From NCBI GenBank assembly GCA_030725715.1, contig JANRFG010000032.1, forward strand, positions 1 through 64,000: a DNA stretch of 64,000 nt, read 5' to 3'. Within the stretch, counting starts at the first letter, position 1. Every line of letters starts with the position of its first letter. The notes below the pieces were generated by a model that made no database searches, was not told the DNA's origin, and worked only from the letters and a program-made list of their open reading frames with translations. Source of the DNA: Opitutales bacterium. Its GTDB lineage: Bacteria; Verrucomicrobiota; Verrucomicrobiia; Opitutales; UBA953. Both the position numbers and the translations under genes were made by a program. This document shows, piece by piece, positions 1 through 64,000 of the stretch.

Positions 1-3000
1 TGGCCGGCATCGCGACGCTCAGCGGCGACGTGCACCTCGGCGCCGGCAACGAGATTGTCTTCTACGGCAACGGCAACACGATCATCTCCGGCGAGGTCAA
101 CAACCATGACTACTCCCAGGACCGCATCATCAAGGCCGGCCTGATCTACGGCACGACGCTCTGGCTCCAGAACGCCCAGAACTCCTTCACCTCCGGCGTC
201 CGCATCGACAGCGGCACCGTCCGCGTCGGCACCTCCTCCGCCCTGGGCTACAACACCGGCCGCCTCGCCGTCGACCTCAACAACGGCCGTCTCGAGGTCC
301 GCAGCGACCTGCTGAACAGCTTCGCCCAGAAGAATGTCTTCGTCCGCGACAACACGAACAGTCACCTCTTCGTCGACCATGCCCTGGACAGTTCGGCCGT
401 CGGCGGTAATTTCCAGTTCGGCGACCTTAATACGAATCGCGTCAACACCAACTTCTACTTCAACAGCCGCAACGGCTTCGGCGCCTCGTTCACCGGCCTC
501 AACAACCTCATCGGCGGCGGCGGCAACAACAACTCCACCCTCGCCAACGACGGTAACGGCCTGCTCACCCTCGACGCCAACCTCTGGGGCCAGGGCGACG
601 GCACCGTCCGTCGTCTGACCCTCCGCGGCAACGGCGACTTCCTCGTCACGGGTGATATCCTGCAGAAGCACGCCAGCATCGCGCACATCTTCAGGAAGGA
701 AGGACGGGGCTACCTGACTTTGCAGGGCACCGCCGGCACGACCCGCGGCAATTTCGAAATCTCGGGCGGTACGCTCCAGGTCGCCGGCGTCGGCGCCTTC
801 GCCAACGCGTCCAATGTCGTCATCAGCGGCAACAGCACCACCGGTGACCAGCCCGGCACCCTCGTCTACGCCGGCGTCGGCGAGACGCTCAATAAGCCCA
901 TCATCCTCGCCGGCGTCCGCAGCGGCTCGGTCCCGATGCTCATGGCCAGCGGCTCGGGTCCCCTCGTCGTCACCGGCAACATCACCTCCGGCGCCCTCGC
1001 CAAGACCTTCCGCCTCGGCGGCGTCAACACGGGCGACAATACGATCAGCTCGGTCATCGCGAACAACAGCGCGACCAACACCACCTCGCTCCAGAAGATG
1101 GGCGTGGGCACCTGGGTGCTCGCCCCGACCGCGAGCAATACGCTCACCGGCACGACCACCGTGTCCGACGGCGTGCTCAAGCTCCGCGAAGTCAGCGGCA
1201 ACGTCGACATCCTCCCGGACGCCGGCGCGATCGTCTTCAACGTCGACCCGTTCAGCTTCGCCGCCGGCGGCGTCCTGCGTTATGAAGGCGCCTCCGCTTC
1301 CGCCAGCACCGAGACCCTCGGCGCGCTGACGCCCACGGCCGGCCAGGCTTCGGTCCAGTCCGTCGCGACCGACGGCGGCACCGCCGCGCTGACTTTCGCC
1401 TCCCTCGCCGCTCGCGGCGCGGGCGCGACCCTCGACATCTCCCTGACCGGCGGCACGGTCGCCTTCAATGCGGCCCCGACCGGCACCAATGGCATCGTCG
1501 GCGGCTGGGCCACCTTCGGTGGCACCGACTGGCTCGCCGTCGGCTCCCCCGCCTCCGCGCTCTCTTCTTATACTACGCTCGCGGCCTCCGGTCTCTCGGC
1601 CACCGCCAACTACCTCTCCACCGCCGATCTGACCGTGACCGGCGCGGAAGCCGTCAACTCCCTGAAACTCGCTGGCGCCCAGACGCTTACGTTGGGCGGC
1701 GTCCTGACCAACACCACGGGCGGCATCCTCTTTGATAATAGCACCGGTGCGGCCACCCTCACGGGCGGCGCCCTGGGCGCTTCCGCCTCCGAAGTCATCG
1801 TCACCACGGCCGGCGCCAACAGCGCCAACGCCCTGACCATCGCCTCGCTGATCTCCGGCGGCGCGGGTTCGTTCACCAAGGCGGGCCCCGGCCTGCTCGT
1901 CATCACCGGCGCCAACACCTACACCGGGGTCACGAACATCAATCAGGGCACCGTCCAGCTCTCTGGCGCGACCGCCGCCCTCGGCTCCAATTCCAACGTC
2001 ACCCTCCGCCAGGGCACGATTCTCGACCTGAACGCGGCGGGTTCCTCGGCCTCGACGTGGAACACCGCCGTCGCCGCTCCGCGCATCCTCATCGGCGCCC
2101 TCGCCGGCACGGGCACGGTGGTCAATACCAACGCGGCTCCGTCGATCCTCAGCCTCGGCAATGGCAACGGTAACGGCACGTTCAACGGACTGATCAACCA
2201 GACCGCCGGCGCGCTCACCCTCGTCAAGAATGGAAGCGGTACGCAGTCCCTCACCGGGCTCAACAACTACACCGGTCCCACCGTCATCCGCGGAGGCGTC
2301 TTGGCCGTCACGACCCTCGCCAATATCGGCCAGGATTCCTCCATCGGTCGCGGCGACGTCGCCGACAATGCCGGCTCGCTCATCTTTGACGGCGGCGTCC
2401 TGCGCTACACGGGCTCTTCGACGACTTCCTACGACAATAAAACCGTCAACATCTTCCAGGCGACCCGGACGCCCTCCGTCGCCATCGACCGTCTCATCAC
2501 CCTCGCCGGCAGCGGCGAGATCCAGTCTTACGGCACCCATGGTTCGTCCAGGATGGAGCGCACGGACAATCAGGCCGCCCTCGTCTTCACCAACACCGGC
2601 GACATCGCCTTCCTCGGCACGGGCAACCGCACGCTGGCGCTCGGTGGTAATTCCACCGGCGACAACCAGATCAATCTCCGCCTGATCGACAACCCCCTCG
2701 GCGGCGTCCTGACGGTCAACCGTACGGGTTACAGTGCCTACTGGACCCTAGGTAACCAGAACAACACTTATTCGGGCCCGACCAACATCCAGGGCGGCGC
2801 GCTCATCGCCATCGACGGTGCTTCGTTGCCCGTCACCTCCAACCTGCGCTTTGGCCGGGATTGGGCGGGCAATTCCTTCTTCCAGTCCAGCGGTGTTTTC
2901 AACCGCACCCTTGGGACCGGCACGGCGAACAGCCAGTGGCAGGCCGGCCCGGTCACCGGTTTCGCCGGCTTCGCCGCCGACCGCGCCAAACTCGTCGTCG

Positions 3001-6000
3001 ACTGGACGGGTCAGAACCTGGTCTGGGGCAACGCCGACGGCACCGCGAACTTCCTGAAGGGTGCCTCTTTCGCCCTCAACTCCGGCAACTCCTTGGCCGA
3101 CATCGAGGTCCGCGGTAATTTCGAGATCCGCACGAATGCGCCCGTCGCCGCCGGCGTGCTCACCACCTCCGAAGCCCGCGCCAATACGGCGACCATCAGG
3201 CTCGCGGGCGGCAACGCCTCCTTGCTCGCGGTCGGCCAGCTCATCACGGGGACCGGCATCCCCGCTGGCACCTATATCACGAGTTACAACACCCAGACCG
3301 AGATCAATCTCAGCCGGACCATCACCTCCATCGCCTCCGGCGTCGCTCTGACGGTCTCCGGCGCGGGCTTCCGCGACATCATCGTCAACGACAACGGCTT
3401 CACCGGCCTCGACTTCGCGACCATCTCCGGCGTCATCTCCGGCACGGGCAATCTCGCCAAGCAGGGCGGGGGTCCGCTGCTCCTCGGCGACGCCAACACC
3501 TACACCGGCAACACCATCCTGCGTGCGGAGCAGCTCGTCGTCTCGTCCATCGGCGCCGCCGGCGCCACGGCCTCTTCCCTCGGCGACAACGTCGCCGGCG
3601 GCTGGCTCGAACTCGGTAATCCGGGCAGCGGCGGTAGCGTCACCCTGACCTACGCCGGTCCGGGCGAGACCACCACCCGCGCGATCTACCTCGCCGGCAC
3701 GACCGGTTCCCGCCGCATCGAGTCCAGCGGCTCCGGTCCCGTGGTGCTGACCAACGTCGTCAACACCAGCGCGGCCAACGGCCTCACGGCCTTCACCTCG
3801 ACGAGCAACCGCATGCTCGAGCTGCGCGGCGTCAACACCGACTTCAACACCGTCTCCTCGGTCCTGGCCAACTCGGCGGCCAACCAGGCGCTGCGTGTCT
3901 ACAAGGCCGACCAAGGCCTCTGGGTCCTCACTGGTACTAATACCTACACCGGCGGGACTTACGTCCAGGGCGGTTCCCTCGGCCTCGCCGGTTCCACGGC
4001 CATGGGCTTGCAGCCCAACGCCGGCGGCACCGTCAACGCCGTGGCCAATACCAAGACCATCACTTTGGCCACCGGGAACACCACCGGTCTGGCGGTAGGT
4101 ACCTACGTCAATGGACCCGGCCTCGGCTTCGGGGATACCGTCGCCGGGGTGACGAATTCGACCACCTTCACCATCACCGCTTCCGGCAACCGGACCATGG
4201 TCGCCGGCCGCCCGGTCATCTTCGGCGGCCTCATGCTGAGCAACGGCGCCGTCTTCGGCACCGACCCGGCCGGGCTCGTCATCGACCAGCCGGTCATCAT
4301 CAACAACAACAGCACGGGCGGCTTCACGGGGCTCTACCCGATCACCGTCAACGAGAACCTCTACAAGATCAATGGCAGCAACGACATCACGCTCAGCAAC
4401 AGCCTCGAGCACGGCGCGGTCCTCACGATCAACGGCGATTACGTCAGCTGGCAGTACGACACAGCGGCCACCACCCGCTCGCTGAGCATCCGCGGCCAGG
4501 GCGCGGCGACGGTCTGGAACGGCGTCATCCGCAACGGTCTCACGAATTTTTCGAACACCCGTCTCACGATTTCGGTGCCCAACAGCTCCGTCGTCCGGCT
4601 CGAAGGGAACTCGGCCAACACCCATACCGGCGGCGTCCTCCTTTATCAGGGCAGGCTCGAGCTCGCCAAGGCCGGCGCGCTCGGCACCGGCACCCTCGAA
4701 CTCCAGGGCGGTGCCGTCACCGGCGCGGGAGGCCTCGTGCTCACGGGCGCCAACCGCATCACCAACTTCGTGAACCTCTCCGGCGAGGCCACCCGCTTCG
4801 TCGGCACGGACTCCATCGAGGTCTCGGGGACCGTCCGCAACTACAACGGCAACCGTTACCTTCATAACGACATCTCCGGCGCCGGCACGCTGAACCTCAC
4901 CGGCGGCGTCCAGCTGTCCCACGACGCGACCAACCGCATCCTCGTCATGCAGGGGGCCGGCACGACCAATATCTCCGCCCCGATCGTCAACAGCAGCAGC
5001 ACCGCGACCGGCAGCTCGCTCTACTTCCGCGGCGTCGGCACGCTCAACCTGACCGCCGCCAACACCTTCGGCGGCGAACTCCGCATGGACCGCGGCACCG
5101 CCGTCGTCAGCGGCGCGGGCACGTTCAACAACGTCGGCACTGTCGGCAGCTACGGTATCTTCGTCCGCAATAAGGGCGAATTCACCCTCGATAACACGGC
5201 CCAGAACGTCGTCGGCGGCCGTATTCCCGGACGCAAAGTCGCGCTGGAAAACAACGGTCTCTTCCGCCTGATCGGTAACGCCGCGGGCACCACCGAGAAC
5301 GCCGGCCCCCTCCAGATCCTGCAGGGCGCGGGCCGCATCCTGATGTCCGGCGCCGGTTCCAACGTCCTCACGTTCGCTTCGATCGCTTACCCGAACAGCG
5401 GCTCGGTGCTCGACCTTTCCGGCATAGGCGGCCTCGGCACGACGAACCAGGTTCGTTTCACCACCGCGCCGACGCACGTCAACCTCGTCGGCGGCCTCGA
5501 TGCTCGTATCCTGGTGCCCACCGACGACTTCGCGGCGTTCGGCGCCAATGGCGTCGTTGCCTTCGCCGGCTACTCCGGCGCGACCACCCTGGCCGATGCC
5601 GCCCTCGTCGCGACCGCGACCGCGAAGGTCACCTCGGCCTATTCGGACGACGCCCTCACCGCGATGCGTTCGACCCTGAACGCCCTCGCCGTGTCCGACG
5701 CCACTGGGCGCGATATCTCCGGCCCGCAGTTCTCGACCCTTTCCCTCACTTCCGGCGGCCTGCTCTTCGGCCGCGACGTCGGCGCTTCGCCTGTCACCCA
5801 CACGCTCTCGGTGCCGCGTCTCGAATTCGGCAGCGCCGCCGCGCCGATCGCGGGCTACTTCCAGGTGGCCGACGGCACGACCGTCGACCTCACCGGTCAG
5901 GTCACCGCGGGAAGCAGCTTCGCCAAGATGGGCCCCGGCGAGCTGCTCCTGAGCAGCCGCCAGTACTGGAGCGCCACCACGAACATCACGGGCGGCACGG

Positions 6001-9000
6001 TCAAGCTCGGCCTTTCGAACGCCATCTACGGCGCCGGTCAGCAGTATTTCACGCACGCCCTCGGCGGCACGTTCGACCTCAACGGCTTCACCCAGTTCGT
6101 CGGTTACCTCTCGAACGGCGGCCAGATCGACGGCGGCGGCCTCATCACCAGCTCGACCGGTGCCGGTAACTTCGTCACCAACCTGCCCGCCGCCAGCGCC
6201 CGCTTCAACGGCACGACCTCCGGCGTGGGCGTGAATTTCGGCCGCGTCGGCGGCTACACGTTCACCATGACCGGCGCGCTGGGCCATGGCGGCATCACCG
6301 CCTTCATGGGCGGCGGCAGCACCCTCCAGGACGACGGCTCCCTCCTCAATACCTCCGCGCTCATCCTGAACTATTCGACGTTCACGGTGAACACCACCGG
6401 TGACACCAGGCTCGTGAACAATGACCGCGTCAACGACGCGGCCCCGGTCACCATGCGCGGCGGTGTCCTCATCTACTCCGGCCTCGCCCGCGAGGACGTC
6501 GGCGAACGCTTCGGCGCGCTCACCCTGGCCGAAGGCGGCAACACGCTCACCGCCAACAAGGGCGGCGGCGACTTCGTCACCACGACGATGCGCTTCCCCT
6601 CGCTGACCCGTGCGGCCGGCACGACGCTCAACTTCACCGGCTCCAATCTCGGCATGGGCGGTCCGGTCTCCCGCATCCTCTTCGACGCGCCGCTGGCCGC
6701 GCAGGCCAACGGCATCCTCGGCGCGTGGGCCATCGCCAACTGGAACGACTACGCCGCCTATGATCCGGTCGCCGGCGTCGGCGTGGTGGGGCAGGGCGGT
6801 TTCGTCGGTTATGACAGCAACTTCGGCGCCGGCAAGACGACCCAGCTCGTCGCCGTGCAGGACACCGTCACCGCGCTGCCGGCCGGCGGCGCCACCGCCG
6901 CGGTGCTCAAGCTCGCGGGCCGTGCTTCCAACCGCGTGGCCTTCGCCGCTCCCACCGACGTCCTCAACCTCCAGTACGGCGGTCTCCTCCGCAGCAACGA
7001 CGCCTTCGACGGCATCATCGGCGACCTGGCGAACCGCGGCGTGCTCACCGCCGGCGGCAACGAGGCTTCGGGCGTGCGCGAACTCGTCATCTTCAACCAG
7101 GCCAGGGGTCTGCCGAACGGCGGCACGACTTCTTCCACGGTCAGCGGGTCGCCCATCATCACCGGCATGAACACCTGGGGCTTCCGTCCGGGCATGGTCA
7201 TCGGCGGCACGGCCAATTTCGCCGCCGGCACGACCGTCGTCTCGGTGGACTCCGACACCCAGATCACCGTCAGCACCAACGCGCTCGCCACCTACACCGC
7301 CAACCGTCGCGTCGACATCGGCTCTTACAACGCCGGCGCCACGACGAGCGGTTCGACCGTCGTCACGATGGGTTCCACCGCGGGCGTCGGCCCCGGCATG
7401 ACGATCTCCGGCACGGGCATCCCGGTCGGCGCGTTCGTCGTCTCCGTCGACGGCCCGACCCAGGTCACGATCTCCCGTCCGGCCGTCTCCACCCAGTCCA
7501 ACCAGAGCTGGTCGCTCGGCGTGAGCGATCTCGTCGTCAACGCCGTCATCGCCGACAACGGCGCCGGCAATTCCGTCGGCCTGACCAAGTCGGGCAACGG
7601 CGTCCTCACCCTCACCGCCGCGAACACCTACACCGGCGGCACCATCGTCAACCAAGGCCAGGTCAACGTCACCGCCACCGCCAACGGCACCATCGTCATC
7701 CCGGCCGGCGGCGTGACCATCAACGGCGGCCAGTCCGGCCTCTTCGCGTGGATGAACGTCCTCTCGCAGGGCGCCATCGCCCCGACCAACGGCGTCACGA
7801 TCAACGGCTCCGGCCGCCTGACGTTCCCGAACGACACCGTCAACGCCCTCGCCAGCCTGACGTTCAACAACACCGGCGGCGAATACGGCGGTTCCAACCT
7901 CTCCTACGTCGGCGTCGGCACGAACAGCGTCCTTTCGCTCTCGAGCCTGACCCCGGTCACCGCGACCTCCAGCAACGCGCGCATCACCTCCGGCATCGCC
8001 GGCGGCAGCCTCGCCCTCGCCGCGGGCGCCAACGTCTTCGATGTCGCCGGCATCCGCCTGCCCGGTCAGGCCGCGATCTACGCCGAACTGACCCCGACCC
8101 TCAACATCTCGTCCAACGTCATCGGCCTCGGCGTCTCCGTCACCAAGACCGGCGACGGCCTCCTCCAGCTCAGCGGCCAGAACTCCTTCACCGGCGGCCT
8201 CACCGTCTCCTCGGGCGGCATCGTCGTCGGCGCCAACAGCACGCCCTTCCAGGGCGGCAACGGCCTCGCCTCCGGCCCGCTCGGCGCCGGTACCGCCACG
8301 TTCGCGGCCGGCACCACGCTCTTCGTCGACAACAACAACCGCACGGTCGGCAACGACCTGACCTTCGCCGGCCTGCCCACCTTCAACAACACCGGCACCA
8401 CCCGCCGCACCCTCACGCTCAACGGCACCCTCGCCATCGGCGAGACCGGCGGCATCGCCCCGGTCCGCATCGACAGCCCTTACCTCGTGGTGGCCATGCT
8501 CGGCCAGATCCCGAACATCGGCGACATCACCTCGTTCCAGGTCCAGGGCCTCGGCCAGCTGGTCTTCAATTCCGCCGGCTACACGGGCGACTTCGACGCC
8601 ACCGCCCTCGGCAACACCGCCGCGGTCTCGCTCCTCGCGGACGGCGACGGCAGCGCCCAGCCGCAGACCATCGTCCTCCCGGGCGCGGTCATCTTCGACG
8701 CCGGCATCGTCCCGAACATCACCGTCGGCCGCGCCGGCGGCACCCTGCCGCTCAACCAGGCCCTCAATAAGACCATCTCCACGGGCGTCATCTCGAACCT
8801 CGGCTCGGGCCTCACGCTGACGAACAACAACGGGTACGGACTGCGGGTCAACCAGCCGCTGACCGTCGCCGCCAACGCGGTCTTCTCCGTCTCGGGCGCC
8901 TCGCTCCATAACGTCACCCAAGGCCTGACCTTCGCGGGCAAGGTCTCCGGCGCCGGCCTCACGAAGACCGGCAACGGCACCCTCGTGCTCGGCGACGCCA

Positions 9001-12000
9001 CCAATGACTTCGTCGGCAACGTGAACGTCCAGCGCGGCGTGCTCTCGATCTCGGCCGACGGCCAGCTCGGCGACGCCGCCAACAAGGTCGTCCTGGCGCC
9101 GACCGGCGGCAACTCCACGCTGCGTTTCACCGACGACCTGACCTTCGGACGCACGATCGTCTTCGGCAACACGGCCAACACCCGCCAGCTCGAAGTCGCC
9201 GCCGGCAAGACCGTCACGCTGACCTCGGCCTTTGAGCTCACCGGCGGCGCGACCGCCGCGCTCGTCAAGCAGGCGACCGGCACCCTCGTCCTCGGCGCCG
9301 ACAACACCGGCTGGACCGGCCAGTTCAACATCAACGCAGGCGTCGTCCAGGCCTCCGCCGCCAACCAGCTCACCACCGGCAAGCTCAATATCGGCGGCAT
9401 GACCGCCGCCCTCGAACTGTCGGGCGGCCTCACCCTCGCCAACGTGGTCGACCTGACCAGCACCGGCGACTACGCCAACATGACCGGCATCGACAGCCTC
9501 GGCGCGATCCGTTCCACCGCGGGCGTCAACGTCCTCACCGGCCAGCTCAACCTCGTCAACCCGCGCGGTTCGACCGACAACCGCAATCGCTACTATGGCG
9601 TCGGCGCCGACCTCAATGCGACGCTGACTCTCGGTAATGTCCGGACGGACATGGTGACGGGCGGCAATCGCAGCGCCTTCCTCTACTTCCTGGGCAAGGG
9701 TACGATCAATCTCACCGGCACGGTCGACAACACCAACGGCACGCCCTCCGACCGCTTCTACGTCTACCAGATCGATGACAACGTGGTGAACGTCTCGGCC
9801 GCGAACGCGTTCCCGGACAACCATTACCGCATCTTCCGCGGCACGACGAACCTCATCGGTGCCGGCACCCTGGGTAATTCCGCCCGCGCCGCGGTCGTCT
9901 ACCAGGACGGCAAGCTCGTCCTCGACAACACCCTTACCAATACCGCCAACCGACTGGGTACCGCCACGCGCGCCCTCGACATGCGCGGCGGCGTGCTCGA
10001 AGTCATCCCGAACGCGGCGGGAAGTTCTCACATCACCACCGGCGTGTTGAACGTCTACACCGGCGGCAGCACCATCAATCTCGGTGCCGGGGGTAGCAAC
10101 GAACTGAAATTCGGCTCCATGGGCACGACGGGCGGCGGTACGCTCAACCTGATCGGGACGTTCGGCACGAGCACCAATAAGCTCACCTTCACGGCCACCC
10201 CCGGCCAGTCCAACGGACTGATCACCCGCGTCACCGTCAACGGCGACAGCTTCGCGACTTATAACGCGACCAACGGCGTCGTCGCGTTCACGAATTACTC
10301 CTCGGCCATGAACGTCCTCTCGGCTTCGGCCACGGCGACCTACCGGGCCACCTACGACAAGGCCAATTCCCTCACCGGCGCGCAGACCATCAGCGCCGTG
10401 GCCCTCACCAGCGACGCCGCGGGCGCGGTCACGCTCGGCGGCCTCGGCGGCCTCAATCCGTCCACGCTGACCATCAGCAGCGGCGCCGTCCTCGTGAACA
10501 CCAACGGGGCCAACGCCGGCACGGGCGCGACCCTCGCCGTCCCGGTCGTCGCCTTAGGCGCCGAAGGGTTCTTCCACGTGGCCGCCGGCCAGACCCTCAC
10601 GGTCAATTCGGCCATGACCGGCACCAACGGCCTGACGAAGGCCCTCCCGGGCACGCTGCGCCTCGAAGCGCCGCAGTTCATCAGCGGCAACACGACCGTC
10701 AACGCGGGCACGCTGCGCCTCCAGGCCGGCGCGACCAACACCCTCTGGTACGGCATCGGCGGCCTCGGCGTGAACAACGGCGCCACCCTCGACCTCAACG
10801 GCGGCGTCCAGTACGCCGGCAACCTCTACGCCAGCGACATCGGCGGCCAGCAGAACGCCCGCGGCGGCGCCATCATCAACAGCGCCGGCACCCAGGCGAC
10901 CCTGGCCTTCAACGGCCAGTCTTCCTTCAACGGCTCGATCACCGGCGACATCGCCGTGGTCAAGGTCGGCACCGGCACCACCACGATCAACTTCCCCGAA
11001 GCCTACACGGGACCGACCTTCGTCGTCGGCAACCTGAGCGTCGCCGACACCGGCAGCATCCTCGGCACGTCGTCCTTCGACGTCTCCCGCGGCCGCCTCT
11101 TCGCCGTCAACGACACAGGCTCGCTCTATTATGTCAGCGACCGCTTCAGTGACACCGCCCCGATCACCCTGCGTGGATCGCAGATCCTCCTCTCCGGCCG
11201 TCCGTCGACTGACATCACCGAGCGCTTCGGCGTCGTGACGCTCGTCGAGGGTCGTAACGAGATCAATGTCAACGGCGGCGGTTGGAACGTCAACTCCACC
11301 GGCATCATCCTCAGTGGGCTGACCCGTGCCGCCGGCTCTGCCGCCATGCTGCGCTTCAATAACCTCGCCGGCTTCGGCCAGCCTAACGGCGTCAGCGTCG
11401 TCGTCGACGGCGGCCTCGCCCTGACCAACGGCATCATCGGCCCGTGGGCCATCGTCGACCGTGAGTTTGCCACCTACGATCCGGTGGCCGGCGTCGCCGG
11501 CCTCGAGCGCGGCGGCGTGAGCGGCTACGCGGGCGAAGGCCTGCTGTCCGGCCCGTTGGCGACGGACAACGTCCGGGTCCGCGACACCGCCACGGTGCGC
11601 CTCATCGAGGACGTCTCGGTCAATACGCTCAATTTCTATCCGAGTGGCAACAGTGGCACCCTCGATCTCGGCGGCTACAAGCTGACCCTTACGGGCGGCG
11701 GCCTCATGTCCGCCATCGACGGCGACAATCGGACCAACACCATCCGCAACGGGACGATCACCAGCGGCCTCGCGGGCGGTGACCTGTATTTCCATACCGC
11801 GAATTACGGCGGGACGAACCGCATCACTAACTTCGACGCCATCGTCGCCGACAACGGCGCCCAAGCGGTCCGCTTCATCACCGGGGCGGGCGACGGCGGC
11901 ACGAGCAACCTGAACGTCAGCGGCGTCCACACCTACACCGGCGGCACCGTCGTCAACCGCGGGACCTTCAATCTCGGGGCCACGGCGCGCCTCGGCACCG

Positions 12001-15000
12001 GCGGCCTCGTGGTCGTCCAGGGCGCCTTCGTCCAGGCCCTCGGCGGCGTCATCCCGGCGCAGTCCCTTGCCATCGGCGCGGCCGCGACCGTGACCCTCGC
12101 CAACCAGCCCAACAGCTTCACGGGCCTGACGATGACGAACAACGCCACGCTCAACCTCACGGGCACGACCACCCTCACGGGGGGCGTCACCGTGACGAGC
12201 CGCGACCCCAGCCGCATCGCCAGCCTCGCCAACGGCACGATGAACCTCGGCGGCCAGGCCTCCGCGGCCTTCGCCATCGGCGCCCACGAGTCCAACGGCG
12301 TCAACTTCGCGCCCCTCCAGCCTTCGCTCAACATCGTGTCCGTCATCGAGAACGGCGGCATCGTGAAGTCCGGCGCCGGCGTGCTCCAGCTCTCGGGCGC
12401 CAGCACCTTCGCGGGCGGCGTCTCCGTCACCGCGGGCGGCCTCGCCCTCGGCGGCAACAGCAACCCGCTCTCCGGCGTCGTCACCTCCGGCCCGCTGGGC
12501 ACGGGCGTGCTCACCATGGCGGCGAACACCTCGCTGATCACCACCGGCACCTGGACCGTGGCCAACGACGCCACCTTCCTCGGCGACACGCTCTTCGCGA
12601 CCACTTCCACCTCGGCCCAGTCGCTGACCCTCGCGGGCGTGTCCACGCTGCCGTCCGTCTGGAACGTCGACGTCCTCAACCCGCTGCTCACCGTCGCGAT
12701 CGGCGACGCCTCGCCCTCGGGCGCGGGCGACGTCATCAACAAGAGCGGCCTCGGCATCCTGAACGTCGGCAACTACGCCGGCACGGTGATCGTCACCGGC
12801 GGCATCGGCATCTCGGATGACGGCAACGGCCGCGGCACCTTCCAGGAGGTCGTCCTCGGCGGCCCGCTCGTCCTCACCGGCGACACGGCCATCACGGTCA
12901 ACCGCACCGGCAGCGGCCCCTACGCCCGCAACAAGATCCTGCAGAAGAGCGACCTCACCGTCCCGGGGAACATCATGTCCGTCACGAACCTCAGCGGCTA
13001 CGGCCTTGAGTTCACCGGCACGACCACCCTCACCGGCCCGGCCCACTTCTCCGTCGGCACCGCGTCCACCTTCGTCCAGAACTCCGGCCTCATCCTCTCG
13101 GGCGTGGTCGACGACGGCGCCAACGACTACGGCCTGATCAAGTCCGGCCCTGGCACCCTCGAGCTCCGCGGCGTCAACACGTTCGGCGGCGCGGGTCGCT
13201 CCCTCGACATCCTCGGCGGCGTGCTCGCCGCCAATTCCGACGCCGCCCTGGGCGCCGCCGGCAACAGCGTCACGCTCAGCGCGGACGGCCTCCTCGGCGT
13301 CGGCTTCCGCGCCACGGGCACCTTCACCACCGCCCGCGAGTTCATACTCGGTCAGAACAACAATTCCTTCGAGGTCACCCTCGGCCGCACGCTCACGCTG
13401 ACCACGCCGTTCACCCTCGGCGGCAACGCCAATCGTGCGCTCGGCAAGAGCAACGCCGGCGTCCTGGAACTCGCCGCGGACAACACCGGCTGGACCGGCG
13501 CGATCACCGTCCAGACCGGCGCGCTCCGCCTCTTGCACAGCAACGCCGCCGGTTCGGGCGCCATCACCGCCTCGCCGAACGACTGGCGCGGCACCGGCGT
13601 CCAGCTCGCCAACAACGTCACGATCACCAACGCGCTCAGCCTGCAGGGCGGCAACAACGTGCTCTACGGGGGCATCGACTTCTCCGGCCAGCTCTCGAGC
13701 TTCAGCGGCGACAACACCTACGCCGGTCCGATCACCTTCGCCTTCGACGCCTCCCTCGGCGCCCGCGCGGGCGCCACGCTCCGCGTCACCGGCGGCATCA
13801 CCAACACCACGACCAGCCGTGTCATCGGCTTCAATACCGACCTCGGCGGCACCGTCATCATCGACGGCACGCCGTTCGCCGTTTCCGGCTCCACCCAGCT
13901 CTACTCCGTGCGCAAGCACGGCCTCGGCACGCTGAGCATCCGCAACGCGAACAACATCCCGGTCAACAGCGGCCAGTGGTTCCACCTCAAGGGCGGCCTG
14001 ACCACCTTCGAGGAAGCCGGTACCTGGTCCTCGCGCATCTACGTCGACAAGGGCTCCTCGCTCTGGCTCGACGACCGCAGCATCACCGTCAGCGGGGTAG
14101 GTCACTCGACCGCCAACGGCCGTCTCGGCACCGCCAGCACCAACGCCAAGGAAATCGGTTTCCGCGGCGGCGAGCTCGTGGTCCGCGGCAGCACGAGCGT
14201 CAACGACAGCCTCATCGAGAACCTCGGCAAGCCGACCTTCGGCCGTGGCGCCACGACGATCACCCTCGAGAAGAACCTGGCCGGCGAGATGACCGTGGTC
14301 TTCTTCGGCAAACCCGACGACATCGCCCCGCGCCAGGACACGACCACCAGCGGCCTCGACACCCGCGGCGCTTCCGTGCTCTTCCGCGGCGAGAACTTCG
14401 GCGTCTCCAACGACCCGGGCAATTCCAACGTCATCTTCGCGGGCGGTTCGACCCTCGACGGGACGACCGGCGCCAACGGCTCCGCCAGCAAGGGCATCTT
14501 CCCGTGGGCCTTGGCCGACATCACGGTCAACGGCCTCGGCACCGACTTCGCCACCGTCAGCCAGACGGGCGGCGGCGGCAACGCCGGCTCGGCGGACCGC
14601 ATCGTCCGTCCGCTGCAGCCGAGCGAATACTCGGCCACGGTCTCGGCGAACAACAACATCAAGCTGGACAACGTCGGGACCCGCGGCGTGACCGCTTCGG
14701 TCATCCCGAACTCCCTCACCTTCGCCGGCTCCTCCAGCCTCCTCCTCGGCGACGGCGTCCGCCTCACGCTCGTCTCCGGCGGCATCCTGGTCCGCGACGG
14801 CGGCACGACCAGCATCTCCGGCGGCGTGCTCAACCAGACCAGCGACCGCTCCCCGCTCAACATCTGGACGGTCGGTTCGGCCGTGCTGACGATCGACACC
14901 TCGATCAACGGCGGCCGCGGCACCGCCAACGCCCGCATGTCGATGATCAAGGCCGGCGCGGGCACCCTCGTGCTCGATCCGCCGACCTCGCCGATCACGG

Positions 15001-18000
15001 GCCTGACCACCATCGGCACCAATTCCCTGAGCGGCCAGTTCGTGCTCAACGAGGGTACCGTGCGCCTCGGCGCCGGGCTCACCAACGCCATCCAGTCCAA
15101 CAACTACGCCGCGCTCGTGGGCGGCACGCTGGACCTCAACGGCGGCTCGCAGTTCTTCTACGGCGTCTTCGCCGACCAGGACTACAACGCCGGCAACACC
15201 GTCGTCACGAACACCTCACTCACCTCGACGGGCCACTTCCTGATCAACAACGACAACAGTGCCCGCAACTGGGCCGGCTCGGTCCAGGGCGACGTGAAGT
15301 TCACCCGCTCGGGCACCCAGACCACCAACCTCTACGCCGCGCACACCTACACGGGTTCGACCGTCATCAACGGCGGCAACCTCCTCCTGCGCGACGACGC
15401 CCGCCTGGTCAACACCCCCTCGGTCGAGATCAACTACGGCGGCCTCTACTTCGACAACGCCGGCGGCACGATCGGCCTGGCCGACCGCCTCAACGACGCG
15501 GCCCCCATCACGCTGCGCGGCGGCATCCTGGAACTGCGCGGCCGCCAGCAGGCCGCCTCGGCCGAGCTGCTCGGCGTGGTCACCCTGGCCGCCTCGAACT
15601 CGTTCATCAACGTCAACGGCTCCGGCACCGCCGGCAGCTCCACGCAGCTCGACATCACCCGCCTCAACCGCGCGGTGGGCGGCGGCACGGTCAACTTCAC
15701 CGGCGCCAACGGCCAGATCGGCACGTCGACCCGCGTGGTCGTCCGCAACTTCAACGGCACCGACCTGACCGACCCCGCCACGCCTAACGCCGGCCTCACC
15801 GGCGGCATCCTCGGCGGCTGGGCCATCGCCAATACCAGCGACTTCGCGACCTCCATCCCGGGCCTCGGCGTCGCCGCGCTCGGCGCGAACGGCTTCCCGA
15901 CGTACTCCAACCTGACGTCCGCGACCAACACGATCGCGTTGGCCGCTCCGACCGACAACGTCAACCTCAACGCCGTCGTCGCCGGGGCCGTCGTCGTCGC
16001 CGCGGACACCACCCTGAACAGCCTCCGCATGGGCAATGTCGGCACCAATGGCGCGACCGCCAACACCGTCGACATCGCCGCCGGCCAGACCCTGACGCTC
16101 ACGTCGGGCGGCCTCCTCTTCTACAGCAGCGCCGGCCACACCGTCGGCGCCGTCAACGGCCAGGGCACGCTCACTTCGGGCGGTCCCGAGCTCTTCATCT
16201 ACACCCAGGGTGGCAGCGACAAGCGCGTCCGCGCCAATGTCGCCGACGGCGCCCAGTCCGTCGCGTTCACCAAGTCGGGCAGCGCCGTGCTGCGTCTCTC
16301 CGGCACGAACTCCTACACCGGCGGCACCTTCGTCAACCAGGGCACGCTCCATATCGAGGGTACTTCGAACATCCCCGCCGCGACCGATCCCTTCAAGGGG
16401 CTCGTCGTGAGCGGCGCGACCGTGAACCTGTTCACCCCCGGTCGTCTCGCCTCGGCCAATTACGCCACGATCGCGGGCGCGGGCGTGCTGAACTACATCG
16501 GGGACAACACCCAGTACGGGCTCGTCCTCGACAACGTCGGCTCGGCGGGCAACCCCACCATCCGCTCGTTCAACACCCTGAACCGCGACGGCACGGGCTC
16601 CAAGGGCGTCCTGACCGTCGGCGCGGGCGGCATCCTCGCCACCTCGGCCAACGTCGGCACCATCAGCATCATCGAAGGCCGGCTCAGCTTCGGCGCGGCG
16701 GGCGGCACCATCGACGTCGGCGCGATCGACGTCAACGGCGTCAGCGACGTCGATCCCCTGCGCGCGACCCTGCAGCTGCAGGCCATCGTCGCCACCTCCG
16801 GCGCGATCGCCAAGACCGGCCTGGGCGTCCTCCAGCTCAACGCCCAGTCCCGCTTCACCGGCGACTTCAACGTCCTCGCAGGCGGCCTCCGTAACGGCAC
16901 CGGCAACGCCGGTTCGCGCTTCGCGGACCTGACGATCGCCGCGGGCGCCCGTTACGACCTCGGCGGCCAGACCACCACCTGGGGCTCGCTCGCCGGCGCG
17001 GGTGAGATCTTCAGCGCCTCGGGCACGCCGACCCTCAACGTCGGCTACAACAACACCGACTCCACCTTCTCGGGACGCCTCATGCGGTTCAATGACGCGG
17101 CCTACCCTATGCTGACCAAGGTCGGCACCGGTACGCTGACCATGGACTCCGCCCAGAACGCCGACGGCGCCTGGAGCACCGTCCGCGTCGAAGGCGGCCG
17201 CCTCGTCTACAGCGGGGCCGGCCGGGCCTTCCCGGCCGTCACCAGCACCGCCCGGTCGGTCTTCAGCGTCGATGACGGCGCCGTCCTCGAACTCAGCAAC
17301 GTCGCCTCGGCGGTCGACCATCGTCTCGCCCTGAACGTCGCCGGTGTCTTCGAGCAGCGCGGCGGCACGCTGATCCTCGGCGGTTCCGCCTCCGCGGCGG
17401 TCACCGAACGCATCACGACCCTCAATGCCCAGTACGGCTCCGGTCGCATCGAGCTGCGCCCGAACGCGGCGCAGCCTCTCCTGCTCGACCTCGGCACGAT
17501 CGGCGGCGGCAACAACCACTCCACGCTCGTGTTCGCCGGCCTCTCCGGCGCGACCTCCGGCAACGGCGTCGCCAATCTCCGCATCGGCAACGCCAACGGC
17601 GGCGTGCAAGGCGGCGGCGCCAACGGCACGACCAACATCTCCGTCCGCGGCGACATGCTCGCCGACGCCTCCGCCTCGGGCAAGGGCACGGGCTTCCTGA
17701 TGCGCGACGTCGTCACGGTCCCGGATCTCACGACCGTCAACCATGGCAGCACGGACTACGTCCTCACGCTGCCTTCGGCGGCGGGCATCGCCATCGGCGC
17801 GAACGTCACCGGCCTCGGCTTCACCGGCGCCTGGACCGTCGGCGCCATCAACGGCAACGACGTGACGCTCACGGGCGGCACCACCATCGCCCCGAGCGGC
17901 GCCAATCCGGTCACCGTCAACTTCAGCAACTTCTGGCGCGCCCTGGCGGCCGATGAGCTCAACGCCGCCCCGCGCGGCGTCGCCGGCGACGGCGTCGGCG

Positions 18001-21000
18001 GCTGGGCCTTCGGTCAGAACGCGGGCGTCTCGTCCGCGCAGACGCTCTCGGTCGACACCATCGTCAACTCGCTGACGTTCTCCGGCACGGCCTCCTTGGA
18101 CTCCGGCCTCGGCGCCGCCTTCGGCTCCTACGGTCCGGGCGGTCGTCCGCTGACCCTCGAACTGCGCGGCGCCACGGCCTTCCTCGTGAAGGACGGCACC
18201 ACCGACATCGGCCTCGGCGCCGTCAGCTCCGGCGGCGGCACCACGATCTTCGGCCACGTCCTCCTCGGCGCCACGGCGAACTTCAACGCCGGCTCCGGTC
18301 TCGGCTTCAACTCGACGGGCGGCTTCGTCAAGGCCGGCGACGGTATCCTCAACCTCAACGCCCAGACCTACTTCAATCCGAGCACCTTCACCGTCACGCA
18401 GGGCAGGGTGAACCTCAGCTCCGCCGTCGACAACACGCTGCCGGTCGCCGGCACCCAGGGCGCGATCTCGGCCTCGTCCCTCCGCGTCGAAGGCCTCAAC
18501 GCGGTCGTCGACCTCAACGGCCGCTCGCAGGCGATCAACGAGCTCCGCAGCTCGAGCGAGAAGCCCGGCCAGGCCGGCACGGTCACCAACTCGGGCGCCG
18601 CCGCCACCCTCACGACGATCGGCAACAGCGTCTTCGCGGGCGCCCTCACCGGCAACCTGAACCTCGTCCGTGCCGGCAACACCACCACGACCCTCACGTC
18701 GGCCAGCTCCTACACGGGCCTCACGACCATCCGCGGCGGCAACCTCCAGCTCCGCGACGAAGGCGCCCTCACCGGCACCTCCGCCGTCAGCGTGAACAAC
18801 GGCGCGCTCATCCTCAACAATTTCGGCCTCAACGCCGTCGAGAACCCGACCCGCCTCAACCCGGCGGCTCCGATCACCCTCTCGGGCGGCGAGTTCCGCA
18901 TCGACGGTTCCGGCGCCTCGGACATCGCCGTCCGCGCGGACAGCATCACCGCCGGTTCCGGACGCAACACGCTCAACGTCCGCCCCTATGTGAACATGGG
19001 CAGCACCGTCCGGATGGACGTGGGCAACCTGACCCTCGTGCCGAACGCCCGCCAGACGGTCGTCATCACCGGCTGGTCCACCGCGAACAGCAGCGGCTAC
19101 AACACGCTCGGCAAGCAGGGCCTGACGGGTTCCGGCCTGGTCTTCATCGAGCAGCTCAACGGCGCCGCCGGCCCGGCCAACTTCAACTTCACCGGCGTCG
19201 CGACCACCAACGGTTCGAACATCGTCACCGTCGCCAGCACGGTCGGCCTCACCCCGGGGCTCCGCGTCACCGGCACGAACATGCCGGCCAACGCGACGAT
19301 CGCCAACATCGTCTCCCCGACCCAGATCCGCCTCAGCGTCAACGCCACCGTCACGGGCGTCGCGGGCACCCTGCGCGCCACGAACCTGACCAACAACCTC
19401 ATCGGCGGCTGGGCGGTCGCCAACGGCTCGACCTTCGCCACCTACGACAGCCTCTACGGCGTCATGGACATGGGTAGCTCCTCCGGCGGCTTCGTGGCCC
19501 CGGGCTTCACGGGGTCTGATTTCAGCGCCGCGACCGTCGCCACGGGCAACTACAACGACGGCGCCTCCCGCACCCTCACCGGGGCGAAGGTCGCCAACAG
19601 CTGGCGCATGGGTCCGAGTGCGGACCAGAACCTGACCTTCAGCGCGGGCGCCACGCTCACCCTCGGCGTGGGTATCGTCACCAACGGTAACCGCCTCATC
19701 CGCCTGCTGGCGAGCGATGCGACCAACAGCATCACCACGACGGGCGGCGACCTCTACGTCTTCCTCAACCAGAACGCCACGGAGATCGAACCGAAGCTCA
19801 CCGGCGCGATGGCCCTCGTGAGTTCCGGCGGCGCCACCCTCCGCCTGAAGCCGAAGTTCGCCTCCAACGACTACACCGGCGGCACCTTCGTCAACGCCGG
19901 CACGCTCACCCTCGACGGCGCGGCCGGCCTCGTCGCCATCCCCGGCGACGTGACCGTGCAGAACGCCGTGCTCAACATGTCGGCCGACCGCGCCAAGGCC
20001 GGCCAGCTTGCGGCCACGTCCAACGTGACCATCAAGGGCCACGGCCGCTTCTTCCTGCCGAATTACACCAACATGGTGGCCGGCACGAACGTGGTCAACC
20101 GCCTCGCCTCGGTGACCTTCATCACCGACGGCGCCCAGGGCTTCAATCCGGAATTCAGCCTCGGCAATCCGAACGACGTGGCCGCCTTCAGCGTGCTCGC
20201 GCTCAGCGGCACGAACGCGATCACTTCGACCAGCCAGGTCATGGGCCGCGTGCCGACGGTCTACACGGGCGACGCCGCCCGCACGCGCCTCGTCTTCGAC
20301 AACGTCAGCCCGGTCATCACGGTCAACGCGGGCGACGCCCTCGCCGGCCTCAACATGAACGTGCCGATCACCCAGGGCTCGAACGCCAACGTCGCGGCCG
20401 GCGGTTTCGCCGACATGACCTCGCTCACCAAGATGGGCCTCGGCACCGTCGTGATGATCCATGGCGACAGCGACTTCACGGCTCCCTTCGTCCTGGCCCA
20501 GGGCAGCCTGATGCTCGGCGGCAGCTCGACTTCCGACGGCCTGGGCGGCGCCTCCAAGGGCCCGGTCGGCGCCGGCACCCTCGTCATCGAGGGCGGCACG
20601 ACGATCCTCACGGACAACACGGTGCGTACGCTGCACAACCCGGTCACCGTCAACGGCGACTTCACCTTCGGCGGTCTCGTCCCCGGCGCGAACGTCACCC
20701 TCACGGCCCCGATCGACCTCGGCGCGGCGGCCCGCACCATCGCGGTGCCCAGCATGGCCGTGACCGCGACCCTCAACGGCGCCCTCACGACCACGGCGGG
20801 AGCCGGGGTCGTCGGCCTGACCAAGACCGGTGCCGGCACCCTGCAGTTCGGCGGCGCTTCGTCGCTCGTCTTCGGCGGCGCGGGCGTGACCGTCGCGGAA
20901 GGCATCCTGAAGGCGGGCATCGCCAATAATCTCCCGGCCGACACCCTCCTGACCGTCGCGGCGGGCGCGGGTTACGACCTCAACGGCTTCGACCAGCTCA

Positions 21001-22862
21001 GCAACGACCTCACGGGCGCGGGCTTCATCACGAACTCCGCCAACTCGGCGGCGAACCTGACGATCGACGCGGCCACGGCCGTCGCCTTCGCGGGCGTCCT
21101 CGCCGACAACGGTGCCGTCTCGCCGGCTTCGCTCAGCGAACTGCGCCTGGTGAAGCAGGGCGCGGACACCCTCACCCTCACGGGCGCCAACACCTACGTC
21201 GGCACGACCACCATCTCGGCCGGCTCGATCCTGGTCTCCGGCACCGGCGCGCTCGGTACGGGCGCCGTCACGATCGACGTGGGCACGACCCTCGAATACG
21301 CCCGCACGGACGCGTTCACCGTGGCCAACGAACTGCTCGGCGGCGGCGTCCTGCGCCTCACCGGCGTCGGCGCGACGGCCCGGTTCACCGGCGACAGCCA
21401 GAACACCACGCTGGCCAGCATCGACGTCGACGCCGGCACCCTTCAGTTCGGCGACGGCGGCACGACCGGGGAGATCTTCGGCGCGACGGTCCTCAACCTG
21501 GCCGCCGGCACCTCCCTGCGCTTCGACCGTAGCGATGACCAGCTGCAGTTCTCCACGGATGTCTTCGGCGACGCCACCACGTCGATCGTCCAGGCGGGCA
21601 CGGGCAAGACCACGCTGACGATGCCCAGTAATTTCTACTTCCTCGGGGAGGCCCGCGTCGAAGCGGGTGAGCTCGAAGCCGCGGCCGTCGACGCCTTCTC
21701 GGCCGCCAGTCAGATCGTCATCGCTTCCGGCGCGACCTTCACGGCTTCGTCGGACGGCGTCACGGGCTACGGCTCCGGCGGCCTCGCCCCGGACCTCACG
21801 CTCAACGGCGGCCTCCTGCGGCTGCTGTCGCCGGTCTCGGGCGATTCGACCAACAACCCGTTCCGCGACCTCGACCTCGCGGGCGGCACGATCAGCGCCG
21901 GCAACGAAGTCGCGGGCTACAGCTCGCTCCTCGTCACGGGCGTCATCGGTGTCACCGACGACACCACGATCTCCGCGCGCAATGTCTCGCTCGCCTACCA
22001 AGGCGACGCCTCCACGCCGACCGACATCACCGTCGCCGCGACCAAGACGCTGACCTTCAGCGGCACGCTGGCCGACGAGAATCTGTCGCTCGGCACCGCG
22101 ACGTCCTTCGACAAGAAGGGCGCGGGCACCCTGGTGCTCAGCGGCGACAACAGCGGCATGACGGGCTCCGTGGCGGTCTCCCAGGGCACCGTGGTCGTCA
22201 GCCACGCCAACGCCTTCGGCGACGGCACCGCGATGACGAACGTCACGACGGTCTCCACGGGCGGACGCCTGGTCAGCAACTCGGCCGGCTTCACGACGGT
22301 CGCCCCGATCGCGGCCCCGATCGTCCTCAGTGGCAGCGGCACCCTCAGCACCGGCGCGACCATCGGCAACTTCGCCGCGACGACGATGACCCTCAACAGC
22401 GGCAACCGGATCGAATTCAAGATCTGGGACCTCAACCAGACGGCCGGGGTGGGTTACGACAAGATCGACTTCGGCGCGCTCGACCTCACGGGCGTCACCT
22501 CGGCCAATCGCGTCACGATCAAGCTCATCTCGATGGGCGCCGCGAACGCCCTCGGCGACGCCGTCAACCTGGCGCTCCCGACCAGCCCGGCGAACTTCGG
22601 CACGTTCGACTTCGGTACGTATGACTTCAACAACTCGAACCTCGGTTCGGGCAACGTCAGCGACCTGTTCACGTTCGACGCCTCGGAGTTCACCTACACG
22701 GGCGGCACGGCTTCCGACGCCGGCCTGTGGTCGATCGACTTCAATGCCGGCGCGATCACGCTGACCGCGGTGCCTGAACCCTCGACCTACGGCTTCGGCC
22801 TGGGCGCGCTGGCCCTCGCGGCCGCTGCGATCCGCCGCCGTCGCCAGACGAAGAAGGCCTGA
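1..22862 (+). CDS. Giant PEP-CTERM protein made of autotransporter-type beta-strand repeats (5' end outside the window)
   Basis: The reading frame is open at the left edge (first full codon at 3), so the true start and any signal peptide lie upstream; about 7,619 residues are visible. It is almost wholly Gly/Asn/Thr/Ser/Ala/Val-rich beta-repeat sequence. Many copies of the autotransporter-associated motif are visible, of the form NTYTGGT-x-VNQGTL, for example near 1909, 3490, 3935, 7617, 11930, 16300, 19860 and 21185. I noticed no cysteine on reading. The C-terminus (from about 22768) has a PEP-CTERM signal: VPEPSTYG, a hydrophobic helix (GALALAAAA), then the basic tail RRRRQTKK. No C-terminal beta-barrel is present, so despite the repeat type this is not a classical autotransporter. 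In PEP-CTERM proteins the tail is processed by an exosortase. The likely role is a surface or secreted filamentous beta-helix protein (inference). Third codon positions are strongly C-rich, which creates very long antisense open frames. A terminator follows 56 bases after the stop. Confidence 0.95.
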   Translation, partial: AGIATLSGDVHLGAGNEIVFYGNGNTIISGEVNNHDYSQDRIIKAGLIYGTTLWLQNAQNSFTSGVRIDSGTVRVGTSSALGYNTGRLAVDLNNGRLEVRSDLLNSFAQKNVFVRDNTNSHLFVDHALDSSAVGGNFQFGDLNTNRVNTNFYFNSRNGFGASFTGLNNLIGGGGNNNSTLANDGNGLLTLDANLWGQGDGTVRRLTLRGNGDFLVTGDILQKHASIAHIFRKEGRGYLTLQGTAGTTRGNFEISGGTLQVAGVGAFANASNVVISGNSTTGDQPGTLVYAGVGETLNKPIILAGVRSGSVPMLMASGSGPLVVTGNITSGALAKTFRLGGVNTGDNTISSVIANNSATNTTSLQKMGVGTWVLAPTASNTLTGTTTVSDGVLKLREVSGNVDILPDAGAIVFNVDPFSFAAGGVLRYEGASASASTETLGALTPTAGQASVQSVATDGGTAALTFASLAARGAGATLDISLTGGTVAFNAAPTGTNGIVGGWATFGGTDWLAVGSPASALSSYTTLAASGLSATANYLSTADLTVTGAEAVNSLKLAGAQTLTLGGVLTNTTGGILFDNSTGAATLTGGALGASASEVIVTTAGANSANALTIASLISGGAGSFTKAGPGLLVITGANTYTGVTNINQGTVQLSGATAALGSNSNVTLRQGTILDLNAAGSSASTWNTAVAAPRILIGALAGTGTVVNTNAAPSILSLGNGNGNGTFNGLINQTAGALTLVKNGSGTQSLTGLNNYTGPTVIRGGVLAVTTLANIGQDSSIGRGDVADNAGSLIFDGGVLRYTGSSTTSYDNKTVNIFQATRTPSVAIDRLITLAGSGEIQSYGTHGSSRMERTDNQAALVFTNTGDIAFLGTGNRTLALGGNSTGDNQINLRLIDNPLGGVLTVNRTGYSAYWTLGNQNNTYSGPTNIQGGALIAIDGASLPVTSNLRFGRDWAGNSFFQSSGVFNRTLGTGTANSQWQAGPVTGFAGFAADRAKLVVDWTGQNLVWGNADGTANFLKGASFALNSGNSLADIEVRGNFEIRTNAPVAAGVLTTSEARANTATIRLAGGNASLLAVGQLITGTGIPAGTYITSYNTQTEINLSRTITSIASGVALTVSGAGFRDIIVNDNGFTGLDFATISGVISGTGNLAKQGGGPLLLGDANTYTGNTILRAEQLVVSSIGAAGATASSLGDNVAGGWLELGNPGSGGSVTLTYAGPGETTTRAIYLAGTTGSRRIESSGSGPVVLTNVVNTSAANGLTAFTSTSNRMLELRGVNTDFNTVSSVLANSAANQALRVYKADQGLWVLTGTNTYTGGTYVQGGSLGLAGSTAMGLQPNAGGTVNAVANTKTITLATGNTTGLAVGTYVNGPGLGFGDTVAGVTNSTTFTITASGNRTMVAGRPVIFGGLMLSNGAVFGTDPAGLVIDQPVIINNNSTGGFTGLYPITVNENLYKINGSNDITLSNSLEHGAVLTINGDYVSWQYDTAATTRSLSIRGQGAATVWNGVIRNGLTNFSNTRLTISVPNSSVVRLEGNSANTHTGGVLLYQGRLELAKAGALGTGTLELQGGAVTGAGGLVLTGANRITNFVNLSGEATRFVGTDSIEVSGTVRNYNGNRYLHNDISGAGTLNLTGGVQLSHDATNRILVMQGAGTTNISAPIVNSSSTATGSSLYFRGVGTLNLTAANTFGGELRMDRGTAVVSGAGTFNNVGTVGSYGIFVRNKGEFTLDNTAQNVVGGRIPGRKVALENNGLFRLIGNAAGTTENAGPLQILQGAGRILMSGAGSNVLTFASIAYPNSGSVLDLSGIGGLGTTNQVRFTTAPTHVNLVGGLDARILVPTDDFAAFGANGVVAFAGYSGATTLADAALVATATAKVTSAYSDDALTAMRSTLNALAVSDATGRDISGPQFSTLSLTSGGLLFGRDVGASPVTHTLSVPRLEFGSAAAPIAGYFQVADGTTVDLTGQVTAGSSFAKMGPGELLLSSRQYWSATTNITGGTVKLGLSNAIYGAGQQYFTHALGGTFDLNGFTQFVGYLSNGGQIDGGGLITSSTGAGNFVTNLPAASARFNGTTSGVGVNFGRVGGYTFTMTGALGHGGITAFMGGGSTLQDDGSLLNTSALILNYSTFTVNTTGDTRLVNNDRVNDAAPVTMRGGVLIYSGLAREDVGERFGALTLAEGGNTLTANKGGGDFVTTTMRFPSLTRAAGTTLNFTGSNLGMGGPVSRILFDAPLAAQANGILGAWAIANWNDYAAYDPVAGVGVVGQGGFVGYDSNFGAGKTTQLVAVQDTVTALPAGGATAAVLKLAGRASNRVAFAAPTDVLNLQYGGLLRSNDAFDGIIGDLANRGVLTAGGNEASGVRELVIFNQARGLPNGGTTSSTVSGSPIITGMNTWGFRPGMVIGGTANFAAGTTVVSVDSDTQITVSTNALATYTANRRVDIGSYNAGATTSGSTVVTMGSTAGVGPGMTISGTGIPVGAFVVSVDGPTQVTISRPAVSTQSNQSWSLGVSDLVVNAVIADNGAGNSVGLTKSGNGVLTLTAANTYTGGTIVNQGQVNVTATANGTIVIPAGGVTINGGQSGLFAWMNVLSQGAIAPTNGVTINGSGRLTFPNDTVNALASLTFNNTGGEYGGSNLSYVGVGTNSVLSLSSLTPVTATSSNARITSGIAGGSLALAAGANVFDVAGIRLPGQAAIYAELTPTLNISSNVIGLGVSVTKTGDGLLQLSGQNSFTGGLTVSSGGIVVGANSTPFQGGNGLASGPLGAGTATFAAGTTLFVDNNNRTVGNDLTFAGLPTFNNTGTTRRTLTLNGTLAIGETGGIAPVRIDSPYLVVAMLGQIPNIGDITSFQVQGLGQLVFNSAGYTGDFDATALGNTAAVSLLADGDGSAQPQTIVLPGAVIFDAGIVPNITVGRAGGTLPLNQALNKTISTGVISNLGSGLTLTNNNGYGLRVNQPLTVAANAVFSVSGASLHNVTQGLTFAGKVSGAGLTKTGNGTLVLGDATNDFVGNVNVQRGVLSISADGQLGDAANKVVLAPTGGNSTLRFTDDLTFGRTIVFGNTANTRQLEVAAGKTVTLTSAFELTGGATAALVKQATGTLVLGADNTGWTGQFNINAGVVQASAANQLTTGKLNIGGMTAALELSGGLTLANVVDLTSTGDYANMTGIDSLGAIRSTAGVNVLTGQLNLVNPRGSTDNRNRYYGVGADLNATLTLGNVRTDMVTGGNRSAFLYFLGKGTINLTGTVDNTNGTPSDRFYVYQIDDNVVNVSAANAFPDNHYRIFRGTTNLIGAGTLGNSARAAVVYQDGKLVLDNTLTNTANRLGTATRALDMRGGVLEVIPNAAGSSHITTGVLNVYTGGSTINLGAGGSNELKFGSMGTTGGGTLNLIGTFGTSTNKLTFTATPGQSNGLITRVTVNGDSFATYNATNGVVAFTNYSSAMNVLSASATATYRATYDKANSLTGAQTISAVALTSDAAGAVTLGGLGGLNPSTLTISSGAVLVNTNGANAGTGATLAVPVVALGAEGFFHVAAGQTLTVNSAMTGTNGLTKALPGTLRLEAPQFISGNTTVNAGTLRLQAGATNTLWYGIGGLGVNNGATLDLNGGVQYAGNLYASDIGGQQNARGGAIINSAGTQATLAFNGQSSFNGSITGDIAVVKVGTGTTTINFPEAYTGPTFVVGNLSVADTGSILGTSSFDVSRGRLFAVNDTGSLYYVSDRFSDTAPITLRGSQILLSGRPSTDITERFGVVTLVEGRNEINVNGGGWNVNSTGIILSGLTRAAGSAAMLRFNNLAGFGQPNGVSVVVDGGLALTNGIIGPWAIVDREFATYDPVAGVAGLERGGVSGYAGEGLLSGPLATDNVRVRDTATVRLIEDVSVNTLNFYPSGNSGTLDLGGYKLTLTGGGLMSAIDGDNRTNTIRNGTITSGLAGGDLYFHTANYGGTNRITNFDAIVADNGAQAVRFITGAGDGGTSNLNVSGVHTYTGGTVVNRGTFNLGATARLGTGGLVVVQGAFVQALGGVIPAQSLAIGAAATVTLANQPNSFTGLTMTNNATLNLTGTTTLTGGVTVTSRDPSRIASLANGTMNLGGQASAAFAIGAHESNGVNFAPLQPSLNIVSVIENGGIVKSGAGVLQLSGASTFAGGVSVTAGGLALGGNSNPLSGVVTSGPLGTGVLTMAANTSLITTGTWTVANDATFLGDTLFATTSTSAQSLTLAGVSTLPSVWNVDVLNPLLTVAIGDASPSGAGDVINKSGLGILNVGNYAGTVIVTGGIGISDDGNGRGTFQEVVLGGPLVLTGDTAITVNRTGSGPYARNKILQKSDLTVPGNIMSVTNLSGYGLEFTGTTTLTGPAHFSVGTASTFVQNSGLILSGVVDDGANDYGLIKSGPGTLELRGVNTFGGAGRSLDILGGVLAANSDAALGAAGNSVTLSADGLLGVGFRATGTFTTAREFILGQNNNSFEVTLGRTLTLTTPFTLGGNANRALGKSNAGVLELAADNTGWTGAITVQTGALRLLHSNAAGSGAITASPNDWRGTGVQLANNVTITNALSLQGGNNVLYGGIDFSGQLSSFSGDNTYAGPITFAFDASLGARAGATLRVTGGITNTTTSRVIGFNTDLGGTVIIDGTPFAVSGSTQLYSVRKHGLGTLSIRNANNIPVNSGQWFHLKGGLTTFEEAGTWSSRIYVDKGSSLWLDDRSITVSGVGHSTANGRLGTASTNAKEIGFRGGELVVRGSTSVNDSLIENLGKPTFGRGATTITLEKNLAGEMTVVFFGKPDDIAPRQDTTTSGLDTRGASVLFRGENFGVSNDPGNSNVIFAGGSTLDGTTGANGSASKGIFPWALADITVNGLGTDFATVSQTGGGGNAGSADRIVRPLQPSEYSATVSANNNIKLDNVGTRGVTASVIPNSLTFAGSSSLLLGDGVRLTLVSGGILVRDGGTTSISGGVLNQTSDRSPLNIWTVGSAVLTIDTSINGGRGTANARMSMIKAGAGTLVLDPPTSPITGLTTIGTNSLSGQFVLNEGTVRLGAGLTNAIQSNNYAALVGGTLDLNGGSQFFYGVFADQDYNAGNTVVTNTSLTSTGHFLINNDNSARNWAGSVQGDVKFTRSGTQTTNLYAAHTYTGSTVINGGNLLLRDDARLVNTPSVEINYGGLYFDNAGGTIGLADRLNDAAPITLRGGILELRGRQQAASAELLGVVTLAASNSFINVNGSGTAGSSTQLDITRLNRAVGGGTVNFTGANGQIGTSTRVVVRNFNGTDLTDPATPNAGLTGGILGGWAIANTSDFATSIPGLGVAALGANGFPTYSNLTSATNTIALAAPTDNVNLNAVVAGAVVVAADTTLNSLRMGNVGTNGATANTVDIAAGQTLTLTSGGLLFYSSAGHTVGAVNGQGTLTSGGPELFIYTQGGSDKRVRANVADGAQSVAFTKSGSAVLRLSGTNSYTGGTFVNQGTLHIEGTSNIPAATDPFKGLVVSGATVNLFTPGRLASANYATIAGAGVLNYIGDNTQYGLVLDNVGSAGNPTIRSFNTLNRDGTGSKGVLTVGAGGILATSANVGTISIIEGRLSFGAAGGTIDVGAIDVNGVSDVDPLRATLQLQAIVATSGAIAKTGLGVLQLNAQSRFTGDFNVLAGGLRNGTGNAGSRFADLTIAAGARYDLGGQTTTWGSLAGAGEIFSASGTPTLNVGYNNTDSTFSGRLMRFNDAAYPMLTKVGTGTLTMDSAQNADGAWSTVRVEGGRLVYSGAGRAFPAVTSTARSVFSVDDGAVLELSNVASAVDHRLALNVAGVFEQRGGTLILGGSASAAVTERITTLNAQYGSGRIELRPNAAQPLLLDLGTIGGGNNHSTLVFAGLSGATSGNGVANLRIGNANGGVQGGGANGTTNISVRGDMLADASASGKGTGFLMRDVVTVPDLTTVNHGSTDYVLTLPSAAGIAIGANVTGLGFTGAWTVGAINGNDVTLTGGTTIAPSGANPVTVNFSNFWRALAADELNAAPRGVAGDGVGGWAFGQNAGVSSAQTLSVDTIVNSLTFSGTASLDSGLGAAFGSYGPGGRPLTLELRGATAFLVKDGTTDIGLGAVSSGGGTTIFGHVLLGATANFNAGSGLGFNSTGGFVKAGDGILNLNAQTYFNPSTFTVTQGRVNLSSAVDNTLPVAGTQGAISASSLRVEGLNAVVDLNGRSQAINELRSSSEKPGQAGTVTNSGAAATLTTIGNSVFAGALTGNLNLVRAGNTTTTLTSASSYTGLTTIRGGNLQLRDEGALTGTSAVSVNNGALILNNFGLNAVENPTRLNPAAPITLSGGEFRIDGSGASDIAVRADSITAGSGRNTLNVRPYVNMGSTVRMDVGNLTLVPNARQTVVITGWSTANSSGYNTLGKQGLTGSGLVFIEQLNGAAGPANFNFTGVATTNGSNIVTVASTVGLTPGLRVTGTNMPANATIANIVSPTQIRLSVNATVTGVAGTLRATNLTNNLIGGWAVANGSTFATYDSLYGVMDMGSSSGGFVAPGFTGSDFSAATVATGNYNDGASRTLTGAKVANSWRMGPSADQNLTFSAGATLTLGVGIVTNGNRLIRLLASDATNSITTTGGDLYVFLNQNATEIEPKLTGAMALVSSGGATLRLKPKFASNDYTGGTFVNAGTLTLDGAAGLVAIPGDVTVQNAVLNMSADRAKAGQLAATSNVTIKGHGRFFLPNYTNMVAGTNVVNRLASVTFITDGAQGFNPEFSLGNPNDVAAFSVLALSGTNAITSTSQVMGRVPTVYTGDAARTRLVFDNVSPVITVNAGDALAGLNMNVPITQGSNANVAAGGFADMTSLTKMGLGTVVMIHGDSDFTAPFVLAQGSLMLGGSSTSDGLGGASKGPVGAGTLVIEGGTTILTDNTVRTLHNPVTVNGDFTFGGLVPGANVTLTAPIDLGAAARTIAVPSMAVTATLNGALTTTAGAGVVGLTKTGAGTLQFGGASSLVFGGAGVTVAEGILKAGIANNLPADTLLTVAAGAGYDLNGFDQLSNDLTGAGFITNSANSAANLTIDAATAVAFAGVLADNGAVSPASLSELRLVKQGADTLTLTGANTYVGTTTISAGSILVSGTGALGTGAVTIDVGTTLEYARTDAFTVANELLGGGVLRLTGVGATARFTGDSQNTTLASIDVDAGTLQFGDGGTTGEIFGATVLNLAAGTSLRFDRSDDQLQFSTDVFGDATTSIVQAGTGKTTLTMPSNFYFLGEARVEAGELEAAAVDAFSAASQIVIASGATFTASSDGVTGYGSGGLAPDLTLNGGLLRLLSPVSGDSTNNPFRDLDLAGGTISAGNEVAGYSSLLVTGVIGVTDDTTISARNVSLAYQGDASTPTDITVAATKTLTFSGTLADENLSLGTATSFDKKGAGTLVLSGDNSGMTGSVAVSQGTVVVSHANAFGDGTAMTNVTTVSTGGRLVSNSAGFTTVAPIAAPIVLSGSGTLSTGATIGNFAATTMTLNSGNRIEFKIWDLNQTAGVGYDKIDFGALDLTGVTSANRVTIKLISMGAANALGDAVNLALPTSPANFGTFDFGTYDFNNSNLGSGNVSDLFTFDASEFTYTGGTASDAGLWSIDFNAGAITLTAVPEPSTYGFGLGALALAAAAIRRRRQTKKA
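5100..20700 (+). repeat. Four-fold super-repeat (about 3.4-4.7 kb units) inside the giant gene
   Basis: Three diverged protein modules recur four times in the same order. Module X (LDNT or LDDR followed by a GG-rich strand) is near 5150, 9880, 14050 and 17260. Module Y (form NDAAPITLRGG, then ERFGVVTL) is near 6418, 11131, 15480 and 18847. Module Z (form GGWAIAN, then DFATYDPVAGV) is near 6718, 11439, 15813 and 19403. Spacings shrink from about 4.7 to 3.4 kb. A less complete relative (GGWATFGG) is near 1500. This suggests growth by tandem duplication of a unit of roughly 1,450 residues, followed by divergence and insertions or deletions. Confidence 0.75.
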
Positions 22863-22876
22863 GAGCGCGAGAGCAC

Positions 22877-22913
22877 GAGGACACGAGGGCCTGAGGACAC
22901 GAGGGCCCGAGGA
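22877..22913 (+). repeat. Short 16-bp tandem repeat after the giant gene
   Basis: The unit GAGGACACGAGGGCCT occurs at 22877-22892 and again, with the last base C, at 22893-22908, followed by a partial third copy (GAGGA). It sits between the stop codon and the terminator. No function is evident. Confidence 0.7.
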
Positions 22914-22917
22914 TAGG

Positions 22918-22944
22918 GAAGGGCGGCTTCGGCCGCCCTTTTTT
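22918..22944 (+). terminator. Rho-independent terminator of the giant gene
   Basis: A perfect stem GGGCGGC/GCCGCCC (22921-22927 and 22932-22938) with a TTCG loop is followed by six T (22939-22944). The flanking AA/TT lengthens the stem. It lies 56 bases after the stop codon in the right orientation. Confidence 0.92.
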
Positions 22945-23708
22945 GTGCCTGCGTGAGAGGTAGGGTCGGGACCGCGTCACGACATAGCTGACGCTATCGG
23001 CTGTTCTTAGTTCTTGGTTCGCCGTTTTTTCCTTAATTGAGGATACTGTCTTGAGGTAGGGTCAGCACTGCGTGCTGACCTAGGGCCGTCGCAGGGCGGC
23101 CGAGGGTAGGGGCGTGGCTTCGCCGCGCCCTCCGTCGCAGAGGGCACGATGAATCGTGCCCCACCCTTGGTTCGCCCTGCGGCGGGGGGATGCAGCTAGG
23201 TCGGCACGCAGTGCCGACCCTACCCGATGCAGGGGTCAGCGGTTGGGAACACCGTCGAGCAAAGGGAAACCGGAAACCGGATGATTGGCTGGGGGATGCA
23301 TTTTCAGGTCCTCAGGTTCGGGTGCAGGTTCGGGAAATCTGCCATCTGTCATCTGCCATCGATTCAGTCATCTTCTCAGGTGGCAGGCCTGATCCATTCA
23401 GCCCTCCATTCAGTCCTCAACGCAGCCCTCAATTCAGTCCTCCGTCATCGATTCAGCCCTCTGTCATCCGTCATCGATCCAGTCATCTTCTCAGGTGGCA
23501 GCCCTGATCCATTCAGTCCTCTATTCAGCCCTCCCATTTTTTGCCTCAGTCCTCAATTCAGCCGCCGCTATGTCGTGACGCGGTCCCGACCCTACCCGCG
23601 GCAAGCGAGGGCAGCACGTGGTGCTGTCCCTACCTCAAGACAAGCACTCCCCCGATACTCGATACTCTCAGTCTTGAGTCCCCCCTTGCTCCCCCCTATA
23701 AGACCTCC
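22945..23708. repeat. Gene-free spacer 1: composite repeat element, mostly in reverse orientation
   Basis: This 764-base spacer holds no convincing gene. In order it has the 30-bp module (22959-22988), a TTCTTAGTTCTTGGTTCG segment (about 23005; shared with 49055), and hairpins at 23060-23080 (arm GGTCAGCAC), 23110-23130 (GGGCGTGGC, one G-T pair), 23142-23161 (GGGCACGAT) and 23199-23219 (GGTCGGCAC). Reverse-orientation modules follow: the ACCGGATGATTGG segment near 23275, heptamers near 23340-23375, four 12-mers (23395-23442), then the 150-bp perfect repeat. It closes with a hairpin at 23609-23629 and two GATACTC heptamers near 23653. Short open frames here simply read through repeats. Confidence 0.85.
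23447..23596. repeat. 150-bp perfect direct repeat, copy A
   Basis: Base-for-base identical to 25177-25326 on my reading, 1,730 bp away and on the other side of the metallophosphoesterase gene. It contains reverse-orientation heptamers (GTCATCC type), a GCCACC-type segment, degenerate 12-mers and the 30-bp module at its right end. The identity implies a recent duplication or gene conversion. Confidence 0.9.
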
Positions 23709-24767
23709 ATGCGCCCACCCCTGTCGCTGGTTCTATCCCTATTCCTGCTGGGCGTGGCGACGTGTGCGCAGGCCGCCCGCGACCTGACCTTCTACCTGGT
23801 CTCCGACGTCCACGTCGGCATGGACTACCGGAAGACGACGCCGCCGTTCGGCCCCGACGCCTTCAACGCCCACGTCGCGCAGACGCTCGAAGTCTTGGGC
23901 AAAGTCCCCGGCACGGAATGGCCGGCCAGCGGCCCGGTCGCCGAGGCGATGAAAGGGAAGGGTCCGGTCCCGCGTCCCGCCGGCATGATCGTCGCGGGCG
24001 ACCTCACCGAGGTCGGTAACGCGAAGCAGTGGCAGGATTTCGACCGTCTCCTGCCGTGGCAGGGTTCGACGCCGGGGAAGTATCCCACTTACGCCCTGGC
24101 CGGTAATCACGACGGCGGCAGCGCCGGTCCCGTGCGTCAGGGACTCCGCGAACGCAATCGCGGCATGCTCGCCGCCGGCCTCGTCACGACCCTCTCCGAG
24201 GACGCGCTGCACTCCGCCTGGACCTGGCAGGGCGTGCACTTCATCAACGTCAACCTCTACCCCGGCGACGGCGCCAAGGAAGGCGCCAAGGAAAGCTCGA
24301 TGTGGAACCCTGAGGGCAGCCTGTCCTTCCTCAAAGCCCGCCTGGCGAAGATCGGCGCGGCCGAGCCGGTCGTGATCGCCACGCACTTGGACTTCAGCGC
24401 CCGCAGCACGTGGTGGGATCAGCCCAAGCGCAAGGCGTTCTATGAGGCCATCAAAGGTCACAATATCATCGCGCTCCTGCACGGCCACACCCACGTCATC
24501 ACCCGCCTGCGGTTCCCCGAGGACAAGGATTACGCCGACTTCGGCGGCACCGGCCCGCGCTTCGACTGCTTCTCCGCCGGCGCGTTCAAGCCCGACGCCA
24601 AGGAAGGCAAGCCGTTCCCCGGCCCGCGCTATCCGTGCGAGTGCTATGTCTTCCGCATCGTCGACGACGTCCTCGTCGCCGCGCACTACACCGCCGAACC
24701 CGGCGGCTGGAACACCAGCAAGCACGCCCCGCAGCTGACGTTCGTGAAGGATATCAAGGTGAAGTAG
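23709..24767 (+). CDS. Secreted calcineurin-like metallophosphoesterase
   Basis: A 352-residue protein of the metallophosphoesterase superfamily, which hydrolyses phosphoesters using a two-metal site. Visible motifs in order are SDVH (32-35), GDLTEVGN (97-104), GNHDGG (122-127), THLD (225-228) and HGHTH (258-262), which together make the usual metal-binding set. Residues 1-22 form a Sec signal peptide (LSLVLSLFLLGVA then AQA/AR), so it probably acts in the periplasm or outside. I chose the ATG at 23709 because it starts the signal peptide; the frame stays open further upstream only through repeat DNA. The stop TAG ends at 24767, and the last base of the stop is also the first base of a GCGGTTG heptamer array. 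It stands alone between two repeat-filled spacers. The substrate cannot be inferred. Confidence 0.92.
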   Translation: MRPPLSLVLSLFLLGVATCAQAARDLTFYLVSDVHVGMDYRKTTPPFGPDAFNAHVAQTLEVLGKVPGTEWPASGPVAEAMKGKGPVPRPAGMIVAGDLTEVGNAKQWQDFDRLLPWQGSTPGKYPTYALAGNHDGGSAGPVRQGLRERNRGMLAAGLVTTLSEDALHSAWTWQGVHFINVNLYPGDGAKEGAKESSMWNPEGSLSFLKARLAKIGAAEPVVIATHLDFSARSTWWDQPKRKAFYEAIKGHNIIALLHGHTHVITRLRFPEDKDYADFGGTGPRFDCFSAGAFKPDAKEGKPFPGPRYPCECYVFRIVDDVLVAAHYTAEPGGWNTSKHAPQLTFVKDIKVK

Positions 24768-25395
24768 CGGTTGGCGGTAAGCGGTTGGCGGTTGGGCGAG
24801 ATACACAAAGAGTATCGAGTATAGAGTATGGAGTATCGGGTGAGTGCTCGCCTTGGGCTAGGGTTGAGCGCCCTCGCTCAACCGCACGGCCGCCGCAGGG
24901 CGGCCGAGGGTAGGGGCGTGGCTACGCCGCGCCCTCCGTCGAAGAGGGCACGATGAATCGTGCCCCACCCTTGGGTTCGCCCTGCGGCGGAGGGGATGCA
25001 GCTAGGTCGGCACGCAGTGCCGACCCTACCCAATGCAGAGGTCAGGGGTTGGGAATGCAGTCGAGTAAAGGGAAACCGGAGACCGGATGATTGGCTGGGG
25101 GCATATTCTCAGGTCTCGGCCATCAGGTGCCTGGTTCGGATGTTCAGGTTCAGGTGCAGGTTCGGGGCCGGGATTAATCGATTCAGCCCTCTGTCATCCG
25201 TCATCGATCCAGTCATCTTCTCAGGTGGCAGCCCTGATCCATTCAGTCCTCTATTCAGCCCTCCCATTTTTTGCCTCAGTCCTCAATTCAGCCGCCGCTA
25301 TGTCGTGACGCGGTCCCGACCCTACCTCAAGGCAGGCACTCCCCCGATACTCCATACTCAATACTCGATACTCTCAGTATCCGGCCCACGCTCAC
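24768..25395. repeat. Gene-free spacer 2: two composite elements, head to head
   Basis: This 628-base spacer lies between convergent genes. The left part is in forward orientation: four GCGGTTG-type heptamers (24767-24794), four GAGTATC-type heptamers (24810-24837), and hairpins at 24862-24883 (arm GGTTGAGCG, loop CCCT), 24888-24905 (GGCCGCC), 24914-24934 (GGGCGTGGC), 24946-24965 (GGGCACGAT) and 25005-25025 (GGTCGGCAC). The right part is in reverse orientation: the ACCGGATGATTGG segment (near 25080), a CAGGTTCAGG hexamer-like stretch, the 150-bp repeat, and four GATACTC-type heptamers (25346-25373). The stretch 24888-25115 also matches 23087-23305 of spacer 1 with few differences. No gene is seen. 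Confidence 0.87.
25177..25326. repeat. 150-bp perfect direct repeat, copy B
   Basis: Identical to 23447-23596 in the same orientation. The right end is the reverse-oriented 30-bp module (25297-25326). Confidence 0.9.
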
Positions 25396-28020
25396 TCACT
25401 TCACCTTCGCCCTCCGCCACACCTGCTTGTCCGGGGTGACGAGGATGACTTCGAGGTTCTCGCGTTCGGCGATGAGCTTGGCGGCTTCGAAGCCGACGGC
25501 CATGAGCGCGGTCGACCAGCCGTCGGCCTGCACGCAGTCCCGATGGAAGACGGCCGCGAGTTCGAGCGTCGTCGCGATCGGCTCGCCGGTCTTCGGTGAG
25601 ATGAGGTGCGAGACGGGCTTGCCGGCGGCCGCCTTGCGGGCGCGGTAAAGTCCGGAGACGCCCAGGGCGCGGTCGGTCAGGACGACGGTCTCCATCGTCA
25701 GTCTGGGTTGGAACGGGTCTTCGAGGCCGACCCGCCAGGTGCCGGCCGCGAGGATCTCGCCGCCGACCTCGATCAGGAATTCCTCGAGGCCCTCGCGACG
25801 CAGGATCTGCGCGGCGCGGTCGGCCGCGAAGCCCTGCAGGAGGGAGCCGAGGTCGAGACTCATTCCTTCGTGCTGTTTGGCGAGAGTGAGGTTGGTCTTG
25901 TCCAAGGTGAGTTTCTGCCAGCCGACCCGCGGGAGGGCCGCCAGGATCTGCGCCGACGTCGGCGTCGGCCGCTGGCCGTCGGGTCCGTAGCCCCAGAGCG
26001 CCGTCAGCGGGGCGATGGTGAGGTCGAAGCCGCCGTCAGTGGCGCGGCTGAGGCGCAGGCCCAGTTCGGTCAGCTCGGCGAGTTCCGGCGTGATGCCGAA
26101 GGGCTGGGTGGATTCGAGCTGGTTGAAGTCCGTGGTCGCCGACGAGGCGCGCCAGTGGGAGAGCGAGAATTCCACGCGGTTCATCTCCGCCTCGAGCTCG
26201 CGCTTGAGCAGTTCGGCGTCGACCTGATCACCACGCACCTTGACCGTCCACGTCGTGCCGAAGGCGGCTCCATGGAGTTCGGTGACCGGGCGGCGGGCGG
26301 AGGCGTCAGCCGGTTCGGCGGCGCTGGCGTCCCCTCGGGGGAAGAAGGCGATCGCCGCGCCCACGGCGAGCACGAGGGCCGCGAGGGTGTCGCGGCGAGC
26401 CCAACGTTCGTCGGTGCTGCTCGTGCGCACGAATTTCAGGAGGGCGCCGGTCGGGCAGCCGTACTTGCAATAGGCCTGCGGGACGAAGACCGAGGCCACC
26501 AGGCCGGCGATGGCCAGGCCAAGGGGGACGGCCACGGCGGTGCCGAGGACCCAGGCGTCGAAGGGTTCGGCTGCGCCCAAGGACAAGCGCGGCCAGGCCA
26601 AGGCCGCCAAAAAGGCCCCGGCGAGGGCCAAGGCGGGCAGTTTGCCCAGCCAGCCATGCCAGCGGGCGGGGACGGCCACATGGAGGCGCTTGAAGCCACC
26701 GAGGAGCTCCTGGGCGGCCCCATGGGGGCAGATCTGGTGGCAGTAGGACTGGCGGCGGGTGGCCCAGGGGATGAGGAGCGCCACGGCCGCCAGCGCCAGC
26801 AGGGCGGGGGCGGTGGCCCAAGGCAGGCCATGGCGGGCCCAGCCGGCGAAGAGGGAGAGCGAGAGCAGCTGGCCGAGCCACAGGCCGAGGCCGCCGACGA
26901 GGAGCAGCTGCCAGACCCGACGGATCCACGGGCGGGCGTGCAGCGAGGTGAACGTCATCAGCAACGCGCCGAGGATGAAGCCGCCGAGGGCGACGGACTT
27001 CCAGAACTGCTGGGCCGCTTCGCGTTCGCGGCGCCCGCCATGCTGGTCGTCGGCGAAGCGCGTCTGCAGGCCTTTGGCGATGGCATAGCTCGTGAGCGTC
27101 GCGCCGGCCACCGTGTCGAGTTCGGCCTTGCGGAAATCGAACTCCGCCCACTCGCGGGCGTTCCACTGCGTCAGCTTCGAGAGATAGGTGCGACCTTGCG
27201 GGTCGGGCTCTTCATCCTGGATGCGGCTGACGTAATCGGACGTATCGTAGGTGGAACGGAGCACGACCTTGCGGAGGCGGAGGGCGTCGGGCTCGATCGC
27301 GATGAGCGTCTCGCTCGGGCCGGCGTAGCCGAGGACTTCGTCGGCCGAGGGCGACGAGCGGACGACGTAGCCGACGTGCGCACGGTTGGCGCCGCGCACG
27401 AGGTTCCAGCCGAGGCGCGGGACGTTGGGCTCGAAGCTGGTCGCGTCCGGGAAGCCCGCCGTCTGGATCTCTTTCAGCGTGAGCGGGAGCGGGAAGCGCA
27501 GGGAGACGTAGTTGCCGGAGAGCCGCTGCTGGATCGATTCGGTGATCGCGTAGGCCGTGAGCGTCGAGCCGGCGTAGCCGTCGAGCTTCGGGGCCGGCTG
27601 CGCGGCGGGCCGCCAGGACTTGAAGGAGTCGTCGAACGCGGTCGAGCGTCGTAGCTGTTCGACGTGTTCCGGCGTGTCCTGGCTGGAGAGGATGCGGGTG
27701 CCGACGATCTGATCGCGCAGGTCGAGCGCCACGAGCACGTTGCTCGGTCCGGCGTAGCCGAGGATCGCGTCGGCGTCCGGCGAAGTGGTCAGCAGCCGTC
27801 CGAGCCGGTTGCCGGACTGGTCCTCGACGAGCAGCGTCTGGCTCGGGCCGGACTTCAGCCGCCGCGCTTCCGGGAAGAAGGCCTTGGCGTCGGCCAGGCC
27901 CAGGCGCGACAACGCCGACTCCGTGACCGGGGTCGTGCGTTGCAGCAGCAGCGCGGCGAGCAGCAACGCCCCGAGACGCCAGCCTCTGACCAGCCAGGCG
28001 CTGAGGCGGGGCGAAACCAT
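25396..28020 (-). CDS. NosR-like membrane flavoprotein/polyferredoxin fused to an ApbE FMN transferase
   Basis: An 874-residue fusion. Residues about 12-27 form a membrane anchor. Two FMN_bind domains follow, with flavinylation-type motifs AGSTLTA (150-156, candidate Thr155) and AGATLTS (305-311, candidate Thr310). A multi-helix membrane region (about 342-560) carries two iron-sulphur type motifs, CHQICPHG (C427, C431) and CKYGCPTG (C518, C522). Residues about 578-874 form a complete ApbE domain (FGTTWTV, DGGFDLTIAP, EVGGEI, SHLISPKTGEP, ADGWSTALMAVG). ApbE attaches FMN covalently to Thr in such motifs, so the protein may flavinylate itself. NosR/RnfG-type proteins move electrons across or along the membrane. 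In the ApbE core the usual DLGGIAKGYA-type segment reads DLGSLLQGFA. The start is ATG at 28018-28020. The FAD oxidoreductase gene lies 3 bases upstream, so they are probably co-transcribed. The electron partner is unknown. Confidence 0.92.
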   Translation of the reverse strand: MVSPRLSAWLVRGWRLGALLLAALLLQRTTPVTESALSRLGLADAKAFFPEARRLKSGPSQTLLVEDQSGNRLGRLLTTSPDADAILGYAGPSNVLVALDLRDQIVGTRILSSQDTPEHVEQLRRSTAFDDSFKSWRPAAQPAPKLDGYAGSTLTAYAITESIQQRLSGNYVSLRFPLPLTLKEIQTAGFPDATSFEPNVPRLGWNLVRGANRAHVGYVVRSSPSADEVLGYAGPSETLIAIEPDALRLRKVVLRSTYDTSDYVSRIQDEEPDPQGRTYLSKLTQWNAREWAEFDFRKAELDTVAGATLTSYAIAKGLQTRFADDQHGGRREREAAQQFWKSVALGGFILGALLMTFTSLHARPWIRRVWQLLLVGGLGLWLGQLLSLSLFAGWARHGLPWATAPALLALAAVALLIPWATRRQSYCHQICPHGAAQELLGGFKRLHVAVPARWHGWLGKLPALALAGAFLAALAWPRLSLGAAEPFDAWVLGTAVAVPLGLAIAGLVASVFVPQAYCKYGCPTGALLKFVRTSSTDERWARRDTLAALVLAVGAAIAFFPRGDASAAEPADASARRPVTELHGAAFGTTWTVKVRGDQVDAELLKRELEAEMNRVEFSLSHWRASSATTDFNQLESTQPFGITPELAELTELGLRLSRATDGGFDLTIAPLTALWGYGPDGQRPTPTSAQILAALPRVGWQKLTLDKTNLTLAKQHEGMSLDLGSLLQGFAADRAAQILRREGLEEFLIEVGGEILAAGTWRVGLEDPFQPRLTMETVVLTDRALGVSGLYRARKAAAGKPVSHLISPKTGEPIATTLELAAVFHRDCVQADGWSTALMAVGFEAAKLIAERENLEVILVTPDKQVWRRAKVK

Positions 28021-28023
28021 CGC

Positions 28024-30390
28024 TTACTCGGCGAGGACGAGCTGGAAGGCGTCGGCGTGGACGTTGCCCTTGGCGCCTTCGGAGGAAAGGACGAGGGTGT
28101 GGGTGCCGGCCGCGAAGGTGAACTTGCCGAGCGAGACGGGCTTGTCGATCTCGCCGGTCTTCTGGTTGAGGCGGAGCGCGACGGGCTTCTGGCCGGCGCG
28201 GTTGATCGTCAGCAGGGAGTTGCCGGAGCGGTTCTCATGGCCTTCCCAGTAGCCGCGCAGCTCGTACTTGCCGGCGGCCTTCACTTCGAAGGTATAGGTC
28301 GCGCGGTTGCCGGCGCCGGCGGCGTAGTGGTAGCCCGCGGCGAGGTGGGGGATGCCCTGGCCTTGGGTCCACTTGCCTTCGAACTTCGCCTGGGCGTCGT
28401 CGACGACGATGCCGCCGAGCTTGGCGAGTTCCTTGAGGTCGTCGGCGGAGAGCTTGGTGGGCGTGCCCTTGGTCAGGTCGAGGTTCATCCGGCCGACGGG
28501 CAGCTCCTTGAAGTCGGCGATCGACGTGTCGAGGAAGAGGTCGGAGCGCAGGTCGCTGCGGCGCATGCGGCCGGGCTGTTCCATGAGCTTGATGAGGTCG
28601 GGCAGGTGCTTCGCGTAGACGCCGCGCGGGTCGGTGTCCTCGCGGACGGCGAGGTAGGCGGCCTTGCCGACGACTTCACCCATCATGCCGATGGTGCGCA
28701 TCACGCGTACGGTGCCGAGGGCTTCGTGCGTGACGGAGATGTGGCGGCCGGCGAAGAAGAGGTTGTTGATGTTCTTGGAATAGAGCAGGCGGTAGGGCAG
28801 GGGGTAGCCGTTGCGACGGTCGACGGCGGCGATGTGCTTGCCGCTGGCGTCGACGTAGCCGAAGGCCGCGCGCGAGATGAACGGGTTCTCCGGGAACTTC
28901 TTGGCGTACTGCTCCTTGGCGTAGTGGAGGTCGATGTCCCAGGTCGTGGGCACGCAGCCGTCCGGGAAGTCGGTGCGCTGGACGATATGGTCCTTGTTCA
29001 GGATGATGTCGCCGTCGAAGAGGCGCGATTCGCGCGGACCGCCGACGTGCGAGGCCCACTTGAGCTCGGCGAGGGCGTACTTGTCCTTCTGCGGTCCGTT
29101 CTTCAGGGCGGAGAAGGCGCCGTACATGGCGCGGAAATTCCAGTCGCGGATGTATTCGAGGTCCTTGATCGGATCCTGGTCGAAGCCGGATTCCCAGAAC
29201 CACTCGGCCTTCATGAAGGGCTTGTCGTCGAGCTTGGACTTGGACTTCTGGAGGAGCGGGAAGTCGCCCATCTCGAGGGGCAGGGCCCACGGGGTGGCGG
29301 GCCAGGTCGAGGCCTGCGCTTCGTCCTGGTAGAACCACATGTTGGACATACCCATGCGCTTGTTCGGCTCGACGCGGTAGGTCGCGCCGGCGTAGGCGCC
29401 CACCCAGCCGTGGCCGGTGGTGTCGGCCACGAACTTGGCGCGGAAGACCTTCTCGCGGCCGGTCTTGACGTCGATGGCCTTCACGGCGGCGATGCGGTTG
29501 CCGGCCATGGTCACGCCGGTGGCGAAGTGGCCGAGGAAGAGGCTGATGTTCTTCTCCCTGCGGACGACCTGTTCCTTGAGCTCGTCGCCGAAGCTGTCCA
29601 CGCGGCCGGGGCTGTCGGGGGAGCGGTCGCCGATCTCTTCGATCATCTCGCCGAGGTGCGGGTACTTGCCGCGGGTGGTGCCGCCCATCGCCCAGACGCC
29701 GATCTCGGAGCTGCCGTTGCCGCCGAGGACGAAGCGGTCCTGGATGAAAGCGACCTTGAGGGACTGACGCGAAGCGGAGAGCGCCGCGCCGAGGCCGCCG
29801 TAGCCGCCGCCGACGACGACGAGGTCGAACTCACCCTGATCTTCGGCGCCCTTGGGGCTGTTCCACCGCGAGCGGGCCGCGACGAGCGCGGCGCCTTCGG
29901 GCGGGACGAACGAGGCGTCCTTGCTGAAGAGGATGGCGTCGGCGCGACCGGCGAAACCGGTGAGGTCATGCAGCGCGATCTTCACGTCGCCGGCGGGCAG
30001 GGTGACCCTGCCGCCTTCCTGCCAATGCCACTCGGCGCCCTTGGAGCCGAACTCGGCGGCGACGGGCTGTCCGTTGACGATCAGCTGGAAGCGGCCGGGG
30101 GTGCCGGGGGCGTTCCAGTGGGCGACCCAATCCTTGGTGCGCACCCAGACGCGGTATTCGCCTGCGGCGGGGATCCGGACGGTGCCGGTGGCGTCGGCGA
30201 CCGGCTTGCCGAGGCCGTGGGCCAGGAGGTAGGGCGAGCCGACGATGTTGGTGAAAGCCGTATCGAGCTTCCAGCCGCCCGGGGAGGCCAGGGATTCGGC
30301 TTCGACGAAGACCGTGTCGGCGGATTGGGCGCGGCCGGCGGCGGCGGCAAGCAGGGACAATCCGAGGAGGGAAAGCACGCGGGGGGACAT
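28024..30390 (-). CDS. Secreted FAD-dependent oxidoreductase with carbohydrate-binding-like flanking domains
   Basis: A 788-residue secreted protein with signal peptide at 1-22 (LLGLSLLAAAAGRAQS). Residues about 25-155 look like a beta-sandwich binding module (VFVEAESL at the start, then GEYRVWVRTKDW). A Rossmann-type FAD domain begins near 178 with VVVGGGYGGLGAA (181-193) and GGNGSSE (213-219), typical of the FAD_oxidored family common in Planctomycetes and Verrucomicrobia and sometimes labelled xanthan-lyase-like. The C-terminus (about 690-788) is a second beta-sandwich (GKYELRGYWEG; GTHTLVLSSEG). The substrate is not known; a role in polysaccharide processing is an inference. I set the start at 30390 because it gives the signal peptide. 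The frame continues upstream to 32187, but only through repeat DNA and over another gene. It lies immediately upstream of the NosR/ApbE fusion, so electrons could pass between the two (speculative). Confidence 0.9.
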   Translation of the reverse strand: MSPRVLSLLGLSLLAAAAGRAQSADTVFVEAESLASPGGWKLDTAFTNIVGSPYLLAHGLGKPVADATGTVRIPAAGEYRVWVRTKDWVAHWNAPGTPGRFQLIVNGQPVAAEFGSKGAEWHWQEGGRVTLPAGDVKIALHDLTGFAGRADAILFSKDASFVPPEGAALVAARSRWNSPKGAEDQGEFDLVVVGGGYGGLGAALSASRQSLKVAFIQDRFVLGGNGSSEIGVWAMGGTTRGKYPHLGEMIEEIGDRSPDSPGRVDSFGDELKEQVVRREKNISLFLGHFATGVTMAGNRIAAVKAIDVKTGREKVFRAKFVADTTGHGWVGAYAGATYRVEPNKRMGMSNMWFYQDEAQASTWPATPWALPLEMGDFPLLQKSKSKLDDKPFMKAEWFWESGFDQDPIKDLEYIRDWNFRAMYGAFSALKNGPQKDKYALAELKWASHVGGPRESRLFDGDIILNKDHIVQRTDFPDGCVPTTWDIDLHYAKEQYAKKFPENPFISRAAFGYVDASGKHIAAVDRRNGYPLPYRLLYSKNINNLFFAGRHISVTHEALGTVRVMRTIGMMGEVVGKAAYLAVREDTDPRGVYAKHLPDLIKLMEQPGRMRRSDLRSDLFLDTSIADFKELPVGRMNLDLTKGTPTKLSADDLKELAKLGGIVVDDAQAKFEGKWTQGQGIPHLAAGYHYAAGAGNRATYTFEVKAAGKYELRGYWEGHENRSGNSLLTINRAGQKPVALRLNQKTGEIDKPVSLGKFTFAAGTHTLVLSSEGAKGNVHADAFQLVLAE

Positions 30391-31089
30391 GGGAGTATTA
30401 GATGCCGAGGGGGCGGGAGAGTTCCAGAGGAAAAGGGGTGGAAGAAAGGGGGAGGGGTAGGGGCGGGGGTGCTGAGAGTATCGAGTATGGAGTATCGAGT
30501 ATCGGGGGAGTGCCTGCCTCGGGGTAGGGGCAGCACCGCGTGCTGCCCTAGTTTGCCATGGGTAGGGTCGGGACCGCGTCACGACATAGCGTGCTGAATT
30601 GAGGGCTGAATTGAGGACAGATGACAGATGGCTGAATCGATGAGGGAGGACTGAGTAGAGGACTGCGTTGAGGACTGAATGGAGGGCTGAATGGAAATAT
30701 CCCGCCACCTGCCACCCGGGGCTGCCACCCGAAACGGGGAGATGGCTGCATCGATGACGGATGACAGAGGGCAGATGACGGATGGCGAAGCTAATCGCGG
30801 AGGGCTGAATGGAGGGCTGCGTTGAGGACTGAGTGGAGGGCTGAATGGATGATTCCTGCCACCCGCCACCCGGGGCCGCCACCTGCCACCTGAAATGGAT
30901 GCTATCTGATCCTCCGGTTTCCGGTCTCCCTTTGAGTGGGTATATGCCTCGAGGTAGGGACGTGATCACTATCGCGTCCTCCCCCTTGGGTTGAGATTTC
31001 GTTAGGACAGCACGTGGTGCTGTCCCTACCCGAGGCCTGAGTCTGCCCTCGATTCGGTACACGACTCGGTCTTCTATTCTGTCATCCCC
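30391..31089. repeat. Gene-free spacer 3: near-complete forward composite element with a second 12-mer block
   Basis: A 699-base spacer between divergent genes, so promoters for both must lie in it. It contains four GAGTATC-type heptamers (30476-30503), a hairpin (30528-30548, arm GGGCAGCAC, loop CGC), the 30-bp module (30561-30590), GATGACA-type heptamers, and four 12-mers (30646-30693). After GCCACCT-type heptamers it has a second set of four 12-mers (30800-30847), the CCGGTTTCCGGTCTCCC segment (near 30915), and hairpins at 30958-30979 (arm GGACGTGAT, loop CACT, one T-G pair) and 31005-31025 (arm GGACAGCAC, loop GTG). No gene is seen; the open frames here are repeat read-through. Confidence 0.87.
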
Positions 31090-31890
31090 ATGAGCCTCCG
31101 TCTGATTGCTTTGCTTTGCGTCGCTACTTCCTTCGCCGCCGAAATCCCGACCGCCGGGCTGTTGGTCGATCTGGATCCGGCCAAGAATATCACGCTCGAT
31201 GCGCAGGGTCGCGTGACCGCATGGAAGAGCCAGGCCGGTCCCGCCGAAGCGCGCGACTTCGTCGGTCAGCCGAAGGGACGCACGGAACCGACCTCTGGTC
31301 TGCCGTCGGTCGTGAAGGAGCCTCGCGCCGCGCTTTCGTTCCGTCAGCAGGAACTGGTCTGCCACGACGAAGCGGCCTTCGACGGACTCATCCGCGGCTC
31401 GGGCTGCACGTGGGTCGCGGTGATCAGGGTCTACCCGCAGCGCGTCGGCCTGAAGGACGTGAACTCCTTCTTCGGCAATCTGCGCAACGGCCAGAAATAC
31501 GAAGGCCTCTGGGGCTGTCTCGATGACGATAATACCGTCTGGTGGGGCGCACGTAACGGACTCACCTTCGGCCGTTTCGACGTCAATAACCCCAAGCTCG
31601 TCGGCCCTAAGCTGGAAGAGGGACGATTCCATTTCCTCGCCGGACGCATGGGCGCCGGACAGGCCGAAGCGAAACTCGAATTCTTCGTCAACGACCTGAA
31701 GCCCTGCGCCACGGCGCAATTTCCGATCAATCCCCAGGCCGACGCCTCGAAACTCGCGATCGGCCAGGAGCGGGACGCGATCCAGCATCCCGGCAAGGAA
31801 TCCTTCGACGGCGAGATCGCCCGCTTCCTCCTGTGGGATCGCCCGCTCACGGATCAGGAGTTGAGGTCGGTGTTTGAGGGAGTGCGTTGA
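31090..31890 (+). CDS. Secreted LamG/concanavalin-like domain protein
   Basis: A 266-residue protein with a Sec signal peptide (MSLRLIALLCVATSFAA, cleavage before EIPTAG). The body has the pattern of a LamG/laminin-G-like jelly-roll domain as found in many verrucomicrobial secreted proteins: a GLLVDLDPAKN opening, the middle segments SFRQQELVCHDEA and WVAVIRVYPQ, and a C-terminal strand set (FDGEIARFLLWDRPLTDQE). Such domains usually bind glycans or act as adhesion modules. No enzyme motif is seen. The ATG at 31090 starts the signal peptide. It is flanked on both sides by composite repeats and is convergent with the next gene, so it is probably transcribed alone. Similar LamG domains occur inside the two large cytochrome proteins of this window. 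Confidence 0.8.
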   Translation: MSLRLIALLCVATSFAAEIPTAGLLVDLDPAKNITLDAQGRVTAWKSQAGPAEARDFVGQPKGRTEPTSGLPSVVKEPRAALSFRQQELVCHDEAAFDGLIRGSGCTWVAVIRVYPQRVGLKDVNSFFGNLRNGQKYEGLWGCLDDDNTVWWGARNGLTFGRFDVNNPKLVGPKLEEGRFHFLAGRMGAGQAEAKLEFFVNDLKPCATAQFPINPQADASKLAIGQERDAIQHPGKESFDGEIARFLLWDRPLTDQELRSVFEGVR

Positions 31891-32316
31891 GAATCGATGA
31901 CTGAATCGATGACAGATGACAGAGGGCTGAATGCTCAGAGTATCGAGTATTGAGTATCGAGTATAGGGGGAGCGCATGTCTTGGGGTAGGGTCAGCACTG
32001 CGTGCTGACCTAGCTGCCTCGGTTGACCGCCGAGGGCTGAATGGATGATGCCTGCCACCCGACAAGATGACGGAATCGATGGCAGATGACTGATGACAGA
32101 TTTCCCGAACCTGCGCCTGAACCTGAACGCCCGAACCAGACACCTGACTGCCGAGACCTGAGACCTGAAAATGGGCACCCCCGCCAATCATCCGGTTTCC
32201 GGTCTCCCTTTGAGTGAATGCTTCCTGGCCAACCGGCCAACTGATCAACGGATCAACTTATCCAGCCCTAGCCCTAGCCCAAGCTCTGTCCCTCGCGGCA
32301 GCCACGCTGCCGCGCC
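31891..32316. repeat. Gene-free spacer 4: forward composite element plus a GGCCAAC module and hairpin
   Basis: This 426-base spacer lies between convergent genes. It has GATGACT-GAATC-GATGACA heptamers from about 31895, four GAGTATC-type heptamers (31938-31965) and a hairpin (31990-32010, arm GGTCAGCAC, loop TGC). A single 12-mer near 32030, a GCCACC segment, a run of CCTGAA-type hexamers (about 32105-32165) and the CCGGTTTCCGGTCTCCC segment (near 32190) follow. The right end has a GGCCAACCGGCCAACTGATC-type stretch (near 32227; related to 63757), AGCCCT hexamers (32262-32280) and a perfect hairpin (32294-32314, arm CGCGGCAGC, loop CAC). No gene is seen. Confidence 0.85.
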
Positions 32317-32862
32317 TCACTTCTTCCCCTTCTGGAAGCCCTGCTGGAGGCGCTGCTTCATGCGCTCTTCGACGGCGTCGAGGACCTTGTCGACGACGTC
32401 GGCGGTCAGTTCCTCATCGGCGGCGAGCATGGCCTCCTTGGTCGCCTTGCGGACGTCCTCGGCGGCTTCTTCGAACTGCGGCCGGAGGTTCCGCTTCTCG
32501 TCTTCGGAAGCGTATTCGGCCTCCTTGCGGAGTTCGGCCTGCTTGGCGCGGGCGGCCTTGACGCCGTCGTCCTGGAAGGTCTTGAAGAGAACCATCCGGC
32601 ACTTGTTGAGCTGCTCCGGTGTCACGCCTTCGATCTCTTCGGGCAGGAAGCCGCCGGTCTTGCCGCCGAACTTCGGGGTGCCTTGTTTGCGCGGCACTTC
32701 CGGCACATCGCCTTCGGGTGCCTTCGGCTTGGCGGCGAATGGAGCGCCCTCCGCCTTCGGCTGTTGGACCGCGGCCTGGGCGGGCTGGCGGGCTTCCATG
32801 ACGAAGTAGGTGGAGGCGGAACCGACGGCGGCGGCGAAGAGGAGGGGGAAGAGTTTTTTCAT
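32317..32862 (-). CDS. Small secreted helical protein, one copy of a domain shared with the next gene
   Basis: A 181-residue protein of unrecognised family. The N-terminus (MKKLFPLLFAAAVGSASTYF) is a signal peptide or membrane anchor, followed by a Pro/Lys-rich linker (about 27-75). Residues about 78-170 form one charged helical domain: GVTPEQLNKCRM, then RAKQAELRKEAEYAS, then RPQFEEAAEDVRKATKEAM. The same domain appears twice in the neighbour at 33204-34124, so these are paralogues. It resembles the general style of Spy/CpxP-like periplasmic helical proteins, but I cannot assign it to that family. I chose the ATG at 32860-32862 because it opens the hydrophobic segment; the longer frame upstream is repeat DNA. 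Repeat-filled spacers lie on both sides. Confidence 0.82.
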   Translation of the reverse strand: MKKLFPLLFAAAVGSASTYFVMEARQPAQAAVQQPKAEGAPFAAKPKAPEGDVPEVPRKQGTPKFGGKTGGFLPEEIEGVTPEQLNKCRMVLFKTFQDDGVKAARAKQAELRKEAEYASEDEKRNLRPQFEEAAEDVRKATKEAMLAADEELTADVVDKVLDAVEERMKQRLQQGFQKGKK

Positions 32863-33203
32863 GGGGTTGCTTGATGAACCCCTGAAGGAGGGAAAAGTTG
32901 CGGGAAGGAGGGATGACTGAATCGATGACGTAGGGGTGAATCGACCACTGAGGACTGAATGGAGGGCTGCGTTGAGGACTGAATAGAGGGCTGAATTGAT
33001 AAGTCCCGCCACCTGCCACCCGGAGCTGCCACCTGCCACCCGAAATGGGACGATGACTGAATCGATGACGGATGACAGATGGCAGATTTCCTGCACCTGG
33101 ATGCCTGAACCAGACACCTGACGGCCGAGACCTGAGACCCGAAAGAAATGCCCGTTAGAAACCTCGTATCCTCTTGTCCACGCGCCCTCGGGCCCTCGAC
33201 CGA
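32863..33203. repeat. Gene-free spacer 5: partial forward composite element
   Basis: This 341-base spacer contains four 12-mers (32950-32997; second unit GAGGGCTGCGTT), GCCACCT-type heptamers (about 33008-33042), GATGACT-GAATC-GATGACG heptamers (about 33051-33083), and the CCTGAACC / GAGACCTGAGACC segment (about 33090-33140). The GAGTATC, hairpin and 30-bp modules are missing. No gene is seen. Confidence 0.83.
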
Positions 33204-34124
33204 CTATTTCTTCTCCCCGAACGGGAAGGGCTTGAGCGGGGTCTTGGTGGCCTTCTTCTTGCCCGCCTTCTCGATGGCTTCGCGGCCGCGCGTCTCGACG
33301 GCTTCGTAGATCTTCTCGAGGGTCTCCTTGGAAAGGTCGGGCGCGGCCGCCGCGATGGCGGCGAGGTTGGCTTTGCGGAGGTCGGACTGGAGCTGCTCGA
33401 AATCGCCGCGCATGTTCTTCTTCTCCTCCGGCGAGAGGAACTCGGCTTCCTTGCGGAGCTGGGCCTGCTTGGCCTTGATCTCCTTCACTTGCGGGTCGCG
33501 TTGCGCCTTGAACGCGGCCATCCGGAATTTGCGCATGTCTTCGGCGGACACGCCTTCGACGTCGGCGAGCAGTTCGGCCGGTCGCATGGGCTTGGCGTCC
33601 GCTTCCTTGGCCGTCGTCTCCGCGACGGGCTTGGCTTCTTCTTTCGGCATCTTCGCGGCGGCGGCGCGCTCTTCGGCGGACGCCTTCTCCTGGGCCGCGC
33701 GGGCGGCTTCCTGTCCGCGTTTCTTCACTAGCTCCTCGATGGCGTTGAGGGTGAGGACGAGCGGATCCTTCTCGATGGACGGATCGAACTTCTGCACGGC
33801 CTCGAGCGTGGCTTTCACCATGGCATCGCGGGCGGCTTCGAATTCGAGGCGCAGGTCTTCGGCCTCGTTGCGTCCCTTCACGAAGCGGCCGCGTTCCTTG
33901 AGGTCGGCGAGGCGCTTGCGGGCGGCGGCGACCGCCTTGTCCCCGGAGGTGGCCACGAGCGCCCGGCGGATCTTGGCCAGCTGTTCGTCGGGGACGCCGC
34001 TCACGCTCTCGGGAAGCGCGACGCCGGGCCGGGCCGCCTTCTTGGCCGGCTTGGCCGCCGGTTCATCGGCGGCCTGGAGGCAGGGGGCGAGGAGGGCGAG
34101 GGCGAGAAGGGGGAAGAGGCGCAT
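33204..34124 (-). CDS. Secreted helical protein with two copies of the paralogous domain
   Basis: A 306-residue protein with signal peptide MRLFPLLALALLAPCLQA (cleavage before ADEP). Two copies of one charged helical domain follow. Copy 1 begins GVPDEQLAKIRRALV (about 42-140). Copy 2 begins GVSAEDMRKFRMAAF and continues with KAQLRKEAEFLSPEEKK (about 192-290). A Lys/Ala/Glu-rich linker joins them. Copy 2 is the closest relative of the single domain in the gene at 32317-32862. The C-terminus is basic (KKKATKTPLKPFPFGEKK). The function is unknown; a periplasmic role follows from the signal peptide. It sits in a row of four similar small secreted genes, each on the minus strand and each in its own repeat-bordered unit. 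Confidence 0.88.
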   Translation of the reverse strand: MRLFPLLALALLAPCLQAADEPAAKPAKKAARPGVALPESVSGVPDEQLAKIRRALVATSGDKAVAAARKRLADLKERGRFVKGRNEAEDLRLEFEAARDAMVKATLEAVQKFDPSIEKDPLVLTLNAIEELVKKRGQEAARAAQEKASAEERAAAAKMPKEEAKPVAETTAKEADAKPMRPAELLADVEGVSAEDMRKFRMAAFKAQRDPQVKEIKAKQAQLRKEAEFLSPEEKKNMRGDFEQLQSDLRKANLAAIAAAAPDLSKETLEKIYEAVETRGREAIEKAGKKKATKTPLKPFPFGEKK

Positions 34125-34510
34125 GCGAGTGATACACCGAAAAGCGAGAAAGGTTTTAGCGGTTGGCGGTTAGCGGATGGGAATGGTGGAGGACTGAATC
34201 GATGACGGATGACAGATGGCTGAGTCGATGACTGATGCCGGAGGACTGAGTGGAGGTCTGCGTTGAGGGCTGAATGGAGGACTGAATAGATGAAGCCTGC
34301 CACCCGCCACCCGGGGCTGCGCCCGCCACCTGAGAAGAGGACTGAATCGATGACAGATGACGGATGGCGGAATTCCTGAACCTGCACCCGAGCCCGTGCC
34401 TGATTCCTGATGACCGATGCCTGAGGCCTGAAAATGGGCACCTAGCCAATCTGCCCTCCGTCCTCTGTCATCGACTCAGCCATCTTCTCGGCGACAGCTA
34501 TGCTGCCTTC
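34125..34510. repeat. Gene-free spacer 6: forward composite element without the GAGTATC part
   Basis: This 386-base spacer contains GCGGTTG-GCGGTTA-GCGGATG heptamers (34159-34179), GATGACG-type heptamers (about 34200-34240), four 12-mers (34241-34288, second unit GAGGTCTGCGTT), GCCACCC-type heptamers (about 34297-34335), a second GATGAC block, a CCTGAACCTG-type stretch (about 34375-34435), and a decayed hairpin (about 34490-34507). No gene is seen. Confidence 0.83.
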
Positions 34511-34972
34511 TCACTTCTTCTTCGGCTTGCCGGCGACGTCGGACTTCTTCTGGTGGGTCGATTCGACGTAGGCGCGGATGACGTCGATCTTGAGGCTAGG
34601 CTCGGCCTTCTGCATCGCCTTCACGCGCGCCGCGTCGATGGCTTCGCGGGCTCCTTTGGCGTCGCGGGCGCCGCCTTTCTTCTTCTCGCCTTCGCTCTTC
34701 TTCGGCTTCTCGCCGGCGCCGCCGAGCTTGGCCACGGCGGCCTTGAATTCCTCGTCGGTCTCCGCCTTCAGCCAGGCTTCTTGGAGTTTCACGCCATCCA
34801 CGAGCGAGACGCCGGCCGGGATCTCCGGGGCATCGAGGCCTTTCTTCTTCTTTTTCACCGGAAGCTCCGGCTTTTCGGCCGGCTTGGCCGCGGGCTCCGT
34901 GGGCTTCTTCTCGTCGACCGCGAGGAGCGGGAGCGAGGCGAGCAGGGCGAGGAGCAGGGCAGGGAGGCGCAT
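34511..34972 (-). CDS. Small secreted Lys/Glu-rich protein
   Basis: A 153-residue protein with a signal peptide (MRLPALLLALLASLPLLA, then VDEKKP). The mature part is strongly charged: Lys/Pro/Glu-rich to about residue 48, a short helix-forming segment (SLVDGVKLQEAWLKAETDEEFKAAV given here in part as LQEAWLKAETDEEF), a lysine-rich linker, and a last helical part (AREAIDAARVKAMQKAEPS). It lacks the clear paralogous domain of its two left neighbours, but shares their composition, signal-peptide style (MRLxxLLLALLA) and setting. The function is unknown. The N-terminal ATG at 34972 is the natural start. Confidence 0.82.
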   Translation of the reverse strand: MRLPALLLALLASLPLLAVDEKKPTEPAAKPAEKPELPVKKKKKGLDAPEIPAGVSLVDGVKLQEAWLKAETDEEFKAAVAKLGGAGEKPKKSEGEKKKGGARDAKGAREAIDAARVKAMQKAEPSLKIDVIRAYVESTHQKKSDVAGKPKKK

Positions 34973-35620
34973 AGGGATGGAACACCGGGAAGTGGAGAAG
35001 GTTTTAGCGGTTAGCGGTTGGCGGTTAGCGGATGGGAGTGATGAGAGTATCGAGTATGGAGTATCGAGTATCGGGGGAGTGCCTGCCTCGAGGTAGGGGC
35101 AGCACCGCGTGCTGCCCTCGTTGCCTCGGGTAGGGTCGGGACCGCGTCACGACATAGCGGTGACTTGGGCTGAGCAGATGGCTGAATCGATGGCAGATGA
35201 CAGATGGCAGTGGTAAAATGGGAGGACTGAGTGGAGGACTGCGTTGAGGGCTGAATGGAGGAAGCCGGCCAACTGAGAAGATGGCTGAATCGATGACAGA
35301 TGACGGATGGCAGAACTCCTGACCTGCACCCGAACCTGAACACCTGAACCAGGCGCCTGATGGCCGAGACCCGAGACCTGAAAATGGGCTCCCCCGCCAA
35401 TCATCCGGTCTCCGGTTTCCCTTTGAGTGACTGTCTCGAGGTAGGGACGTGATCACTATCACGTCCGTGGGCGGACCGGGGTTGGTATGGTCGATGACTC
35501 TGCCCGGTGGCCGCCGTTCGCCAAGGCATTCCCTGCCCCGATACACGATACTCCATACTCGATGCTCTCGGTATCCCCAACCGCTGGCCGCTATCCGCTA
35601 ACCGCTTCCACCTGTCCTAA
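34973..35620. repeat. Gene-free spacer 7: the most complete forward composite element
   Basis: This spacer shows the full module order. It has four GCGGTTA-type heptamers (35007-35034), four GAGTATC-type heptamers (35045-35072), a hairpin (35097-35117, arm GGGCAGCAC, loop CGC), the 30-bp module (35129-35158), GATGACA-type heptamers, three 12-mers (35222-35257), another GATGAC block, a CCTGAACCTG-type stretch, the CCGGTCTCCGGTTTCCC segment (35405-35422), and a hairpin (35445-35466, arm GGACGTGAT, loop CACT) with a GTGGGCGGAC tail shared with 49390. Then come reversed modules: four GATACTC-type heptamers (35540-35567) and four CAACCGC/TAACCGC heptamers (35578-35605). No gene is seen. Confidence 0.88.
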
Positions 35621-35648
35621 ACAAAAGACCCCGGCGAACCGGGGTCTT
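35621..35648 (-). terminator. Rho-independent terminator of the small secreted gene at 35671
   Basis: A perfect 10-bp stem (35625-35634 with 35639-35648) with a 4-base loop is followed, reading on the minus strand, by TTTTGTTT. It lies 22 bases after the minus-strand stop codon at 35671. Confidence 0.88.
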
Positions 35649-35670
35649 GTTCGAGCCTGTGATCCGAAGA

Positions 35671-36141
35671 TTACTTGGCTTCGGGCTTCTTGCCGCCCTT
35701 GTCGCCTTCGCCCTTCTTGCCCTTGCCGCCCTTGTCGCCCTTGCCCTTGCCCTTGCCCTTGGCGCGGGCTTCTTCGAGGGCCTTGAAGACGGATTCGAGG
35801 GAGGCGTCAGCCTTGAGGATGGCGGCCTTGACGGCTTCCATCACGGCCTTGCCGGCGGCCTGCTTTTCTTCCGGGGTCTTGGCTTCGCCCGCCTTGGCCT
35901 TGGCGGCGATCACCGCTTCGTCTTTCTGGGCGGCCTTCTGGGCTTCCTGGAACTTCTTCCAGGTGGCTTCGTCGACGGATTGCGGGCGCTGGGGCATGCC
36001 CTTCTTGCCGCCCTTGTCGCCCTTGCCTTCGCCCTTCTTGGCGGGGGCGTCGCCCTTGGGGGCGTCGGGCTTGGGAGCGTCCTGGGCGAGGAGGCCGGCC
36101 GAGGTGACCAGGGCCAGGAGGAGTGCGAGTTTGATCTTCAT
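35671..36141 (-). CDS. Small secreted Lys/Gly-rich protein
   Basis: A 156-residue protein with signal peptide MKIKLALLLALVTSAGLLAQ. The mature protein starts with a Lys/Asp/Pro/Gly-rich segment (about 21-50). A helical core follows (VDEATWKKFQEAQKAAQKD and AAGKAVMEAVKAAILKADAS). It ends with a low-complexity GKGKGKGDKGG tail. It belongs by style to the group of four small secreted charged proteins but shows no clear domain match. I chose the ATG at 36139-36141 because it opens the signal peptide; a longer frame starts at 36216. A strong terminator follows the stop. The gene at 36267 is divergent, with an AT-rich patch near 36197-36210 between them. The function is unknown. Confidence 0.82.
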   Translation of the reverse strand: MKIKLALLLALVTSAGLLAQDAPKPDAPKGDAPAKKGEGKGDKGGKKGMPQRPQSVDEATWKKFQEAQKAAQKDEAVIAAKAKAGEAKTPEEKQAAGKAVMEAVKAAILKADASLESVFKALEEARAKGKGKGKGDKGGKGKKGEGDKGGKKPEAK

Positions 36142-36266
36142 GATAGGTATGGGGGTGCGATGAGGAAACCCCGCCTCCGGGGGCGAGTTGCAGGATTCTA
36201 GATTTAAATATGACACGCCCGCGGGGTGCGGCCGGACCGCCTCCGGGCTTAAGGTAAGGGCCGCCC

Positions 36267-37025
36267 ATGACCCCGCTTCTCGTCCATCTCCCCCACGACG
36301 CCAGGGCCATCCCGCCCGACGCGCAGGCCGATTTCCTGCTCTCCCTCGAGGGACTGCGGGCGGAATGCCTCCGGCTCACGGACCGGCATACCGCTGCGCT
36401 CTATGCCGATGGGCTCGCGCCGGCCGACCTCATCCGCGCCGAGGTCTCACGCCTCGTCGTGGATACGGAGCGTTTCGCCGACGACGCGCAGGAGCCCTGC
36501 GCGAAGGTGGGGATGGGCGCGACGTATGTCCGCACCGCCGATGGCCGGCCGCTGCGCACGCTCACGCCGGAACGGCGCGCTGAGCTGATGGCCCGTCATT
36601 ACTGGCCGCACCATCGCGCGCTGGATGCGGCGTCCGCCGCCCGCCTGGCCCGCTTCGGTCGCTGCGTGATCCTCGATGCGCATTCCTATCCGACGGGTCC
36701 GCTGCCTACGCAGCTCGCCTCCGGGCCGACGCCCGAGATCGGCGTCGGCACGCAGCCGGGCCATACCCCGCCGGACCTGCGCGATCTCGCCGTCGGTTTC
36801 TTCCGCGCGCGCGGGTACACGGTCGGCGTCGACGTGCCGTTCAGCGGGGCGATGGTGCCGAACGCCTGCTTCGGCCGCGACCCGCGTCTCTGGTCGGTGA
36901 TGATCGAAGTACGCCGCGACCTGTACATGGACGAAGCCACGGGCGAGCGGCATGCGGGCTTCGCGCGCACGCAGGCCCTGCTGACGGACTTCCGCGCGGA
37001 GCTGCTCCGGCTGGCGGCTACTTGA
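36267..37025 (+). CDS. N-formylglutamate amidohydrolase family protein
   Basis: A 252-residue cytoplasmic protein of the N-formylglutamate amidohydrolase (HutG-like, PF05013) family, which releases formate or related acyl groups from N-acyl amino acids, classically in histidine breakdown. Visible family features are HLPHDA (7-12), DTERF (66-70), DAHS (137-140) and the late motif IEVRRDLYMDE. Length is normal for the family. No other hut genes are nearby, so the physiological substrate is uncertain. Its 3' end overlaps the 3' end of the convergent gene at 37018 by 8 bases. The start is ATG at 36267. Confidence 0.88.
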   Translation: MTPLLVHLPHDARAIPPDAQADFLLSLEGLRAECLRLTDRHTAALYADGLAPADLIRAEVSRLVVDTERFADDAQEPCAKVGMGATYVRTADGRPLRTLTPERRAELMARHYWPHHRALDAASAARLARFGRCVILDAHSYPTGPLPTQLASGPTPEIGVGTQPGHTPPDLRDLAVGFFRARGYTVGVDVPFSGAMVPNACFGRDPRLWSVMIEVRRDLYMDEATGERHAGFARTQALLTDFRAELLRLAAT

Positions 37026-37533
37026 CGCCGGCCTCGCGCGCCGACTGCTCGACCTCGGCGCGGAGCAGAGCCATCGCTTCCGTCCACATCACCTGCATGC
37101 GCGGCAGCTGGGCCGACTTCGCGGCCTCGTCCTGCGTCTTCCAGCCGGCTTCGACCTCCTTCCACTCCGCGACGAGGGCCTTCGTCTGCGGGTCTTCGCT
37201 CCAGCGCTTGGCGGCGGCGTCGAAGACCTGCGGGTGCATGAACTTCAGTTCCTGCATGGTGCCGAGCCCCTCGCGGATGATGTTCGCGCGCCGCGCGTCC
37301 GGCGGGCGGCTGTCGACGGAGATGTCTTCCTGGGCGGAGGGAATGAGCCCGTTGGCGCTACGCGGCGCGCCGACCGGGCGGGCGGCGCCGGGTTTGGTCA
37401 CGACGGCGGAGCGGACCGGGCGACCCGAAGGCTTGGGCTCGTCGGTCGTCTGGGAGAACCACCATACGCCCGCGAAGGCCAGGAGCGCGAGCGCCCCCGG
37501 CAGGATCAGACGGCGCGAGGCGGGGGTCATCAC
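37018..37533 (-). CDS. Small single-pass membrane protein of unknown function
   Basis: A 171-residue protein. One N-terminal membrane helix (RRLILPGALALLAFAGVWWF, about 7-26) is followed by a Pro/Arg-rich linker and a charged, probably helical C-terminal part (IIREGLGTMQELKFMHPQVF, then ALVAEWKEVEAGWKTQDEAA). I do not recognise a family. It lies 15 bases downstream of the gene at 37549-38190, which has the same plan (one N-terminal helix plus a soluble helical part), so the two are probably co-transcribed and may work together. It starts with two Met codons (MMTP). Confidence 0.78.
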   Translation of the reverse strand: MMTPASRRLILPGALALLAFAGVWWFSQTTDEPKPSGRPVRSAVVTKPGAARPVGAPRSANGLIPSAQEDISVDSRPPDARRANIIREGLGTMQELKFMHPQVFDAAAKRWSEDPQTKALVAEWKEVEAGWKTQDEAAKSAQLPRMQVMWTEAMALLRAEVEQSAREAGVK

Positions 37534-37548
37534 GGCGCGGGGGCCGGC

Positions 37549-38190
37549 TTATTCGAACGTCACCGGCGCGGCGGGGGCCGGGGCCGGAGCGGCCGCCGGA
37601 GCGGTGCCGTTGGTGGGGGTGACGACACCGGGACCGGTGATCGTGACGGTCGGCTGGTTCGCGGCGGGCGCGCCGGCGGCGGCCTGCTTGAGCATGCCGA
37701 GGCCGCGGGTGCGGACCGTGGAGAGCTCGTCCATGATGGCCTGCTTCTGGTCGTCGCTGGCGGAGCGATACTGGTTCTCCAGTTCGCGCATGCGGCCGAA
37801 GTTGCTGCGGAATTCTTCGTTGGCCATCACCGCGCGGAAGGCGTCGCCGATCTTCTGGCGGTCGCCGCCGAACATGTCCTCCACGGCCTTGCGGCCGTCG
37901 TCGCGCCAGGTGGCGAATTTCGCGTCGAGCTCGGCGACGGGCTTGGACTGCTTCACGAGGTCCTTCTCTTCGACCTCGGTGCCGACGTCGTCCTTGCGGC
38001 TGAGCTTGAGCGCCTTGGCGGCGCGGGGCTTGCCCGTCTCGGTCGTGAGCTTGGACACCGGAGAGCCGGTGCGCTTGGCGGTGCTCTTCACCACCTGGCC
38101 TTCGTCGCCTTGGGTCCACTGGTAGGCGGCATAGGCGCCATAGCCGAGCACGGCCAGGCCGAGGATCGCGTAGAGGGGATTCTTGATCAT
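37549..38190 (-). CDS. Single-pass membrane protein with helical domain, unknown function
   Basis: A 213-residue protein. The N-terminal membrane helix is NPLYAILGLAVLGYGAYAAY (about 4-23). A basic linker and a helical part (DAKFATWRDDGRKAVEDMF; MANEEFRSNFGRMRELENQY) follow. The C-terminus is an Ala/Pro-rich tail (APAAAPAPAPAAPVTFE). No enzyme motif or known family is seen. The gene lies between the YugP-like gene upstream (73 bases away) and another small membrane protein downstream (15 bases), suggesting a three-gene minus-strand unit. Confidence 0.8.
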   Translation of the reverse strand: MIKNPLYAILGLAVLGYGAYAAYQWTQGDEGQVVKSTAKRTGSPVSKLTTETGKPRAAKALKLSRKDDVGTEVEEKDLVKQSKPVAELDAKFATWRDDGRKAVEDMFGGDRQKIGDAFRAVMANEEFRSNFGRMRELENQYRSASDDQKQAIMDELSTVRTRGLGMLKQAAAGAPAANQPTVTITGPGVVTPTNGTAPAAAPAPAPAAPVTFE

Positions 38191-38263
38191 GGGGATGGGT
38201 TACCAGATATAACTCCGGAGAGAAGGCGAAGTTGCTGAGGAGGCGGTTCCGGCCGCGTCCGGC

Positions 38264-38938
38264 TCAGGAAAACAGCAGCCGCAGCCACGTTTTCGAGTAC
38301 GGAAGGGCCAGGTGGTCGAGCCGGGCGGCCAGGAAGGCGGCCTCGATCTCTTCCTCGGGATGGCCGTCGAGCAGCTTGGCGCCTTCGAGTTCGCGGCGAC
38401 CGCGGCGGGCGGCGTCCTGCACGTGCGTGTGCTTCAGCAGATGGCCGGCGGCGAGGAGGATGGCGAGGAGCGCGAAGCCGATGGTGGCCCACATGAAGCG
38501 GCCCTTGGTCGCGAGGACGAGCACGAGGAGGAGCACCGGCCAGGCGTTGCCCCAGAGGATCATGAACGAATCCCACGAGGCCAGGCCGCCGAGCTTGCGG
38601 TCGCGGTGCTGGAGCGCGTGCCCCGCGAGGCGCGCGGCCCGGGCCACGTCGAAGAGGCGTTTGCCTTCGTAGGTCGCCGGCGAGAGTTTGATCGCGGGTT
38701 CGAAGGCCGAATAGAAATCCGTGACGGACACCGCGCTCTCGTCGACGTCGACCTGCGGGATCTCGCCACGGAGGAGGATGATGCGGGCCGCCTGGGCGCC
38801 GGAGACGCCCCGGACGAGCAGGATGCGGCCATACTTCTTCTCGAGGCTCCGGGCGCGGCGCCAGGCCCACCAGGGCAGGCCGAGGGCGAAGAGGCCGGCC
38901 AGGCCGAAGAGCAGGAGGATCTTGAATTCGGGATTCAT
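38264..38938 (-). CDS. YugP/PF04298-type zinc metallopeptidase homologue with destroyed active site (likely pseudo-enzyme)
   Basis: A 224-residue membrane protein. The layout fits the YugP neutral zinc metallopeptidase family: an N-terminal membrane helix (about 8-28), then KKYGRILLVRGVSGAQAARIIL written here in parts as EKKYGR (33-38) and SGAQAARIIL (46-55), VTDFYSAFEPAIKLSPATY (72-90), and the region where the zinc motif should be. Family members read AAHExGHAxQH there; this protein reads AARLAGHALQH (101-111). The first zinc His is Arg103 and the catalytic Glu is Leu104, while His107 and the following ALQH are kept. More membrane helices follow (about 128-160). The protein should therefore be catalytically dead, perhaps a scaffold or regulatory paralogue. 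I chose the ATG at 38936-38938; the longer frame to 38977 adds an unlikely N-terminus. The family assignment is from memory of the motif pattern. Confidence 0.72.
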   Translation of the reverse strand: MNPEFKILLLFGLAGLFALGLPWWAWRRARSLEKKYGRILLVRGVSGAQAARIILLRGEIPQVDVDESAVSVTDFYSAFEPAIKLSPATYEGKRLFDVARAARLAGHALQHRDRKLGGLASWDSFMILWGNAWPVLLLVLVLATKGRFMWATIGFALLAILLAAGHLLKHTHVQDAARRGRRELEGAKLLDGHPEEEIEAAFLAARLDHLALPYSKTWLRLLFS

Positions 38939-39086
38939 GGCCGACCTCGACCCTGCCGATTCCCGGGTCCCCATCAAGGACTACCTAGGTTCCGGCCGCA
39001 TAAGGGGGATAAGCCGGGGTGGATTCTCCCGGGGCGACGCGGCGCTTCGTTGACCCGCGGGCTCTCCTCCGATTGGCTGGCCGACG

Positions 39087-39976
39087 ATGAATCCCGATCT
39101 CGTCAGAAACTACCTGACCGGCCTCCAGGATCGCTTGTGCGCGACCCTCGAGGAAGTGGATGGCCAGGCTAAGTTCATCACCGACGAATGGCAGCGCGCC
39201 GAAGGCGGCGGCGGCCGCACGCGCGTCATCGCCGGCGGCGCGGTCATCGAGAAGGGCGGGGTGGCTTTTTCGGACGTCCGCGGCCACGCGCTGCCTCCTT
39301 CCGCCACGCTCGCCCGCCCGGAACTCGCCGGCAAAGGCTTTCGCGCCATGGGCGTCTCGGTCGTCCAGCATCCGCTCAATCCCTACTGCCCGACTTCGCA
39401 CATGAACGTGCGCTTCTTCTGCACCGACGGCCCTGATCCGGTCTGGTGGTTCGGCGGCGGCTTCGACCTGACGCCTTACTACGGCTTCGATGAGGACGCG
39501 GCCTCCTGGCATCGCGCCGCGCGCGAAGCCGCGGGCGCGCACCATCCGAAGTTCAAGGCCTGGTGCGACGACTACTTCCTGCTCAAGCACCGCCAGGAGC
39601 AACGCGGGGTCGGCGGCGTGTTCTTCGACGACTTCACCGAGGGCGGCTTCGAACCGTCCTTCGCGATGATGCAGAGGGTCGGTGACGCCTTCGGTCCGGC
39701 CTACGCCGACATCCTCCGCCGCCGTAAGGACACCCCTTACGGCCAGCGGGAGCGCGACTGGCAGGAGGTCCGCCGCGGGCGCTACGTCGAGTTCAACCTC
39801 GTCCTCGACCGCGGGACCATCTTCGGCCTGCAGTCCGGCGGCCGCACCGAATCGATCCTGATGTCCCTCCCGCCCCGCGTGCAGTGGCATTACGGCCATC
39901 AGCCCGCCCCCGGCAGCCCGGAAGAACGTCTGCTCTCGCATTATCTGAAACCTCAGGATTGGCTCAAAGGGTCCTG

Positions 39977-39977
<1 letters not shown>
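39087..39977 (+). CDS. hemF: Oxygen-dependent coproporphyrinogen III oxidase
   Basis: A 296-residue HemF. It converts coproporphyrinogen III to protoporphyrinogen IX by two oxidative decarboxylations using O2, in the cytoplasm. Clear family segments are [20 protein letters not shown] (given in part), [45 protein letters not shown] and [11 protein letters not shown]. Length is typical. Its stop (TGA 39975-39977) overlaps the hemE start by one base, so the two genes are translationally coupled. Choice of the oxygen-dependent enzyme suggests aerobic or facultative growth. The gene is divergent from the YugP-like gene, with 148 bases between. Confidence 0.97.
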
Positions 39978-41002
<1,025 letters not shown>

Positions 41003-41379
41003 ATCGAGGACTGAGTCGAGGACTGAGGGCGAAGCTGACCACGGAGGGCTGAATTGAGGACTGCGTAGAGGACTGAATGGAGGGCTGAATGGATGATGCC
41101 TGCCACCTGAGTAGATGGCTGCATCGATGACTGATGGCAGAACTCCTGCCACCCGCCACCCGGGGCTGCCACCTGCCACCTGAATCTGGAAGATGGCTGA
41201 ATTGAGGGCTGAGTGGAAGCTGCCCCTCCTCAGTAACCTGTGACGGGTAGGGTTAGCGCCCTCACTTTAAATCTCGAAATGGGAACTTGGGGTATGCTGT
41301 TACTTAGGCTGATTTATCAATTCAGCCCTCAATTCAGTCCTCTACGCTGACCTCCACTCAGTCCTCTTCTTTGCCTCGC
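41003..41379. repeat. Gene-free spacer 8: forward composite element with a reversed tail
   Basis: This 377-base spacer lies between convergent hemE and hemH. Forward modules are GGCGAAGCTGACCACGG (near 41029; compare near 30784), four 12-mers (41044-41091; second unit GAGGACTGCGTA), a GCCACCT segment, GATGACT-type heptamers and GCCACCC/GCCACCT heptamers (about 41150-41190). A decayed hairpin (GGTTAGCGCCCTCAC, near 41251) resembles the one at 24862. The right end (about 41318-41368) has reversed 12-mers (AATTCAGCCCTC type). No gene and no clear terminator are seen. Confidence 0.82.
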
Positions 41380-42405
41380 TCAAACGTGATTCGGCTTCCA
41401 CGCGGCGGCGCGGTCGGCGAGATACTTCACGTAGACGTCCTGGTCGTTGAGGCAGGGGATCTGTTCGAAGGATTCGCCGCCGGCGTGCAGGAAGTCTTCC
41501 TTACCTTCTTCGCTGATCTCCTCGATGGTCTCGAGGCAGTCGGCGGTGAAGGCGGGGCACATCACGAGCAGGTTCTTCACGCCTTCGGACGGCAGGGCTT
41601 CGAAGCGTTCGTCGGTGTAGGGCGGGACCCACTTCTCCGGTCCGAAGCGCGACTGGAAGGACATCTCGAACTTGTCGGGCGAAAGGCCGGCGCGCTTGGC
41701 GAAGAGCAGGGTGGTCTGCACGCACTGGTGCTTGTAGCAGTTGGCGTGCGAGGGGCTGGCCTGGAGGCAGCAGTCCTTGACCTTGGTGCAGTGGGCCTTG
41801 GAGGCGTCGCCCTTGCGCAGGTGGCGTTCCGGCACGCCGTGGTAGGAGAACAGGATCTTGTCGAAGGGCTTGCTGAGCCAGGGCTTGGCCGACTCCACGA
41901 GGCAGTCGATGTAGGCCGGGTCGTTGAAGTAAGGCTGGAGCACGTGGTACTTCAGGTTCGGCGCGAGGCGGGCGAGCTCTTCCTGGATCTTCACCACGAC
42001 GGTCTCATAGGAGGACATCGCGTAGTGCGGGTACTGCGGCATCACGAACAGGTCGTCGATGCCGTGCTTGAGGACTTCCTGGACGGCTTCGGCGCAGGAG
42101 GGCGTGCCGTAGCGCATGCCGGTGATGACCGGCAGGCCGGTGGCGACTTCGAGCTTCGAGCGGAGCTTCTCGGTCGTGACGAGGAGCGGAGCGCCTTCGG
42201 GGGTCCAGACGGTCGCGTAGGCGGCGGCGGACTTCTTCGGGCGGGTGCGCAGGACGATGCCTTCGAGGAGCGCGAAGCGGAAGACGGCCGGATAATCGAT
42301 CACGCGCTCGTCGCCGAGGAACTCGCGGAGATACTCGCGGACGTGGGGCACCGAGGTGCTTTTCGGCGAACCGAGGTTGAGGAGCAGGATGCCTTTGCGA
42401 GCCAT
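41380..42405 (-). CDS. hemH: Ferrochelatase
   Basis: A 341-residue HemH. It inserts Fe2+ into protoporphyrin IX to make haem. Family segments include GILLLNLGSP near the start, VITGMRYGTPS, FVMPQYPHYAMSSYETV, ILFSYHGVPERHL (with the metal-site His) and the C-terminal LLVMCPAFTADCLETIEEI. Several Cys residues (CTKVKDCC region and CYKHQC) stand in the second half. The start was set at ATG 42403-42405 (MARKGILLLN); a longer frame begins at 42459. It is convergent to hemFE and separated from it by a repeat spacer, so it is a separate transcript. Confidence 0.96.
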   Translation of the reverse strand: MARKGILLLNLGSPKSTSVPHVREYLREFLGDERVIDYPAVFRFALLEGIVLRTRPKKSAAAYATVWTPEGAPLLVTTEKLRSKLEVATGLPVITGMRYGTPSCAEAVQEVLKHGIDDLFVMPQYPHYAMSSYETVVVKIQEELARLAPNLKYHVLQPYFNDPAYIDCLVESAKPWLSKPFDKILFSYHGVPERHLRKGDASKAHCTKVKDCCLQASPSHANCYKHQCVQTTLLFAKRAGLSPDKFEMSFQSRFGPEKWVPPYTDERFEALPSEGVKNLLVMCPAFTADCLETIEEISEEGKEDFLHAGGESFEQIPCLNDQDVYVKYLADRAAAWKPNHV

Positions 42406-42675
42406 GGGGATAGGAGGAAGAGATAACGGGGGGATGTCAATTTGCACAGGAAGCACCACAGGTATTGGCGGTTAGCGGTTGGCGGTTGGGCGCGCACAGG
42501 TGAAGCCAAGGGTAAACCGGAGACCGGATGATTGGCCGGAGGTCATTTCAGGTGGCGGGTGGCGGCGCCGGGTGGCAGGTGGCGGGGATTCCGCCCTCTG
42601 TCATCCGTCATCGATTCAGGCCTCTTTTATGCCCAACCGCTATCCGCCAACCGCTAACCGCCTACACCTATTTGT
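42406..42675. repeat. Spacer 9: short heptamer arrays in both orientations
   Basis: This 270-base spacer contains GCGGTTA-GCGGTTG-GCGGTTG (42468-42488), the reversed ACCGGAGACCGGATGATTGG segment (about 42515-42535), GGTGGCG/GGTGGCA repeats (about 42551-42590, the reverse of GCCACC), a reversed GTCATCC stretch, and four reversed heptamers CAACCGC-TATCCGC-CAACCGC-TAACCGC (42634-42661). No gene is seen. Confidence 0.8.
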
Positions 42676-43941
42676 TTAAAACAACCTCGCGATCGGGACG
42701 CCGCCGTCGGTCACGGGGACGGGACGGGAGCCGGCCATGAGGTCGCGGGAGGTATCGACGTTCAGGGCCGCGAGGATCGTGGCGTGGAAGTCCGGGATGC
42801 TGATGGGGTTCTCCACGACCTTCTTCGAGAGGTCGTCGGTCTGGCCGTAGGCGCCGCAGTGCTTCAGGCCGCCGCCGGCGAGGATCATCGAGAAGGCCGT
42901 GCCCTGGTGGCCGCGGCCGCCCTTGCCGTCGAATTCCGGCGGACGTCCGAACTCGGTGCCGATGACGACGAGCGTCTTGTCGAGCATGCCGGTGCGCTTG
43001 AGGTCCTCGATCAGGCCGGCGAGGGCGTGGTCGAGCTCGCGGATGAGGATGTGCTGGTTGTCGATGCCTTCGTTATGCACGTCCCAGCCAGAGCCGTTGA
43101 TGAAGTTGAGGTTGTGCGAGACTTCGACGAAGCGTACGCCGCCCTGGACGAGGCGACGGGCGAGCAGGCAGCGCTGGCCGAACTCGCCTCCGTAGGAAGC
43201 GCGCACGGCGGGCGACTCCTGCTTGAGGTCGAAGTGTCGCATGAACGAAGGGCCGGCCAGACGGAAGGCCTCCTGCTGCGCGGCCGCGTATTCCTCGACG
43301 GCCGAGCCGCCGGGGGCGCGCTCACCGAGGGCTTCGAGCAAGGCCAGGCGGGCGTCTTTACGTTCGGGCGAGACTTCGCCCGGGGTCGTGAAACCGTTCG
43401 GGCCGGTCTCGGTGTCGACGAGGTAGATGTAGCCGTCCTTGATGCCGAGGAAGCCCGGTCCACGGCTCACGTTCGGATAACCGATGAGCATGTAGGCGGG
43501 GACGGACGGGTCGGCGGCGCCGCGGCGGTGCGCGACGATCGAGCCGATGGATGGGTAGACGGCGTTGCCGCTGATCATGCGGCCGGTGTGCACGAGGTTC
43601 GTGGCGAACGCATGCTCGTCGATGACCTTGTGGTTCACCGAGCGGACCGCGGTCACGTGTTCCATCAGCTTCGCCGTGCGGGGGAGGTGCTCGCAGAGGC
43701 GTACGCCGGGGACGGAGGTCTCGATGGAAGGGTAGAGCGAGCCGGGCTTCTTCTTCGTGGCCTTGTTGTCGCCGACGGCCTTCGGGTCGAACGTGTCGGC
43801 CTGGCCCATGCCGCCGCCGAGCCAGATGAAGATGCAATGCTCGGCCTTGCCCTTGGGTCCGGCCGTGCCGGTGTTGGCCAGGAGCGGCGAAGCGGCGAAC
43901 GGCGCGAGGCCGAGGGCGGTGACGAAGGAGCGGCGGTCCAT
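42676..43941 (-). CDS. DUF1501 family secreted protein (pair 1)
   Basis: A 421-residue protein of the DUF1501 family (sulfatase/alkaline-phosphatase-like fold). It starts [20 protein letters not shown], a twin-arginine type signal, so export in folded form is likely. Family features are [20 protein letters not shown] near the N-terminus, VRFVEVSHN in the middle, and [20 protein letters not shown] followed by [17 protein letters not shown] late. In Planctomycetes and Verrucomicrobia these proteins are nearly always paired with a cytochrome/DUF1549/DUF1553 protein, as here, with 4 bases between the genes. The pair is thought to act in a periplasmic or surface process such as glycan breakdown, but the activity is not established. 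Confidence 0.93.
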
Positions 43942-43945
43942 GGGA

Positions 43946-46900
43946 TCAGTAGTAGAGGAATTCGGGGGAGTTGACGAGCGCCCAGACCACGTCTTCGGCG
44001 CGACGACGCCAGGCGTCCGTCAGGCGGGGCGTGGCCGGGTCGCCTTTGCGGGCGGCGGCTTCCTCCTGCATGCGGACGGTGGTGGCCAAATCGTTCAGGT
44101 GGTTGGACCAAGACACGTAATAGGCCGGCTTGCGCTTGCCGGGCGGGGCGTAGAGCGGCGGGGGTAGGACGCGGCCGGCGAAGCCGTCGGCGAGGTAGGC
44201 CTCATACTTGGCCTTCTCGGCGGCGGTCGGGTGGCGCGTGAGCACGCTTAGGAACAGGGCGTCGATGAAGTCCGCCGGAGCACGGGCCTTGAAGGCGAGG
44301 GCGGTGACGCCGTGGTCGTCGCTCAGGCGCGTGATCCAGGTGCCCATCGTGCCGTTGCTGAGGATCGCGGGCTGCAGTGAGTTCGCGGAGGACTCGCGGT
44401 CGGTCACGGGATCCGGCCGGCTGGCGCGCCAGCCGAAGGCCGCCATGACGTCGCACACCGCCTGGATGCGGGGCAGGGCGAGGGCGGGTCGGTCGCGTTC
44501 GTTGGAGGTCGAGGTCAGCATCCAGGCGCGTCGCGGCTGGCCGAGCGTGACGGAGTTCGCCTGTTCGCGGATGCTGTCGATGTCGAGGCTGGCCTCCTCG
44601 GTGCGGAAGGGCTTGCCGGTCGTCGCGAACATCGAGTCCACGACCTGCTCGGCGGAGAGCCGGCGCGGGGCGGGCGCGACGTAGAGCGGGTTGGTCAGCT
44701 TCTGCGTGAGGTCCGTCGCGCGCTGGTAGGCGTGCGAGTTCAGGATGAGCCGACGCACGTGGTCGGCATCATAGCCGCTGCGCACGAGTTCACGGCCGAG
44801 CCAGCGGAGGAGCGCGGGGTGGGAGTTCTTGGAGCGTTCCCAGTCCCAAGGCTGGTCGACGATTCCGCGGCCCATCAGGCGGGCCCAGAGGCGATTGGCC
44901 ATCACCTGCGCGAAGCGTTCGTTCTGCGGGGCGGTGACGAGCGTGGCGAGACGGTCGCGCGGATCCTTGGGGTCGAGGGCGAGTTCGTCGGCGACGCTTT
45001 CCTGCGAGAGTTCCGGGAAGGGCCAGTGGGGTTCGACGGAGGTGCCTGGCTCGAGGGTGACCTCGATCAGGGGCTTGCGACCGCCTTCGCGGAGCTTGGC
45101 CATCGAGACGCTACTGGTGGCGGGCACTTTGACGGCCTTGGTCTCGAGCAGGGCGGCGAGCGCGAAGACCTGTTCTTGTTTCGAAGTATGGGCGGGTGAG
45201 TCGTGGCAGCGCGCGCACTTGGTCTCCACGCCGAGGAAGGCGGTCGTCACGATGGTGGCCTTGGCGGCCATCGGGACGTCGTTCTGCGACGCGAGCCCGA
45301 AACCCGCGGGACCGCCGACAGTGGACGAACCCTTGAGGCGTAGGAGTTCGGTGACCATCAGGTCGAGCGGCTTGCGGTCCACGAGCGATTCATGGATCCA
45401 CCAGCGGAAGGGTCCGGAATTATTGAGGGTCGGATTAAGGATGTTCGGGTTCTCGGCGAGGACGTCCTGCCAGTAGCCCATGCCGTGGTCGGCGGCGCGC
45501 GGGTCGGCGAGCAGGCGGTCGATGGCCTTGGCGCGTTTATCGGAGGAAGCATCGGCGGCGAAGGCGGCGATCTCGGCGGCCGAGGGCGGCACGCCGACGG
45601 TATCGAGCGTCACGCGGCGCAGGAAGGCGAGGTCGTCGGTCAGCGGCGTGAGGCGCGTCGAGAGCGGGCGGTATTCCGCCCAGGCGGCACCTTCCTTGAT
45701 CCACTGTTCGATGAGCGCGACGTCGGCGGCGGCGAGGCGATGGCCTTTCGGCGGCATCATCTCATCAGGGTCGTCGGAGCGGATGCGGGCGAGCAGCGAG
45801 CTCTTGGCGGGGTCGCCGGGTACGATGGCCGCGCCGTCGCTCTTGCCGCCCTTGAGCGCTCCCGCGAGGGTGTCGAGGTGCAGGCCGCCCTTGGGCTTGC
45901 CGCCTTGGTGGCACTCGAGGCAGCTGGCCTCGAGGATGGGCTGGATCTGGGCGTAGAATTCGACGCCGCCTTTTTTCACGGCCTTCACCTGGCCTTGGTA
46001 GGCGACGATCTTTTCGGCGAGGAAATGGTCGATCGGATTGTTCGCGGGGAAGCCGGCGGCCAGAGCAGGCACCGCGGTCTCAGGCGTGCTCGCGAGCCAC
46101 TGCTTCGCGGCCTCGCGGCGCTTCTGCCAATACTCGCCCTGGCTGGCGCGGGCGGCGGCGCGGGCAGCGGCGTCGATCTTGCTCAGGCGGGTCTCTTCCC
46201 GCGCGGCGTAGGCGGCCCAGCCGGCGTCATTGTAAGCCGGGGTTTCGCCGGACGGAGAAAGCAGCTGCCAATCCGAACGCCCCGAGAGAGAGATCGCGGC
46301 GATGGTCTCGCCGAGTTCGGGTCGACGGCGGGCGCCCTTTTTGTTGATGACGTAACCGACGATCGATTCCAGAATCACGCGGTGTTCGCCGCCCTTGGTC
46401 TCGAATTCCGCCCAAGCGTCACGGTTGCCAGGCGGGGCGAAACGAAAGTCGCCGCCGAGGTCGAGATAGTCGTCCTGCGCCTTGATAGGTTTGTTGTCGG
46501 TGCCGGGCGGAGGGAAGGGCGTCTTCGTGATGAGCTGGCCGTCGATGAAGAGCGCCGAGGCGCCGCGGCCTCGGAGCAGGAGGCGGTGCTTGCCGGCGGG
46601 GAGGTTCACCACGCCGAGGGCGCGGAAGAAATACGGATGTCCGCGTAAGGCGCGCACGCCGGTGTCGACGTATTTCTCGGGCACGCGGGCGAAGCCGAAG
46701 GCCGGGGCGAAGTACTTGTCGGTCACGGCGAGCGGCTGGCTGGGCCAGACGTTGGTGGTAGGCCTCCAAGCTTCGCAGAGCTCGACGCGCACCTGGCCGT
46801 TCGTGACGGTGGTCCAGTCGACCTTCGGCGCCGTGCGGGCGACTTCCGGCGTCTTGGCGGCCTTCACGCCGCTGGCGCTGTCATTGCCGGCGTTAGGGCT

Positions 46901-47701
46901 CGGGCCGACCTTGGCGACTTCGGCCTTCGCGACCGGGGGGAGGGTGGTGGCGAAACGTCCGGCGATTTCCGGCGAAGGGACGAGCGCACGGTACAGGCGG
47001 ATCTCGTCGACCGCGCCGCGGAAGCTGCTGTTGGCGAGGCCGCCCTGCGAAGAGCCGATCCAGATGGGGGCATCGTCGACCACCGGTGCCTCGGTCGTCG
47101 CGCCGTCCATGTCCCACGAGCCTTTGATTTCCTTGCCGTCGATCCAGCCGCGGATGCTCTCCGGCTTCCCGAATTCATAGCGGACCGCGACGTGGTGCCA
47201 GCGGCCGTCGTTGGGGAAGCCGGTCGGGGTCGTCCAGCGATGCCACTTCACGCCTTTCTCGGTCGGTGAAGCGAAGAGGAAGTTGAGGCAGGCGGTGTCG
47301 TAGAGCACGCGCAGGCGCACGGCCCAGTTCTGGTTGCTCGGGTTGGGCGCCTTCGGGTCCGTGCGGCCCTTGCCGATGATCGTGGCGTTCTCGCCCTTAC
47401 GCAGGCCGTCCGGGCGAACCCAGGCCTCGACCGTGAAGGCATCGCCGTTCTTGAAATCAAAGACGCTGTCCGCGCCGGGGTCTTTGATCACCAGACGGGC
47501 GCCTTGGCCGTCGAAAGTCGGCGCGACGTTCTGGGTGTCGAAGCGGGGATAATCCGGGCGACGCGGACCGGGCTGCTTGAGGCGGACATTGCCGACGGCT
47601 GAAAGCTCCGGGCCGGGCTGGCCGTCGAAGGTCCAAGTCGGGACCGTCTCAGCGGCGACGAGGGCGGTGAGGCTCAGGAAAAGAGGCAGAAGACGACGCA
47701 T
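43946..47701 (-). CDS. Large secreted cytochrome c/DUF1549/DUF1553 protein with LamG domain (PSD1 type, pair 1)
   Basis: A 1,251-residue secreted protein. The signal peptide is [18 protein letters not shown]. Order of domains: LamG-like (about 25-260, ending near [17 protein letters not shown]), a binding-type region with [19 protein letters not shown], a planctomycete-type cytochrome c segment with CLECH (near 593) and MMPPKGH, DUF1549 (from about 685, [14 protein letters not shown]), a second haem-type motif CARCH (near 829), and DUF1553 (from about 895 to the end, [29 protein letters not shown]). It lies 4 bases upstream of its DUF1501 partner. I chose the ATG at 47699-47701 for the signal peptide. 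The aminotransferase at 47868 is divergent. The catalytic role is unproven. Confidence 0.93.
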
Positions 47702-47867
47702 CTGATAAAGGGGACAGGGGAGGGGCGAAGGGGGTTCCGCCCGTTCTCCAGAATGAGTCGAATCAGGGTCATCGGTCAACCGTCCCGCTGTATCCTTTTA
47801 GGTCAGGTTTCCTGTCCGATTCCTCTCGGGATTGCCTGAAGCTGTCCCGGGAGCCTAAGGTCTGGTC

Positions 47868-49019
47868 ATGCCTTCGACCGCCCGCCGCCTCGCCGGTTTC
47901 ACCGAGTCCGTCATCCGCGGGATGACCCGTCTGGCGAACCAGCACGGGGCGATCAACCTCTCCCAGGGCTTTCCGGACTTCTCCCCGCCCGAAGAGCTCC
48001 TCGCCGCCTTGGAGCGCGCCACCCGGGGGCCGCATCACCAATACGCCGTCACCTGGGGCGCCCCGCGTTTCCGTCAGGCGTTGGCCAAGAAGATCCACCG
48101 CTTCAGCGGCCTGGCCATCGATCCGGATCAGCACCTCGTCGTCACCTGCGGCAGCACCGAAGCGATGATGGTCGCGATGATGACCGCCTGTAATCCGGGC
48201 GACAAGGTGATCGTCTTCTCCCCCTTCTACGAGAACTACGCCGCCGACGCGATCCTCTCGGGCGCCGAACCGATCTACGTCCCGCTCCGCGCACCGGATT
48301 TCGCCTTCGATCCCGATGAGCTCGCCAAGGCCTTCGCGCAGAAGCCCAAGGCGATCATCGTCTGCAACCCCTCCAACCCCTGCGGCAAGGTCTTCACGCG
48401 CGACGAGCTCCTGACCATCCTGCGTCTCGCCGAAGAGCATGACGCGTTCGTCATCACCGATGAGCCTTACGAGCACATCGTCTACGCCCCGCACGAACAT
48501 GTGTATTTCGCCGCGCTGCCGGGCGCGTTCGAGCGCACCATCACCTGCAACTCGCTCTCGAAGACTTACTCCATCACCGGCTGGCGTCTCGGTTACGTGC
48601 AGGCCGCCCCGCACGTCATCGCTCAGGCCCGCAAGGTGCATGACTTCCTGACCGTCGGCGCCGCCGCGCCGTTGCAGGAAGCCGCCGTCGCGGGCCTCGA
48701 ACTGCCGGATTCGTATTACGCCGGCCTCGGCGAACTCTATGCCGCCAAGCGGAAGCTATTTACGTCGATCCTCGCCACGACCGGACTGAAGTTCACCGAG
48801 CCGCAGGGTGCTTATTATTCGTTGCTCGACGTCTCGCCGCTCGGTTTCAAGAACGACACCGAAGCCGCCGAATGGCTCATCAAGGAGATCGGCGTCGCCG
48901 GCGTGCCTGGCTCTTCGTTCTTCCGCGAGCCCGAGCATCGCTACGTCCGCTTCCACTTCGCCAAGAAGGAGGAGACCCTGCGGGCGGCGGGGGAGAAGTT
49001 GGGACGGATCAAAGGGTAG
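47868..49019 (+). CDS. PLP-dependent aminotransferase, class I/II (methionine/kynurenine aminotransferase-like)
   Basis: A 383-residue cytoplasmic fold-type I aminotransferase. The N-terminus (INLSQGFPDFSPPEELL) and the motifs GSTEAMM, FSPFYENY, CNPSNPCGKVF, ITDEPYEHIVY and SLSKTYSITGWRLGY are those of the YbdL/kynurenine-aminotransferase group. The PLP lysine is Lys232. Such enzymes transaminate methionine, kynurenine or related amino acids; which one cannot be read from the sequence. The gene stands alone, divergent from the PSD1 gene with 166 bases between, and its stop is followed by GCGGTTG heptamers. Confidence 0.93.
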   Translation: MPSTARRLAGFTESVIRGMTRLANQHGAINLSQGFPDFSPPEELLAALERATRGPHHQYAVTWGAPRFRQALAKKIHRFSGLAIDPDQHLVVTCGSTEAMMVAMMTACNPGDKVIVFSPFYENYAADAILSGAEPIYVPLRAPDFAFDPDELAKAFAQKPKAIIVCNPSNPCGKVFTRDELLTILRLAEEHDAFVITDEPYEHIVYAPHEHVYFAALPGAFERTITCNSLSKTYSITGWRLGYVQAAPHVIAQARKVHDFLTVGAAAPLQEAAVAGLELPDSYYAGLGELYAAKRKLFTSILATTGLKFTEPQGAYYSLLDVSPLGFKNDTEAAEWLIKEIGVAGVPGSSFFREPEHRYVRFHFAKKEETLRAAGEKLGRIKG

Positions 49020-49476
49020 GCGGAAGCGGTTGGCGGTTGGGAATCTGGGTCATTCTTAGTTCTTGGTTCGTCGTTTTTCGTTATTTCAGGACACTGCCTC
49101 GAGGTAGGGTCAGCACTGCGTGCTGACCTAGTTTGCTGCGGGTAGGGTCGGGACCGCGTCACGACATAGCGGCGCTGAATTGATGACTGAATCGATGACA
49201 GATGACGGATGACAGGGGTGAAATGGGAGGACTGAATTGAGGACTGCGTTGAGGACTGCGTGGAGGACTGAATGGATAAGTCCCGCCACCTGCCACCCGA
49301 AACGGATGCTATCTGATCATCCGGTCTCCGGTTTCCCTTTGAGTTAAGCTTCGCTGCCTTGGGGTAGGGACGTGATCACTATCACGTCCGTGGGCGGACG
49401 GACTTTGGTATGGTCGAAGAGCCTGCCCGGTGGTCGAACGCGCCCCGACGAACGGCGGCCAATGGCCGCCCTACCT
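49020..49476. repeat. Gene-free spacer 10: forward composite element
   Basis: This 457-base spacer lies between convergent genes. It has two GCGGTTG heptamers (49026-49039), the TTCTTAGTTCTTGGTTCG segment (near 49054), a hairpin (49108-49128, arm GGTCAGCAC, loop TGC), the 30-bp module (49141-49170), GATGACA heptamers (about 49190-49215) and four 12-mers (49227-49274). GCCACCT heptamers, the CCGGTCTCCGGTTTCCC segment (about 49320), a hairpin (49368-49389, arm GGACGTGAT, loop CACT) with the GTGGGCGGAC tail, and a hairpin at 49454-49470 (arm GGCGGCC) next to CTACC complete it. No gene is seen. Confidence 0.87.
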
Positions 49477-50907
49477 TCAGCCGACGATCTTCTTATACGG
49501 CTCGCCTTCGTTCTGCGTCGGGCGTTCCGGTCGGCCTTTGTAGCGATACGTCAGGCCCATGTTGTCGATGCCGAGCAGCCAGAGGATGGTCGCGTGGAGG
49601 TCGTGGACGTGCAGAGGGGTCTCTTGGGCGCGCAGGCCGAGGTCGTCGGTGCTGCCGATGGTCTGGCCGCCTTTGACGCCGCCGCCGGCCATCCACATCG
49701 AGAAGCCGGTGGGGTTGTGGTCGCGGCCATCGCCTTTCTCGGACATCGGGGTGCGGCCGAATTCACCGCCCCAGACGACGAGGGTATCTTCGAGCAGGCC
49801 GCGGGCCTTCAGGTCCTTGAGCAGGCCCGCGACGGGCTTGTCCATCGAGGCGCAGAGGCCGGCGTGGTTGCTTTCGATCTTCGTGTGGGCGTCCCACTTC
49901 GAGCCGGCGCCGTGGTAGATCTGGACGAAGCGCACGCCGCGTTCGACCATGCGGCGGGAGAGGAGGCAGAGGCGGCCCATGCTCTCGGTGTTCTTGTCGT
50001 CGAGGCCGTAGAGCTTGCGCGTGGCTTCGGTCTCGCCGGTGAGGTCGACGACGCCGGGGGCTTCGGCCTGCATGCGCGCGGCCATCTCGTAGCCCGCCAG
50101 GCGGGCGCCGAGCTCGGAGCGGTCCGGGTAGCGGGCGGCGAACTCCTTGTTCACGCTGTTGATCAGGCGGAGCTTGCTGGCCTGCAGGTCGGCCGCGACC
50201 GCTTCGGGCGTGTTGAGGTTCGGGATCGGCTCGGCGCCGCCCTGGATGCGCACGCCCTGGTAGCCCGCGGGCATGAACCCGGCGCCCCAGTTGCGCGGTC
50301 CGTTGATGACCGTGCTCTGGTTGTCCTGCATCACGATGAACGCGGGCAGGTTGCTGTTCTCGGAGCCGATGCCGTAGTTGATCCAGGAGCCCAGCGAGGG
50401 CTTGCCCGCGAGGATCGAGCCGGTGTTCATCTGGCAGACGCCGGCGGAGTGGTTGATGCCGTCGGCCTTGCAGGAACGGATGACCGCGAGGTCGTCGGCG
50501 CAGGAGGCGATGTGCGGGATCCAGTCGGAGAACCACTGGCCGGACTGGCCGTGCTGCTTCCACTCGCGCTTGGAGGCGAGGAGCGGGGCCTTGGCCTCGC
50601 CCATCGCGGTGATGACCGTGCCGAAGCTGTCGGGCAGGCGCTGGCCGGCCAGCTGGTTCAGGAGCGGCTTGGGGTCGAGGAGGTCCATCTGCGACGGACC
50701 GCCTTCCATGAAGAGGAAGATGACGCTCTTGGCGCGGGGCTTGATCTGACCGACGCCGGGCTGCAGGGGCGTACCCGGCGCGGGGACGACGATCTCCTTG
50801 GCGAGCAGGTCGCTGAAGGCCATGGCGCCGAGGCCGAGGCCGGCGTTGAAGAGGAAGTCGCGGCGCGACGTCGAGGCTTCGAAGCGGTGGCAGCGTGGGT
50901 CGTTCAT
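49477..50907 (-). CDS. DUF1501 family secreted protein (pair 2)
   Basis: A 476-residue DUF1501 protein. A twin-arginine signal is visible slightly inside the N-terminus (STSRRDFLFNAGLGLGAMAF). Family features are SVIFLFMEGGPSQMDLLDPK, VRFVQIYHGAGSKWDAH, TLVVWGGEFGRTPMSEKGDG and GRDHNPTGFSMWMAGGGVKGG. It is longer than the DUF1501 protein at 42676. Its start codon overlaps the stop of the PSD1 gene upstream (ATGA, 50904-50907), so the pair is translationally coupled. Confidence 0.94.
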   Translation of the reverse strand: MNDPRCHRFEASTSRRDFLFNAGLGLGAMAFSDLLAKEIVVPAPGTPLQPGVGQIKPRAKSVIFLFMEGGPSQMDLLDPKPLLNQLAGQRLPDSFGTVITAMGEAKAPLLASKREWKQHGQSGQWFSDWIPHIASCADDLAVIRSCKADGINHSAGVCQMNTGSILAGKPSLGSWINYGIGSENSNLPAFIVMQDNQSTVINGPRNWGAGFMPAGYQGVRIQGGAEPIPNLNTPEAVAADLQASKLRLINSVNKEFAARYPDRSELGARLAGYEMAARMQAEAPGVVDLTGETEATRKLYGLDDKNTESMGRLCLLSRRMVERGVRFVQIYHGAGSKWDAHTKIESNHAGLCASMDKPVAGLLKDLKARGLLEDTLVVWGGEFGRTPMSEKGDGRDHNPTGFSMWMAGGGVKGGQTIGSTDDLGLRAQETPLHVHDLHATILWLLGIDNMGLTYRYKGRPERPTQNEGEPYKKIVG

Positions 50908-53900
50908 TCGACGTAGAGGAATTCGGAGGAGTTGAGGAGGGCGTGGCAGAGCGCGGCCATCGGGATGTCCTCGGCCTTGGGCGCGGCTTCCGCCTTGAGG
51001 GCGCCGACGGACAGCTCGCGTCCGCGGCCGGAGGAATCGCTCATCGTGCCGGTCTTGGCTTCGAAGCGCCAGAAGCCCAGCGTGGAGGGGCGGACTTCTT
51101 CGGTGGAATAGAGGAGCTGGTCTTCGGGCAGGGCGCCGGAGCTGAAGCGCACTTCGTCGACGACGCCGTGGAAGGAACCGTCGGTGTCGGCGTTCTTGCC
51201 GCCGAGTTGCAACGGCGCCGTCGCGGTCTTCACGCCGGTGAGGCTGATCTTCACGCTGTCGTGCAGCAGGGGCTCGTCGTCGTTGGCCAGGTCCTTGAGC
51301 GTGAAGGCGACCTCGCCCGGCCGTCCCGGCGTGGCGTAGCGGACGGCGGCGGCGACGTAGTAGGGTTTGTTGAGGTCGATGCGCAGGTTGGAGAACGCGA
51401 CCGACTCGCCGAAGGTCCCGCCGAGCAGCGGTCCGTAGGCCTGGAGCACGAGGACTTTCGGGGCGCGGCGGGACTTCTGGCCCGTGACGCCGAACTGCCA
51501 GTAGCCTTCACCCTTGCCCTTGCCGGCCTGCGCGGCGATCACGCGGACGGAGCCGCCTTCGCTGATCGACCGGGGGACGACGACCGCTTCGATGGTGAAG
51601 CCGGCGGCGAGGTCGGCCTCCTTGGCGCCCGGCGCGAAGAAGGGGCGGCGGTGGCCGGCGGCGAATTGCGCGCCCTGGCCGTCGCGGAAGGGGACCTTCT
51701 CCGGCTGGAAGTCGCGGGCGATGGCCGCGGTGACGACGGCGGAGGTCCGCTGGGCGCGGACTTCCCGGAGGAAGGCGTCGGCGCGCTTGGCTTCGGCGGC
51801 GGAAGGCGCGCGGGCGAAGAGGAGCTGGTAGAGGCGGCGGACCTGCGCGGCCTCGTCGCCGGGGGCGTCGGCGATCACGCGGCGGGCGAGGGTCTCGCCA
51901 CGCTTCAGCATGAACGGGCTGTTGAGCAGCAGGAGCGACTGGATCGGCGTGGTGGTCACATCGCGCGAGGAGGCGCTGCTGAACCACTGCGGGGCGTCGA
52001 AGATGTCGGCCAGCGGATCGCGGTTATTGCGCATGATGCGCGTGAAGATGCTGCGCACGGGCTCGCCGTAGATCACGCTGGGTCCGGCCTGCTTCTCGGT
52101 CTTGAGGTCGCCGCAGGCCACGTAGAGCGCGTCGCGGATCTGCTCGGCTTCGAGACGCTGCGGCTGGAAGCGCCACAGCAGGGTGTTCTGCGGGTCCTTG
52201 AGCTGGCCGCGCGCGACGTCGGCGTGCTGGCTGGAGCGACGATAGGCGGCGCTCGTCACGAGCAGGCGCGTCATCGCCTTCTGGTCCCAGCCCTTGGCCA
52301 TGAACTCATCGGCGAGCCAGTCGAGGAGCTCGGGGTGCGTGGGCGCTTCGCCGAGGTTGCCGAAGTCGCTGGCGTAGGGGGTCAGGCCGCGGCGGAAGCA
52401 GAGCTGCCACAGGCGGTTCATCGCCAGGCGGGCGGTGAAGGGGTTGGTCTTGTCGGTCAGCCAGCGGGCGAGCGTGGCGCGGCGGCCGGTGGAGCGGCCG
52501 TCGGCGACGGCCGTGATCGCGGCGGGCGGGGCGGGGTACTGAGAGCTGAGGACGGTGAGGAAGGCTGGCGGGACGACGGTGTTCTTCTTGGGGATGACGG
52601 CGTCGAAGCCCTGGGCGCCGGTCTCGCGGACGGTCAGGACGTAGGGCGGCTCGGCCGGCTTGAGCTTGTCGTGTTCGGCGAGCTTACGCTTCAGGTCGGC
52701 GTGCTTGACGCTCGCGTCGCCTTTGATCGAGCGGTCGAGGCGTCCGTATTCGTAGTCCACCTGGCGCCAGGCGAGGGCGGCGACCTGCTTCTCGTAAGGC
52801 GTGCGCTGGGCCTCGGGCTTGTTGATCATCGCCTGGACGTCGTCCGGGAACATCTCCACGGCCTTGCGGGTCGCGTTCTCGCGGTACTTCAGTTCGAGGG
52901 CGGCGATCTCGTCGCGGATGGCCTTGGTCTCCGCTTCCCACTTCGCCCGCTGGCGGGCGTATTCGGCGGCTTGGGCTTCGGTCCAGGCGGCGCGGTCTTC
53001 GACCGGGACGATGTTGTTGAAGAAGCTGCGGAGGGCGTAGTAGTCGCGTTGCAGGATCGGGTCGAACTTATGGTCGTGGCAACGGGCGCACTGCATGCCG
53101 GCGCCGAGGAAGACGTCGCCGGTGGTGTCGGTGACGTCGTTCAGGATGTTCTCCCACTGGCCGCGGGCGTCGCGGTTGTTGTATTCGTAGATCCAGTGGC
53201 GGAGGTAGCCGAGGGCCGTGAGCGCGTCGGGGTCGCCGGGGAAGAGTTCGTCGCCGGCGATCTGCTCCTGCACGAAGCGGTCGTAGGGTTTGTTCTCGTT
53301 GTAGGCCTTGATGACGTAATCGCGGTAGCGCCAGGCGGTGGGGCGGAAGTCGTCGATGCGGTAGCCGTCGCTGTCGGCGTAGCGCACGAGGTCGAGCCAG
53401 GCGCGGGCCATGCGCTGACCGTAGGCCGGGGAGGCGAGCAGGCGGTCGACGAGCTTATCGTAGGCCGCGGGGTCCTGGTCTTGGACGAAGGCGGCGACCT
53501 CTTCGGGCGAGGGCGGGAGGCCGGTCAGGTCGAAGGTCACGCGGCGGATGAGCACGGCGCGGTCGGCTTCGCCGGAGGGCGTGAGGCCTTCCTTGGCGAG
53601 GCGGGCGTCGACGAAACGGTCGACCGGATGCGCGGCGGCGCCGGCGGGGAGTTCGGCGCGCTTGATCGGCTGGTAGGCCCACCAAGATTTCTCCTTCGCG
53701 CCGATGGTGCCGGGCAGATAGCGTCCGGCGGCGACGACCTTCGTCCGGCTCTTGGGCCAGACGGCGCCGGACTTCACCCAGGACTGGAGCAGGGCGACTT
53801 CCTCCTTGGTCAGACGATCGCCTTTCGGGGGCATCATCACGTCCGGGTCGGTCGACAGGATATTCTTCAGGAACAGGCTGGCGTCCGGGTCGCCGGGGAC

Positions 53901-54116
53901 GAGGGCCGCGCCGGCGTCGCCGCCCGTCGTCAGGCCGGCGAGGCTGTCCATGACCAGGCCGCCCTTGTTCTTGCCGGCGGAGTGGCTGTGGCACTTGAAG
54001 CAACGCTCATCAAGCAGGGTCACGGCCTTCTCGGCCAGGTCGTCGGACGCGGCCGAGAGGGCGGCGCCGGACGAGGCCAAGAGGCAGGCAGACAGGCTGA
54101 GCAGTCGCAAAGACAT
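50904..54116 (-). CDS. Large secreted cytochrome c/DUF1549/DUF1553 protein with LamG domain (PSD1 type, pair 2)
   Basis: A 1,070-residue protein with signal peptide MSLRLLSLSACLLASSGAALSAA. Unlike pair 1, the cytochrome segment comes first (CFKCHSHSAGKNKGG near 38, then MMPPKGDRL). DUF1549 follows (LIRRVTFDLTGLPPSPEEV), then a second haem-type motif CARCHDHKFDP (near 344), DUF1553 (AMNRLWQLCFRRGLTPYASD; LRWRF-type and VTTTPIQSLLLLNSPFML segments), and a LamG-like region near the C-terminus (VRFSSGALPEDQLLY). The start is set at ATG 54114-54116. It overlaps its DUF1501 partner by 4 bases. The pelA gene lies 83 bases upstream on the same strand, so a three-gene unit with pectin-related work is possible (inference). 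Confidence 0.93.
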   Translation of the reverse strand: MSLRLLSLSACLLASSGAALSAASDDLAEKAVTLLDERCFKCHSHSAGKNKGGLVMDSLAGLTTGGDAGAALVPGDPDASLFLKNILSTDPDVMMPPKGDRLTKEEVALLQSWVKSGAVWPKSRTKVVAAGRYLPGTIGAKEKSWWAYQPIKRAELPAGAAAHPVDRFVDARLAKEGLTPSGEADRAVLIRRVTFDLTGLPPSPEEVAAFVQDQDPAAYDKLVDRLLASPAYGQRMARAWLDLVRYADSDGYRIDDFRPTAWRYRDYVIKAYNENKPYDRFVQEQIAGDELFPGDPDALTALGYLRHWIYEYNNRDARGQWENILNDVTDTTGDVFLGAGMQCARCHDHKFDPILQRDYYALRSFFNNIVPVEDRAAWTEAQAAEYARQRAKWEAETKAIRDEIAALELKYRENATRKAVEMFPDDVQAMINKPEAQRTPYEKQVAALAWRQVDYEYGRLDRSIKGDASVKHADLKRKLAEHDKLKPAEPPYVLTVRETGAQGFDAVIPKKNTVVPPAFLTVLSSQYPAPPAAITAVADGRSTGRRATLARWLTDKTNPFTARLAMNRLWQLCFRRGLTPYASDFGNLGEAPTHPELLDWLADEFMAKGWDQKAMTRLLVTSAAYRRSSQHADVARGQLKDPQNTLLWRFQPQRLEAEQIRDALYVACGDLKTEKQAGPSVIYGEPVRSIFTRIMRNNRDPLADIFDAPQWFSSASSRDVTTTPIQSLLLLNSPFMLKRGETLARRVIADAPGDEAAQVRRLYQLLFARAPSAAEAKRADAFLREVRAQRTSAVVTAAIARDFQPEKVPFRDGQGAQFAAGHRRPFFAPGAKEADLAAGFTIEAVVVPRSISEGGSVRVIAAQAGKGKGEGYWQFGVTGQKSRRAPKVLVLQAYGPLLGGTFGESVAFSNLRIDLNKPYYVAAAVRYATPGRPGEVAFTLKDLANDDEPLLHDSVKISLTGVKTATAPLQLGGKNADTDGSFHGVVDEVRFSSGALPEDQLLYSTEEVRPSTLGFWRFEAKTGTMSDSSGRGRELSVGALKAEAAPKAEDIPMAALCHALLNSSEFLYVE

Positions 54117-54199
54117 CGGGGGAGCCCTCTTTATGAGGGCTTTCGATTGAGACTGCAAGCCGAGGTGGGAAGTTCCCCTTCGGAAGACGGTAATGGACT

Positions 54200-55228
54200 T
54201 TACTTCGCCTTTTTCTTCCAAGCCGGGTAGTCCTTGGCCAGCAGGTCCCGGGCATACTCGCCGAACCAGCTGTAACCATTGCGACGCTCATGGCCGATAT
54301 CGGCCAGTTTGGCCTTCGGGATGCCGTCACGGTCGCACACGTAAGGGGCGCCGGTCTTGAGGTCGTAGAAGCGCGCCCACAGGTCGGGTGCCTTCGAGTC
54401 GGGCACCATCAACAGGTCCTTGCCGACGAGGGTCTGGGTGGTCTCGAGGCGCTGGCCCTTGATGCGATGCGCGTCGAACCAAGCGACGGCGCCCTCGATC
54501 GAGGCGCGGATCTCGGCCGACGGATTCTCGAGGCTCATCAGCAGACGTAAGATGCCGACCGATTCGCTGCCGCTGAAGGAGGGGAGTTCGTAAGAGCGGG
54601 CCTTGGCCGGCGCGAACGTCCTTTCGTCGTGCTGGGCGCACCACACGGTCGGCTGGCCGTCGACGACGATCTGACACTTCAGGATGCAGGCGATGCCGCG
54701 GTCGAAGGCTTGGCGGTAGGCGGCGCGATTCTTGTCGTCGAGGAAGGCGTAGCGGTCATCACGGCCGACCTCGCGGACGAATTCCAGCACGCGCACCATG
54801 GCGCCGTCATTGAAGGTGATGCGGTCGTAGTAGCCTTTGCGCAATGGGAAGAACTGCGGCCAGCCGCCGTTGGCGTATTGGGCCTTGAGCACGTAGGCCA
54901 AGCCGCGGTCGAAGGATTTACGATAAGCCTCGGCCTTCGTCGCGTTGACCATGCGCGCCATGAAGCGGAGTTCGTCGACGGTGCCTTTGTTGTCGAACGT
55001 CGGCTGGAGCTTGGTCCGGTCGCCGACGTAGGGCTGGCTGATCGTGTCGGTGTTCTTCGGCCAGCCGCCCGCGTCGGCCTGATAGCTCAGGATGATGTCG
55101 GCGACCTTCTTGGCTTCCGCGGAGGCGAACCACGCGTCGGCTTTGCCCAAGTAGCGTCGCGCGCTGTCGTCGGCCGCCAGGCGAGGCAGCATGGCCAGGA
55201 GCGCGAAGAGGAGCAGGGTGGGGCGCAT
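54200..55228 (-). CDS. pelA: Secreted pectate lyase, PelA/PL10 family
   Basis: A 342-residue protein with signal peptide MRPTLLLFALLAMLPRLAA. It matches the PelA (polysaccharide lyase family 10) type, which cleaves polygalacturonate by beta-elimination with Ca2+. Segments seen are ILSYQADAGGWPKNTD, FDNKGTVDELRFMARM, YANGGWPQFFPLRKGYYDRI, ITFNDGAMVRVLEFV, and near the end HERRNGYSWFGEY. Length is normal for a single-domain PL10. It is the only clear polysaccharide lyase in the window and precedes the second PSD1/DUF1501 pair on the same strand. Confidence 0.93.
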   Translation of the reverse strand: MRPTLLLFALLAMLPRLAADDSARRYLGKADAWFASAEAKKVADIILSYQADAGGWPKNTDTISQPYVGDRTKLQPTFDNKGTVDELRFMARMVNATKAEAYRKSFDRGLAYVLKAQYANGGWPQFFPLRKGYYDRITFNDGAMVRVLEFVREVGRDDRYAFLDDKNRAAYRQAFDRGIACILKCQIVVDGQPTVWCAQHDERTFAPAKARSYELPSFSGSESVGILRLLMSLENPSAEIRASIEGAVAWFDAHRIKGQRLETTQTLVGKDLLMVPDSKAPDLWARFYDLKTGAPYVCDRDGIPKAKLADIGHERRNGYSWFGEYARDLLAKDYPAWKKKAK

Positions 55229-55478
55229 GGAGTAGTCGCGGTGTCAGCGGTTAGCGGATGGCGGTTGGCGGATGGGAAAGTCAGAGGAAAGAATTGAAGA
55301 AGGCCGCCAACCGCCACCTGAGGCTGCCACCTGCCACTTTGAATGGGTGCGGGGTAATTGGAATATCGTTAACCAGAGGTTAAATAAGAGTAAATGACGG
55401 AAAGCGGAGGAACGCCTCTGAAACAAAGCAACGGCTGTTGCGATTGTCTTCTGTGGGTTGATCCGTCAGCTTGGTCAG
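55229..55478. repeat. Spacer 11: heptamer remnants and AT-richer promoter region
   Basis: The left part has GCGGTTA-GCGGATG-GCGGTTG-GCGGATG (55247-55274) and GCCACCT-type repeats (about 55305-55338). The right part (55345-55400) is clearly richer in A+T and probably carries the promoter for maf. No gene is seen. Confidence 0.75.
55358..55385 (+). promoter_or_regulatory. Possible sigma-70-like promoter for maf
   Basis: TTGGAA (55358-55363) and TTAAAT (55380-55385) are separated by 16 bases in the only AT-rich patch upstream of maf. Each box matches the consensus at four of six bases. This is a weak call made by eye. Confidence 0.3.
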
Positions 55479-56072
55479 GTGCCTTCCCCGCTTCCGTTCA
55501 TCCTCGCTTCCGCTTCGCCGCGTCGCACCGAACTGCTGCGTGAAGCCGGCTTGCCGCATCGCATCGTCGTGGCCGCGGTGACCGAGCATGAGGATCCGTC
55601 GACCGACCCCGCCCATATGGTCCTGCATAACGCCCGGCTGAAGGCCGCGGCGGTCTCCCGCCTGCACCCCGAAGCCTTGGTGCTCGGTGCGGACACCACG
55701 GTGGCCCTCGGCGACCGCGCGTTGAACAAACCGGCCGACCTCGCGGAATCCCGCGCGATGCTCCGCAGCCTTTCAGGACGGGAACATGCCGTGCATACTG
55801 GCGTCTGCCTGCTCTGCCCCGCGCTCGGGATCGACGAAGCGCACGACGTGACCGCCTGGGTGCGGTTCCGTCCGCTCACCGACGACGACATCACCCGCTA
55901 TCAAGGACTGGTGAACACTTTGGACAAGGCCGGCGCTTACGGCATCCAGGAAGGACGGGAGATCATCATCGACGATTACCAGCGGCCGATCTCGACGATC
56001 ATGGGCCTGCCGGTCGAATTCGTGAAGGCCCGCCTCGCCGCCCTTGGTATCTTGGAAAGATTGACCGCATGA
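55479..56072 (+). CDS. maf: Maf family nucleotide pyrophosphatase
   Basis: A protein of 197 residues from the GTG at 55479 (or 204 from the TTG at 55458). Maf proteins hydrolyse dTTP/UTP or modified nucleotides to the monophosphate and are linked to cell-division control or house-cleaning. Family motifs are ILASASPRRTELLREAG at the start, the ADTTVALGDRALNKP segment, and DKAGAYGIQ. I prefer the GTG because it puts the N-terminus at the family's usual place. The stop overlaps the next ATG by 4 bases (ATGA), so translation is coupled to the secreted protein gene downstream. Confidence 0.93.
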   Translation: MPSPLPFILASASPRRTELLREAGLPHRIVVAAVTEHEDPSTDPAHMVLHNARLKAAAVSRLHPEALVLGADTTVALGDRALNKPADLAESRAMLRSLSGREHAVHTGVCLLCPALGIDEAHDVTAWVRFRPLTDDDITRYQGLVNTLDKAGAYGIQEGREIIIDDYQRPISTIMGLPVEFVKARLAALGILERLTA

Positions 56073-56977
56073 AAGCCTGGCTGCTTCTCCTGGCCGCGAC
56101 GGCCAGCGCGCAGACGGCTGTCGTCAGCGGCGACGCCGAGCTGACCGGCCTCATCGGAGGAAAGCCGCTCGTCATCCGTACGACGAGCCGCCTCGCCGGC
56201 GCCATCGATTCGGTGAAGTGGGACGGCGTCGAGTTCATCGATTCGCATGACCACGGACGCCAGCTGCAGTCGGCGATCAACGCCGACGTCGACGGCGTCT
56301 TTCATGTCGAGTGCTACAATCCGACCGAAGCCGGTTCGGTCGTCGACGCGCTCGGCCCGAAGTCGACCAGCCGCCTTGAGGCCATCTCGGTCCGGGATGG
56401 GGCGTTAAGGACGCGCACGCGGATGGCTTTCTGGCTCGCGCCGGGCATGTCATCCCACGGACATGTCGCGCAGAACACCAAGCTGCTCTCGGATTTCATC
56501 CACCACAAGGAGGTGCGCATCGGCCGGCCAGGCATGGATCACGTGCTCGATTACGTGGTCCAATTCTCGGTTCCGAACGATCGTCCGCACCGGTATCTGC
56601 AGGTCGAGGCCCTGACGGGCTACATGCCTTCGGCTTTCAGTGAGGAACTCCGCTTCGACGCGAAGACGGCGACCCTCGTCCCCTTGCCCCGCCAGAACGG
56701 CGAGCAACCCGATCCGGTGGTCCTTTCGACCCCCTCCGGCTCGCATGCCATGGGGGTCTTCACGACGACGAGATCTTCGTCGCTTAATCCCGCCCCGGGC
56801 TACGGGCGGTTCAAGTTCGAGCACGAGCAGGTCGTGAAGTGGAACTGCGTCATCCGGCCCCGGCCGTACTCGCCGATGCATACCCATTTTAGCTACCAGC
56901 TCTACGTGGTCATCGGCACGCGTGAGGACTGCCGGCGGACGCTCGCGGCGCTGACGCAGGAGTTCGGCGGCCGATAA
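56069..56977 (+). CDS. Secreted protein of unknown function
   Basis: A 302-residue protein with a short signal peptide (MKAWLLLLAATASAQ). The body is beta-rich with segments such as SRLAGAIDSVKWDGVEFIDS, VFHVECYNPTEAGS and KWNCVIRPRPYSPMHTHFSY; the general look is that of an aldose-epimerase-like sandwich, but I cannot assign a family. His-rich points (DSHDHGRQ, SSHGH, MHTHFS) could bind metal. It overlaps maf by 4 bases and is followed after 50 bases by a TonB-like gene. It is probably periplasmic. Confidence 0.82.
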   Translation: MKAWLLLLAATASAQTAVVSGDAELTGLIGGKPLVIRTTSRLAGAIDSVKWDGVEFIDSHDHGRQLQSAINADVDGVFHVECYNPTEAGSVVDALGPKSTSRLEAISVRDGALRTRTRMAFWLAPGMSSHGHVAQNTKLLSDFIHHKEVRIGRPGMDHVLDYVVQFSVPNDRPHRYLQVEALTGYMPSAFSEELRFDAKTATLVPLPRQNGEQPDPVVLSTPSGSHAMGVFTTTRSSSLNPAPGYGRFKFEHEQVVKWNCVIRPRPYSPMHTHFSYQLYVVIGTREDCRRTLAALTQEFGGR

Positions 56978-57027
56978 TCCCGCCGTCCTACGCTTGAAGT
57001 CGTCCGGGTCGTCCCTAACTTCGGGGC

Positions 57028-57936
57028 GTGCGTCCCGATGATCCCATCGACCTGCGCGCCGCGGCTTTCGCGGCGGTGGCGTCGCTCGGCCTGCACCTTC
57101 TCCTCCTCTGGCTTCTGCCGGATACTTTCCGTCAGGTCGTCGCCATCGTCCGTCCGGTCGAGGTCCTGACCGCCCCGGTGAAGATCGACGAGGCCCGTCT
57201 GCCGGCGAAGTTGCGATTCGCCGAGACCAATCCGGTGGCCAATCAGGCCGTGCCGAAGGCGGCGCCGTTCACTTCCTCTCGCAATCAGACCGCGGCCCAG
57301 CCGGTGCCCGAGAAGATGCCGTCCAATTCCGCCTTGCCGAAGTCCGCCGGGACCTCTCCCGAGATCCGCCTCGCCCAGGGTAAGCCTCGTTCGATCGATC
57401 AATCGCAGGTCCAGCCGACGCCGGCCCCGGCGATCTCCATGGCGGGTCCGCAGACCGCTCCGCCGCCCGGTCCCGGCAAGGCCGCCGCCCGCCCCGTCCC
57501 GAAGGCCGAGCCGGCGCCCGCTCCGGCCAATCCGGACCGGCCCCGCGCTTCGATCCCTTCCGGCACCGCCGGCCTGCTCCTGCGTAATTCCGTGGGCGTG
57601 AACCGCGCCGGCGCGGTCGCCATCGACGCCCGTTTCAGCCAATACGGCGACTACACCCAGCGGATGCTCGAGGCCATCCAGTCGAGCTGGTGGAGCATCA
57701 TCGAGCGTTCCCAGTTCGAAGGGGTCCAGCGCGGGCGCGTCACGGTACGTTTCCGCCTGCATCGCGACGGGACGGTCACCGATGCCACGATCCTCAGCAA
57801 CGAGGTCACCCGCGTGATGTCCCTGGCCTGCAAGGACGCCGTGATGGCCCCGGCGCCTTACGACGCCTGGCGGGCGGATATGGTCGCCTTGTACGGCGAG
57901 AGCGACATCGTCACGATCAACTTCTATTACCGCTGA
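57028..57936 (+). CDS. TonB-like energy-transducer protein
   Basis: A 302-residue protein. A short cytoplasmic head is followed by one membrane helix (AAAFAAVASLGLHLLLLWLL, about 11-30), a long Pro/Ala/Lys-rich periplasmic linker (about 75-180), and a compact C-terminal domain with the TonB/TolA-like pattern RGRVTVRFRLHRDGTVTDAT followed by ILSNEVTRVMSLAC. TonB proteins transmit the proton motive force from ExbBD to outer-membrane receptors. No exbB, exbD or receptor gene is in the window, so the partner is unknown. The start is GTG at 57028. The stop overlaps the next gene's start (TGATG). Confidence 0.82.
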   Translation: MRPDDPIDLRAAAFAAVASLGLHLLLLWLLPDTFRQVVAIVRPVEVLTAPVKIDEARLPAKLRFAETNPVANQAVPKAAPFTSSRNQTAAQPVPEKMPSNSALPKSAGTSPEIRLAQGKPRSIDQSQVQPTPAPAISMAGPQTAPPPGPGKAAARPVPKAEPAPAPANPDRPRASIPSGTAGLLLRNSVGVNRAGAVAIDARFSQYGDYTQRMLEAIQSSWWSIIERSQFEGVQRGRVTVRFRLHRDGTVTDATILSNEVTRVMSLACKDAVMAPAPYDAWRADMVALYGESDIVTINFYYR

Positions 57937-58787
57937 TGACGCTCCCGACAGATTGGATCCCCTTCGGACGCGGCGTGCGCGCGGTCGCCACCCATCCCTG
58001 CGGGCTGATCGCGGTCTCCAAGCCGGACGGCATCCTCTCGCATCCCAACCCCGGCGAGGTCGCCGAGAAGGGCACGATCCTCATCACGGGTAACTACTCC
58101 CTCGAGGAGGAGGCGTTCCATGTCCGTGACGGCCAGGGCGGCATCCGCCGCGTCTACCTGCTCAACCGGCTCGATTCGCCGACGAGCGGCGTGCTGCTGC
58201 TCTCGCTCGACGTCGGCGTGGCCGACGTCGTCCGTAAGATGTTCGCGCGTTCGCAGGTCTCGAAGCAATACGTGGCCCTGATCCGCGGCCGCGGCCTGCG
58301 CACGCCGCGCGGCACCTGGCAGGACCAGCTTTCGAAATCCAAGGGACCCGGCGGCGGCGTGCGCTCCGAGACGGGCGCGGGCGCCCCGGCGGTGACGGTC
58401 TACCAGTGGCAACGCGCCGCCGGCGGCACGCTCCCGCTTTCCCTGATCCGCCTCGAGCCGCGCACCGGCCGCACGCACCAGCTGCGCGTGCAGACCGCCG
58501 CGCACGGCCACCCGATCCTCGGCGACCGTACCTACGGCGACTTCGAGTTCAACAAGGCCGTCGGCACGGCCCGCGGTTTCAAACGGCTCTTCCTGCACGC
58601 CGAGACGACTCAGCTCTCATTCGACTGGCAGGGCGCCAAGGTGGATTTCAAGGCCGCCGCGCCGCTGCCCGAGGAATTCACGGAGGCCCTGGCCGCCGAC
58701 GATGAAGAGACGCCGGGCAAGGGGCCGAAGGCGCCGCGTCGCGACGCCGGCACGCCGATCTCGCCCCGTCTGCGCATCCGGCTCTGA
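57936..58787 (+). CDS. RluA-family RNA pseudouridine synthase
   Basis: A 283-residue protein of the RluA/RsuA-like pseudouridine synthase superfamily, which isomerises uridine in rRNA or tRNA. The catalytic motif reads LNRLDSPTSGVLLLS (Asp in RLD). Other family segments are GLIAVSKPDGILSHPNP near the start, SKQYVALIRG, and LIRLEPRTGRTHQLRVQTAAHGHPILGD (given in parts: RTGRTHQLRV, HGHPILGDRTYGD). There is no S4 domain, so it may be one of the shorter types. The ATG at 57936 overlaps the TonB-like stop. The longer frame upstream is a shadow of that gene. Confidence 0.9.
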   Translation: MTLPTDWIPFGRGVRAVATHPCGLIAVSKPDGILSHPNPGEVAEKGTILITGNYSLEEEAFHVRDGQGGIRRVYLLNRLDSPTSGVLLLSLDVGVADVVRKMFARSQVSKQYVALIRGRGLRTPRGTWQDQLSKSKGPGGGVRSETGAGAPAVTVYQWQRAAGGTLPLSLIRLEPRTGRTHQLRVQTAAHGHPILGDRTYGDFEFNKAVGTARGFKRLFLHAETTQLSFDWQGAKVDFKAAAPLPEEFTEALAADDEETPGKGPKAPRRDAGTPISPRLRIRL

Positions 58788-58795
58788 ACCCCGTC

Positions 58796-59398
58796 ATGCC
58801 GTCCGCGTTCCAACTCATCGAAGTCCGCGGGCCTGAACTGGAGCCGTGGATCGATACGCTGGGCGGACTGCGGATCGCCGTCTTCCGCGAGTTTCCTTAT
58901 CTCTACGAAGGCGACCTCGCGCATGAGCGTGAATACCTCCGCATCTACCTCGCCTGTCCGCGCAGCCTCGTGGTCTTCGCCCAGGACGGCGCCGGTCGCA
59001 CGATCGGGGCGACGACCTGCATGCCGATGGCCGATGAGACCGAAGGCTTCCGTGGTCCGTTCGAACGCGCCGGGGTGCCGACGGACGACGTCCTGTATCT
59101 GGGCGAGAGCATCGTGCTGCCCGAGTTTCGCGGCGGCGGCCTCGGCGGAGAGTTCTTCGTCCGCCGTGAAGCCCATGCGCGCCGGCTCGGCCTGCGCACG
59201 ACGGCCTTCTGCGCGGTCGACCGACCGGCCGATCATCCGGCCCGGCCCGCGGGCCATCGGGCGTTGGACGCCTTCTGGACGCGCCAAGGCTATCGTCGCC
59301 GTCCGGAGCTGCAGGCGGTTTTCCCTTGGAAGGAAGTCGGGGAAGAGCAGGAATCTCCCAAGACCCTCACCTTCTGGACGAAGACATGGACCGCCTGA
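58796..59398 (+). CDS. GNAT family N-acetyltransferase
   Basis: A 200-residue acetyltransferase. The acetyl-CoA binding motif is seen as LGESIVLPEFRGGGLGGEFF, followed by RREAHARRLGLRTTAFCAVD and the late FWTRQGYRRRPEL. It overlaps the nitrilase gene that follows by 13 bases. Acetyltransferase and carbon-nitrogen hydrolase domains occur fused in one protein in other bacteria (YhcX type), so these two probably act on the same amine or amide substrate. It lies 8 bases after the pseudouridine synthase. Confidence 0.88.
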   Translation: MPSAFQLIEVRGPELEPWIDTLGGLRIAVFREFPYLYEGDLAHEREYLRIYLACPRSLVVFAQDGAGRTIGATTCMPMADETEGFRGPFERAGVPTDDVLYLGESIVLPEFRGGGLGGEFFVRREAHARRLGLRTTAFCAVDRPADHPARPAGHRALDAFWTRQGYRRRPELQAVFPWKEVGEEQESPKTLTFWTKTWTA

Positions 59399-60237
59399 CG
59401 CTCGCCTTGCTGACCTTCGACGTCGGCGTCCCTGCGGCCTCGCCTGACGCCTTCGCTGATCGGGTCTGCGCGCAGGTCCGCGAAGCCTGGGATGACGGCG
59501 CGGATCTCGTGGTGCTGCCGGAATTCCTCTGGATGGGCCTCGAGCCTTTCGTCGCCGGCGAAGACAAGCTCCGCGGCGTCGCGCAGCTCTTCTGGACCGA
59601 TCTCTGGCCGCGCTTTTCTCCCCGTCTGGCGCAGGCCGACAAGGGCGTCGTCCTGGGCACCGTGCCGTTCGTCGGCGCGGACGGCCAGCTCCGCAACCGG
59701 GCGCCGATCTGGGACGGCGGCGCTTTCCGGCATCAGGACAAACTACATCTCACGCCGTGGGAATCCGCCTTCGTCGGCGGCGACGGCGTCGGCCTCTGGT
59801 CCTTCCGCGGCGTCCGTTGCGTCGTCGTGATCTGCCTCGACGTCGAAATCCCCGAACTGGCCGCCGTCCTGCGCGGAAAGGGCGTCGAACTCATGCTCGT
59901 GCCCAGCGCGACCGAGACGATCCTCGGCGTCGAAAGGGTAGGGCGTTGCGCCGATGCGCGCTCCGTCGAACTCGGCTGCCACGTCGGCGTATGTCACCTC
60001 GTCGGCCGGACGAACTCCGTGCTCATCGACGAGAACGTCGGCCGCGCCGCGGCTTTCGCGCCCTCGCAGGCCGCGTTCCGCGACGAACCCCGGCACCTCG
60101 CCACGCCGGTCTGCGCCGAAGGCGACCATGCCCTCACCGTCGACGTCGACCTCGCGCTCCTGCGCCGCCATCGCGCGACGCCCGGTGAGACCGACCCGTC
60201 CAAACTCGGCGCTCGTCCGCTCCGCCTCCTTTCCTGA
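59386..60237 (+). CDS. Carbon-nitrogen hydrolase (nitrilase superfamily amidase)
   Basis: A 283-residue enzyme of the nitrilase superfamily. The Glu-Lys-Cys triad is visible: Glu46 in VVLPEFLWMG, Lys119 in HQDKLHLTPWE, Cys150 in VVICLDVEIPEL. It hydrolyses a carbon-nitrogen bond in an amide or nitrile. I chose the ATG at 59386 (MDRLTLALLTFDV), which gives the standard N-terminal strand; the longer frame from 59326 overlaps the acetyltransferase more. The 13-base overlap with the GNAT gene suggests coupled translation and a two-subunit version of the GNAT-nitrilase fusion. Confidence 0.92.
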   Translation: MDRLTLALLTFDVGVPAASPDAFADRVCAQVREAWDDGADLVVLPEFLWMGLEPFVAGEDKLRGVAQLFWTDLWPRFSPRLAQADKGVVLGTVPFVGADGQLRNRAPIWDGGAFRHQDKLHLTPWESAFVGGDGVGLWSFRGVRCVVVICLDVEIPELAAVLRGKGVELMLVPSATETILGVERVGRCADARSVELGCHVGVCHLVGRTNSVLIDENVGRAAAFAPSQAAFRDEPRHLATPVCAEGDHALTVDVDLALLRRHRATPGETDPSKLGARPLRLLS

Positions 60238-60242
60238 ACCCC

Positions 60243-60638
60243 ATGCACCCGCTTATCCGTCAGTATTATCAGGCCTTCAATTCCGGTGACCGCGAAGCCC
60301 TCCTCGCGCTCCTGCACCCCGAGATCGTCCACGAGATCAATGAAGGCGGCGTCGAGGTCGGCATCCCGGCTTTCCGCGCCTTCCTCGGCCGCATGGACCG
60401 TTCTTACCGCGAGCAGGTGGAGGACCTTGTCGTCTTCGCCGGCCCGGACACCTCCCGCGCCGCCGCCGAGTTCTATATCCGCGGCGAGTATCTCCAGACG
60501 GACGAGGGGCTGCCGCCCGCCACCGGCCAGAAGTATCACCTCCGCGTCGGGGCCTTCTTCGAGATCAAGGACGGCAAGGTGGCCCGCGTCTCAAACTATT
60601 ATAACCTCAGCGCCTGGCTGCGGATGGTCGGCGCCTGA
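60243..60638 (+). CDS. SnoaL/NTF2-like ketosteroid-isomerase-fold protein
   Basis: A 131-residue protein of the NTF2-like/SnoaL type: IRQYYQAFNSGDREALLALL at the start, then HPEIVHEINEGG, and VGAFFEIKDGKVARVSNYYNL near the end. Such small alpha-plus-beta cone proteins are isomerases, cyclases or binding proteins. It begins 5 bases after the nitrilase stop and so probably belongs to the same transcript. Its substrate is unknown. It is convergent with rcnA (8 bases between). Confidence 0.9.
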   Translation: MHPLIRQYYQAFNSGDREALLALLHPEIVHEINEGGVEVGIPAFRAFLGRMDRSYREQVEDLVVFAGPDTSRAAAEFYIRGEYLQTDEGLPPATGQKYHLRVGAFFEIKDGKVARVSNYYNLSAWLRMVGA

Positions 60639-60646
60639 GGAGGCGC

Positions 60647-61438
60647 TTACTTCATCATCATCAGACCGCGGAGGGCGAAGGCCAGGCCGAGGGCGATGAG
60701 GAGATAGGAAGAGACGTAAGGGGCGCGGGCGGCGATGCGGCTGAACCAGCCGGACTTCTCCGCGAGCTTCTTGAAGCCCCAGGAGGCGAGCACGCCGACG
60801 GAGATCATCGTCAGGGCGAGACCCAGGCTGAAGGCCGCCACGATGCCGAAGCCGAGGGAGAATTCCTTGAGCTGGAGACACACGATCAGGATCGAGACCG
60901 CGGCGGGGCAGGGCATGAGTCCGCCGGTGAGCCCGAAGATCACGATCTGACCGGTGGTCACATGACGGCCGGCGAAACGCTTCTCGATCTCCGCCGCATG
61001 GGCGCGGGCGTGGGCGTCCTCCGCGTCGAGGCCGTCATGGGAATGGTCGTGGCCGTGCGCATGGCCGCCTTCGCCGTGGTGATGGTGATGATGGCCGTGT
61101 TCTTCGCGCAGGCGCATGATCGTCCAGACCGCCATGCCGACGACGATCAGGCCGCTGATGAGCAGGAAGTAGGGCTCGGTTTCTTCGACGTTCCAGTGCG
61201 AGCCGTAGTGCAGGGCCAGGCCGGCGAGGACCCAGATGATGAGCGTGTGGGAGAGGGCGGCGCAGAAGCCGAGCAGGGCGGCCTGCCAGGCGGTGCCGCG
61301 GATCGCGATGATGAAGGCCGCCATCATCGTCTTGGAGTGGCCGGGTTCGAGGCCATGCAGGGCGCCGAGCAGGATGGCGACGGGGATGTAAAGCCAGGCA
61401 TGGGCGGTGCCCTGTTGCAGCAGCTGGGAGAAGTCCAT
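60647..61438 (-). CDS. rcnA: Nickel/cobalt efflux transporter, RcnA-like
   Basis: A 263-residue inner-membrane protein of the NicO/RcnA family, which exports Ni2+ and Co2+. The N-terminal region (LLQQGTAHAWLYIPVAILL, then GALHGLEPGHSKTMMAAFII at 25-44) is very close to that of enterobacterial RcnA as I remember it. A cytoplasmic or periplasmic His-rich loop (about 114-134, GHHHHHHGEGGHAHGHDHSH) is followed by DAHARAHAAEIEKRFAGR and FGLTGGLMPCPAAVSILIV. Six or more membrane helices are evident. No rcnR-type regulator is seen nearby. The promoter must lie in the 85-base gap to the divergent aldo/keto reductase gene. Confidence 0.93.
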   Translation of the reverse strand: MDFSQLLQQGTAHAWLYIPVAILLGALHGLEPGHSKTMMAAFIIAIRGTAWQAALLGFCAALSHTLIIWVLAGLALHYGSHWNVEETEPYFLLISGLIVVGMAVWTIMRLREEHGHHHHHHGEGGHAHGHDHSHDGLDAEDAHARAHAAEIEKRFAGRHVTTGQIVIFGLTGGLMPCPAAVSILIVCLQLKEFSLGFGIVAAFSLGLALTMISVGVLASWGFKKLAEKSGWFSRIAARAPYVSSYLLIALGLAFALRGLMMMK

Positions 61439-61523
61439 GGCCCGACCTTAGCTACCTAGCTCAGGCTGTCGACCTTGGGGATAGGCTTGCGGCAGGGCAG
61501 GGGCTTTACTTGCTGAAGGGCGT

Positions 61524-62453
61524 ATGAAGACCGTCACCCTCGGCCTGAGCCCGCTCACCTCCAGTCGTCTCGCTTATGGCTGCTGGCGTATCGCCACCAA
61601 GGGCGACGCCGCCGCGGATTACGCGACGGCCAAGGCTGCGGTCTTCGCGGCGGTCGACGCGGGTTATACGCTTTTCGACCACGCCGACATCTATTGCGAC
61701 GGCGAGGCCGAGCGCGTCTTCGGCCGTATCTTGAAGGAGAACCCCGGCCTACGCGCCAAGATGACCATCGCGACCAAAGGTGGTATTCGTTTCAAGAACC
61801 GTCCCGTCGGCGCCCCGGTACGTTACGACTTCTCCCGTGCCCATCTGCTCGCCCAGTGCGAACTCTCGCTCAAGCAGCTCGGCGTCGAGACCATCGACCT
61901 GCTGCATCTCCATCGTCCGGATTACCTCATGGATGCGGCCGAGGTCGCCGGCGTGTTCACGGAGCTCCGTCAGGCCGGCAAGGTGCGCGAGTTCGGCGTC
62001 AGCAATTTCAGCCCCTCGCAGTTCTCGCTTCTCCAGAACGCGCTGTCCTTCCCGCTGGTCACGAACCAGGTCGAAGTCAGCCTCCTCCAGCTCTACGCCC
62101 TGCACGACGGCACGCTCGATCAGTGTCAGGAGAAGAAGGTCACCCCGCTGGCCTGGAGTCCGCTCGGCGCCGGCCTGCTCGGTTCGGGCGGCGTGGATCT
62201 CCTGCCTGGACAGCGCCATTATGACCCGACCGCCGTGTTGGCCGTCCTCGATCGTATCGCCCAGGAGCGTGGCGTCGCCCGCGAACTCATCGCCCTATCT
62301 TGGATCCTGAAGCATCCGGCCAAGATCGTCCCCATCGTGGGCAGCACCCGGCCGGAGCGCATCAAACAGCTGGCCACCGCCGCGGACCTCGAACTGACCC
62401 GCGAAGAGTGGTATCACCTCGTCACCGCGGCCCGCGGCGCGGAGATGCCCTGA
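61524..62453 (+). CDS. Aldo/keto reductase (YdhF-like)
   Basis: A 309-residue cytoplasmic NADPH-dependent oxidoreductase with a TIM-barrel fold. Catalytic residues are visible: Asp52 or Asp55 and Tyr57 in TLFDHADIYCDGEAE, Lys85 in TIATKGG, His128 in DLLHLHRPD. The cofactor region is at the C-terminus (IVPIVGSTRPERIKQLATAA). The overall look is of the YdhF subgroup. The substrate is unknown. It is divergent from rcnA and followed by a sialidase-like gene after 70 bases. Confidence 0.93.
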   Translation: MKTVTLGLSPLTSSRLAYGCWRIATKGDAAADYATAKAAVFAAVDAGYTLFDHADIYCDGEAERVFGRILKENPGLRAKMTIATKGGIRFKNRPVGAPVRYDFSRAHLLAQCELSLKQLGVETIDLLHLHRPDYLMDAAEVAGVFTELRQAGKVREFGVSNFSPSQFSLLQNALSFPLVTNQVEVSLLQLYALHDGTLDQCQEKKVTPLAWSPLGAGLLGSGGVDLLPGQRHYDPTAVLAVLDRIAQERGVARELIALSWILKHPAKIVPIVGSTRPERIKQLATAADLELTREEWYHLVTAARGAEMP

Positions 62454-62523
62454 CCCCTAGGGGACATGGGGACACGGGGAGGGTTGGGGTTGCGGGGGAG
62501 TGTGGATGGCTTAAAAAACAGGA

Positions 62524-63690
62524 ATGAATCCCGCCCCTGGTTCGTGCCTCCGTCATTTCTGGCCTTTGCTCATGGTCGCCGCGCTCGGCGCCCAGACCGC
62601 GCAGGTCCTTGAGACGAAGACCATCACCCCGCCGGAAGAACCCTATGCCGGCTGGTCGACGCTCGTGCGTCGCGCCAACGGCGAACTCTGGGTCACCTGG
62701 TCGGGCGGTCGCGACGGCCATGTCTGTCCGATGGGGCAGGTGCGCGCGATGACCTCGAAGGATGACGGAGCCACCTGGACCTATCCGCGCGTGCTGCTCG
62801 ACAGCCCGATCGACGACCGGGACAGCGGCGTGATGGAGACCGCCAAAGGCACTCTGCTCGTCACGACGTTCACGTCGCTGGCCTATGAGGCCGATCTGGC
62901 CAAGTCCCTGATGTACCTGCCTGACGGCAAGGGGCCCTCCATGCGGCCCATGAAGCCGGAGGTCGTCGCCCGTTGGCAGGCGGCGCAGAATCGCCTGACG
63001 GCAGAGGGGCGGAAGGCGGAACTGGGCGAGTGGGTCCTCCGCTCGACGGACGGCGGCCTGAATTTCTCCGCGCGTATCCCCACGATCGTCAACAGTCCCC
63101 ACGGTCCGCTCCAATTAAAGGACGGCCGCCTGCTTTACGTGGGCAAGCAGCTCTGGACTAAGGAGGGTAAGATCGGCGCCGCCGAATCAAAGGACGACGG
63201 CCTCACCTGGACCTGGCTGAGCGAGATCCCGACCCGCCCCGGCGACGAGGTGAAGAAGGGCTATCACGAGCTCTTCGCGATCGAGACCGATGACGGGCGC
63301 ATCGTCGCCCAGATCCGAAACCACAATAAGCCCGACAATGGCTCGACCCTGCAGTGCGAATCAACCGATGGCGGCCGGACCTGGACCGTGCCGAAGTCGA
63401 TCGGCGTCTGGGGCCTGCCTTCGCATCTGCTCAAGCTCAAGGATGGCCGGCTGCTCATGACTTACGGCCATCGTCGCAAGCCTTTCGGCAATCAGGCCCG
63501 CCTGAGCACGGATCACGGGCGCACGTGGAGCGAACCCATGGTCGTCTCCGGGGACGGCACCACCGGCGACCTCGGCTATCCCTCGACCGTCGAGCTGGCC
63601 GACGGCAAGCTGCTCACCGTATGGTATGAGAACGTGAAAGACCTCGGCAAAGCCGTCCTCCGCCAGGCGAAGTGGAAGATCGGTCAATGA
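62524..63690 (+). CDS. Secreted sialidase-like BNR/Asp-box protein
   Basis: A 388-residue protein with a signal peptide (FWPLLMVAALGAQ). Five Asp-box type repeats are visible: SKDDGATW, STDGGLNF, SKDDGLTW, STDGGRTW and STDHGRTW, the mark of a six-bladed sialidase/neuraminidase-like propeller. Proteins of this kind in Verrucomicrobia are exo-sialidases or glycoside hydrolases on other sugars. I cannot identify the full catalytic arginine triad, so the specificity is open. The ATG at 62524 opens the signal region. A GC-rich 70-base gap with an A-tract (TTAAAAAAC) precedes it. Confidence 0.9.
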   Translation: MNPAPGSCLRHFWPLLMVAALGAQTAQVLETKTITPPEEPYAGWSTLVRRANGELWVTWSGGRDGHVCPMGQVRAMTSKDDGATWTYPRVLLDSPIDDRDSGVMETAKGTLLVTTFTSLAYEADLAKSLMYLPDGKGPSMRPMKPEVVARWQAAQNRLTAEGRKAELGEWVLRSTDGGLNFSARIPTIVNSPHGPLQLKDGRLLYVGKQLWTKEGKIGAAESKDDGLTWTWLSEIPTRPGDEVKKGYHELFAIETDDGRIVAQIRNHNKPDNGSTLQCESTDGGRTWTVPKSIGVWGLPSHLLKLKDGRLLMTYGHRRKPFGNQARLSTDHGRTWSEPMVVSGDGTTGDLGYPSTVELADGKLLTVWYENVKDLGKAVLRQAKWKIGQ

Positions 63691-63696
63691 GCGAGG

Positions 63697-63800
63697 GCCG
63701 GTTGACCCGTTGACCGGAGGGCCGGAGGGATGCCCATCATGACTGGCTTGCATGGGCCTTCTTCAGGCCAACGGGCCAACCGTTCAACCGATCAACTATC
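63697..63800. repeat. GTTGACC / GGCCAAC repeat spacer
   Basis: After the sialidase stop there is CCGGTTGACCCGTTGACCGG (63698-63717), then GGAGGGCCGGAGGG. About 40 bases on comes a run of 7-8-bp units GGCCAAC-GGGCCAAC-CGTTCAAC-CGATCAAC (63767-63797). The second part is related to 32227-32258. The two parts are roughly inverted copies. No gene is seen. Confidence 0.6.
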
Positions 63801-64000
63801 TCAGAGCCCGAAGCCTTGGGACTTACGGACGTCGCCGACATACCAGTTCTCGAGCTTCTCGCGGGCCCAAGGGGTCTTACGCAGGAAGGTGAGGGACGAC
63901 TTGATCGTCGGGTCGAACATGAAGCAGCGGATCGGGATGCGGTAGGCCATTTCCTGCCAGCCGTATTTGGCGACCATGGTCTCAAGCAGCTTCTGCAGGG
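63801..64000 (-). CDS. VF530 family DNA-binding protein (5' end outside the window)
   Basis: I read this by hand on the minus strand. The last 65 residues of a small protein are present, ending with TGA (63801-63803). Segments are [39 protein letters not shown] and [17 protein letters not shown]. The pattern (EHYGW, INCF, [18 protein letters not shown], KVExLY) is that of the VF530/DUF2132 family of short proteins reported to bind DNA. Upstream residues and the start lie to the right of the window. It follows directly after a repeat spacer. Confidence 0.85.

What the first reader, a model, noticed from the sequence alone, without database searches (positions are those of the whole stretch)
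35007..35605. A composite intergenic element of about 500 bp with a fixed module order, repeated across the window
The same modules follow each other in the same order in many spacers: GCGGTTA heptamers, GAGTATC heptamers, hairpin, 30-bp module, GATGACA heptamers, four 12-mers, GCCACCT heptamers, second GATGAC block, CCTGAA-type hexamers, GAGACCTGAGACC, CCGGTTTCCGGTCTCCC, hairpin with arm GGACGTGAT. Spacer 7 (here) and spacer 3 (30476-31025) are nearly full; spacers 1, 2, 4, 5, 6, 8, 9, 10 and 11 hold partial, inverted or nested copies. Eleven copies in 64 kb is a high load. No transposase was seen, so spread would need help in trans or a recombination or replication-slippage route. I know of no named element with this structure.
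Basis: seen in the sequence. Interest (0 to 1): 0.88.

Follow-up and report, generated by a model that had tools for sequence, protein, structure and literature searches.

The report
Nested palindromic repeats with RAYT-linked REPs
The repeated spacer element is not one element but small palindromes lying inside one another like Russian dolls; some are REP hairpins of a kind linked to a small transposase that this genome carries elsewhere, the others have arms made of short tandem repeats and no known mover.

Summary
In detail: 11 window islands carry the modules in non-random order. The interpretation changes. (1) The three hairpins here are GTAG-tagged REPs: 104 of 176 non-coding GTAGGG words are followed by such a hairpin, against 8 of 307 for eight control words. 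A RAYT gene (REP transposase) between two inverted copies of one window REP lies elsewhere in this genome; 23 of 26 short RAYTs examined in the genus are flanked likewise. (2) Most heptamer, hexamer and 12-mer arrays are arms of longer palindromes with a preferred polarity. In 98 loci, 160 inverted arm pairs show 41 nested and 0 crossing relations (shuffles 5.6 and 5.4); REP pairs are inner 19 times, outer 2. Much of the 'fixed order' is outside-to-inside order. (3) Between species, module-free spacers differ by a median of 1 bp, module-bearing ones by 94; outermost modules are kept better than inner ones. Nesting is two deep in 28 of 107 islands with pairs, three and four deep once each. What spreads the heptamer palindromes is not shown. 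REP/RAYT, inverted heptamer pairs and REPs in palindromes are known; non-crossing nesting of many families looks new.

The parts
35007..35034 (+). A arm: four GCGGTTA-type heptamers (left outer arm)
35045..35072 (+). B arm: four GAGTATC-type heptamers
35093..35117 (+). GTAG REP, stem GGGCAGCAC; the same stem flanks RAYTs in G002 and G023
35130..35154 (+). GTAG REP, stem GGTCGGGAC, head-to-tail 37 bp after the first; the same stem flanks a RAYT in G007
35189..35210 (+). D module: GATGACA-type heptamers (not shown to be a palindrome arm)
35221..35262 (+). T arm: GGAGGACTGAAT-type 12-mers (right-hand T partner absent in this copy)
35292..35313 (+). second D module
35327..35349 (+). E half-arm (CCTGAA-type hexamers)
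35366..35381 (+). F half-arm (GAGACCY); elsewhere mostly the right half of an F-E palindrome, here predicted to pair with H
35391..35421 (+). G-H half-arm (CCCCCGCCAATCAT then CCGGTCTCCGGTTTCCC); elsewhere often the right half of an H palindrome of about 80 bp
35441..35466 (+). GTAG REP, stem GGACGTGAT; no RAYT with this stem was found
35540..35569 (-). inverted B arm
35579..35605 (-). inverted A arm (right outer arm)
22863..23708 (.). island 1: REPs of several stem families, H G E D T modules on the minus strand
24767..25373 (.). island 2: A and B arms, REPs, minus-strand modules, inverted B
30476..31029 (+). island 3: second nearly full copy
31908..32250 (+). island 4; the orthologous spacer is 19 bp in G004 and holds a single T palindrome in G007 and G015
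32949..33142 (+). island 5 (T C D F); the orthologous spacer holds no module in G023 and G004
34159..34472 (+). island 6 (A D T C D and inverted D)
41005..41367 (.). island 8: T arms facing each other; the right T arm is kept in G008, G007 and G004, the inside differs
42468..42661 (.). island 9: A arms enclosing H G C D modules; the inside differs in G004, G008 and G007
49051..49474 (+). island 10: REPs, D, T, C, H and a GTAG-outward REP pair
55247..55339 (+). island 11: A D C

Best explanation
The spacer element is a nested stack of short dispersed palindromes in a genus of Opitutia (Verrucomicrobiota). Two kinds are stacked. The first is GTAG-tagged REPs, singly, in head-to-tail pairs, and in inverted pairs with GTAG outward; many stem families, not all, flank a RAYT of their own (HUH/tyrosine REP transposase), which by established knowledge of RAYTs acts on such hairpins as single-stranded DNA. 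The second is palindromes, mostly of about 80 to 190 bp when not filled, whose arms are a small number of heptamers, hexamers or 12-mers. New palindromes, REP pairs above all, come to lie inside the loops of older ones; later loss of one arm leaves 'half' modules in a recurring order. Shown: palindromic anatomy, absence of crossing, the RAYT-REP link, genus-wide distribution, and turnover of content. Inferred: that hairpin loops are preferred entry points because they are single-stranded; that RAYTs still move the REPs. Not shown: what moves the heptamer palindromes. My best guess is entry as single-stranded hairpins by RAYTs or a related HUH enzyme, helped by recombination between like arms in different spacers. 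I think the elements are largely selfish and tolerated downstream of genes.
For: REP identity: (104 of 176 GTAGGG words against 8 of 307 for eight control words); one search shows covariation but its rows were chosen for pairing. RAYT: NF047646, E 6e-20, 71.6 bits; E. coli TnpA-REP structure 4er8, E 4.5e-10; H69, H71 and Y122 invariant in the 21 aligned; own RAYT between inverted GGACAGCAC REPs; 23 of 26 short RAYTs flanked on both sides, 2 on one, 1 on neither; 0 of 9 long relatives. Nesting: 41 nested, 0 crossing; 124 islands in 98 loci; mean of 500 shuffles 5.6 and 5.4; number of pairs 160 reached in 0 of 500; 20 of the 41 relations involve no REP pair; REP pairs inner 19, outer 2. Polarity of inverted neighbours: A 11 of 11, B 4 of 4, W 6 of 6, X 3 of 3, T 9 of 10, H 19 of 19, C 6 of 6, E 3 of 3, Y 3 of 3, F 15 of 18, close REP pairs 123 of 148. 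REP pairs inside C and H loops. Turnover. Distribution: A and H arms in the same 22 of 25 genus genomes and 0 of 13 others; the three without arms have no RAYT match and 4, 11 and 18 REP matches. Unit number. No target-site duplication of 4 nt or more stands out, as expected of HUH enzymes.
Against: No transposase has been tied to the heptamer palindromes; 8 of 9 long RAYT relatives have GGGGTCAG-type inverted repeats instead. Five arm-bearing genus genomes show no RAYT match (G003, G011, G012, G018, G021), one of them 99% complete. The own RAYT is below its family's curated cut-off (71.6 of 80 bits). For stems GGACGTGAT, GGATGCGAT and GGGCGTGGC no flanked RAYT was found. Not all order is nesting: D modules are direct neighbours 7 times and inverted once, G is mixed; outside the window 11 of 40 same-strand pairs go against the order. 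Most islands are only one deep (77 of 107 with pairs), and a nested fraction of 1.0 was also reached by 5 of 500 shuffles, where fewer pairs exist. Inner content is also shared between orthologous spacers above shuffling (0.39 against 0.25). No insertion junction could be read to the base, as the relatives compared are too far apart.
Confidence: 0.72

Rival explanations
1. One mobile composite element (MITE-like) of about 500-600 bp with heptamer terminal repeats, moved as a whole by a transposase acting in trans; other loci are its decayed pieces.
For: The 599-bp copy has 82-bp terminal inverted repeats. A block of up to about 190 bp (B, two REPs, D) recurs at 84-91% identity in another species at another place (G008).
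Against: Near-full copies were seen only on this contig (not all candidates scored); at the orthologous spacer G004 has one H palindrome and G003 an H palindrome plus an A arm; 41 nested and 0 crossing relations and separate polarity per family; no target-site duplication of 4 nt or more stands out.
Confidence: 0.1
2. Shuffling by homologous recombination and gene conversion: like arms in different spacers pair and swap what lies between them; no transposition of heptamer palindromes is needed.
For: Outermost modules are shared between orthologous spacers more than expected (left 17 and right 18 of 48 pairs; shuffled partners 7.0 and 5.9), inner content less so (0.39 against 0.25). In the 131-bp B palindrome the arms are alike and the loop has drifted in 6 genomes.
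Against: Does not explain how arms enter an empty spacer (19 bp in G004 against T palindromes in spacers of 176-186 bp in G007 and G015), unless G004 lost it. May act together with the best explanation.
Confidence: 0.25
3. The arrays are kept for function: they form hairpins, or bind a protein, at gene ends (termination, mRNA stability, insulation).
For: Convergent spacers carry modules in 20 of 23 cases, tandem 32 of 70, divergent 10 of 38 (20 spacers at stretch ends left out). Near-constant unit number in several families. B palindrome kept in 6 genomes with arms conserved and loop diverged.
Against: The same spacer is empty or very different in sister species; avoidance of promoters alone gives the same bias.
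Confidence: 0.2
4. Heptamer arrays arise locally by replication slippage, and the repeated order is coincidence of composition.
For: Slippage at heptamers has been proposed for bacteria in general (passage in PMC4679880 citing Mrazek et al. 2007). T (2 to 6 units) and X (3 to 7) vary in length.
Against: Narrow unit numbers in other families (B: 26 of 30 arrays have 4 units; H: 95 of 103 have 2); the unit-variant string CGCC in 9 of 30 B arrays; order and polarity.
Confidence: 0.03

Closest known systems
GTAG-tagged REPs and RAYTs (REPtrons), incl. REPINs and BIMEs (PMC3733652: abstract, sections 5, 7, 15, 16 and search passages read; PMC2817692, PMC3116915: search listing only)
   Same: GTAG tag, 9-bp stem with loop mostly of 3-4 nt, several stem families per genome, inverted GTAG-out pairs, RAYT gene flanked by REPs, bias to convergent and tandem spacers; Opitutus terrae is named there as highly enriched in GTAG repeats.
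   Different: Head-to-tail pairs are common here (45 of 77 close pairs in this genome's stretches; [quoted passage not shown] here REP pairs often sit inside other palindromes.
REPs inserted in other palindromes (PMC3733652 section 7: A. variabilis GTAG-15, T. roseum GTAG-23, H. neapolitanus CGTC-1)
   Same: REPs or REP dimers inside a longer palindrome.
   Different: That section describes one host palindrome type per case; here several palindrome families hold REP pairs and also hold one another (20 of 41 relations without REP pairs).
GGGAATC heptamer arrays of Xanthomonas and Nostoc (PMC4692102: abstract and passages)
   Same: Intergenic heptamer arrays, preference for four units, 70 and 75 inverted pairs in convergent orientation in two Xanthomonas genomes, few between divergent genes.
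   Different: There four units are linked to G-quadruplexes; here A, B and T units lack runs of three G and four units are still the commonest number. Nesting and REP inserts are not in the passages read.
TAACTGA heptamer repeats of Beggiatoaceae (PMC4679880: abstract and passages); cyanobacterial STRRs (recalled; no such paper was read)
   Same: Short heptamer arrays in spacers.
   Different: TAACTGA arrays are direct (169 sets and one indirect repeat per the abstract), the majority just upstream of start codons; one family.
TIRYT elements with GGGGWSAS-type terminal repeats (PMC3733652 section 16)
   Same: Present in the genus: 8 of the 9 long RAYT relatives examined show GGGGTCAG-type inverted repeats.
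   Different: A separate system; their repeats are not heptamer arms.

Membership tests
GTAG REP | GTAG at one end, unpaired, followed by a short hairpin | tested here: met
   104 of 176 non-coding GTAGGG words followed by at least 8 of 9 pairs, eight control words 8 of 307; 141 copies tabulated
GTAG REP | High copy number, intergenic | tested here: met
   160 model matches in this genome, a lower bound; 134 non-coding and 8 coding in the stretches read
GTAG REP | Stem families with compensatory changes | tested here: met
   partly circular because the 23 rows were selected for pairing; 12 stems with two or more copies
GTAG REP / REPtron | RAYT gene flanked by inverted REPs | tested here: met
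   own genome L100; 23 of 26 short RAYTs examined in the genus (35 of 36 genus matches examined)
GTAG REP / REPtron | RAYT moves the REPs | not testable with these tools
   needs a transposition or cleavage assay
RAYT | HUH motif and catalytic tyrosine; similarity to TnpA-REP | tested here: met
   curated NF047646 cut-off missed by both own copies, reached by four genus matches; which tyrosine is catalytic is recalled
Xanthomonas-type heptamer arrays | about four units, inverted pairs, intergenic | tested here: met
   for A and B; H and C have mostly two units, D three; T has 12-base units
Xanthomonas-type heptamer arrays | G-quadruplex-forming unit | tested here: not met
   units GCGGTTA, GAGTATC and GGAGGACTGAAT lack runs of three G (sequence); only X (GGGGTA) could
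MITE (DDE transposon derivative) | terminal inverted repeats | tested here: met
MITE (DDE transposon derivative) | target-site duplication | tested here: not met
   flanks of 19 H, 11 A, 15 F, 9 T pairs and 120 REP pairs: for 4 nt or more at most 3 of 120 against 0.4 expected, best of all offsets; weak 2-nt excesses only (REP 17 against 7.3, H 5 against 1.3, best of all offsets). Old duplications could have decayed
Rfam RNA families | covariance-model match | tested here: not met
   0 matches in the window at gathering score

The most novel reading that the evidence does not exclude
The tandem-heptamer arrays seen in scattered bacteria are arms or half-arms of an unrecognised class of self-nesting palindromic mobile DNA that enters hairpin loops, spread in this genus by RAYTs or a related single-strand enzyme; the favoured unit number would be set by the enzyme or by the hairpin length, not by quadruplexes.
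Probability: 0.3. Interest if true: 0.78.

Novelty: new variant of a known kind. Interest (0 to 1): 0.58.

Why it matters
It gives a rule, non-crossing nesting, that turns confusing 'composite' spacer repeats into a readable insertion history, and it links heptamer arrays, whose role and spread are open questions, to hairpins and to the REP/RAYT system. It also weakens the quadruplex account of the four-unit preference, because arrays whose units lack G runs show it too. Among the 25 genus genomes searched, 22 carry the arms and 3 do not, so gain and loss can be studied.

Tried and rejected
Rfam: nothing. Reverse transcriptase as a maker of tandem repeats: no match in this genome and in 1 of 16 genus genomes searched, own included, so set aside. 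Heptamer arms as ends of the long RAYT relatives: not seen. Target-site duplications: none convincing. GAGTATC arrays in records named Burkholderia, Anaerolineales, Halocynthiibacter and two Bacteroidales: in those five loci the annotation shows none of this genus's REP stem families; I take them as independent arrays, an inference. Literature searches that turned up no description of this system: (listings of open-licence PMC full texts only; three papers opened). One search timed out and was redone. No structure prediction was run. One search's alignment had some wrong leading bases and was replaced. One search counts two overlapping loci of G014 (L120, L153) separately for two spacers. The A pattern's reversed control is not zero (14 in this genome against 93); the H pattern's is zero in all 38 genomes. 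In one search the mean length difference of module-free pairs is 26 bp, driven by few pairs (bearing: 150).

Full report
What is there. The window is the first 64 kb of a 157.7-kb contig in a 1.93-Mb assembly, 94.9% complete. Genus relatives include contigs that match, by length, records of the MAGs 'Opitutia bacterium UBA953' and 'uncultured Opitutae Loclat_bin-12941'; UBA953 is placed in Opitutia, Verrucomicrobiota. Fuzzy patterns give 11 islands in the window, in which 32 of 36 adjacent non-REP module pairs follow the stated order and strand against 28% in shuffles. Across 144 spacers of this genome, period-7 arrays number 62 against 0.2 in shuffled spacers; periods 6, 8 and 12 are also raised.

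The hairpins are GTAG REPs. The three hairpins of the element read GGTAGGG followed by a 9-bp stem and a loop of 3-4 nt; in this genome's stretches 12 stems occur twice or more. In non-coding DNA 104 of 176 GTAGGG words are followed by such a hairpin; eight control words give 8 of 307. The pair counts (98% of cells paired, 68 double changes) are strong but partly circular, as I chose sequences that pair. Of 142 REPs found in the window and 24 stretches, close pairs were 45 head-to-tail (commonest spacing 38 and 37 bp), 28 inverted with GTAG outward and 2 inverted with GTAG inward. A covariance model finds 160 in the whole genome, 4 to 180 in the 24 other genus genomes, and among 13 same-order genomes 46, 4 and 1 in three and none in ten (lower bounds, at most 150 candidates per genome were scored).

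A transposase exists. A Pfam Y1_Tnp search gave one weak hit in this genome. The 163-aa ORF (L100 3925-4416) matches the NCBI model REP-associated tyrosine transposase with E 6e-20, 71.6 bits, under the curated 80, and the solved E. coli TnpA-REP. It lies between two inverted GGACAGCAC REPs with GTAG outward. A second RAYT is on contig 16. Of 36 matches in genus genomes I examined 35 (the one in G019 left out). Of 26 short ones, 23 have outward GTAG REPs on both sides, 2 on one, 1 on neither by the script, though a GTAGTG variant lies downstream of that one; the 9 long ones have none, and 8 of those 9 show GGGGTCAG-type inverted repeats instead. Of the stems present in the window, GGGCAGCAC, GGTCGGGAC, GGTCAGCAC, GGTCGGCAC, GGACAGCAC and GGTTGAGCG flank a RAYT somewhere in the genus; for GGACGTGAT and GGGCGTGGC none was found. 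In 21 aligned RAYTs both histidines of the HUH motif and a tyrosine are invariant. No transposase was found by Pfam in 30 of 33 window genes called and in part of the giant gene.

Most arrays are arms of palindromes. Looking at the nearest neighbour of the same family, inverted pairs have a preferred polarity: A, B, W and X face inward as written in all cases seen and T in 9 of 10; H, C, E and Y face outward in all cases seen and F in 15 of 18 (98 loci, 678,274 bases; several families have only 3 to 6 pairs). D does not behave so (7 direct, 1 inverted) and G is mixed. The sequences show it directly: an H element reads CTCAA-GGGAGACCGGAAACCGG, a loop of about 40 nt, CCGGTCTCCGGTTTCCC-TTTGAG; C palindromes enclose REP pairs (L105 1883-2101 and 4241-4436); H palindromes enclose REP pairs (L116, L122) or an F-E palindrome (L120 3724-3913). 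Over 124 islands there are 160 inverted arm pairs, 94 of them REP pairs, with 41 nested relations and 0 crossing; shuffling the order inside islands gives on average 103.9 pairs, 5.6 nested and 5.4 crossing. Five of 500 shuffles also had no crossing, with fewer relations. The polarity was learned from the same data; nesting was not. Of the 41 relations 20 involve no REP pair; REP pairs are the inner partner 19 times and the outer 2 times. Of 107 islands with a pair, 77 are one deep, 28 two deep, one three and one four deep: L041 1334-1679 reads Y H F E E F H Y, a complete four-layer palindrome. Hence much of the 'fixed order' is the order of nested palindromes read from one side; D, T and C runs are not fully explained this way.

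Evolution. The same spacers can be compared because gene order is kept in several species. In 86 orthologous pairs (38 own spacers), 20 module-free pairs differ in length by a median of 1 bp (mean 26) and 66 module-bearing pairs by 94 bp (mean 150). In 48 pairs with two or more modules on each side the leftmost module is shared in 17 and the rightmost in 18, against 7.0 and 5.9 with shuffled partners; inner modules are shared at 0.39 against 0.25. So outer modules are kept better, and inner ones are not wholly replaced. At 42406-42675 the window and G004 keep both A arms and G007 the right one, with different content inside each; G008 has only a short remnant. At 31891-32316 G004 has 19 bp, G007 and G015 a lone T palindrome. 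At the finding's own spacer G004 has a lone H palindrome in 163 bp where the window has 698 bp. A B palindrome on contig 16 (L104) is 131 bp in six genomes with conserved arms and a drifted loop. A and H arms occur in the same 22 of 25 genus genomes and in none of 13 others; the three lacking them also lack RAYT matches (association with RAYT p = 0.024). Unit numbers: B 4 in 26 of 30, A 4 in 36 of 66 (3 in 25), H 2 in 95 of 103, D 3 in 35 of 44, C 2 in 56 of 65; T (4 in 29 of 67) and X (5 in 11 of 24) are broader (the detector needs at least 3 units for A, B, D and X, 2 for the others).

Place. Modules lie in 20 of 23 convergent, 32 of 70 tandem and 10 of 38 divergent spacers of 60 bp or more; 20 spacers at stretch ends were left out (convergent against divergent p = 4e-6, tandem against divergent p = 0.06). 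Stretches outside the window were mostly chosen because they matched, so densities there are biased, but the comparison of spacer classes is within stretches.

How it works. For REPs the mechanism is that of RAYTs (established knowledge, not shown here). For the heptamer palindromes, entry into loops is inferred from nesting; the enzyme is unknown, no target-site duplication of 4 nt or more stands out, and there is no reverse transcriptase match in this genome. Recombination between like arms may add to the shuffling. The literature gives precedents for each ingredient: REPs inside palindromes (PMC3733652, section 7), inverted four-unit heptamer pairs in Xanthomonas (PMC4692102, passages). I found none for non-crossing nesting of many families in the searches listed under Tried and rejected, which cover open-licence papers only.

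Noticed in passing
window 30-22862 (+): One ORF of 7610 aa; in 9030-22859 Pfam sees passenger-associated-transport repeats and a PEP-CTERM motif near the end: probably a giant surface protein.
   Followed up: partly
window 39087-42405: Heme genes side by side: coproporphyrinogen III oxidase, uroporphyrinogen decarboxylase, ferrochelatase; the ferrochelatase is 99% identical in three genus members and 76-87% in the other full-length genus matches, a hint of recent exchange.
   Followed up: no
L059, L063, L065, L076, L087: GAGTATC heptamer arrays in records of other phyla or classes, in L059 next to GAACCAC and GAACTAT heptamers.
   Followed up: partly
G000 contigs 6, 15, 25, 29, 34, 37: These contigs end in or near such repeats, so the assembly probably breaks on them and the true load may be higher.
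   Followed up: no
L207, L208, L209, L210, L138, L145, L146: Long RAYT relatives flanked by GGGGTCAGGCC or GGGGTCAGAC inverted repeats, the TIRYT pattern.
   Followed up: partly
window 35625-35648: Hairpin AAGACCCCGG..CCGGGGTCTT, terminator-like, kept in G003, G004 and G014 beside the turning-over element.
   Followed up: no
L104 5559-5689: B palindrome of constant 131 bp just upstream of a gene start in six genomes; arms conserved, loop diverged. May be a case with a function.
   Followed up: partly
L041 1334-1679: A complete four-layer palindrome of four different array families (Y, H, F, E) around one centre.
   Followed up: no
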